Assembly: GCF_963678975.1 (NCBI RefSeq)
Contig: NC_089272.1
Location: 44,087,391 to 44,151,390, forward strand
Length of the DNA stretch: 64,000 bases
From: Dysidea avara
Lineage: Eukaryota; Porifera; Demospongiae; Dictyoceratida; Dysideidae
Reading direction: 5' to 3'
Both the position numbers and the translations under genes were made by a program. This document shows positions 1 to 64,000 of this stretch, piece by piece (position 1 is the stretch's first letter; each line of letters opens with the position of its first letter). The notes below the pieces were generated by a model. The model searched no databases and was not told the DNA's origin. It saw only the letters and a program-made list of their open reading frames with translations.

Positions 1-2162
1 ATACTGGAGATAAATATATTCTAATGGAACAGTCAAGTTAGATTCAACTTGTTAAGGTGAAAGTATTCTATGAATGTGTACATACTTTTAGAAATGCATC
101 ATACTAACTACATCAATATGACAATATACATACTTGGATTGCATTATACCTTTAGATGTTAAAATGAATGTGTTTTGTTCATTAGAGAGTACAGTGATAC
201 GTATACAAACTTCAAGAAGGCATAATAAACTGGTGGGATACAATACAATTATAGTAGAAGTATTGATAGTATACTGATATTAAGGGTGTTGGAGTCTAGG
301 ACCACATAATATATTTCTATAATTGTAACATGGGCATGAGTGATTTAGCTGATATGTACGCCCAAAGGCATACATATCAGTTAGCCCATAAGTGTTACAT
401 TCACATAATTATATATATTCAGCTATTACCATAGCATGATTCCTCTAAGGTTTTGAATGTTTCAGTAACCGACTTTTGGTAGTCTATTTTATAATGTTTG
501 TAACAAAACAAGACAGCCAAATTTTATTATATATCAAAAAAACTTTGTGAAAAGTCACCATAGCCTGCTACAAATACTGTATTGGACTGATTTGGTGATT
601 GTATAGGACACATATAATGAATACAGTGAAACCTGTCTTAGCAGTCACTAGTGTAGGAAGGCCACCTCTCTAAAAGTCCAATATAATTTTCTTTGTAAGG
701 TCTTGTAATAAATATGCAATCAGTTGTAATGCTATCATTTTTGTCTACACACATGACAATAGATTAGTTCCAATGTAGGTTGTATGACTTCAACATTTTT
801 TAGCAGAAAAGGATAAGCACACAATACATAAGCCATTACAAATGGCATTAAACTATCACAGGGCTGATTCAGGGCCAGGATTTGGCAGTGGGGTTCACAG
901 AACTTCACACCAAGCTGTTAGGAAGGGATCTTAAGAGGTACAGGTACCCCAACAAATTTTATACCCAATACAGTAGTCTAAGAGTATTCTTTATAGATAA
1001 ATTGTGCTCTTCATTAAACATGTCATCAGATCCAGTGGTGATCTTCATAAGTGGCCAAATTAATGTAAACTCTAACATGTCATGTATGTGTTTTGGCATA
1101 CAAGGGACAAGTGCTACTCAGTATGAAAAATTACAATCATAACACATGGGACATGGAAATACTCACTAGAAATTCTCTACACTTGTAGGAGTAAATTTAA
1201 GGTTGAATAACATGACTGTTCTATTAGGGTATTTGTGATTGCAATGTGGTGATAAGACAATGCATGGTGATTGCTTTATTAGAAGTTTTTTACAGAGCAT
1301 TGTGATGTATAAAATTTTGAGGAATCACAGAAAAGTGAAACACCAGTATTCTATAATATATGGAGGGCAATGATAGGATTAAATTTGTAACCTGATCTTC
1401 CTTTTTTCATCTTCACCTATTAATTCAACTTCTTTGGGCATTGCACAAAATTAAAGTTAATACATACGTTGAGAATAGACTAAGTGCAGGTAGATTTATG
1501 TTTCAGTACAACAGCAGTGCAGAAGCATAACCCAAAAGCAGCACTAAGTTAACAAGATGCAGGGGTGTGGAGTGAAGCCCCCAAATGCTAAGAGACCATG
1601 AATTATTTTGATAAAACTCGCTACTTTTATGTGAGACCTCGTACATTAACATGATAGTAAATCAATTATATTAGCATAACCACTGGGAAACAACTACCTT
1701 TGTAAACTGGTAGATTGGTAGGGCTACAGGCATGAATCCACTCACAAAAATAGAATGACTTACCATATGTATAAGCAATCAAAACATTATTTTGGTTTCT
1801 ATATATATGTGTATTGAGGAACATCTTGTGTGTATTGCCTACATTATAATACATTATAATGTCTGGTCTTTCTCCAATCAAAATGAACAACCCTACAACT
1901 CAACACTCTTAAATTCTTTTTGAAGGACTAAGTAACTCCAACAGACCAGTCTGAATACTCTAATAGAGCAGTCACATAAATAATAGGATTTATTAATATA
2001 TGATATAAAAGAGCTCAAGTCTTTTAGAGACAAATGAAAATTTTGTTACTGTAAAAACCATTGTGCTGTACAGCTACTATTACTCACTCACTCACTCACT
2101 TTTGTGCTGCCATATTGGTGTGTTAGGTTAATTGCTGAGATGGCATACTTCCCACCAAATAG
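1..2162. other. Intergenic AT-rich sequence, no supported gene
   Basis: No open frame here resembles a known protein, and the longest (882-1142) has no recognisable motif or splice context. The stretch holds one hairpin element (326-398), copies of a dispersed motif around TGACTGTTCTATTAG at about 1213-1233 and in the opposite orientation at 1954-1976, and a short (CACT)n run near 2082-2100. A decayed transposon end (gtgaaacctgtcttagcagt) lies near 627-646. Confidence 0.6.
326..398. mobile_element. Small hairpin element, family shared with 10106-10207
   Basis: Two imperfect inverted arms around a short loop. The arms contain GTGATTTAGCTGATATGTAC and its near reverse complement, and the outermost bases are TGTAACA/TGTTACA. 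The same arm sequence (GTGATTTGTCTGATATGTAC) forms a second hairpin at 10106-10207, so this is a repeated foldback family and not a chance palindrome. Confidence 0.55.
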
Positions 2163-3893
2163 TTGCAAAGTTGTAACCAATACATTTACACTGTGTGGTC
2201 TGCTGAAACTGAATGTGAACTGTACTTGAGTGCTAAAGGAATACCAGAATATTTTTGTGTTAAATTACTACCTTGTCCAGTAGGATTCACATTACATAAT
2301 CATTTACAGAGATGTCATTGTGATGCAGTGTTGGATTGTGATTTTATTTCTGTCACTATTTGTAAAATACTATATTACAGTTGGATATCAGCTGATACTG
2401 TCAATGGCTCACACATGTACCATGTCTCATCTCAATGTCCTTTTGACTACTGTATACCCTATTCATCATACCTCAACCTGTCAACTCCTGAGTGCATCAA
2501 ATAAAAATAATATGCCAGCATAATAGGCTGGAGTGCTATTCCAGCATAATGCTAGCATATTAGGTGGATATTTCAAACTATGGAGTTTAATTCCATAAAA
2601 AATAGATTGATACTCCCTAATAAAGCAGGCAGTGGAAACTGCAACTCAAATACATTGTACATAGCTCCTTAGATCAATACTCTCTAATAGAACAGTCACT
2701 TTGTAATGAAATACTCTAATAGAGCATTCACTGATTAAAATGTTCCAAGATAGTTGTAAGAAATGCTGCTAACCTAGGAGTATAATGTAAGCATAATGCA
2801 AGCACTGAAGAACATAACAGGTGAAAGTTTTGGGAAATTCCTGAAAGCATTGTGGGCAAAATGTTTAGCATATTTGACTCAGGCCTGACATGCAGGCGGT
2901 GTCTGTGTTATGTGGACATTGTCAACAAAGTCTCATTGCTGTGTTTGGTTCATCACAGTGTTAAAAGTATTCCAACGTTTTTCTGGTTATCATAATACCA
3001 AGAGTTAATAAATTATAATAGTGGAGAATAGCACAATTATTAACTCTTGATAATACCTATAGCAATAGCAGGTATTGTGTTGGTTAATGATGTTGTTTGT
3101 GTTACCAATGGAACTATTAATACATTCATTTTTAATGTGAACATTATCAACACAAACTATTCAGCATAGTTAACAAACTGCTATTCACCTATTTGTATAG
3201 CACTTTCAGTTTTCAATTTGGATATAGAAATTGAAACTTTCTATAATATTATACGACATGACCAATAATATTACTCAAAGACATGTTTACAATTAGCATT
3301 TCAATTTTACCTTATACGATAGCTTTTACTCTGGTAAAGTACAGAGACTTATAGCACAAAGAAGTTTACATGTTCTAGCCACACTCTTCTTATTGAGTTA
3401 TACTAAAATCTCATCAATGATGTGTCATGTCTTGCTCTTTTATACTCAAATTACTCATCTTCCCCAGTAGACACACTCAGTTATTCTGGTCAGTAGATAC
3501 AAGTGTTGAATTGTTTGGAGTGAAATTCACTATACTGTTTGTGATCTGTTTACTAATCCTGTCAACATTGATATTTTTCAATATTCTTCTTCTATTCACA
3601 AGGGCATTGTTAAAAGATTTCAAATCATAAATATATTTAAGCCACTACATGATGATCCATGTTTTGGTCCATACACGGATAGATACATTTACTGGACTGG
3701 ATTGCAACTTTTGTTGAGAGGCACCTTCTTTAGTTTCTCAGCATTTGAAAACAATATCAGTCTTATCAGTGGCACCATTGCAGTAGGTGTTCTACTTTGG
3801 GTACAAGACATTCTATGTTCTCTTAAGAGCTTGTTCAGTAATATACACCTTCTTACCTTGCTATTAGTGTATATGTATATTTGCATCATATAA
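2163..3893 (+). pseudogene. Decayed multi-membrane surface protein of a sponge-type family
   Basis: Conceptual fragments match, in order, the C-terminal half of a large family of animal cell-surface proteins abundant in sponges. 2163-2500 gives the cysteine-rich segment (LLPCPVGFTLHNHLQRC, then CPFDYC). 2895-2960 gives VLCGHCQQSLIAVFGSSQC followed by a stop. 3060-3250 gives AIAGIVLV, TNGTINTFIFNVNI and FNLDIEIETF. 3330-3630 gives ATLFLLSYTKI, VDTSVELFGVKFTILF and LLFTRALL. 3633-3893, in another frame, gives FKPLHDDPCFGPYTDRYIYW and RGTFFSFSAF. Several stops, frameshifts and a ~390-bp insertion (2505-2890) break it. The true protein would have extracellular repeats, the cysteine module and several membrane helices; its function is unknown. 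No bounded ectodomain is visible upstream, so the copy is also 5' truncated. Confidence 0.8.
2505..2890. repeat. Dispersed repeat inserted in the surface-protein pseudogene
   Basis: This stretch separates the CPFDYC segment from the LCGHCQQ segment, which are close together in the family. It contains three copies of the dispersed motif TACTCTAATAGARCAGTCAC or variants (about 2608, 2677, 2709) and GCATAATAGG-type words (2517-2570, 2795). The same combination recurs at 58440-58820. It is probably a decayed mobile sequence that arrived after the gene had lost function, or that inactivated it. Confidence 0.45.
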
Positions 3894-5541
3894 TGGATGT
3901 AAAGAAGCCAGCAGTGCTGTATTGGAGTACCTTATCCTTGTGGTGCTTGTGTACTTTATTCTCTTCCCCCTGTGTAACTAGTATGATACATAGTAACACA
4001 CTACAAAAACTAATTGCATGATCAATGAGAAAGTGTGGGAAATATGGAAGAAAAATTAAAGAATAATGTATAAATCACATGAGTATAGTGAAATCCCAGA
4101 TGTTACATTTAATTACAAAGAATTCTGAGAACTTCACGTTACTGTGATTGGTTAGCCACATAATAGCTACTTTTATTGTGATTTGATTTTCGTACTTCAC
4201 AGTTTACAAAATCAAATTATATATGTTATTATCGTTTGGTTTCCCTGCTAGACCATTACATGTCTGTAGCTAAATACATGTCAACAAGTCTAAAGAGATT
4301 ATGGAATAAAAATCAGTGGTGTAGGAAGCAGAGGTGTCATGGGTGCTTGGGCATCAATAGATATTTCTAACCAGAATCAAAATCACCAAGGCAGTATCAT
4401 CTCTCCTTTTCTAACTTGCCAGTGATTTCATCTGCCTTCAACCATAGTCCATAGGCTTAAACAAAGGTGTGGTACAAGTGCATTAGAAATAATAGAATAA
4501 GATAGAGATACTATAAAAAAGAGTAGTCATATATCCTAATAAAAGAGTCAAGTGTAGCTTTATTATAAGCAGTGATTAAACTGTTAATATCCATAAGTTA
4601 AACCCTTCAGTACTAATGTGACTAGAAATTATCTGGAGATGAAAATCAAGCTATCATTTTATTGGTAGGGCACCCATAAGTTAATTATCTTCCTACTCCC
4701 CTGAAAATGATTGCTTTGTTTATAGATGGATCAAAGATTTATTAAATCCAGAGCAGGTTGGTCACATGTCATCAGACATCTATTGATCTCAAAGTAAAGT
4801 TCAAAATCATTCAACACCGACACTTCAGTATCAATGTAAAGTATTCTAACATGCAAATTGACATCGATAAATTATGGTTCCCAGAGCCCTTATTTCAGCA
4901 GCCCAACACTTTGCATGACTATTATAATCAAGAAATAAATGCACATTATGCATACTTCTCGTGAATGTGACAAAGGACTCAGGGGCGGATTTAGGAGCTG
5001 GCAAGGGGAGGGACACAAACAAGCTAAGTTGTAGGTGGTTGAGGAGAGCAGATTCTCTTGAAGCAACAAAATTCTTTTGGATTTTTGAGCTTAGTATTTC
5101 AATCAAAACTCAAAACAAGCATGGCTCCTCCACAAGGTGGGGGTCAAAAACAAAAAAATACCTCATTCTGAATCCACCATTGGGACTTCATAATAACATC
5201 AGGTGCCATGTAATCATACATAGTAGTATGTCATAGGGCTATGACGTGTGACCGACCTCCTCTGGGTTTAATCATAGATAATAAAACAATCTCTATTTTA
5301 TATTGGGAAAAACTATTTTATCAAATTTTCTGCAAAATTTGACATATTTTCCCATATTTTTCTGTTTCCTACTGGAGAATCAATCAATTTAGATGAATTT
5401 TTGCTGATATTTGCATAATTACTGTGAAAAGCAACAATTTAACGTTCGATTTTGCAGTTTAGTTAAATGTCAAAATATGACAAAATTTAGTGAAATTTTC
5501 AGCACAAAAAAAACAACACACAAAAACAGTAATAATTAATG
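3894..5541. other. Intergenic, no gene seen
   Basis: No frame has family resemblance. The only structured item is the short element at 4980-5182. The rest is AT-rich, and I see nothing coding in it. Confidence 0.5.
4980..5182. mobile_element. Short non-autonomous element with CAGGGGCGGAT terminus
   Basis: It begins CAGGGGCGGATTTAGGAGC and ends in sequence complementary to that start (GAATCCACCATTG). The body is closely similar to 52201-52687, sharing 'agctggcaaggggaggg', 'ggctcctccacaaggtgggg' and other blocks. The terminus resembles hAT-type CAGGGGCGG ends. A clean 8-bp target duplication is not visible at this copy. Confidence 0.6.
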
Positions 5542-20260
<14,719 letters not shown>

Positions 20261-20640
20261 GGCTATGTGGACAATGGTGGCAGGTGGACATTGCTTTGGA
20301 CAGAAAAAAAGAGTGTTTGTATGGATCAAGACCACTACGATGTAAGTAGTTGTAATAAAGTTCGGTGATAGTATAGTAGTCTCGCGTGGGAAGACTACGT
20401 TAATAGTGAGTGTCTAATCATGTTATACCATACATGTACGACTCTTAATAGGTATTGGAACGGCGTCACGCGCCCAGTATATAGTCTCGCGTGGCCAGAC
20501 TGCTTTTTTCCGTATATTGGGTGTAGAAAAAGGGTCTGGTGCACGGATAGAGACTTGCAGCGTGACGTAAAACGACGTAAAACGTCGTAATTGCTAAGCA
20601 ACCGTAGCTGTCGGCCATGTTTCGGAACGGTGTTGTGGCT
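20261..20640 (-). promoter_or_regulatory. Putative promoter region of the DDE-like gene
   Basis: This lies directly upstream of the 20260 start codon. It contains closely spaced ACGT words (20561-20590, with a TGACGTAA that fits a bZIP/CRE half-site) and an 'attgctaagcaacc' word. It also holds decayed copies of the short TAGTCTCGCGTGG element (20376, 20480). No clear TATA box is seen. The assignment rests on position. Confidence 0.3.
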
Positions 20641-22600
20641 GAAGAGTGCTTTTGCGGGATTTAGTACAGGCTGTAATGAAGTGAATCAGTGTTTTTAAAT
20701 ACCACCCAACTCGTTAAAAAAGGTGAAGTTAGAATCGGTGAGTAATGTATTGACATTTAATTAGCCACCTATTTCAAAAAGCCAATGATAAGATCTATTT
20801 TAGATCTTCTATTTTTAAGAGCTTCCCAGTGCCACTACACCCAGCGCTTAGTGAATAAATCTCGTTACCTTCATTCTGACCCAATATGCGCCGTAGAAAG
20901 TTGTCCCGAAACATGTTCGTCTAGCAACCGTTGCTTCACTTATGCAAGTCCTGTATAGTATTATGTTGCACGTGGATTGGAATCAACTCCATAAATTGCA
21001 CGAAATGTGAAACATTCCTTGTAATAAAGTTTACAGGAAAAACTTATTTCATGTGGAAACTAGCTATTTACACAGAGGAAGACAATGTTTTATACGAAGC
21101 TGATTCTAGTACTTATATTTCTGGTGAATGGTAATGGAATGAACAACCCCCAGCTTGATTTTCTGTGAGTGTGTATCGGCAACTTCTGTTGCCAGGTGCA
21201 TAGTTGTCTGAACGTTTCACTGTCATGTAGCTTCACATGATGCCAACTCACCATGTTGTGTTGCTATAGAAACAGAACAGATACTGCTCTTTCACGTGTA
21301 CCAAGTGTGTGTAAGTACACGTTCCTACTGCCATGATTTGCCTACACAAACATTCCGTTACATTCGCAATTCATCCACTCGATAATTCAGCATTAACGTA
21401 TCCTTCTCCTAACTCTGCATAGCTGCTGTCTAGCATAACCGTTTGTCTTTCAAGCTTTATAATCTAATACCTAGGCTGTGGAACAAAGCTAATAGGATGG
21501 TAGGACACTTTGCTCTTAGGTTCTACATCACTCTCGAAAAACCTTTAAAACTTCATTAGGAGACAATTAAATTAGTATACGATACAAATTACGGAAACCA
21601 CCCATAACATTCAAAACAAGCCTACTTATGGTTTGTGACGCCGTTTCCAATGGTTTCTCACTACGTAGAACAACTCTATGGATTCCTTTTTATCAATGAT
21701 GATGCAGAAATTGTTAAAACGCTCACCAGTGTCTTTCAACATGGGATAACCAGCCTGTCAAGTGTGAATCTCAAAAAAAAAATCGTTCTGTAGATTTTTA
21801 GATATGCATCTCTCTAGCTAGTGTCTACCAAATTTGAAGGGCATGGTACATGAAAATGAAGTTGTTAGGCAAATTGTGACTAGCGAACATGCACTCTGTA
21901 AAGTAGTGATCACATGATGACAGCTGTTGCTGTTCAACACAAATTTTCCATAGTTTCTGCAAGGTGATGATGTTAGAACTTGAATAATGTTACTTGTATC
22001 CACAATAGTAGACTGACAGGTTAGTAGAGCTGATATTCATAGTCCTTCACTTTGTCTGATGGAACAGCCTGTTTGTGGTCATGCATGAAAAAAAAAAAAA
22101 AAGGAAAACTACAGCCTTGTAAGGCTTCATTTAATAACAATAACCTCAGAAAATGTGAAGTATAGTGTTTCTGAACAGTTGGGCAGAAAAAAATAAAAAG
22201 TGCAGCATTGTTTGTTTGCTGTTCTTATCTTCACTTGTAGCAGGTAGAGTAGCTTTAGCTAACCAGATATCCAATGTTTCACTGTATACTCAGATTGTTT
22301 CGATAAAATAACAGAAAACAGGTGCTACTTTGGGAAATTGTTTTACCCAAGTTGAATAAGTCTTCAGCTAAATAATTCACTTCAGTCCGCATCAAACATT
22401 TATTTGGTTGTGGCATAGAGGCTATATGTTATGTTAGCTGGTAGTGATGCTGCTGAAATGCTGCTGAAATATTTGCTAACATGTACCTGCCGGAATCCAC
22501 CTGTCTCCAATGATATTCCCTCCAATATCCACAAATATTATGATATTCTTGTTCAGTACAAAATGCTACACAATAAACAATGTAAAAGGAATGTCTACAC
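20641..22600. other. Intergenic, no gene supported
   Basis: Open frames are short and unrelated to known families. The only notable features are an 'agcaaccgttgct' palindrome at about 20924-20936 and a poly-A run near 22088-22102. I see no tRNA, transposon end or splice-consistent exon. Confidence 0.45.
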
Positions 22601-22635
22601 CTTCAAACTAGCCTTTAAACAAGTGAGAGAAAGCC

Positions 22636-22674
<39 letters not shown>

Positions 22675-24330
22675 GTCTGTCTGTATGTGTGTGTGTGTGT
22701 GTCTGTATGCATGTGTGTGTGTGTGTGACAGGGAAATTGAGAGAAAAGTTCTGATGGATGGCAATTATGCCCAAAGCACATGTATGTCAGATGCTTTTGT
22801 ATATGTGACCGTCTCAGCAAAAACCCGATTAGCATGCATATTGAGAAAATCGAAATTTAAAAATAATTCGTAAAATTACGCATGCTACAAAAAAAATTAT
22901 GCAAGTTTTTATCGGGCCAGCACTTAAAGAAGGAAGACTTAAATCGATTAAAACTATATACCATCTTATTTGCCTGTTCATGGGCAGTTTGAAAATATTT
23001 GTTTTGTTTCTCTAGCTTCAACGGTATGCGTGTCACGTGCGTTTGTTTATGTTTCGGTAAACGTAAACAATATTGTCATCGTTTCTTCTATCAAACCGCC
23101 TTCTTATCCATATACGCAAGTATCTACAGGACTAATACTATACCTTGGCTGATGTGCTGATCCATGGTGAACGTTTTAAGCCAATTTGCAACATTGTAGA
23201 CTAATCCAAACGGAAGTTATGGCTGCGAATGTAAGCACCTGTAGTTTATTTTTAGTATAGTCGCTGTACAAATTGATTACTTTGCTCTTCCTACTGTCTA
23301 TCGCTATAATTCCAAAACTATACATCACAGAAGGCTGAAACTTTGATGGTCCATTCCTTGGACACTGCTGAGTGAATAAAGATTTTTTTTTTAATTGTGC
23401 GAACAAGTTGGGTTTTTACTGAGACAGTCACATATGTAACTATGTGTGTTTGTGACTGTGAACGTTCATGTGTGTCACCAGAGTTGTCAGACATATCATT
23501 AAACACACGCACACTACATACCTGTCTGTCTGTATGTGTGTGTCTGTATGCTTGTGTGTGCATGCGTGTGACAGGGAAATTGCGAGAAAAGTTCCGATGG
23601 ATAGCCAATTATGCCCAAAGCACATATATGTCAGATGCTGTGACTGCGAGCGTGCGTGTGTGTGCACCAGAGTTGTCAGACATGTCATTAACCACACACA
23701 CACTACACACCTGTCTGTCTGTATGTGTGTGCATGTGTGTGTGTGTGACAGGGAAATTGAGAGAAAAGTTCTGATGGATGGCAATTATGCCCAAAACACA
23801 TGTATGTCAGATGCTTTTGTATATGTAACTATGTGTGTGTGACTGCGAACGTTCATGTGTGTACACCAGAGTTGTCAGACATATCATTACACACGCACAC
23901 ACTATACACCTATCTGTCTGTATGTATGTGTGTGCAAGCGTGCGTGTGACAGGGAAATTGCGAGAAAAGTTCTGATGGATAGCCAATTATTCCCAAAGCA
24001 CATGTATGTCAGATGCTGTGACTGCGAACATGCATGTGTGTGCACCAGAGTTGTCAGACATGCCATAAAACACACACACACACTCACACATGCATACACA
24101 CACAGGTTAGTCCAGTACTGCTACACACACACACCTGTCTGTCTGTATGTGTGTGTGTGTGTGACAGGGAAATTGCGAGAAAAGTTCTGATGGATGAGAA
24201 ATTATGCCCAAAGCACATGTATGTGAGATGCTTTTGTACATGTAACTATGTGTGTTTGTGACTGTGAGCGTACATGTGTGTGCACCAGAGTTGTCAGACA
24301 TATCATTAAATACGCACACACACACAGAAG
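22636..24330. repeat. Tandem array of ~190-bp units rich in (CA)n/(GT)n
   Basis: About five copies of a compound unit: a (CA)n tract, 'cctgtctgtctgtatgtgtg', 'tgacagggaaattg' with 'gagaaaagttctgatggat', 'tatgcccaaagcacatgtat', 'gtcagatgctt', and 'caccagagttgtcagacat'. Copies start near 22640, 23510, 23700, 23890 and 24080. The first is split by the element at 22802-23434. Reading frames on both strands here are repeat artefacts. Confidence 0.85.
22802..23434. mobile_element. ~0.63-kb TIR element inserted in the 190-bp array
   Basis: Ends are TATGTGACCGTCTCAGCAAA and, inverted from the right, TATGTGACTGTCTCAGTAAA. Sister array units read 'gcttttgtatatgtaactat' without the element, so both the insertion and the empty site are visible in one sequence. 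The interior carries the conserved block 'caaagtttcagccttctg' and 'tttggaattatagc' (minus strand). Confidence 0.75.
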
Positions 24331-24339
24331 TATATTGAC

Positions 24340-25499
24340 ATAACTTGCATATTTGCAGGAAATAAATAAGCCTAGAAAGAAATGGAACCAACAAAAGCCA
24401 TGAGCAGATTGCGGATCATTTATCTACTATCTGATTCCCCCACCACTATTTAGTGAGAACATATTTGTGATGCATAGATTTTTAACTTTCCTTGTTTATA
24501 TAGGTTGAAGACTCCACAAAATTGACATCGTGCACAGAGAGTGCAGGTCAACGTAATACAGACTATATACATATTGCTTGTTTCACATGAATTGTTGTGA
24601 TAAGTTGTCATTGTATTATGTCAATATTAATCGACTGTGGATAGTTATAAGCTGTGCCTAGAGTCACAGCAGTCATGTGAATAAAATAAAACTTGGGAAA
24701 ATGCATAGGTCTCTGAGGGTGCTCAAACCCAATACTTCAGATGATGACCATGTAAGAGCAGAGGTGGGACATTATGAGCAAGTGATGACCATGTATAAGC
24801 AAGTGATGACCATGTATAAGCAGAGGTGGGACATTATTGCTACTGGTGATGTATGTCCATCCCCTGGACTATACACAAGTTGAACTGGATCAATAAAAAC
24901 AGCTAAAAATTAAAAGTGGATTGTTTTTCTCGAGGGAGTTAACATTTCAGTCAACCAGATTAGTGGTGACAACAAAGGTGTCATCAACAGACACATGTAG
25001 TTTTGCTCTGTTACAAGTTTGGGAAAAGGCTGTTATGGACACTGCATTTTATGGCTTCCCCATAAGAAATGTATGGTGAAAATTTTGATTGGCCATAACT
25101 ATTGTGTCAGACATTTGAACTAATATTTTTAATTAGTGGGTTAACCTGTGCTACAAATGAGCCAAATTTCAAGGTTGTGTGTAATTGCATTCATGAGTTA
25201 TTAAAATAATATTTTTGAGGATCCAGCTCAATGCATACATACTATAGACTACTCAGTGGGATTTCTGTTGTCTTTCACAACCAGAATTACATCCAAAAAA
25301 TCCATGCACTCAAATAGCTACATAAAACCTGTTTACGTTATATTTGAGGCTGTCCAGTCCAGTCATGGATTTTTTTCCCTTTCTGCACCTTTCCCTGCAA
25401 GCTGTAGGACCAGGAGTCTTACAGATCTTCAGCACTTGTGTTGTAAAGCCTTAATATAAATAAATATTTAGTCTCTGCAGCTTCAGAAGGTGATGTATA
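24340..25499. other. Intergenic, no gene supported
   Basis: It contains a small local repeat (24745-24835, 'gtgatgaccatgtataagca' units). A 68-codon frame at 24677-24883 has no convincing family match. Nothing else is seen. Confidence 0.4.
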
Positions 25500-25830
25500 T
25501 TATACTGCTAGCACTAATACTCTGCTAACATTATGGTTACTACGTACAGTTACAGTAGGTATACTGGCATGGTGTGTACATGACATAGAATAGTAACAAC
25601 AGAAGATCATTATGATAACACAGTTCTGTATCTATGTTAGACAATAACTGGTGTGCACATCTGTGGCTAGTATGGTTACTACACAGAACAATTATAATAA
25701 TACTGGTATCCATGTGCATGACATAGCTAGTGTGGTAACTAAGTAGGACTATATAGACTATCCTGCTTGTGACATAGTATGGTAACTACATAAGACCATA
25801 CTGGTATGTTACGTGGCAAAGTACGTATGG
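25500..25830. repeat. Degenerate tandem repeat, 60-90-bp unit
   Basis: Words such as 'tatggttactac', 'actggtat', 'catgtgcatgacatag' and 'tggtaactaa' recur in order four times with heavy divergence. It borders the large satellite and may be an older array beside it. Confidence 0.4.
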
Positions 25831-27695
25831 TACAACATGCATATCACACTAGTTGACATTATATTAGTCAACATTGGTTGACATCATATGAGTCAACATT
25901 AGTTGACATCAAATGAGTCAACATTGGTTGACATAATATGAGTCAACATTGGTTGATATATCACACTGGTTGACATGAGTCAACATCATATCACACTGGT
26001 TGACACAAGTCAACATCATAATACTGGTTGATATGAGTCGCACAACATCATATAGCAACATCATATAGCTGACATGAGTCAACATAAAATCACACTGGTT
26101 GATATGAGTCATGATCATACAACATCATATCACACTGGTTGACCTGAGTCATACAACATCAAATCACACAGGTTGATATGAGTTGATATGAGTCACTCTA
26201 CATAAGATTGCACTGGCATCATATCACACTGGTTGATAGTGTCATACAACATCATATAATTATCACATTGGTTGATATGAGTCACTTAACATCATGTTGT
26301 GTGACTCATATCAACCAATGTTATATGACTCGGGTCAACCAGTGTGATAATATGATGTTGACTCAGGTCAACTATATAGTGCGATATGATGTTGTGTGAC
26401 TCATATCAACCAGTGTGATAATTATGATGTTGATCATATCACACTGGTTGACATGAGTCATACAACATCATATCAAACTGGTTGATATGAGTCACAGAAC
26501 ATCATGTTGTGTGACTCATATCAACCAGTGTGATATGACTCAGGTCAACCAGCATGATAATTTCTAATGTTGACTCAGGTCAACTGGTGTGATATGATGT
26601 TGTGTGACTCATGTCAACCAATGTGATAATTATGATGTTGACCCAGGTCAACCACTGTAATATAATGTGGACTCATGACAATGTGTGATATGATGCTGAC
26701 TCGTGTCAATCATATTACACTGCTTGACATGAGTCACACAACATCATATCACACTGGTTGATATGATCATGAGTCACTCAACACCATATCACACTGGTTG
26801 ATATGAGTCACACAACATCATATCACACTGGTTGATATGAGTCACTCAACACCATATCACACTGGTTGATATGAGTCACACAACATCATATCACACTGGT
26901 TGATATGAGTCACACAACATCATATCACACTGGTTGATATGAGTCACTCAACACCATATCACACTGGTTGATATGAGTCACACAACATCATATCACACTG
27001 GTTGATATGAGTCATGATCATACAACATCATATCACACTAGTTGACCTGAGTGCATCATATTATCACACTGGTTGACCTGAGTAATACAACATCAAATCA
27101 CACTGGTTGATAAGAGTCACTCTACATAAGATCGCACTGGTTGATATGGCATCCTATCACACTGGTTGATATGTGTCATACAACATCATGATATTATCAC
27201 ACTGGTTGATATGAGTCACTTAACATCATGTTGTGTGACTCATATCAACCAGTGTTATATGACTCGGGTCAACCAGTGTGATCATATTATGATGTTGACT
27301 CAGGTCAACTGGTGTGATATGATGTTGTGTGACTCATGTCAACCAGTGTGATAATATGATGTTGACTCAGGTCAACCACTGTAATATAATTTTGACTCAT
27401 GTCAATGTGTGATATGATGTTGACTCATGTCTCATGTCTCGTGTCAATCATATCACACTGGTTGATATGAGTCACTCAACATTATAATCACACCGGTTGA
27501 TATGAGTCACTCAACATCATATCACACCGGTTGATATCAGTCACACAACATCATATCACACTGGTTAACATGAGTCAACATCATATCACACTGGTTAACA
27601 TGAGTCAACATCATATCACACTGGTTGATATGAGTCACAGAACATCATATCACACTGGTTGACATGAGTCATACAACATCATATCACACTGGTTG

Positions 27696-27803
27696 TTATT
27701 GTTGTTATTATTGTTATTATCTACTTTACCAGTTAGGCACTGGAGGGTGTACACAGAAGGCAGAGCCTGTTCGAGGTGTTTACCCATAGCCTAGGAGCCT
27801 AAG
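27696..27803 (-). mobile_element. Truncated SINE/LINE-like insertion in the satellite
   Basis: A (TTATTG)n-like tract is followed by 'ccagttaggcactgg', 'acacagaaggcagagcctgt' and 'taggagcctaag'. The same block is at 36131-36260, where it extends further. In minus orientation the microsatellite would be a 3' tail. Satellite sequence resumes cleanly on both sides with a short GTTG overlap. Confidence 0.6.
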
Positions 27804-29775
27804 TTGATATGAGTCACAGAACATCATATCACACCGGTTGATATGAGTCACTCAACATCATATCACACTGATTGACATGAGTCATACAACATCATATCAC
27901 ACTGGTTGATATGAGTCACTCAATATCTGGTTGACATGAGTCACTTAACATCATGTTATGTGACTCATATCAACCACTGTGATATGACTCAGGTCAACTA
28001 TCTATAGTGCGATATTATGACGTTGAGTGACTCATGTCAAGCAGTGTGATATGTTGTCAACATCATATCACACTGGTTGACATGAGTCAAACAACATCAT
28101 AATTATCCCATTGTTTGATATGGGTCACTCAACATCATGTTGATATATAATAGTCATACAACATCATAAATATCACACTGGTTGATATGAGCTGTACAAC
28201 ATCATAATACACTGGTTGACCTGAATCATACAACATCATATCATACTGATTGATATGAGTCATACATCATATCACACATCATATCCCACTGGTTGACATG
28301 AGTCATACAACATCATATCACACTGGTTGATATGAGCCGTACAACATCATAGTACACTGGTTGACCTGAGTCACACAACATCATATCATACTGGTTGACA
28401 TGAGTCATACAACATCATATCATACTGATTGACATGAGTCATACATCACATCACACTGGTTGATATGTGTCATACAACATCATATCACACTGGTTGATAT
28501 GATCATGAGTCACTCAACATTATATCACACTGGTTGATACGAGTCACACAACATCATATCACACTGGTTGATATGAGTCATACAACATCATATCATACTG
28601 ATTGACATGAGTCATACATCACATCACACTGGTTGATATGTGTCATACAACATCATATCACACTGGTTGATATGATCATGAGTCACTCAACATCATATCA
28701 CACTGGTTGATACGAGTCACACAACATCATATCACACTGGTTGGCATGATTCATATCACACTGAGTCATACAACATCATATCACACTGGTTGATATGATC
28801 ATGAGTCACTCAACATCATATCACACCGGTTGATATGAGTCACACAACATCATATCACACTGGTTGATATGAGTCACACAACATCATATCCCACTGGTTG
28901 ATATGTGTCATACATCATATCACACTGGTTGACCTAACATCATATCACACTGGTTGACATGAGTCATACATCATATCACACTGGTTGACCAACATCATAT
29001 CACACTGGTTGGCATGAGTCATGCAATATCATATCCCACTGGTTGATATATGTCATACAACATCATATCACACTGGTTGATATGATCATGAGTCACTCAA
29101 CATCATATCACACCGGTTGATATGAGTCACACAACATCATATCACACTGGTTGATATGAGTCATACAATATTATCATACTGGTTGACATGAGTCATACAA
29201 CATCATATCACACTGGTTGATATGAGTCATACAAAATTGTATCACACTGGTTGATATGAGTCATACAATACTATCATACTGGTTGACATGAGTCACTCAA
29301 CATCATATCACACTGGTTGATATGTGTCATACAACATCATATCACACTGGTTGATATGAGTCATACAAAATCATATCAAACTGGTTGACATGAGTCACTT
29401 AACATCATGTTGTGTGACTCATATCAACCACTGTGATATGACTCAGGTCAACTAGCTATAATGCAATATTATTACGTTGTGTGACTCATGTCAAGCAGTG
29501 TGATATGATGTTGTCAACATCGTATCACACTGGTTGACATGAGTCAAACAATGTCATATCACACTGGTTGGCACGAGTCATACAACATCATATCACACTG
29601 GTTGACATGAGTCAAACAACATCATATCACACTGGTTGGCATGAGTCATACAACATCATATCACACTGGTTGACATGAGTCATACAACGTCATATCACAC
29701 TGGTTGGCATGAGTCATACAACATCATATCACAGACATGAGTCATAAAACATATTATCAGACTACAACATCATAT

Positions 29776-30324
29776 CAGCGTTATAAGTGGGTCAGTACTG
29801 TTGACCCGATTGACCCACTAATCTGAATAGTAATTCCCGGATCTGACCCGCATGTGACCCGGTTTAATTAACATAGAGGTGTGCCTCAAGAGCTAGATTA
29901 AAAATTCATAAGTTCTATTGGTTAGCCCTGCACTATAGATAGGATTGTCTGCAAGAAGCAAGTAGCTACATTTTATCAAGTGGGTGTGGCTCCATGTAAG
30001 TCTACATGCAGCTACCTACATTTCATGTAGGAACACGGGTCCGGTGATGCCATGCATGTCCACAGAGAATAGCTGATACAATTCCCATCAGTGGGCGTGG
30101 CTCTATATATCCTGCACAGACAACAAAGCATATTCCTGAATGGTGGGTGTGGCTCCACATAAGATTTTTGAGTGTTTACAACAAGGCTGTATTTCCACCA
30201 ATACAATCGTACTTGTCACACATGAATCTCATCCGGGTCAGACTCAGATATTCAGTGAAGTGGATTGACCCGGACAAAAATTAATGTGCCAAATGACCCA
30301 GATAATCCGGCCCACTTAACACTG
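29776..30324. mobile_element. hAT-type MITE inside the satellite, perfect 8-bp TSD
   Basis: Ends are CAGCGTTATAAGTGGGTC and, inverted, CAGTGTTAAGTGGGCCGGAT. CATCATAT flanks both sides (29768-29775, 30325-30332) and is itself satellite sequence. The interior holds three spaced 'gtgggtgtggct'-type words (about 29980, 30090, 30144) and 'gacccg' repeats near both ends. It has no coding capacity. Confidence 0.85.
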
Positions 30325-31136
30325 CATCATATCACACTGGTTGACATGAGTCAAACAACATCATATCACACTGGTTGAAATCAATAACATAAGTCAAACA
30401 ACATCATATCACTGGTTGACATGAGTCATACAACATCATTATCACACTGGTTGACACCAATGACATGAGTCAAACATAATGGTTGTCATGATCGAGTCAA
30501 ACAACATCATCATGTCACACTGCAGCTGGTGACTGGCTGTGTGCTTCAACTTCACAGCATCACCATTATAGCAAAAATAATTGAGATATTCATCATCAAT
30601 ATCATCAAGGAACTTTTGTTGATCCCTACTGTTGGATCATCCCTGCTAGCTGACACCCAGATACAGGGGTGACTCACTGTAGGTCGATCTGCGACCGCTG
30701 TCAAAATGTAAATCAAAGGTCAAGGCCACCAAATTCGTACCAAGTCAACGGTCAAGGCTAAGTACTAAAGATCGTCACTGGTCAAATATTGACTTTTTAA
30801 AGGGTGTCAAGACCATAGATTATCGAGAGAATCTATAAGACTTTACCGGACCTAGGTCACAGACCTACCTACAGTGTGTACCTACCGCTTGATCGATTTG
30901 AATTTTGATTTATTTTTTAAAGCTCCTAACAGTCGGAATGGCCGTTCGTCTTCCCTGATTGGAAATGAGATATTCAGTCTATTCTATAATCAGCTATCCC
31001 TTGAGACATTTCTATGTAGAACTGGCTATAATATACTATGTTCTTCGTCAACTATTCGGTCTGGCACCCTCGAGTGATTTCAGCAGTTGCCCAGCACTTT
31101 GCACTGCTGGGCCAGTCTGGCGCGGCCCAGAGAGAA

Positions 31137-31149
31137 TATAAATCACGTG
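31137..31149 (+). promoter_or_regulatory. Candidate TATA box and E-box upstream of the ParB-methyltransferase gene
   Basis: TATAAAT (31137-31143) is directly followed by CACGTG (31144-31149), 92 bases before the start codon at 31241. The preceding 60 bases are locally GC-rich. The spacing fits a core promoter with a short 5' leader. Confidence 0.4.
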
Positions 31150-31240
31150 CTCAAATTAAGCGGGCGCGAATCTGTTCTTGTGCCACGTTGTCACAGGTGT
31201 AATATCAAGAAGCGATCTTAGAGGTGTGTGGACCTCGACC

Positions 31241-34200
31241 ATGCCTCGGGCACAGCTCTGGCACTTTTTGCCAGCTTCGGAAGAACTGAGTGACGGATCC
31301 GGAGTATACGTTGGTTTTGGAAAAAAAGTACATCGTAAATATGGAACTTTGACAAGAGGATCATTGATAAAGAGGGAGAATAGTGACGGCGTAGTTTGTC
31401 TTGTGGTAAGTCTGTCAAAATAGTTGTTGCTCTTTCCTTATTTCAATTCTTAGCCTCAACCTAGTCTCGCGTTACCAGACCGCTATACTTTTCCCACCTA
31501 CACACAAAGAGAAGCAGCGGTCTGGCTACGCGAGCTCTTATCACACCATCTCTGCAACCGTACAAGGCGGCTATCCATACCTTATAGCCAAATATAATGT
31601 TGTTGGTGTTTGTGCACGCCTTCTATTATAACTAGTTACTAGTGATGACATTAATGTGCACTGTTAAACTCATTCTTATTATTGTCTACAGGCTACATTT
31701 AGCAAAGAATCCCAGCCTAGGATGTTGGATATTACAAAGTTCGACTGGACTGTCAATGATTTTTGCAAAATGTTTAAATCTTCTGGATCTGAAGAGCGTT
31801 TTATTCAAATATTCGACGAGGCACTGAAAAGTCAAGAGTCAATTGTGAATGAAGACTCCTCCCTCAGTGGTCCTAGTAACAAACGACAATGCCTGATTGA
31901 AGTTGCTAGCCATCAAGCAAGAGCAAGAGAAGCTGCAGAAAAAGCTGGCCTAAACAAGGAGTTTGAAGACACAGGGATAGATCTGGAGACTTTAACCTAC
32001 CATCAAGGTGATGACTGTATATTGTAATCTATGTGTGTATATAACTTGCATGTTAAATTAGAGAACTGTTGATTGTTGTTGTTAAGTGAAGCTTAAGAAC
32101 AGACTGAGGTGTTGCTTGTCAAAGTGTGGCTTCCTGTGCTTTGCTGGTCATTGATGCATACCTATATAACTCTATCATGCCACACAGTGCAAGTATTGTG
32201 TCACAATCTTTTATTTTTCTGCTCAACCTTTTTATTTTCTGTTCAACCTTTCATCGCCAAGCTATTTCTTGGGCCCTTAATTTTTCAGTCCAAATGAGGT
32301 GTATATCATTATAACTACTAAGTGTGGGGCTATCTGGTTTCTGGAAACCTGACTGTTAACATGGTCCACAGGTACGAACACTTTTTTGTTCTAAAGAATT
32401 TTTTAGTACAAAACTTACTGTTTACTTATAATTAGTTAGCCTACATCTGTCTGGTTGAAAAATTTTCCTGCAATATTAGATTGCTTTTGAATAGCATTAA
32501 ATATAACAAAGGTGGCCGTATATAAAATTAAAAAAATTGCCAATCTTGAACTTTAGTCTGCCTTCCTGCCTGACCACAGTCCCAAGGCTAGAGACCAGTG
32601 CACGGCCACCATTTTATGCCACAATAACAAACTCACCAGTGGGATGTGCCTTTTGGGGTTCCAACGACACATAGGCCCTCTGCGCCTTCTCTTTTCTTTT
32701 ATCTTCAATCAGACTACTTGTCTTCTTCTTAATCCATATTGAGGTGTTAATTTTCCATATCAACACTTTCTTTCAGCAGCATATTTAGGTGCCACAGAAT
32801 TATTTCAAAGCTGCATTTCGAAAGCGCTTTAGTCCCAACGCTGCTATAGAAGAGATGTACTAGCTAGATATCTGCCTGCAACTCCACGATTGGGATCCCG
32901 TTTGCTATAGATTCATGAGCATGCCCATCAAAACAGTGACCAGATCTGCGAAAACAGAACATAATCGCATATTTTTCGAATTCCTGTTTATTAAATATTT
33001 ATATTCCACTTAGCCAAGTGTACCCACTGGCAAAGTTTCAGCTCCATATGCCTATAACTTTGGAAGTTACAGCCCTACAAAGTAGCAACAACAGAAAAAT
33101 CGATTTGTACAGTAACTATAGGGAAATAAATTACAGGCGCTTACAGAAACAGTTGTAACTTACCAATGGATTGAGGTATGGAGCTGCAATTTACACCATC
33201 GTGTTCGCCATGAATAGGGGAATCAATTACTGGGTAAGTTTGTCCTTTACTCACCCTTCCTCACTGCATACAAAGGTGAAATTTGTGATAAAAATCGATC
33301 GCGTACGATCGCTTTGACGTGATGTAAACAAACGCTCGTTGGGTCTACTACAACGAAACAAAGATTTTACTACTCCTCTTGAGCAGGCAAATAAGATGAT
33401 ATCCAGGTTTTTATTTTTAGTCCCTTCCTTCACTAAGAAAGAGACGTTCAAAATTTTTTTTTCAATAATACGCAAGTATTTCACCCAATGTATTCAATGC
33501 TTTATACTGTAAATTTAGGCTTGTGCGATTATGTCCTGTTTTCGCAGATCCAGTCACATATAGCAGCTATTAGCAGCTATCCTGTTTAGCATGCATCATT
33601 CATCTCTTGTTTTACTACTTTTTATTGCATAGATCCCTACTTCATTAATACTGAAACTTTATAAGGTGTTTTAAGGCTACAACTATGGTAGCAAGCTAAA
33701 CTGCGATGGAACTATAGTGACTATACTGCAATCATGCATAGGCAAACACTGACTAATGGCTAAAAGGATGTTTCCATACATTATCTATAGTTTTATAAGG
33801 TATTTTAAGGCTACAACTACAGTAGAAAGTTAAACTGTGATGGCTTAAAAGTGGGTGTGGCACATGAAGATTGATTGCAGAGACAAACATTGATCGAGCA
33901 AGATAAATAAGCAGCTGGAATAAAGATAACATTGTTTATTTGTAATTCTTTCGTAGACTATGAGTGCATACATAGCTTCAAACAATAGTCTGAAGCTTAA
34001 TTAACGACTTATATACTTAACCTTCAAACCCATGAAACATTTGAAGCTTTGTCCAGCCCTATAATGCAAATAGCACCTGACTTGGCTAGCAATATTTGAG
34101 TGTATTTCCAATTACTAATTAACAGTGTTTGTGTAGTGTGAGGCGTGTTATGTGAATAACTACTGTATTTTGAAACATTTTTCTTTTTTTTCTTATGTAG

Positions 34201-37200
34201 CTAAGTATATAACATAAGCTTTATGGCCTTCATGGCGTCCATCCTGGTAGTTGGTCGTCCACTTTCCTTTGCTGCTGCTAAAAGCTTGATAAAATATAAC
34301 AAACACACGTGGATTAGTAACTGAATGGTTATAATGTAGAAACATGGTATTGTACATACGATAATAGTGACCACAAACAGAGCCTGAAATTATGGTCAGA
34401 CATCTGCCCTTTTCTGACCATTTTTGGCTAAAGTCTGAACACTTAGAAAGTTTTTATATAGTACTACTGAGTATGTTCGACCAAATAGCAGGATTTGTCA
34501 GATCATTTTCAAAACATAATTTCAGGCCCTGCACAAAGGTTTGGGTATGGCACATGAAAAAATAAATAAACAAGCCTTCAGATTGACCCAAAATGCTTTC
34601 AGGAAGTTGCTATGGATTTTCTAATCACTGACTGAATAACTGACTGACTGAATAACTGACTGACTGATGCCTTCAGATAAGTGTAACTCAGCAATGACGA
34701 ATGGCTGGATTTCTTTGCCATTTGACATTGCTTTGTCCTGAGAGTGCCTTTTGCATACCGCAGTATGTACAATGCATTCTTCATGAAGTTACCAATTTCT
34801 TTCTTTGTGTCCCATTTATCTTCACTGACATTCCTTATTTTGATGCGGTATGTGTGGGTTCACCAGTACCAAGAACAGACAATAACAGTTTATCCCTGAT
34901 TCAGAAGTGAATTGATACCAAGATGCTGCAGTGAGTATAGGTGAAAAAGTGGAACACTCATATATTGGCTTGGTGGAAGTACAATGCTATAAGGTACCCC
35001 ATTCTGAGCAAGTTGGCTAAGAAATACTCAGCCACCCTAGCTACATCATTTCCATCTGAGAGGGCTTTCAATATTGCAGGTCATGTCTCAAATGTAAAAC
35101 GAGCTTGTCTTCTACCAGCAACCGTAAACTAAGCTACAGTAATTAAAACTTATGGTTATGTTAATGCTTATGAAGTTCTATACCTATATTTATCCCATAT
35201 TCAATACACTACAGTACCTGTTGGCTTGATGTATCCATTGTTTATAAGTTTAGCAGATTGTAACTTTATTTTGTACCACTTGACTCATTGTTACTTGTTG
35301 GTTTTGTAACATTTGACTGGCCTACTTTATTTCACGGACTGAACTCATGTACTAAGCTGGAAACAGCTTTTAAACAATAATCCAGGCATTATCCATCTCT
35401 TGCAACACTGGAGACACCACTATGAAACTATAACTGCTGGTACTGCTCTTCCTTGCAAATCATATGGCACTAGCATGTGCACTAATTAATTAGAATACAC
35501 CTGGATACACATGTACTCACAGTGATAAAGTGTGATACCTTAAGGTGACTAAATTTTGCGATACACTAAATTCAGCAAATTTGTATATTGGCGAAATTAG
35601 CGCATACAAAATTTAGCGATTTTGTGAATTGATTTAATTAAGTTACCATACATTTTGCAGGTTTAGCGTGTACTAAATTTAGCGGAAAAACTTTAGTCAC
35701 TAAAATCGCTAAATTTATTTAGTCACCTTAAGGTAGACGCTATTGGGAGTGTATAAACAGTGGAATGGACTACTGGAATGATGGAATTTTTTTAAAGTTC
35801 AATATGATTTTTTACATCCAAATAAGTACAACTCTTCCCGTTAAGTAAGCAAATAAATAGGATTCTCCTTAAAATTAGCTCTTAGCATACTTCACCTCAC
35901 TGCAGACAAAGTTTACCAATGTAATATACTGTAAAGTCAGTTATGAACATGCACAATAACAGTTTAATGGGAATGCCAAGAAGATTCCTTACCTAACCCT
36001 TGTTCCCCAATGATAAAAAATTAGCTAGCTAGCTGATTACATGTATGCATTAATTGTAAAAGTACATTCACCCTGTATAATGAAGTTCAAGAGCTAATAA
36101 TAAGAGACTTATTATTAACTCTTGGAAGTATTCATTTATTTATTATCAACTATGCCAGTTAGGTACTGTACAAACACAGAAGGCAGAGCCTGTACAACAC
36201 TACGCTAACCTATAGGAGCCTAAGCGAAAATCTTTGGTAAAGTGAAACGGGGTAAGCGTTTACAATGGCCTTTTCCACAGTTATTAAGACAGTTAGTTTC
36301 AGACAAGTAATAAAGTGTTGAGTTATAAGTCATACAAGTGTTGTGGTGAGGAAAAGTATGCTAAATGAGCTGACTTCAGTGGGGAATCCTATTTATTTGC
36401 TTATTCAAGGAGAGGAGTGGTACTTATTTGGATGTAAAAAATGATATTAAACTACAAAAAAAATCCAATCCAGTATTCCACCATTCCAGTAGTCCATTCC
36501 ACTGTTTATACACTCCAGGCTATTGTTGTAGCGTAGATGTTTTCCTTTGTTACTTCAGTACTTAACACTATAGCGTTAGGGCTGTACTGATGAGCCAGTC
36601 TATTTGCATAGCCCGATCACCTCACCTGGTGGTGCCACTTAGCTACCTGCTAAGAATAATTACTGACTCATCCATCTGTAGCACTAGTGCTATGGCAACA
36701 AAGGAAAACGTACACTGCAACAATAGCCTCTGTCACGTACATTATAGTTATATCCCGGTACAAGGGTGATATCATTGTTATTACACGAGTCCGAGGCGGA
36801 GCCGAGGACGAGTGTAATAACAATGATATCATCCGAGTATACGGGATATAACTGTTTTATATCCCAGTGCGCGGGAGTGCGCAGAAGTTTACAGATAGTA
36901 AATTAAGTTCCGGTTTGAGTTCCTGTCACTGTGCTCAAGATTTCGTCTGAATTGTGTGGAGATTCTACTTCGTAGCTACAAGAGAGACCTTACATACTGC
37001 CTACAAACTGTAGTGAAGGGCGGTGTTATGAAGCAGCGGTTCCAGGTACGATTCGCCTTCGTCAGAAATTGGTATGGTGGTGTCGCGTGGTGTGCAAGAG
37101 AAAAATAAAGACCAACAAGTGGCTACCATAGTCCGAGATAGAACGATGAAGCTAGAGGAAGTTAGTTCTTACCATAGTGGCCGTTGAGAGTGATTGCTGG

Positions 37201-40200
37201 AGCGAAAATCGTCACGGACTATTCTTGACATTTGTTAAACTATCACGGTATTGGTAACTTGTAGTGTTATTGTGTAAAGGATTAACAGTTTTCTTGTAAG
37301 ATTTAGCTAGTTTTGAGTGCTGTATTGGTGTGTTTTGTATCAATATTTCCTTATTTGGCTCTTTGTTCCATTGGTAAACAATGCCATTCGCGGTTATTAT
37401 GATGTCACGAAAGAGACTGGGTGGCTCCGCAACAGGGTGATAAGTTAGTTATCACTGGGTGATAACTAATATATCGTACAGTAGCAGCGCCGCTCTGTCT
37501 AGCTGTATGGTAGTTATAACCCAGCGCGGCGCTTTGATACTCCCACGCACTGGGGTTTAAGTTTAGTTATCACTGAGAGTACACGTATATTGTAAAAGTA
37601 TTTTAATTAATTAGTGCATGCGTTAGTGTCATGTAACTTGTAAGGAAGAGCAGTACCAGTAGTTTTAGCTTGATAGTGGTGTCTTCAGTGTTGCAAGAGA
37701 TCGTAAGTACAGTGTGAAAGTATCATGAAGTAGCTATGTACTATTCAGTATCATGGATAGTTATATAGTATAATTTATGATACTAAAATGGCAGTATTAC
37801 TACAGCCTACAGACCACACACCCCTTACGGATAATGCAAAATAACCTCTCTACAAGGAAGCTTACTCACCTAAGATTTTAGTAAAGCTTAGATGAACGCT
37901 GAAACACGCTTAAAGCACTCTAGAATACGATGGGCATTAAACAGAATTTTCTATGATATTAGTTATGTATAGTTAAACCCTACCATGAGTAGGATATCTA
38001 GTTATCAACCTGAGGCCAAGGTGTCGGTAACTAGATATCCTACGAGTGCAGGTGGGATTTAATCAGTTTCTATCCCACACTTTGAAGCAATCAAGTTCAC
38101 AATCAATGTCTCAATAAGGCTAGACAAGCATATCATTGTGTATGGCTTCAAGTTTAGCTGAACTTGTTACCTTGTCCCCAGCTGCCCACAGGCTCGATAA
38201 CATGACCTTTGATTGCGTGGGCGGCTGGAGACAAGACTATAGTTGCACAATGAGTATAGCTTCAATTTTTACAGTTTTATAATGTGTAAGGTTTTGATTA
38301 CACTTCTTTCAATTGAATGTGTTATGCTGTCTTCCATATATGTATGCACTGAGGTTTAACTATCACTCCCTGGGTTTAACTACCATATACTCCCAGTTTT
38401 TTTACTTTGATGTAGGGCTTCAGTGGGATAGAACTGTTTATCCTGACAAACATAACTACAATGTTAAAACTATGCCTCCTATAATCAAATTGTTGTAGGG
38501 ATGCTTATCAAATGAATGGAGTAGTTTAACTTGGGTGACTGTTCACCGACTGCAAGTCATTAGCTGCTGCAATATGCTTGGGAGAGCCGTAGCAAATCAA
38601 CGACTGAAACTGAGATTGCAATGCCTTGAATGTCAATGTGTGCTTTATTGTGTCGATGTGTTCTTTATTGTGTCGATGTGTGCTTTATTGTGTCAATATG
38701 TGCTCTACTGTCCTGCCTTTTATCCTCACTATTATAGCTATAGCCATTATATAGTCAAGCACAATAGGGTTTCCATCTAAGGTTATATTGGATATCAGTT
38801 TCATGATTATACATAGGTTTTGCTGCTATTGATAATGGTGTTTAGATTACTTCTTTGTCTTGTTTCAGGTAATTTTACATTACCAGTTAAGTGCCTGGAA
38901 CCTCCCCCTGAAGAATGGCTGGTAAGAAAATGCTCAAAAAACATAGTGGATCAGCTAAAACAAGAAATGGTGGACAACATGTGCACTGATGTACAACCGA
39001 TTTTGTGCATCGTCCAATTGAAGAGGGATGAAACGTTTAATCCTCTTGTGAAAGAAGGATACAAATACAACACAATTGGAGGAAACCATTCACGCCAAGC
39101 CCTCCAAGAGCTTTTGTCTGAAAAACCTGAGCTAAAGTCTTCTAAACAATTTACACATCGAACATGTTCAGTGTATAGCGCAATGGATACAATTCTTGTA
39201 AGGAGACTAGCCAACAAACATAACCGAGCTGCAACGCATGTACATGAAATCACCACAATGGATTGGGTAAGGTTCACTTATACTTACAGTAGATATAACA
39301 TTGTAACATGTACAATTAATTTTAGATTTAAGTATTACTTCATGAAAAGGTTGTCATGTACAGGGTGTATTTTAACTCTGTAATAAAATTAAGTTTGATA
39401 GAATAGTGAAGCAATTCAGACTAAAGATATATTGGTGGACCGCTTCAGTGTGCCCATGTCTGAATTATGGGTTACCACTACTATATATCTTTATTTTGCT
39501 ACTTTTACTGTAATTTTGTTTCACTACTTTTGATTTCTGTCACTAGTGCTAGCTAAACTGTAAGGGCAGGGCAGCCGACTAAGGCAAAGTTAATTGGACA
39601 AATTGTTTGTGGTAATGCGCAAACGCAAAAAGCCATAGACTATGCAGAGAATTATCTGTGCTTTAAATCTATTAGCTTGTCACAACTCTAGTTGCTTGCC
39701 ACCACATGATTACTCTTACGCGGAGCACGGGTTACACTGTCTCCTTTCTCGCTAAATAGCTCCAAAATTATACGCCACAGAACATCAAAATTTGGTACAG
39801 ACATCGTGTAAACGTCACTCTGCAATAGTACGCTTTGAATTTTCACGATTCATGCTTGATGGAGTTGTTGGCCAATGTTGTAGTCCGCAGGTGTGTGTTT
39901 TCACTACTTTCCATATTGTTATCAGTAAAGAGTAAGGCGTAGAATTGTTCTACGAGGTGAGAAATGGTTGGGCCCTAGTTTGTGTGCTTTTTTCAATCCA
40001 TTAGAAATTGATTTTATTGACAGTGAAAATTTTTTTTGGTAGAACAGTTGTATTGATATGCGATATGTTGACATATCGTGGCTTGTTAACATGGCTGACA
40101 ATCAAATTATTGTACATTGTGATTAAACTTAATATGTAATGCTTCTCAAAGAAAGAATAGCTCACTTAAAAAATGACATAGACCATTGTTTAGACTCTAC

Positions 40201-43200
40201 TTTGTATTGTGCAATGTATCGCTGTATCGTGATACACCAGAGGCAATATAATATATCCATACATCGTACACACTGTGTGGTTACAACTATAATAGCTACA
40301 GTCAACTATTTTGAAACTGATACAATTGCAATTTGTACAAGTAGAAGGAAAAATTTGGAATTCAAGCTCAGTTAGTGATCATAGAAATAAAAGTAAAGAA
40401 ACAAGGGAAGTCAGATATACTAGTGGACATTAATCTGTAGTTGTTACTGGCCATAACTGAATTGTCCACTACAGTGGACCCTCAGTTATCCGAACACCTT
40501 GATTATCCGAATGCTAAATGTGACTGTTCTGTTCTATTACAGAAAATGACTGTTCTATTAGAGTAGTTGAACGAAGCTCTGTATATAAATCAATGGGCTT
40601 CAGTTATCCGCACATGTTCACTTATCTTTGGCTAACTATAAGAACAAAGCTGTTTGGATAACTGAGGATCCACTGTAGTATCATACAGTGTGATAGTAAC
40701 TGCACATTAGGGATCATGGAGGTTTGGGCTTTTCTGACAAAAAAATATTACCCCAAAATCAGCCTCACAATGCCTTCATGATGTCTTAGTAGTATTGTTG
40801 ATGTACAAATAAGCCCAAAAGTGTCTTCAGAATGGCCAAAATCACTTTAGATAAGCTGCTACAGAATTTTAAATTTCTTGCCTGATGCCTTCAGACAAGT
40901 GTAACTTGAAAACTGATAAGGCTACAGGGGTTGACTTTTTACTGTTCGACGTTGCTTCAGCTGGACATGTGCCTTTTGGAATGCCACAGTACGTACAGTG
41001 CATTCTTCATGGACTTACGAGTATCCTCTTTTGTGTCCCATTTATCTTGCTCACAGCAAAAGGTGTCGATTCGTGCTAGTGAATTAAGTGTCTGTGATAT
41101 TCATTTCTGATTTGTACAGCAATATAATAGTCCTTGTTAGCTTGATTTATTGATGAATAAGGGTGTGGTAAATATGGATACCAGATGTCAGTTTAGTGGT
41201 TGTAGTGTTTCCCATTCATGTAGAAGAATGAATGCCATGTAGATATTCATTCCAGACCGATTCATCTGCTTGATGCCTTGTATTGTGACTTCCTGTGTTG
41301 GTCTGGTGTGTCTTTTTGTTTGATGTCTGAACTACATGTAATTAGTGGCCAGACTGGGTGGCCAAAGGAGGCACTATATACCCAGAAATTTTTGAGGAGA
41401 TGAAACTTTCATGAGTAATGACAGCTTCATGAAATGTAACCATGAGATATTTGAGATGCACAGCTATTACCTTAGCAAACTAAGGAATGCTTTCTAGACT
41501 TTTGTGAATCAAAAATGCAAAAATTATATTTTACATGCTTTCGCAAAAGTTTCATCCCTCAAAAATTGGCTGTAGAGTAGTGATGTGCGATATATCGGAA
41601 AAATATCGATTTTGCGATAATTTTGTCGATATTGTTATCGTATCGATTTTCGATACTGCTTTAGCAGATTAAAGGTAATACTTTGCGATGATTATCGAAA
41701 TATCGAAGAATATTTCGATAAATCTACAGCATTTAGTATGTGATTGCGCAATCACGCTAGAAATGAAGGTTGGTTCTGTACTATCTAGCCACTTTAAAAA
41801 TTTGTCTACCAGTTTCCTAGGCTTATTATTAGTTTAATGCAATAGTTAGTGTGTAAATTTTATTTCAAGCATATTTATAAATATCGGACGCCCACGCAAT
41901 TACACCACCCACACAATTAAAAATTATCGAAAATCGTATCGAAATTTCGATATTTACCCCAATATCGTATCGATAACATATAGAAATAAAAATCCTGATA
42001 TCGCACACCACTACTGTACAGTACCTTGCCATGTTACAACCTTTTCATATTTGATTTGTAACACTAGTAACAGCCTTTTGTCTACCCGCACACCATACTA
42101 CAAATAGAATTGTATGTCAACTGATGATGCAGGTAACTATTTTTACTTGAATAATCTATTTCTTCTGTATGTAGATACAGCAATGCAGAAAGCTTCTCTA
42201 CGAGCTATCTAATACTTCACTGGATCATGATCCTCCTTCAAAGAAGCCTGAAAAGTGGAGAAAAGCTTGTTCAACGGTTCTGGTCATAGATGTATGTATA
42301 TGTCTTTTTGTAACCATTATTGGTGTGGTTTATGAGCTAAGACAATATATGTTGCTAGGCAATTTTCACGATAGTAAATACTATATATGCATGTTAGTTA
42401 TGTTCCATGAATTGACACTTGCATTTTCTTTACTCTTAAGTTGCAAAGAAGACAGATACTACAGATACTGTTTGATAGTTGGTTAATAGCACAAGTTTTA
42501 TCACTGTTTAGCCTCCTAATGTCTTACAGTATTTAGCAGACAATGCATGCATTGTAAACACACCTATTTCTTTGCTTGTAGTACAAATTGCAGGTAGTTT
42601 GACAATGGCTCTATTTAAGGTGACATGGGATTTACAGTGTAATTGTATGCATTCCTGCTTACTACATGTATTACGTATGTAGGAAACTGCGTATTGGGCA
42701 AAAATATGGAAAGTGACGCAGATCATTATTATGCTTTACTTAAAGTAGTCATGATACAGACAGTTTGACGTCTCCTGTTTAGACACTATTTTACTGTGAT
42801 GGCCCCTAGCTACTGCTTGTGGATCATGCTTCTAAAATTGCATGTAAGTGGTATACACCAAGAGTTCGTACTACATGTATGTAAGGGAAGGGTTTATAAT
42901 GTTATGACCATACTTAAAAGATATTTGCGTGGTCTTGTTATAGATTGAAAAGCTTGATGAGAGGCTAATATATTTTTTATCAGCTCTACCTAATGAAACT
43001 TTTGGACATGTTAGGAAAATTTTTGACCTTCATGCCCAGGGAGAACTGAAAACAATCGCAAGATCAAAGAAAGGAGCTAAAGGTCAAGTACCAGATTTGC
43101 CTGGTTCGTCTTTTAAACCATTCCGTGGTTTAGATCAAGACACCTTATGCCAATTGATGGCAGACATTAGCTCAAAAAAGCTGACATTTAGAGAAGCAGT

Positions 43201-46200
43201 CAGCAAGTGTAGTGACATCAAGGCTATTCAAAAAGTTAGAAATTGCTTTATGAAGGTCACTGGCTGTAAAACGTGGGAACAAGCTGAAGAAAAGTATCCA
43301 TGTTATACATCATCGGAAAAGCTGGAGCCATTTAAAAGTTTAAATTGTTCAGGGGTTGAGACTCCAGCACAGCTGCTGCATTTTTGTAAGAGAGCAATGG
43401 AATTCCCTTGTCCTGTTCAAGACTCTGGAGTGGTTGTTGATCACGAAAATGTGTTCCTGATACAGAATTCTAACAGCAGCGGACTGTTATGGAAGACAAA
43501 ATTATGCGATGCTACCCCTGGTGCCTTGAGGAATTGTTTTGCGCAAGTAGGAAAGAGCGGATTCCCAGGATTTTCCCTATCTTTTTTGGATTTTACTGGG
43601 ATGGAGCTAGATATGGTATTGTGAACATAAGGCTATAATAGCATGTAATTATGTGACCGGATCTGAGATTTACCTGTTTGCACAAACCTACTTTACAGTA
43701 GAATTAAACATAATGGGGCGAGATATGTCAAAAATCCATTTCAGAGTGCTTGCTTCAATATTGTAATGGAAAAATGGCATTGTTGTACACTGTATGTATT
43801 TCCCATAGCAAAAAAAAACCTTTGTTTCATGTCGATTCTTTAGAAAAGACAGAAGATACGAGCTCTTCTTAGTTTTTTGCCAGTCGTAGGAAGACAAAAA
43901 TTGTCTAGTAATAGCTTTGGTAGTGACTAGTGAGTGTGAAAGCTAAATCAATACATTCATTTAATACTGCATGCTCTGATGCTTTAAGTTATGGCCATTT
44001 TTATTGAGCATCTCTGGTTTATTTTCGTAATATCACTTTACACATCGATTTTGTTACTGTTACCACTTTTGTAGTATTGCAACTTCTAAACTAAAACCTT
44101 TATTAACTATTGTTTTGGTAATGTACAGTAGTAAAAGAATTGTAATAAAATTGAATTCAAAAACGTGAGATGCTTACAGATCCGATCACATATAAATGTG
44201 ATAACAATTGTCATAAACTTTTCTTCTTTAGGTACAACAAGAAGCAAAGCAGGCATTACGTGTGCTACGGGCATTAAACTATAATGATGGACTGCAGCAT
44301 TTTTACGTCATACTGATGTGTGACTTGTCAGTTATTAGTTACCTTGCTGATAGCCTGCATGGCTCATATGACAAGCTGGATTATGGAGCATGTGGATTAT
44401 CAGAAGAGAATGGTACGTATGTACTTATAGATTGACGATGTGGAAGTATATTGATGTACCATAGTCCAGTCACAGATCTTTTGTAAACCACGCCCACTTA
44501 TTGAGATTACAAGCAGATGTTAAGCCATGCCCATTTATCAGTAGTTGCATGTATTACAATCTGTATAGCATGAACCCAAGTTGCTTACTGTTTTGCGAGC
44601 TTACATGAAACCACGGCCCACTTATTGTATAAGTCATATCATAGCCTAGTCTTGCAGCAGGTCATTACTATGTGAGCCATGCCCACTTTGTTATCAGGAA
44701 TGTGTAATTGAGTGTGTACTCAGTGCAGCGTTCTGAAATTTGTAGGTATGCAGAGAGCCACACCCACTATAGTTGCTCGATTGCTCAACATGCTGATCCA
44801 GCACCTGAAACGTTGCCTCAAAACATATTTCTGAACACACACCCCAGTTTTCACTAGTCCGGGTCAGCAGTTGATGCATTTCACACTAAACATTGTATCT
44901 ATTTATATCTGACTATAAAAATGAATGAAATCTACTTTAATGCAATTGTTAACATTTCCTATTCTAATTATCTTGCACTTGTTCAACCTTTTAAAGTTTG
45001 CGTGTATATTTATAATATAATTTATGTATGTATTATAGTATTTGTATGTGAATCTAGAACATGGTGCAGGAAGTAAGCAGCATACAACCATTGGATTGTT
45101 GGTGACTACCGTAGGATCACCATCTTTTCAAGCCAACAAACCAAATTTCTTTACCCACAAGAATGACGCTTACGTCACTGATTCAGCCACTGGTAGAAAA
45201 GTCTGTGATAATCAAAAGCCAGTATCATTTTATAATGAGATGATGGAGCTTCTTTCTGCTCAAGATGACTGGATTTTGAGTGCACCAACAGGAATTGGTA
45301 TGTATGCATATGAGAAAATGTATGTAGTATAGAACACCACATATTTTAATTGAATTAAAATTGCCATAAAATTGATTATTGTGTCATGCACACACCAACA
45401 GCTGGCCTTCGAGTGGGCATATGTCTGATGGTTTGGGAAAAACCATGTGTGCTTGTCTGTCCACGCATGTACGTGACCAACTTCAAGGTACGGAATTATA
45501 GTTTACAATCTTATATACCATTTTTTGTTGCATGTAGGGTGTGTGGTTGCATTTAGGGGTGTGGCCTCTGCTTAATGGAGCTTGCTTATGGGATCATTGC
45601 GATGCAACAGATGTTTTAATAACTATAAGAAACAATATAGTAGGCCTTGTAAGCTTCCAGAAATATGGGATGTGTTCCCTATGAATATGTATGAAAATGA
45701 ACACCAGCCTTGAGACTTTGTCTAGGAATGGTCTGGATAGACATCCTTGAAAGTTTTGATTGTGGATCAGCAGCTGACTCTATGTCTGGTTATGATAGAC
45801 AAATCTTAAAAATATCGAATTTTGATTACACAAATTTAATGTTTATTCAATGCTGTTGAATCATATATGGCATAATCACAAAATTTTCTAAAGGCCTTGA
45901 AGGGTAAGCTTTCTTGTAGAGTTGTTAGTTGGTGTCGTTTTGTGTAGAATGGCAATTTTGTGTTATCAATAATGTATGTGTGGTCTGTATATATTCGTAA
46001 AATAAGGACTGAAATTTCAGTTCTTAAAAATATAAGGGCTGAAGATTCAAAAGGAGTTATAAAAAAGGAGCTGAAATTTCAGTTCATGACTGAATTTTTA
46101 GTTCTTAAAGTAAGAACTGAAAGTTCAGTTCTTAAAAAAAGGAGCTGAAATTTCAGTTGAGGACTGAATTTTCAGTTCTTAAAAATAAGGAATGAAATAA

Positions 46201-46536
46201 AAAAATGACTGAAATTTCAATTCTTAAAAAAAAAAGCAATTTTCACTTCTTACAAATTGAAATTTCAGCTCTTCAAATAAGGACTGAAATTTCAGTTCAT
46301 AGAATTTTCAGTAACAGTTCCATAGTCATAATATGTTTTTAGGTGAACATTTGTTTCCACATGTAGGAAGCGCTATGATAGCTGGAATAACTGGTAGGAG
46401 AAATGTGTGTACAGTGGAACACAGTGATGTTAATTTTATACAATCAAAAATTAGAGTAGTTAAAGAAGTGTCAAAGCCTGTTCAGACTACAGATGAGACT
46501 GAGACTATTGCAGAATATGACAATGGCACTTCATAA
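31241..46536 (+). CDS. ParB-like domain fused to N4/N6-type DNA methyltransferase-like domain, 760 aa, 8 exons
   Basis: Exons: 31241-31405, 31692-32007, 38869-39266, 42175-42291, 42944-43615, 44232-44412, 45058-45297 and 46343-46536. All introns are GT-AG and every phase fits, giving 760 residues. Residues 199-293 resemble the ParB N-terminal/sulfiredoxin-like fold: PILCIVQL, then IGGNHSRQAL (230-239), then LANKHNRAATHVHEIT. Residues 333-540 are an unassigned helical region (FRGLDQDTLCQLMADISSKK). The C-terminus has the order of a beta-class amino-methyltransferase: YVILMCDLSV (582-590) where DPPY would sit, NQKP (668-671), DWILSAPTGIGEH (SAM motif I) and GRRNVCTVE ending in E722. ParB-methylase fusions are known in bacteria and phages; an intron-rich animal copy suggests old transfer or domestication. 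The likely site of action is nuclear DNA. The altered DPPY leaves activity uncertain. Exon 7's acceptor (CTAG at 45057) was chosen because it keeps phase. Confidence 0.75.
31462..31537. mobile_element. Tiny TIR element, TAGTCTCGCG ends
   Basis: Left TAGTCTCGCGTTACCAGACC and right GGTCTGGCTACGCGAGCTCT form a 76-bp inverted-repeat element in intron 1 of the ParB-methyltransferase gene. Related ends occur at 20376 and 20480. Confidence 0.6.
32555..32930 (-). repeat. Dispersed repeat R3, copy 2 (inverted)
   Basis: Reverse complement of 15595-15985 at moderate identity. It sits in intron 2, immediately left of the TIR element at 32935. Confidence 0.65.
32935..33560. mobile_element. ~0.63-kb TIR element, TATGTGAC family
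   Basis: Left AGTGACCAGATCTGCGAAAA and, inverted from the right, TATGTGACTGGATCTGCGAA; both continue through 'acag.acataatcgca'. The interior has 'caaagtttcagctccat' and 'tttggaagttacagc', the block shared with 8061-8680 and 22802-23434. It is non-coding. Confidence 0.75.
33590..33650. mobile_element. R2-family fragment
   Basis: 'catcattcatctcttgtttt' followed by 'actactttttattgcataga' and 'tccctacttcat' matches the right arm of the R2 foldback at 14789-14975. Confidence 0.65.
33655..33840. repeat. Two-copy diverged local duplication
   Basis: 'ttataaggtgttttaaggct' with 'acaactatggtag.aagctaaactgcgatgg' recurs ~130 bp later as 'ttataaggtattttaaggct' and following. It is intronic with no coding meaning. 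Confidence 0.5.
34378..34531. mobile_element. Short TIR element, CAGRGCCTGAAATTATG ends
   Basis: The left end CAGAGCCTGAAATTATGG and the right end CATAATTTCAGGCCCTG are inverted copies. The ends are hAT-like in style. A clean 8-bp duplication is not seen; flanks share only CACAAA with an offset. Confidence 0.55.
34600..34860 (+). repeat. Dispersed repeat R1
   Basis: Carries repeated 'actgactgactga', then 'gatgccttcagataagtgta', 'gtgccttttgcataccgcag', 'tatgtacaatgcattcttca' and 'tttgtgtcccatttatcttc'. It is in intron 2 of the ParB-methyltransferase gene. Confidence 0.7.
34941..35132 (+). pseudogene. hAT transposase C-terminal dimerisation fragment
   Basis: The frame encodes WWKYNAIRYPILSKLAKKYS, then ATSFPSERAFNIAGHVSNVK and RACLLPATVN, the classic hAT C-terminal dimerisation segment (WWK..RYP.LS.LA, then PSER.FS.AG). 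Only this last segment survives, and no catalytic core is recognisable nearby. It shows that autonomous hAT elements were once present and could have mobilised the many hAT-type MITEs here. It lies inside intron 2 of the ParB-methyltransferase gene. Confidence 0.85.
35538..35733. mobile_element. TA-flanked MITE, CCTTAAGGTGACTAAATTT ends
   Basis: CCTTAAGGTGACTAAATTT at the left and the inverted copy ending GTCACCTTAAGG at the right, with TA on both sides. The interior is made of 'aaatttagcg' words. TA targeting suggests a Tc1/mariner-type mover (inference). Confidence 0.7.
35747..36516. mobile_element. Long-TIR element (~130-bp arms) carrying an inner SINE-like insertion
   Basis: The left arm starts 'gagtgtataaacagtggaat' and continues through 'ttacatccaaataagtac' to 'aaataaataggattctcc'. 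The right arm (36381-36516) is its inverted copy ending 'attccactgtttatacactc'. The SINE-like block at 36131-36260 sits between the arms. Confidence 0.7.
36131..36260 (-). mobile_element. SINE/LINE-like repeat, second copy
   Basis: 'tatgccagttaggtactgta', 'aacacagaaggcagagcctg' and 'ataggagcctaagcg' match 27696-27803. This copy is longer on the right, so the other is 5' truncated in minus orientation. Confidence 0.6.
36518..36728. mobile_element. Foldback element abutting the long-TIR element
   Basis: Left 'ggctattgttgtagcgtaga' and 'tgttttcctttgtt', right 'aacaaaggaaaacg' and 'ctgcaacaatagcc', form ~34-bp arms around a ~145-bp interior. Confidence 0.65.
36748..36852. mobile_element. Strong hairpin with GC-rich tip
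   Basis: 'gatatcattgttattacac' and its inverted copy 'gtgtaataacaatgatatc' surround GAGTCCGAGGCGGAGCCGAG. Outer arms are 'gttatatcccg' and 'cgggatataac'. Confidence 0.75.
36857..37562. mobile_element. ~0.7-kb TIR element, CCCAGTGCGYGGGAGT ends
   Basis: Left 'tatcccagtgcgcgggagtg' and right 'actcccacgcactgggg' are inverted. The interior has a second palindrome 'gataagttagttatcactgg' near the right end. There is no transposase frame. Confidence 0.6.
37973..38062. mobile_element. Hairpin element
   Basis: 'gtaggatatctagttatc' and 'gtaactagatatcctac' form the stem. The outer ends 'ttaaaccctac' and 'gtgggatttaa' are also complementary. Confidence 0.6.
38636..38715. repeat. Minisatellite, 23-bp unit, about 4 copies
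   Basis: 'tgtgctttattgtgtcgatg' and close variants in tandem, just upstream of exon 3 of the ParB-methyltransferase gene. Confidence 0.75.
40472..40675. mobile_element. Tigger/pogo-like MITE
   Basis: CAGTGGACCCTCAGTTATCC at the left and the inverted GGATAACTGAGGATCCACTG at the right, flanked by TA. It contains two copies of 'gactgttctattaGAG'-type words, linking the dispersed 20-bp motif to this element class. Confidence 0.75.
40700..41075 (+). repeat. Dispersed repeat R1, long copy
   Basis: The longest well-aligned copy with 47150-47520. Shared order: 'ggatcatg.aggtttgggc', 'aatcagcctcacaatgcctt', 'cccaaaagtgtcttc', 'gatgccttcagacaagtgta', 'tttggaatgccacagtacgt' and 'tttgtgtcccatttatctt'. 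Confidence 0.7.
41578..42013. mobile_element. hAT-type MITE, TAGTGRTGTGCGATAT ends
   Basis: TAGTGATGTGCGATATATCG at the left and, inverted, TAGTGGTGTGCGATATCAGG. Flanks CTGTAGAG and CTGTACAG are an 8-bp duplication with one mismatch. The interior is built from 'tatcgataa'-type palindromic words. Confidence 0.75.
43650..44192. mobile_element. ~0.54-kb TIR element, TATGTGAC family
   Basis: TATGTGACCGGATCTGAGAT at the left and, inverted from the right, TATGTGATCGGATCTGTAAG. It fills most of the intron between exons 5 and 6 of the ParB-methyltransferase gene. Confidence 0.7.
44470..44780. repeat. Degenerate repeats with CCACGCCCACTTATT words
   Basis: 'accacgcccacttattgag', 'gccatgcccatttatcag', 'cacggcccacttattgta', 'gccatgcccactttgttat' and 'gccacacccactatag' recur at 50-90-bp spacing. 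The motif resembles CACCC/GC-box sites bound by KLF/Sp proteins. It lies in an intron. Confidence 0.5.
45402..45555 (+). other. Candidate alternative last exon of the ParB-methyltransferase gene
   Basis: After an AG at 45400-45401 the sequence is open in the phase required by exon 7. It encodes AGLRVGICLMVWEKPCVLVC then PRMYVTNFK, and runs to a stop near 45555 if not spliced at 45488. It would replace exon 8 with another segment that also resembles the region after SAM motif I. A GT at 45488-45489 (GTACGG) could be a donor, but then no phase-0 downstream exon is visible. It may be a chance frame. Confidence 0.3.
45995..46320. repeat. Palindromic-core minisatellite (CTGAAATTTCAG)
   Basis: About a dozen imperfect units carrying CTGAAATTTCAGTTCTTAAA or variants, just upstream of the last exon (46343). 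The core is self-complementary and closely resembles that of the 5994-6427 array. Confidence 0.8.
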
Positions 46537-46538
46537 TC

Positions 46539-46884
46539 AGTGTTTTAAAACTTTTTTTTGTGTGTATATTAGGCTGCTTATAAATTTGCACTCCTTTTGT
46601 TAATGCTGTAGTATTGTATACACTTTTGTGTGCTGTATGAAATGCTGTTTGTTTTGAATACTGAAATTTGTATGCGAAATTTAGAGACCTGCAAAATATT
46701 AGAAAATAATGCAGTGTTTTTAACACTTTTTTTTTGTGTGTGTATTAGGCTGCTTATAAATTTGCACTCCTTTTGTTAATGCTGTAGTATTGTATACACT
46801 TTTGTGTGCTGTATGAAATGCTGTCTGTTTTGAATACTGAAATTTGTATGCGAAATTTAGAGACCTGCAAAATATTAGAAAATA
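46539..46884. repeat. 173-bp tandem duplication in the 3' flank
   Basis: The block beginning 'cagtgttttaaaac' at 46539 is repeated at 46712 with very few differences, including 'attaggctgcttataaattt' and 'gcgaaatttagagacctgc'. It starts three bases after the stop codon of the ParB-methyltransferase gene, so it probably duplicates its 3' UTR. Confidence 0.9.
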
Positions 46885-47149
46885 AGGCATTATTTTCAGC
46901 CAATATAATAGAAAGTAGTAATTGCCAATATATAATAGATCTTGTTATAATATAATTGTATTATCTATGATTTAATAGATATAACACAGGATATACAGTA
47001 TGCACATATGCATGATTCCAAGAGATTTCCATCTTAGAAATCAAAGGGGATTTTCCTTAAACCTTTGAAACCTCCTCCCTATGTTGTTTAAATATGTTAT
47101 CTCTACAAATATAAGCTAGATAATTTTGTTAGTAGAAGCAGTAGTATCA

Positions 47150-47520
47150 TACAGTACGATGGATAAGAGATCATGAAGGTTTGGGCCAGAAATATCACCC
47201 TAAAACCAGCCTCACAATACCTTCATGGCACTTTGGTAGTATCTGTTAGGTATATTCAAACCCAAAAGTGTCTTCGGTATGACCTGAAACACTCCCAAAA
47301 AGTTGCTACGAAATTTTAATTTTTTCTTATTTAGTGGAATTTTCTACTGACTGACTGCCTGACTGATACCTTCAGACAAGCATAACTTGATAATAGCTAA
47401 GGCTACAGGCTTGATTTTATCACTGTTTGATGTCATTTCAGCCAGACAAATCCCTTTCGGCATACTGCAATATATACAATGCATGCTTCATAGAGTTACT
47501 TGTGTCCCATTTATCATTGC
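47150..47520 (+). repeat. Dispersed repeat R1, copy 4
   Basis: Aligns along its length with 40700-41075, including 'gatcatgaaggtttgggcc', 'aaccagcctcacaatacctt', 'gataccttcagacaagcata' and 'tgtgtcccatttatc'. Confidence 0.7.
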
Positions 47521-47544
47521 TGTCTCGTTGCAACTAAAATTCCA

Positions 47545-47690
47545 AAACTATCCCAGACTTGTATGGTGTTGTCTACTAACACAGGCAGAGTGCTCAGCCC
47601 AAAAGACTGTGACAGACTGGTACTGTATCTGAACCTGCCCAAATCTGACAAGTGGGGCATTTCTCAGATTATCACCTTCTTACAACAGGT
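47545..47690 (+). other. Possible orphan exon, unknown protein
   Basis: After an AG near 47555 the frame reads TCMVLSTNTGRVLSPKDCDR, then LVLYLNLPKSDKW and GISQIITFLQQ, followed by GT at 47690. The amino-acid texture looks like real coding sequence, but I do not recognise the family and find no partner exons on either side. It may be an exon relic carried beside R1. Confidence 0.25.
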
Positions 47691-47795
47691 CTGCCACATA
47701 TGTTCTATCATTCAATATTTCAACTGTTTGTATGCACTTGTATAGTTGAATGTGCAGTGTACAGCAAGTCTTTGTATGTAGTACATACATACGTA

Positions 47796-47952
47796 TGTAA
47801 AGTAGCAACAACGTGAACACAAATCACTCAATAATCAATTGTAATCAAACACACAAACATCATAATGTTATAACCACAATACAAAACCACAGTAAGCCAT
47901 ATATGGATACAAAAATGACTACTACAAATTAACATGCTAATGTAATTACACA
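47796..47952 (-). repeat. 3' LTR of the Gypsy-type element
   Basis: It begins on the minus strand with TGTGTAATTACATTAGCATG just after the polypurine tract and ends TTTACA. It shares 'caaatcactcaa', 'agccatatatgg' and 'ctacaaattaacatgctaat' with 51957-52102. Confidence 0.75.
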
Positions 47953-48157
47953 CTTCCCCCTTGAAGAAAGACTAAAAGTAAAACAGATGGAAAAGACAAG
48001 GCAGAGAGCACAAAGGCACATTTCGGTCCTCAGTTTTCAGTATCTCCATATTGCTCCACGGACTTCAGAATGCATCCACTTCAAGTTGTAATAGTTGAAA
48101 AATTGTAGCACTAGTGTGGGAATCTTTGTCATCTAGGTGAACGAAGAGCGGTGGGCT

Positions 48158-49272
48158 CTACGATTGATCACTGCCATCACCCACCAAGGTCTCCAGCAAG
48201 GGATACAGTTGATTGACATGCACTACTTTTGTGGCACTACCTTTCTGAATGACTACAGTTAGAGGACTCTTGAGCTTGGTGGCTTTCCATGGGCCTGTCC
48301 AGCGAGGATCCTGTTTTGGTGCTGCCGGGTCTTGCAAGAGCACTTTCTATCCTATTGATAGTGTCATGTGTGCCACAGTTGTATAAATGTTGTTGATCAT
48401 GTATTGATTTGACAATGTTTACATCTATCATCTCCCTTAACTCTAATAATTTGTTCTGAAGTGATATGCTGTAAGCATAAGGGTAAAAAATGGCAGTTCT
48501 GTTTAGAGTTGGAAGGTGAAGAACAGGAGGGTTATGGTTAGTACCAAAAAAGATCTCATAAGGTGGCAGACCCGTTAAGGCATGTCTGCTAATACAATAA
48601 AAGAAGAGTGCTAGTTGCAGATGGTCTTCTCAATCATTCTCTTTGTCTACCAGTATTCTAAGTAGGTTGAGCAGGGATCTGTTCATTCTCTTTACAAGCC
48701 CATCACCCATAGGGTGATAAGGTGTGGTGTGAGACTTCTTTACTCTGAAAGCTATACACAAATCTCACAAGATTTGTCTTTCAAAGTTTCTCCCTTGGTC
48801 AGAGTGCAGCTTGCTTGGGGGCCCAACAATAGCAGAGACATTGTCCTTCAACAACTGTACTATTCTGCTTGCCTTCTGATCTCGCATGGGAAAGGTAAAG
48901 GACCATTTAGTAAAGTAGTCCTGAGCAATCAGAATGACTATACTGATTTCCATGTGAGGAGGGGGAAATTTGAATATGTCAACTGCGCATGCTACCATTT
49001 CTCATGGTCTAGTAGCTATGATTGGTTGTAAGGGTGTTGGTTTGGATGGTGAGGCCTTTACCCTATGGCAAGTGATTGCAGTAGCTACAGTACTGTGACA
49101 TATCACCAGCCATACCCACCCAGCATGCAAATACCTTTAGACATGATAAGGCCTTCTCAGCTCCCTGATGGCCATAATGGACATACGCGATATCAAGAAA
49201 TTGCTTGTGTAGTGATTTGGGAACTATATGATCAAATCTCTGGCTATTTCCATAGTTGGTGAGTGGACTCAT
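48158..49272 (-). pseudogene. Integrase region of the Gypsy-type element (broken)
   Basis: The zinc-binding part shows H-x-H and C-x2-C (AYVHYGHQGAEKALSCLK, YCSYCNH). The catalytic core shows VDIFKFPPP, then AQDYFTKWSFTFPM, then HSDQGRNF, corresponding to the first two acidic residues of D,D-35-E. A C-terminal fragment (DPRWTGPWKATKL, VVHVNQLYPL) follows. Pieces lie in different frames with stops between, so it is not functional. Confidence 0.8.
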
Positions 49273-49652
49273 CTACAGAGCAAGGAGTCCTGAAGCACTA
49301 ACTGTGGCCACAGTTGTCTGTAACATTTGTGGGGAAATCTAGTCCAGATTCCAGAGTTTGAAGGAGGCCTAGATGATTCAAGATTGTCAACAATGTTGGG
49401 TCACTTCTTTAAGCTTCTGATATGTAGCTACCGAACATCTAGGGAGGGGTTGGCAGTAACCAGGGAGAGAGGTTGCCTTGACAAGGCGTCTGCCGTCTGG
49501 TTGCAATGTCCTGGACAGTGGACTAGTGAAATCATACTCTTGAATTTCCAACGCCCAATGCTCTAATCGCTGTGAGTGTGTGTTACTCTTTCGAGAAGAT
49601 TCTAGCCGTTCAAAGTTCTTATTGCCAGTCTCAAGGGTAAAGTGAGTTTCAA

Positions 49653-50791
49653 TCAAATAATGACAAAATTTACAAATAGCCCACAGCATAGAGCTAAGCA
49701 CTCTTTTTCAGTGATGGTATACTTCTGCTCAGGGGTAGAAAGAGTGTGACTGGCAAATTCTATTATGGTGTTTCGTCCAGTGGAAAGAACAACCCCCAAG
49801 CCCATGTCTGATGCATCAGTTGTCAGGATGAAGGAATCACCAGACGGGGGTATCCAAGTACTGATGGAGAAACCAAAGCTTGTCATAGTGCATCAAAGGT
49901 TGTCTGCTAGGCCTGTTCCCACATAAAAGGAGTCCGTGATCCAGTAAGTCATGTAAGAGTGAGCTGCAACATCTGCGAACTGTGGTATGAAGCGACGATA
50001 CAACTGAGTTAGCCAGACCAAGGAAGGAGCGCACCTCCTTAGCAGATGCTGTGATTGGCCAATTGATTATTGCTTGAGTTTTATCTGATTCAGAACTGAC
50101 TCTACTGGATGAGTACTTAAAACCAAGATGGGATACAGAGCTATGGCCAAATGAACATTTTGACCCACGCAAGATAAAACCTGCTGCTTGAAGCCTACTA
50201 AGGACACATTGAAGGTCAACAATGTGGGACTGCATGCTATCATAAAAGACAATACAATCTTATCTACGCAGTCTTTGCAATCTTTCACAACTTTGTCTAG
50301 ACCTTGTTCACATGGTTGGGTAGCTCCTGTCAGCCTATACGGCATCACTGTAAATTCCCACAGACCATACCCTGGTCAGGACAGAAGGCTGTTTTCTCAA
50401 TAGAGGCTTCATTCATTGGAAATTGTCAAAAGGCACTCTTTTAGTTTGTTTTCAAAAACACCTTTTTTTGGCAAGTTTCTGTTGACCTAGGAAATGGGTA
50501 AGCATCTTTCTTGCTAACTTTGTTGAGCTGTACAAAATCAACACATATGCGAATTTCACCATTGTTCTTGGGAGCATATACGGCTGGGGCACATCATGGG
50601 CTGTTACTGGGTCTGATTATACCTTCACTTGCCATATCCTTTAATTGCTTGTGGATGTGTTCCACAAAATGGAACGGAATTGGCCTTGGAGGTAGGCGTG
50701 GCATCCCCTGTGCTTCTGACATGGTCTGTCGCCGTAGTATGTCTGAGATCTGATTTGAAAACTGAGGCATATTCCTGTAGAACAGAAGCAA
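49653..50791 (-). pseudogene. Reverse transcriptase and RNase H remains
   Basis: PIPFHFVEHIHKQLKDMASE and GIIRPSNSP mark the start of the polymerase fingers. VDFVQLNK is visible near 50520-50545. GFILRGSKCSFGHSSVSHLG and SAKEVRSFLGLAN mark the thumb. TTDASDMGLGVVLS and EKECLAL mark RNase H. The pieces are spread over several frames. Confidence 0.85.
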
Positions 50792-50861
50792 TGGCAGGAT
50801 GGTAATTTGTTGGGATATCTAAGGCCTCATTGATGTTGGAGGCATTGTTTGTGGATGTTCA

Positions 50862-51900
50862 TCATCCAGGACAACTATACATTAGTGTAAGTGCTGGAGC
50901 AGCGGAGTCCCTTGCTGTTGAAGGTGTCTGGTATAGAACACACCTGTCTGTGGTGATGCCATGCTTAGTTAAAAAATCACAGTCTAGCATGGTAGGGACT
51001 GATAGCTCCTTGACCACAACAAAGTTGTGGGGAACTCTGAGCACTCCTAGGTTTACTGTGGCTGTAATTGTATCTAGTGGAATCAATTGTCTGCCATCTA
51101 CTGACAATTGATTTAGGATCCAGGATGGTTGCTGTGTGTATGCTGGCGGTCCATGCAGTGTTTTTTATAGGTCTGTGTAGGCTCTGTAGGTTTAGCTGCT
51201 TTTTGTCTTTTATAAATTAAATTAGGTTTTTAAAAAAAATTGTCTGCCATCTGCATTAAGAAGTGTGGTGTGTGTAAGAGCCAAGTTGGTGTCTGGGATG
51301 TGGGAAGCATGTAGACTATGACTCAGCATGAAGCTCCAGAGTCTAATAATACATGTACAGAATTATCACATATTCTATTTAATACACATGCAGTTTTAAT
51401 AATGTTTGTATTAATTTTAGTGATAGTAGTCAAAGTTTCAAGCACTTACTAAGGTTTGGAAATGCTTCCAGCTTGGGGTATCAGAGCACCCCCTCTTCCG
51501 TTTCCCTGCTGAGTCCAGCATTGGTGAGCTATATGTCCTCTACCTCCACATTTAAAGCGTTCAATGTTTCTTGCTCTACATTTCCTGGAAATGCGTCCCA
51601 GTCGTCCACACTTGAAGCACTTGCTATTGGTTGGCGATCCATTGAAGATAAGGCCGTCAGCTGATTGTCACTTGTAGCACCGCCTCCTCTAATTTGTTGA
51701 GTCTGTAATCACTGGTAGTAGTAGACTGGTCAACGAACGTAAGGGATTCCTTCGTGGTATATTAGGAGCAGCTCTGTTGCTTTGGTGATGGTAGACACGT
51801 ATCCTTCTGCTGGCAGCAGTTTAAGCTGCAAGGACACTTTGTCTGGTAAGCTTCTTTCTGTCATATCGTCGAAACTATGTATAAAACTAAGTTATGATCT
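50862..51900 (-). pseudogene. gag and protease remains
   Basis: LDCDFLTKHGI marks the end of an aspartic protease. Upstream, two CCHC zinc-knuckle-like segments are seen (CFKCGRLGRISRKC and FKCGGRGHIAHQC), each lacking one of the canonical ligands. A start-like ATG follows the primer-binding site near 51935. Confidence 0.65.
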
Positions 51901-51956
51901 AGCATCTGTGCGATTCCTTGGTTGCCAGTCGCCATTGTCCCGGGTTTTGGCACCAA

Positions 51957-52102
51957 TGTAAAGCAGCAGCAACTCACACACAAATCACTCAACAATCAGT
52001 TGTAATTAAACACACAAACAATCGATCATATAACCACAATCAAAATCGATGTAAGCCATATATGGGTACAAAAACGATTACTACAAATTAACATGCTAAT
52101 GA
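51957..52102 (-). repeat. 5' LTR of the Gypsy-type element
   Basis: A diverged copy of 47796-47952. The primer-binding site lies directly next to it at about 51937-51956. Its outer end no longer matches the TGTGTAATTACA start of the other LTR. Confidence 0.75.
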
Positions 52103-52200
52103 TAGATATTTAGTATTATAATTGTGGTAAAGGTCACCCAACTAACACATGTGAATTTTGTATCATTTAGCTACGTAGTGCATCAATCTATGGCTTTAAT

Positions 52201-52687
52201 CAGGGGCGGATCCAGGAGCTGGCAAGGGGAGGGGTACAAACAGACTAAGTTGTATAGGTGGTTGGTGAGAGCCAGATTCTCCGCTTGTTAGTTCCTGCAA
52301 TTTTAAGCGGAAAATAATCACCTCTTATAGCAGTGTCACACTGTTGATCTTTGCCATTTTGGCCTTTGCAGAATGCAGATGGTTGTGAAGTTTTAAAAAC
52401 TGTTTAACGGCTCTGAATTCCTTAAACAATAGCAACGCGATAATTATTTTTGCTACTCCACTAAAAATTTTAGTGGCGCTTAGTACGCACGAAGGTGCTG
52501 GGTGACAATTTTGCAGCTAATTTGACTTTGGTTAAGCTTGTTTCAGCTGAATTTGTAATAAAATGTGCATATTTTCATTGGTCTGACATAAAAGTTTAAT
52601 ATTTTAATTTTTAATCAGAAGTATGGCTGGCTCCTCCACAAGGTGGGGGGAATTTGCCCCAAATGCCCCATCCTGGATCTGCCATTG
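52201..52687. mobile_element. Non-autonomous element, CAGGGGCGGATCCAGG ends
   Basis: CAGGGGCGGATCCAGGAGC at the left and the inverted TCCTGGATCTGCCATTG at the right. It is a longer sister of 4980-5182 and shares its inner blocks. Confidence 0.75.
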
Positions 52688-53130
52688 TTAATATGCACTA
52701 CACCACCCTACAAGGCTACACCTGGTAGTAAAGTTGGACAAGATACTAGTTTCTGTGCATCTCTTAGGCCACACAAACTTAATTATTAGTTTCTCATCCT
52801 CCTGTACTCAAAATAGCAGTGTGGGAGGACGGATTTTTATTTTTATTATGTTTACTAACTAAATAGATGAATTAGCTAGCTAAAATGACTCAAAATGCAA
52901 TTTTCTTAAACTGCACTAGCAAGGTACCTTGGGTACCAACTATAAAATGTACTACTTGGCATCCCTTAGCCACCAGTGGTACAAAAAATCCTTGATGAGG
53001 TAAGAAAACGGTGGGATGAGAAACTAATAATTAAGTTTATGTGGCCTTAAATCCTTTTTTTATTTATCAAGCATCTCTTTGCATGTTCTGTAGATAGACA
53101 TTTATTTTATTTGTTGATTTATTACCTCAG
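52688..53130. other. Spacer before the dynein pseudogene
   Basis: A pair of inverted words ('cacacaaacttaattattag' near 52772 and 'ctaataattaagtttatgtg' near 53024) suggests a decayed ~0.3-kb foldback. No coding sequence is seen. The polypyrimidine tract before 53131 belongs to the next feature. Confidence 0.45.
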
Positions 53131-55367
53131 GTGCTGACCTACAATGTGTTCTGTGATGCTAATCTGGAGTGGGTGTGGCTGGAAGATGTGCAGATTGTGG
53201 CTTCCGTGAACCCTAGCAGCATGTTGGGTTGTCATTCACTCAGCACTCGATTTACTTCTGTTGTTAGAATATGCTCCGTTGGGTGAGTACTCATGTACAC
53301 ATAATATTAGCTACATATGTGCACTCATTCTTTACATAAAATAATATACATGCACACTGGATGCTGCTCTTTACTTAAAAATGTATTGTAACTTAATGAC
53401 ACAACTTACCATCCATATAGAACATGACACCCTATAGCACAGTATATAACTAGTGATAGTAATTTAGTTAGTGGTAGATTTAAGATTTTTTTTTGCTTTC
53501 TTCAACTGTTATTCAGACAGAGACCAATGCTTACCTCACACCGGTTCTTCATCATGACCTCAGGGCTCATCCCATAATGGGGCTCCACTGCTAGAGTACA
53601 CTCCCTAGCTGGCTCCATGGTCTCTTTATATGAACAGGTATTGTACATGTGTGTATGTATTTCTGCAGTGATTGGAAGTCTTGTAATCTAATACCCTATA
53701 ATGACTTTCTTCATCAAGAGAGGTTCACAATTTTTGCAGATTCGCAGCTACATACAGTATATCCATAAAATTTTCTTTTTATCCTCAAAATTTGCAACTG
53801 AAACAAAATGGCATTGTTTGAGTATTATAAATGCATAAAAGATTCTGAAAAAAACAAAAAAAACTTGTATTTGAAATTTTGGATGTTGGCAATATGGGAA
53901 GTAATCCCCCCTAAAAAATCCTGCCATATGGTATTTCAGTGTTATACTACACTGACTGCAGTAACAAATACTCACTACCTACTGTATATGTACTCATATT
54001 ACCTTATACCTACCCAAACAGATCAGAAGCACATTCACAACTGATGATCAGTCACATTACTTGTTCACTCCAAGAGACCTCACCCAGTAAGTGGTCATGC
54101 AGTGTACTGAGGTAGAAGTTCAGTTCAGAGTCTAGTACTAGTAGCAGTGTGAAGAAGTGTTGGAGGTGTGGAGCTATGAGACTAAGAGGTTGCTCTGGGA
54201 CAGGCCAGTTGGTGAAAATGTTCAGAAAGCATTTGATGGTTTGTTAAGTTCCATTTTCATGTCAGAATTGAATATTGACTTTGGCGAGAAGAAACAGAAG
54301 ATCCTGAAGAAACAGAGCCATTTACAGGAGTTAGTAGAATTTGCATCTACATAGGCATAACTGAATTATATGTGTGTACAGTATATCTCTACATGAGTTC
54401 TTAATGCATGTCCATTGAGTTCTGAATAACTGCATGTACGGACTGTACAACTCTTACAGTAAATTTGTTTTCTGAATGCAAGGTAATATAGTTTGTCTGT
54501 TGTTCTATTGCAGGCTGGCTTAATTGTCCAAGCTCAATGAAGCCACTGTTCTGGTTGGTGAGCTTAAACTTAGAAATGGCCAATTGAACTTATAAATGTA
54601 AAGCTGCTGAGCAGAGTACACTCAGTCTGTTAGCTCAGAAACAAACAGAAGCTGGCGAGGCCTTGAAGCTAGGAGATTATTGTTAGTACGCAAGTATGTA
54701 CGTTTGACAATACTGTAACTCTCATGCAAAATAATGTTAATACTGACTCAGAGGTTGTGCTGAAAACAATGTATAAATATATACATACAGTATACGTTAT
54801 ACAACTTGCATGCATGTGCACTCCAGAATTTCACATTTCTGGATATAGTACATGCATATATTACCAAAGGCACAGTAAACAGGGTAACCAACTTATGCTA
54901 TCAGTAGTAGCGTTCTTGTACATACGTATACATACATATATACAGCATTTAGTCCAAATTACCATTATGCAGCAAGCCAGTGACAAAAGACTGATGTTGT
55001 GAGAAAGTGAAGCAAAACAATCTGAAAAGAGAGCCAAACTAGAGAAGAAGAAGAAAGCTGTTAACAAAGAGCTATCCAAGGAAGCCAAATAGGCTGTTGG
55101 CAATCAGTATCAAGACAGAGACACTGTCTGAAATAAGAGCACTACCCGATATGATCAGGGATATCTTGGAGAGAAATGGGAACTTTTGATACTTCATGGG
55201 GGAACATGAGAAGGTATGGAGTGAAACATGAGAAGCACTTTTGTAACTAGACATTGGTGCACAGGCAAATGTAAATAATTACTTTCCGGGTAATGGGTTA
55301 ATATTTAATCCTACGTACAGTAATTTTCTCTATAACCAACTGTATACAACCTTAATGTAGGTATACA

Positions 55368-55896
55368 CAGTGTTGGGAGTAACGCGTTACATACATTACA
55401 TAAGTAACGCGTTACGTAATATTATTACTTTTGTGGTAACTAAATAACGAAATACGCTATAAAAACGGGCAATATAACTCAAGTTACTTTACTTACAAAT
55501 GTAACGCGTTACCTAAGTAATATAGTTACTGTAACGAGTCTGATATTACGTAATGTTATTACTACAAGTAACGAAGTTACTAATCTCGTTAGTTATCCTC
55601 TGAGTAACGCCTAGCCACAACGAAGTAATGAAGCCTACTAAATGAAGCTTATTCACCAGCTTCTTACTTGTAACCAAGATTTGCACATTGTCCAACAACA
55701 CAATCATGTCACGTGATAAAGTGGTAGTGTCACACGTGACAGCTTAAGGCTGTGGACACAAAGTAATATAATATGTAAATATTATTATAGGTACTTTTAT
55801 TTTATGAGTAATATGTAACTGTAACTAAATAGTTCAGTTGCAAATAATATGTAATATGTAACTAGTTACTTTTACAAAGTAACTTGCCCAACACTG
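55368..55896. mobile_element. hAT-type MITE, CAGTGTTGGGAGTAACGCG ends
   Basis: CAGTGTTGGGAGTAACGCGT at the left and the inverted AAGTAACTTGCCCAACACTG at the right. Flanks GGTATACA and GGTATACG are an 8-bp duplication with one mismatch. The interior is dense in GTAACGCGTTAC palindromes. Confidence 0.85.
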
Positions 55897-55972
55897 GGTA
55901 TACGGCATGTATGCATGTATGCAATCTATACAATGATTCAAGAAGTGCATAAAACAGTGTATCATATCATAA

Positions 55973-56045
55973 GCCCTTGTAGCTCAGTGGTTAGAGCACT
56001 GGTCTAGTAAACCAGGGGTCAGGAGTTCAATTCTCTTCTGGGGCT
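55973..56045 (+). tRNA. tRNA-Thr (anticodon AGT)
   Basis: 73 nt folding as a full cloverleaf: acceptor GCCCTTG with CTGGGGC (one T-T mismatch and one wobble), D-arm GCTC/GAGC, anticodon stem CTGGT/ACCAG with loop CTAGTAA (AGT, reading ACN threonine codons through inosine), variable loop GGGTC, T-arm AGGAG/CTCTT with loop TTCAATT, discriminator T. TTTT follows at about 56051, a Pol III stop. A-box (TAGCTCAGTGG) and B-box (AGTTCAATTCT) positions fit. The stems and anticodon loop match animal tRNA-Thr. Confidence 0.9.
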
Positions 56046-56103
56046 TTATCTTTTGCTTTCATGGCTATATTCTACAACTAGCTTATTTATTTATTTTTTT
56101 ATT

Positions 56104-56357
56104 TATTAATGCTTTACAGCACAAGTGCTGAAGGCCTGTAGGACACCTGGCCCCACAGCCCGCTCAAAGACCTTAGCTACTTAGACTTTAACTACTTAAG
56201 GTGTGTTTGAAAAGTTGGAGGAAGAAGAAAAAAAAAAAAAATCCATGACTGGACCTAGGTGGCCTCGAACCTGCAGCCATCCGATTTACGCTCGAACGCT
56301 TACGGGAGTCTACCAGGTGGTCAGGATGTTTTCTCCTTGTTATTTTCATGTAATTAT
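56104..56357 (-). mobile_element. tRNA-derived SINE, copy 1
   Basis: On the minus strand it begins near a tRNA-like head containing GGTTCGAGGCC (a good B-box). It continues through 'gactggacctaggt' (plus strand) and a poly-T/A tract, and ends with 'gctgtaaagcattaataaat', a simple tail. It is nearly identical to 56426-56678. Confidence 0.7.
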
Positions 56358-56425
56358 ATCCATAGGAATTCTAGAGAGTAACTCATTATCTCTAAGTACC
56401 CCAAGTAGAACCAAATGGACACTAG

Positions 56426-56678
56426 TTTATTTATTAATGCTTTACAGCACAAGTGCTGAAGGCCTGTAGGACACCTGGCCCCACAGCCCGCTCAAAGACC
56501 TTAGCTACTTAGACTTTAACTACTTAAGGTGTGTTTGAAAAGTTGGAGGAAGAAGAAAAAATCCATGACTGGACCTAGGTGGCCTCGAACCTGCAGCCAT
56601 CCGATTTACGCTCGAACGCTTACAGGAGTCTACCAGGTGGTCAGGATGTTTTCTCCTTGTTATTTTCATGTAATTATA
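56426..56678 (-). mobile_element. tRNA-derived SINE, copy 2
   Basis: Nearly identical to 56104-56357 apart from the length of the internal A-run (8 fewer bases). About 70 bp separate the copies. The shared edge 'ttttcatgtaattata' suggests either a local duplication of element plus flank, or that this sequence is part of the element's 5' end. Confidence 0.7.
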
Positions 56679-57033
56679 ACTTAATTCAAAACACCACATG
56701 TTAGTGTTATTGGCAGGGACGGTTTTAGGGGGCTCTGGGGTTTCCAGAGGCCCCCTCTGAAATAGCACGCACCCTTACAATTCGTCTGGGTGATAAAAAG
56801 TTACAAAGAGTTATGCATACTGTATTATATTATGGCTTTTCTATTGGAAAAACTTTATGCTTTTGCCTTTGAAGTCATCTTCACAGCATTCGATACTATG
56901 TAGTGATTTTTTTTGGTCTTCAACTTACAGCTAGGTTGAAGTTGCAATTCCAGATAACCTGGCACACATGAATGACCATGCAAACATTGACCATTTTTGT
57001 ACAGCTTGCATACAGATAGAAAGTTTTTTAAAA

Positions 57034-57119
57034 AGTCCCAGAACAGAATTGAACTCTTGACCCCAGGTTTACTAACCAGGTTTACTAGACCAGTGTTCCA
57101 ACCATTAAGCTGCAAGGGC
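57034..57119 (-). pseudogene. tRNA-Thr-like with duplicated anticodon loop
   Basis: 86 nt. Identical in layout to the tRNA-Thr at 55973 except for a 13-nt duplication in the anticodon arm, giving CTGGTCTAGTAAACCTGG followed by TTAGTAAACCTG. TTTTT follows the 3' end. It could be transcribed but should not form a normal anticodon arm. Confidence 0.75.
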
Positions 57120-57241
57120 TTATGTTTATTAGTAATGCACTTTTTGTATTGTTTTCCCTTTTTGTATCATTCAATGAATCTGTGAAGTGTTATTCCACCA
57201 TGTGAGATAAAATAAAAACAAAAAAAAAAGATAATTAAAAC

Positions 57242-57312
57242 AGCCCCAGAAGAGAATTGAACTCTGGACACCTGGTTTACAAGACCAGTGCTCTAACCAC
57301 AGCTACAAGGGC
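57242..57312 (-). pseudogene. tRNA-Thr-like (anticodon TGT), D-arm deletion
   Basis: 71 nt with a sound acceptor stem (GCCCTTG/CTGGGGC) and anticodon arm CTGGT-CTTGTAA-ACCAG (TGT, Thr). The T-loop TTCAATT is intact. Two bases (CA) are missing from the D-arm (TAGCTGTGGTTAGAGC), which spoils the D-stem. A long T-run follows on the minus strand. It might still be functional if the D-stem tolerates the loss. Confidence 0.65.
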
Positions 57313-58439
57313 TACTTGGTGTTGATAACTCAGTTTTCATTACTCATGAATGAAGACCATGGTATTTAGCTTATCATTGAGACTGTGTATGCAATAGTAG
57401 ATAACATTTTAAAACACTATCAAGAAACTGCAGCAACAACTCTAATAGAGTATTCATTGGGGTGTACTTATATCTTGAGGTTGCACTGTGTAGTAATAAC
57501 AATAGTGTACTTGTGCTAGAATTTACTTTTTACAACTGTATCAGTGTCATCATTTGTGTTAGTGTTGTGAAATCTAAAAGCTGTCTAAGAAAACTGAATC
57601 ATGTTCTTGAAGGCTTAGACAAGGAAGTGTTAGAACTCAGAACAAAGTATGTACATGCAAAATGTGCTACAAATGTATATGTTATTCTTTCTCCTGCAGG
57701 TTTAAACAGCATGCTACAGAAGCAGCTAAACTCAAGTTAGATGTGGATAAGGGAAATGAGACAATTGGAATAGCTGAGAACATGATTGGTAAACTAGAAG
57801 GAGAGTACGAGGGATGGTCATCACAGGTAACTAGTGCGTAAACTTAAACAGTAACTGTGAAACCTAGTCTGATCACACATTGGGGCCCATCATTATTAAG
57901 ATAGCTATATGGGCAGATCGCTACCTAATGCAGCAACCAACTTACTAAGTGATAATTATGTCATGTTGTCTATTGAATTTGATTCTTACTATAAATGTTG
58001 CACTTTTGACATGTTTAGACAGAACTCCATGCATACATACACAATTTATTTGCTGTATAGTATGAGGGTTTTTATGGGCCAAACAATACATGTTTGCATA
58101 CCTATTTCATACACGTAGCCACAAAGTCTGTTGTTCATGTGTGTTTTATTATTTTTACCAGTGTGAATTCTTTCTGCTATGCATCAGTTGTAGCTGTATG
58201 CACTTAGCTAGTACATCAGTATTGTATACATACATACATAGCTACACATGATATCTACATTCTCAGGTTAAAGATCTAAAAGAAAAGTTGGACCAGTTAC
58301 CCAAGAGGACATTGCTAGCAGCAGGTTTTATCACTTACCTCAGTCAGGCCTCTGAGGGAGAGTGATGTAGCAAGTTGTCTGACTGGCCTTAACCTGGTAA
58401 TCTAAGGTATAACCAGCTATTGGGGATGCATCAGTTTCA

Positions 58440-58820
58440 CTGGCAAACTTTTTGGCATAATGGGTGGGTAAAAACAATGAGCAAAATGCTGGCATAATAG
58501 GTACAATTTTTGTGATGTGGACATAAAAATTGCACTAAAGATTGAGATACTCTACTAGAATAGTCAGATGTAATAAAATCAACAATACATAGCTAATTGT
58601 TATGGGAAGAACAAGTGGCAAGTGACAAGTGGTGATCAAGGTGTACCCTAATAGAACTGTCGCACAATATTACTATACATGTTAAGAGCAAGTGCACATC
58701 AAGATACTCTAATAGAACAGTCACTTGACGGTGAAATGTAGCTTTGCACTTGGAAATGGTCAAGATTAATGCTGAGCAAAATTTATAATTCCTGAGCAAA
58801 ATACAGGGCATAATAGGTAA
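58440..58820. repeat. Dispersed-motif cluster inside the dynein pseudogene
   Basis: Holds GCATAATAGGT words (58490, 58810) and three copies of TACTCTAATAGARCAGTCAC or variants (58546, 58646, 58701), the same combination as 2505-2890. It occupies the intron between dynein relics at 58365 and 59095. Confidence 0.5.
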
Positions 58821-59872
58821 AAAATAAAACAATTGTTGGAAAGAAAAATAGGTGGAAAAAAGCAAATTTAAATAGACTTGTCCCTATACCAGTTGTGGTA
58901 AAGACTGCATGGTTACAAAATGTTGTATATACTATGTACCAGTAGTATGTACATGTGTACAGTATACTTACATACATACATACATGCATATATAAATGAG
59001 TGAGATGCATAGTTGCTCTAATACATATGGTACTATGTGCATAAAAACAGATTACCAGTCAATGTTACTACCCTTCATTCGTTACTGTTCTAAGGTACGT
59101 CTTGAGTACCGAGAGTGGACAGTTAGTGTGGAAAAGAGAGGGATTACCATCTAATGATCTCAGTGTGGAGAATACTCTAGTTATAAATACTACAAGTAAG
59201 CATGTGTGGTTGGACTGATATTATTTATGTACCACAATTCTGCATACAGTATATACATGCATTGTGTAGTATTAACAGACTCTGTGTTAGACTCTGGGTT
59301 AGTATTCACTATTTTATGTACATAATGTTTTTTGTAATAACACAGATGCAAATGAACAACGTACTGACGTACAGTGTGTACTATATTTAGAATTCAATTA
59401 CTACAGATGTGTTAAGCTATTGTGTACTTTACATTTGTATAGACAATTGTGTCCATTTCTCATTGATCCATAACAACAAGGTACTGAGTGGCTGAAAGTT
59501 CACTTGAAGGAACAAAGATTGGAAATGGTCAACCAGCAGGTGTGTATATGTGTACATAGTATGTATCTACATTCTTGTGTTTAACACTGTCACTCTATTA
59601 ATCCATGTCTTGCAGTGTAAAGTTCATACACACTTGTATGCATATATACAGTAGGCTAAATAAACAAACACAATGGTATGTGTGTGTATATTTTGTTTAT
59701 TCTGTAGGACTCCAACTTCACCATTTCACTGGAGTTAGCAGTCAGGTTTGGTAAGACGTTGATCATTCAAGAAGTGGGTGAAGTAAAGCCAATCCTTTAT
59801 CCACTGTTGAGGAAGGATCTTGTTAGCCAAGATTATAAAATATTCCTTCTGCAAGTGTGCAATAACTGTTAG

Positions 59873-60080
59873 TTCTCAACAACACATTCAGACTGTATAT
59901 GAATGCACTATCCAACTATGGGCTTGTGGTATATACGCTATGATTACCTGTGTCAGCTCAAAGTTGGAATAAATCTGTGAAGTCACAGCAAAATTTTACA
60001 TGCACACTGATGTGTACACATTGAAACTCATGATTTGAACTACTTAGTTTTACTTACAGTCATAATAAAACCAAAAAACT
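59873..60080. other. Spacer, nothing seen
   Basis: AT-rich sequence between the last dynein relic and a tRNA-like relic; no feature recognised. Confidence 0.4.
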
Positions 60081-60154
60081 AGCTCCAGAAGATAACTGAA
60101 CTCTTGACCCCTAGTGTATGAGGACCAGTGTTCTAGCCACTGAGCTACAATGGC
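60081..60154 (-). pseudogene. Decayed tRNA-Thr-like sequence
   Basis: 74 nt with a good D-arm (GCTC/GAAC region) and T-loop TTCAGTT. The acceptor stem has several mismatches, and the anticodon loop has changed to an 8-nt CCTCATAC. A T-run follows. Not expected to be functional. Confidence 0.65.
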
Positions 60155-60279
60155 TGGCTTTGATCATTACCTTCCTAATCAGATTGACAATCAAAATACA
60201 GGACAAAAGGTTGCATGCAATATGTCTGAGGCTAGTGTATAATTAACTAGTATATAAATTATTGTAAGTACAGCACATA

Positions 60280-60420
60280 GAGTTCCAGAAATAAAAAGTA
60301 GTGAAACAAGATAATGTTATGTATGAATAATGGTATTGCAACATAAGTCTAAGGGAAAATCCCTACAATGGCACTATCTGTTCCAATGGGAATTATCCCA
60401 CATAGCTATGTTAAATTGCA
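60280..60420. mobile_element. R2-family fragment
   Basis: 'ataaaaagtagtgaaacaag' followed by 'atgaataatggtattgcaac' and 'aaatccctacaatggcacta' matches the left half of R2 (14789-14975). Confidence 0.6.
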
Positions 60421-60884
60421 AGCTGAACTACATACTAGGACTATTTAATTGACAATTAAGTGATCTTTTTAATATGTAAATTTCATACGCCATAGCACTT
60501 TGCACAGTTTGCAGTGTCATTATATTGCAGTATTAGAGCAGCATAGTACAAAATAATGGGCATTTTGTGCACTTTGTAATACAATTATGAAACTTTCAAT
60601 TGGTGCCTTCCATGTATATATCTTGTATGGTATAATGGCCAAACCCTCCCACCCTCATCCAATTTTGCATTCTACTAGAACATTCTAGAAGCCCTTAAAA
60701 TGTGCACTCTATTAGAGTATTGCAATACCAGTAGTATTACCAAATATTGAAGTAAATCATGTAATACAGTACATTTATAAGTCTGTCTTCAATAATCATT
60801 ATTGCAGTGTCTGTACAGAAAAGAAGAAATGTGAACCTCAAAGTCAGCCATAGGCTGGTTTTGAGGCCTTAGACAGTACAAAAA

Positions 60885-61181
60885 GAAGCAAAATCCACAC
60901 ATCCAAATAAAAAACAGACAAGCTGTAAAAAATGGTGCAGCCTTGAAAAACTTTGGTGAAAAAAGTTGTGAAATCAAAGGTGGCAGCCAAAAAATGGCTG
61001 CAATGATGTTAATGCTAATAAATTTTAATAATGGCTGTGTGTATTGTTAAAATTTATTAGCATTAACATCATTGCAGCCATTTCTTGGCTGCAACCTTTG
61101 ATTTCACAACTTTTTTTCACCCAGGTGCTTTTTATGGCTGCATCATTTTTTGTACAGCTTGGCTGTGTTTGTGTGGACGTA
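60885..61181. mobile_element. Large foldback element
   Basis: The inner arms are nearly perfect over ~60 bases: 'gttgtgaaatcaaaggt', 'atggctgcaatgatgttaat' and 'gctaataaattttaa', with their inverted copies to the right. Weaker complementarity extends outward to 'tccacacatccaaat'/'gtgtttgtgtgga' and 'gtgcagcc'/'ggctgcatca'. The loop is about 20 nt. It is non-coding. Confidence 0.8.
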
Positions 61182-61361
61182 TTTAATCACACAGCAACAT
61201 TGTGAGGACCACATTGAACTGCTACAATTTTTTTTTCATTTTTTACCAGAAGATATATGAATATTGTAAAAAAAAAGTTGTGCTACAAAAGTCGTGCTGT
61301 ATGGTATGTACAATATTGGTGTAGAAAATAATGAAATCAGATATAAATTGAGAAAAATAAC

Positions 61362-61635
61362 AGCCCCAGAAGATATTTGAATGGTACTGTTAATTTCATT
61401 TTTATTTGAACAGTTCCATCCATGATACAAGTTCCATGTTATGTGTGAGGTGAAGCTCAACCTTTCTTCAGCTCAGATTTGTCACAGTGACTTCTTACAA
61501 GTGGTTGTGAACTTGTGATCAACCCGTAAAGTTGCCAGTGGTTTTTGCTTTTAAAACACTGCCACGGACGAATCACAGCACAGATGCAATATTCAAACAA
61601 ACAGTAGTGCCCTTACCACTGAGTTACACAAGGGC
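61362..61635 (-). pseudogene. tRNA-like sequence split by ~210 bp
   Basis: On the minus strand the 5' half (GCCCTTGTGTAACTCAGTGG, then TAAGGGCA) is at 61608-61635. A matching 3' end (TTCAAATATCTTCTGGGGCT) is at 61362-61381. The gap may be an insertion into a tRNA-Thr-like copy or a tRNA-headed SINE; the first is a guess. Confidence 0.4.
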
Positions 61636-61713
61636 TGAAATTGTAATTCTTTGAATCACTGATCGAATGATTGGTTCAAAGAGTAAATTGAAAAATTAAG
61701 GTAAAAAATCTAA

Positions 61714-61785
61714 AACCCCAGAATAGAATTGAACTCTTGATCCCGTTTTACTAGACCAGTACTCTAACCACTGAGCTGCAAGGGA
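61714..61785 (-). pseudogene. Decayed tRNA-Thr-like (AGT loop)
   Basis: 72 nt keeping CTGGTCTAGTAA but with a broken anticodon stem (AACGG instead of ACCAG), a shortened variable loop, and a changed first base. The T-loop TTCAATT is intact. Confidence 0.65.
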
Positions 61786-62137
61786 TAGGTGCATATTATC
61801 TGAAGTTGACATGACCAAAAACAGTATCAACTTCACCACAAAGTCTTAATAATGTCTGGTTTAATCGTTGGTAGTCAGCAACTCCCATACACCCGTGCAC
61901 TACAGTGTGACTGCCCTCTTAGACTTAGATCTGTTACCACCCTCAATTCGAGTTCAATCTTTCCCACATCACGGACATGACACTCTTTCTATTGTTCAAA
62001 CTGCTCACTGCACGGGATCCAGGGAATATTTGAACAACAGGTATCATGTGCAAGCAGAACAGAAATAAAATTGCAGGTGCTTTTGTGTTTAACATAGTGC
62101 CTCGTATAGTACAATGAATGGCTTGATTGCGGTGGAC
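61786..62137. other. Spacer, no gene supported
   Basis: A 66-codon frame (61868-62068) has no recognisable motif. Nothing else is seen. Confidence 0.4.
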
Positions 62138-62457
62138 CAGGGGCGGATACAGGGGGGGTCAAAGGGGGCTCTTGACCCCCCCCCCCCCTCCCTCCTCCCC
62201 TCCAAAATTTTTTAGTATACCAAGATCAAGATACTCTAATAGAGCAGTCACTCTAATAAAGCAGTCACAGCATTAGAACAGTGTGTAGTGAGCTATTTAA
62301 GGATTTTTATGTACTTTATCAGCTATAAATACATGGTTGGTGAGGTGGGCAGCTATTGTCAGCTGATTGTGGCTTGGTCTCACCATATCAAACCAGAGAC
62401 AATGTAGTGCTTCAGTTCATTTTTGACCCCCTTTCTATAAGTCTGGATCCACCCCTG
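62138..62457. mobile_element. hAT-type MITE, CAGGGGCGGATACAGG ends, perfect TSD
   Basis: CAGGGGCGGATACAGGGGG at the left and the inverted CTGGATCCACCCCTG at the right. CGGTGGAC flanks both sides exactly (62130-62137, 62458-62465). The interior carries two dispersed-motif copies (62229-62270). The terminus is shared with 4980-5182 and 52201-52687. Confidence 0.85.
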
Positions 62458-63685
62458 CGGTGGACTGGTGATGCCACACCCCAGAGTGATATTGCATGAT
62501 GGTTGTATGGCCTCTCGTATGGAGGTATGTATTTCTGTGTGTATATAACTTTGGCTGATTGGCTACTAGTACTTGGCCCAAAAGGTGGGGGGGCAAAAAC
62601 ATGCTTTTGAAAATAGTGTGGGGACCCTGGCCCCCGGTTTCGATGCCCTTGGACACATTCATAGTGATGAGTAGTCTGGCTACACCTGCCCCATTACATA
62701 GAGTAAGGGTGGGCGCCGCCAGACTAATATAAGCGATGAGCAAGTGAATCACTATTTTGCCTCAAGCTTGTAACTTATACTGAGCATAATGTATGGCATT
62801 GCTATCAGGTGGTTACCAATGCACCTGACAATGTCATACATATTTAAACTGTAAGCTCACTGGTTATGTACACATGTGGCAAGGTTGAGGACAAGGTTGA
62901 GATTCTATGATGAGCATGACTGAATCTCTGCTTTGTGCTGTTGCAGTTTCACCGTAAATTCTTACCGGTGAAACAACATAATCAAATGGTTAGGACAGTG
63001 GCTTGTATGCCCCATGATGCTGGCCGGTTCATGCTGTTGCAGTTTCTTGCACTACTTACCATGACTATAACTGGTTATTATGGAACTTTGAGACAGTTTC
63101 TATCCGTGTTAACCTCCTGCAAGTTACTAGTCTTGTCCAAGGTGGATTTGTCCGCACATACTCAAGTGTTTAGGATACTTTCCCCAGCAGATTCAAGCCT
63201 AACAGAGCTCTATATGACATGCTTAATATAATGCTGCAGAAATGTTCATTTGATATTTAGCTTTTATTTCTCTTGTAATGCTGTGTACCCCCGGACACTA
63301 AACAAGACTATGGGACTGGCCATAATTGACGCAGTAATTATAAGATACATGAATTATAGTTTAGCTTTTTTCATTGTACCAGTGATAGACATGATGTCAT
63401 GCACTCATCCAGTATTTTCTATAACACAAACTGAGTACGTATGCAACAAAATTTAATATTTTATCTTCAAATGTTTAGTAAAACACTTGTTCGTATTCTC
63501 CCTATTGTGTTGTGCGTATTGTCAATCTTATATCAATTGCTTTATTTTACAGATTATTAAAACAAGATGCCATAGAACTTGCCAGCTTGAGCAATCTTAG
63601 TGTAAGTATATTTTGTTTGTGATCTTACAATAGACCATATGCAATCTTGGGGGCATGGTTTTGTAGTATTGATGCAAGAATATTA
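62458..63685. other. Intergenic or intronic, no gene supported
   Basis: A 98-codon frame (62935-63231) contains a local repeat (cgg.ttcatgctgttgcagtttc twice) and no family signal. A possible tiny exon flanked by AG and GT is at 63553-63600 (ATTATTAAAACAAGATGCC onward) but has no partner. Confidence 0.4.
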
Positions 63686-63931
63686 TAGGGATGGGCAATT
63701 ATCCATTTATCGTGATAATCATGATTATTTAGTTGGCAATCGTCTAATTTTCATTAACTAGTGATAATTAAAATTGGCAATTATCACACAATAATCGATC
63801 ATCTTAAATATTTTTGCCGTTTAGTTGAATATTTTAGGGTTTTTAGTTATAGTGGTTAAATGTACAATAATTGTGATAATGGCTCATGATAATAATCGTA
63901 CGACAGAAATGTCGGTACCCTCCCATCCCTA
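63686..63931. mobile_element. hAT-type MITE, TAGGGATGGG ends
   Basis: TAGGGATGGGCAATTATCC at the left and CTCCCATCCCTA at the right, flanked by GAATATTA and GAATACTA (8 bp, one mismatch). The interior is full of 'tgataatcatgattat' palindromic words. Confidence 0.8.
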
Positions 63932-64000
63932 GAATACTATAGTCAAACTTCTCAGATGTTCCCTTAAGATATTTTATAGCTACAAATACAGATTATTGTA

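Follow-up and report, generated by a model that had tools for sequence, protein, structure and literature searches.

The eight-exon gene with ParB-like and DNA methyltransferase-like motifs in the 64,000-nucleotide stretch of Dysidea avara DNA analyzed here (the window) lies inside a DNA transposon of 41,662 bp (window 5285–46946). The unit has terminal inverted repeats (TIRs), is probably a cut-and-paste transposon, and has moved recently. Two genes were recognized in it, in divergent orientation: the eight-exon gene (gene 2), and, on the minus strand, a multi-exon gene within 5545–20413 that contains the domain DUF7869 (gene 1). We consider it quite probable that gene 2 is an accessory gene of this giant two-gene transposon, that it descended from a ParB–methyltransferase fusion and has a non-catalytic role, and that the DUF7869 gene provides the transposase.

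The extent of the transposon was determined by comparing the window with its two closest full copies in the same genome, C7 and C6 (named after their contigs). Homology to both ceased at two identical points beyond which the flanks differed, and the unit therefore reaches far outside the interval to which the sequence-only reading was confined. The introns and repeats are carried along in the copies. The window and C7 copies were 99.9% identical over their longest alignment (37,486 columns), which indicates recent movement. The TIRs are imperfect, with 29 of 40 bases matching; when 100,000 pairs of window positions were picked at random, none matched as well. Ends and target-site duplications (TSDs) were read for the closest copies only (window, C7, and C6), and all three copies with both ends read are flanked by a 4-bp TSD: ATAA in the window, TAAT in C7, and ACTA in C6. 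In C6, ACTA was read first in the right flank and predicted for the left flank, which was then read and proved to be ACTA; a chance match of four flanking bases is expected at ∼0.005 per copy. The right end is common to four copies, each with a different flank. A 4-bp TSD is a feature of the Sola1 superfamily, with which the window transposon agrees in this respect. An assignment to piggyBac, considered for the TTAA in one flank of C7, was dropped, since different 4-bp sequences are duplicated at the window copy and at C6. The features of the window are summarized in the table below.

Features of the transposon and its two genes in the 64-kb window (+, forward strand; −, reverse strand; ".", no strand)
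Feature	Position	Strand	Basis or remark
Left target-site duplication ATAA	5281..5284	.	Identical 4 bases at 46947–46950
Whole transposon	5285..46946	.	Homology to C7 and C6 copies ceases at two identical points; flanks differ
Left TIR, begins AACAATCTCTATTTTATATTGG	5285..5324	+	29/40 bases match right end
Gene 1, probable C-terminal stretch	5545..5928	−	Open frame; 100% (C7) and 99.5% (C6) identity; no family match of its own
Left subterminal repeats, 11 CTGAAANTTCAG copies on + strand	6018..6398	.	Tandem array of ∼34 bp
Gene 1, probable coding stretch	7587..7940	−	Open frame; 100% identity in C7 and C6; no family match over cut-off
Gene 1, exon with domain end, ends approximate	10232..10564	−	PF25273, E 8.5e-13
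Gene 1, exon with VGHTHEDVDQ, ends approximate	12614..12793	−	PF25273, E 2.7e-15
Gene 1, probable short exon with ENKNKFVYAFMSYLVEINIF (ENKN), approximate	13820..13895	−	Motif scan
Gene 1, exon with LIIDGMDQ and QMDN	16188..16513	−	PF25273, E 2.8e-19 on 16102–16590; splice sites
Gene 1, Cys-containing exon	17498..17622	−	Phase fits next exon
Gene 1, probable N-terminal exon, ends approximate	18980..20260	−	Long open frame; 100% (C7) and 99.8% (C6) identity; no family match over cut-off
Repeats of ∼34 bp containing GTTGAY-N4-GTCA, in the interval that separates gene 1 from gene 2	25852..30476	.	
Gene 2, exon 1	31241..31405	+	
Gene 2, exon 2	31692..32007	+	
Gene 2, exon 3: ParB-like segment, IGGNHSRQAL and LANKHN	38869..39266	+	
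Gene 2, exon 4	42175..42291	+	
Gene 2, exon 5: linker and start of methyltransferase-like domain; LDFTG at expected DPPY	42944..43615	+	
Gene 2, exon 6	44232..44412	+	
Gene 2, exon 7: motif X NQKP and DWILSAPTGI	45070..45297	+	
Right subterminal repeats, 5 CTGAAANTTCAG copies on + strand	46009..46295	.	
Gene 2, exon 8: completes motif I, GSAMIAGITGRRNVCTVE, to stop	46367..46536	+	Corrected acceptor
Right TIR, reverse complement begins AACAAGATCTATTATATATTGG	46907..46946	−	
Right target-site duplication ATAA	46947..46950	.	

Some further structures were observed in and around the copies. GCAG is repeated in tandem about 60 times at window 6587–6828, and a 176-bp stretch of the 3' flank of gene 2 is directly duplicated (2.1 copies) at 46533–46896, just inside the right end. 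C7 carries an insertion of ∼2.8 kb at the position matching window 9479. For a fourth copy, C8, the 60 kb of surrounding sequence that was compared contained just the right part of the unit. A further left end was found on C1 at ∼42.02 Mb (C1:42019364 and 42024076) together with a DUF7869 exon interrupted by TGA; the matches listed included no right end to go with it, and this is probably an old remnant.

The assembly is that of an animal, because Wnt-family matches are present (27, with none in 14 prokaryote controls), and both the animal origin and the spliced eukaryotic nature that had been proposed for gene 2 were borne out. Its eight exons with matching phases were likewise confirmed: all seven introns are GT–AG, the phases fit, the single open frame has no internal stop, and the structure is conserved in C7 and C6. 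The predicted length of 760 residues was revised. It fits an in-frame acceptor 12 bases upstream of 45070; with the acceptor at 45070 and the last acceptor as originally placed, the protein has 756 aa. The last acceptor is better placed 24 bases downstream, at the junction of ccacatgtag and GAAGCG, where the frame is kept and the protein has 748 aa. At this place the corrected protein reads DWILSAPTGIGSAMIAGITGRRNVCTVE, without the eight residues that the earlier model inserts in motif I. Both versions were compared with a profile of nine phage ParB–methyltransferases, taken from a sample of 14 phage loci. The corrected single sequence scored 23.4 at the block of motifs X and I (motif X–I), a score reached by 3 of 300 residue shuffles, whereas the earlier version scored 17.3 and aligned outside this block (43 of 300 shuffles as high). 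We therefore prefer the acceptor at 46367, as only the corrected version aligns at motif X–I of the phage methyltransferases. A possible extra exon at 45402–45487 is open, yet its phase does not match the next acceptor, and it was rejected.

The frame is open in three of the four near-identical copies: the exons of C7 are 100% identical to those of the window, those of C6 differ by 4 bases, both encode 748 aa, and the gene in C8 is broken. Within near-identical pairs there were too few changes to show selection either way. Between subfamilies, exons 3 and 5 had saturated or nearly saturated synonymous sites and dN of 0.2–0.6, and the rows compared were free of stops (the exon-5 set excludes the stop-bearing row L036). 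Gene 2 is thus a real gene under long purifying selection and not a chance reading. An open stretch in intron 2 (34941–35132) seems similar to the last part of a hAT transposase and may belong to a nested transposon.

In the methyltransferase-like part, a block of motif X followed by motif I is supported. The window protein and two paralogue rows, aligned by hhalign to the profile of nine phage proteins, scored 32.4 (probability 25%), and none of 500 column shuffles scored as high. Motif I is degenerate: exon 7 was aligned for three sequences, and these read APTGIG or SPTGIG where DPFxGxG is expected. Motif IV, (D/N/S)PP(Y/F/W), is absent: none of the six exon-5 sequences has PP at the place that we tentatively assign to it, where the expected DPPY reads LDFTG, FDLEG, LDLCG, or LDY with one invariant Asp. 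The N6_N4_Mtase profile (PF01555), which matched in 11 of 14 control genomes, had no match in the 756-aa protein, its pieces, or the six-frame genome. The 756-aa protein had no match at E 10 in Pfam, NCBIfam, PHROGs, or PDB sequences, and its pieces matched Pfam only at chance level, the best at E 0.12 and well short of the cut-offs. A tblastn search of phages and plasmids with the gene 2 protein gave no match, and in scans of viral and prokaryotic contigs, whose reach is fairly close relatives only, short patterns matched with no relative confirmed by tblastn.

The ParB-like part was examined in eight exon-3 rows, several of them near-identical. GGNHSRQALQELL is invariant among them and resembles the ParB P motif. 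All eight read GGNHSRQA, with Ser at the fourth position of GxxR and Arg one place later, so that the P-motif arginine is absent from its fourth position in 8/8 rows. PMC12704722 reports that NTP binding is lost when the conserved Arg of the P motif is changed. The ParB_N profile (PF02195) matched in 10 of 14 control genomes and had no match in the gene 2 protein, its pieces, or the whole genome in six frames. A phage ParB profile aligned to four paralogue rows outside the motif (score 16.9, P 0.089), and with the single sequence 95 of 300 shuffles scored at least as high. AlphaFold2 modeling of exon 3 from the eight rows gave no support for a ParB fold (mean pLDDT 42.8), and the 17 Foldseek matches to this model, none at E 0.001, are uninformative because the model is too poor. 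We describe the exon-3 segment as ParB-like by motif only, because the P-motif Arg is displaced, the profile is without signal, and the pLDDT is low; a ParB domain here is plausible but unproven. The motifs IGGNHSRQAL, LANKHN, NQKP, and GRRNVCTVE are present just as the sequence-only reading had described them. Its order of a ParB domain followed by a beta-class methyltransferase holds at the C-terminal motif X–I; ParB is unsupported beyond the motif, and DPPY is missing.

The joined exon pieces of the partner gene matched DUF7869 (PF25273) with E 1e-46, scoring 159 bits where the cut-off is 26, and three of its exons pass the Pfam cut-off individually. The gene model is partial, with splice phases that fit between two exons. 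Three acidic motifs, IIDGMDQ, QMDN...ENKN, and GHTHEDVDQ, point to a possible DDE/D enzyme, and, on the basis of these motifs and the structure of the element, the product is probably the transposase. The term DUF7869 was not found in the open-access literature searched.

We also analyzed the distribution of both genes across the assembly (550.8 Mb, 108 contigs). At least 63 exon matches of gene 2 were found, forming 23 clusters and many dispersed subfamilies; this number is a lower bound, as 60 of 127 candidates were scored. The search for DUF7869 gave 78 matches in 30 clusters. Fourteen of the 23 gene 2 clusters had a DUF7869 cluster within 40 kb, and in all 14 the two were head to head; random placement would give ∼0.005 per cluster. 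All three full copies read (window, C7, and C6) carry the DUF7869 gene. The remaining nine gene 2 clusters, which include C8 with only the right part of the unit, had no DUF7869 within 40 kb. Since the pairing includes members only 25–31% identical to the window protein, the partnership of the two genes is old. Conversely, 16 of the 30 DUF7869 clusters had no gene 2 cluster within 40 kb (e.g., C3:39105469, C12:18466146, and C2:52134164), and they may belong to related transposons that lack gene 2.

Two sets of repeats are candidates for protein-binding sites. The CTGAAANTTCAG palindrome occurs 16 times on the plus strand of the window, always in one of the two subterminal zones, and its copies are likely transposase sites. 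The central array is specific to the element: a 21-mer of its ∼34-bp unit has 93 exact matches in the genome, all of them in the window (30), C6 (34), and C7 (29). The array may serve as a promoter, or the ParB-like protein may be seated on it.

In the model that we propose, the product of gene 1 would act as the transposase, recognizing the inverted ends and the subterminal palindromes and inserting the element with a 4-bp stagger. Gene 2 would descend from a ParB–methyltransferase fusion like those of phages and algal transposons, and its product would be a DNA-binding regulator or protector of its own element with a pocket resembling that for SAM, perhaps seated on the central array. In a bolder version, to which we give little credence, the divergent promoter has a parS-like array, and a ParB-type clamp joined to a catalytically lost methyltransferase binds there to insulate the element, to partition it, or to silence and license it. 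If this is true, a prokaryotic-style segregation or control module would be at work inside an animal transposon lineage.

A non-catalytic, regulatory or protective role is favored over DNA methylation because DPPY and the P motif are degenerate in every aligned member while the frame is strongly conserved. The alternative of an active methyltransferase that puts 4mC or 6mA on the DNA of the transposon, as proposed for an element of the alga Ectocarpus, is in line with the retained motif X–I block and the selection on the frame, and the authors of PMC12477816 suggested such self-modification for their protein. However, it must be reconciled with the replacement of DPPY in all six exon-5 sequences and with a motif I that departs from DPFxGxG in all three sequences aligned there, and we regard it as possible but not likely. 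It is also rather unlikely that gene 2 is unrelated to ParB–methyltransferases and that its motifs are chance resemblances in some other transposon protein. The lack of any database family match and the failure of the ParB segment in the shuffle test would be expected in that case, but the shuffle results at motif X–I (0 of 500 by column, 3 of 300 for the single sequence) would not, nor would a domain order and opposite-strand position like those reported for the Ectocarpus transposon in PMC12477816.

The remaining alternatives concern the unit as a whole. The sequence-only reading took gene 2 for an old acquisition that now serves the host as a domesticated DNA-marking or defense gene. A spliced gene whose conserved frame is under purifying selection agrees with this, and the nine clusters without DUF7869 within 40 kb could include domesticated ones. 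Nevertheless, the unit that encloses the window copy has TIRs and TSDs and was mobile recently, the DUF7869 gene is also present in all three full copies read, and many dispersed subfamilies are as expected of a transposon gene; a host role is therefore improbable, and for the window copy it gives way to the accessory content of a multi-copy DNA transposon. The large size of the unit might recall an integrated virus or a Polinton-like element, but gene 2 has no match to phage families (PHROGs), the viral-contig scans, within their reach of fairly close relatives, confirmed no relative of either gene, and an element with only two recognized genes, short imperfect TIRs, and a 4-bp TSD makes this very improbable. 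Segmental duplication would also yield large near-identical blocks with introns, but an identical right end in four different flanks, the TIRs, and matching 4-bp duplications in 3/3 copies leave it hardly any probability.

An accessory gene of a transposon remains our preferred reading of gene 2. ParB–methyltransferase genes in transposons, which had been reported from algae, would then occur in an animal genome as well, in near-identical, open, and apparently recently moved copies. The question of why such distant eukaryotes have transposons that retain a protein of this make-up can be tested in this system. In addition, the uncharacterized Pfam family DUF7869 gains a probable role as a transposase, with defined ends, target-site length, and candidate binding sites. 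The case also calls for caution: a spliced animal gene whose motifs resemble those of phages may be carried by a transposon and need not have been acquired by the host.

The closest known system is Sola1-1_Ec32 of the brown alga Ectocarpus, described in PMC12477816 as a 21.5-kb DNA transposon in which a ParB–methyltransferase gene lies opposite the transposase. Like the element described here, it is a giant DNA transposon that carries a ParB-like and N4/N6 DNA methyltransferase gene on the strand opposite the transposase, and the position of gene 2 opposite its DUF7869 partner matches this arrangement. The present element differs in its animal host, its size (41.7 kb vs. 21.5 kb), the length of the protein (748 aa vs. 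1104 aa), the DUF7869 partner, the lack of DPPY, and the eight exons. Other similar proteins exist by the account of PMC12477816 (its references 50 and 51). The ParB–N6_N4_Mtase fusions of phages, as portrayed in PMC12704722, have the identical domain order, and their motif X–I block aligns with that of gene 2. They are intronless and typically have DPPY, a motif I of GGSG or AGSG, and GHGR, whereas gene 2 is spliced and has LDFTG, APTGIG, and GGNHSR as the counterparts. The fungal DNA transposons with TET/JBP genes (PMC12730594) resemble the element in that a gene for a DNA-modification enzyme lies beside the transposase, although the enzyme is a dioxygenase and not a methyltransferase-like protein. 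A ParB–methyltransferase gene in a transposon is therefore already known as a kind from the published Ectocarpus precedent. No such gene of an animal was among the matches listed in the open-access literature, which is not proof of absence from print. As far as we have seen, the element appears to be new in comparison with these systems in that its host is an animal, its partner gene contains DUF7869, its catalytic motifs are degenerate, and it has the array and near-identical open copies.
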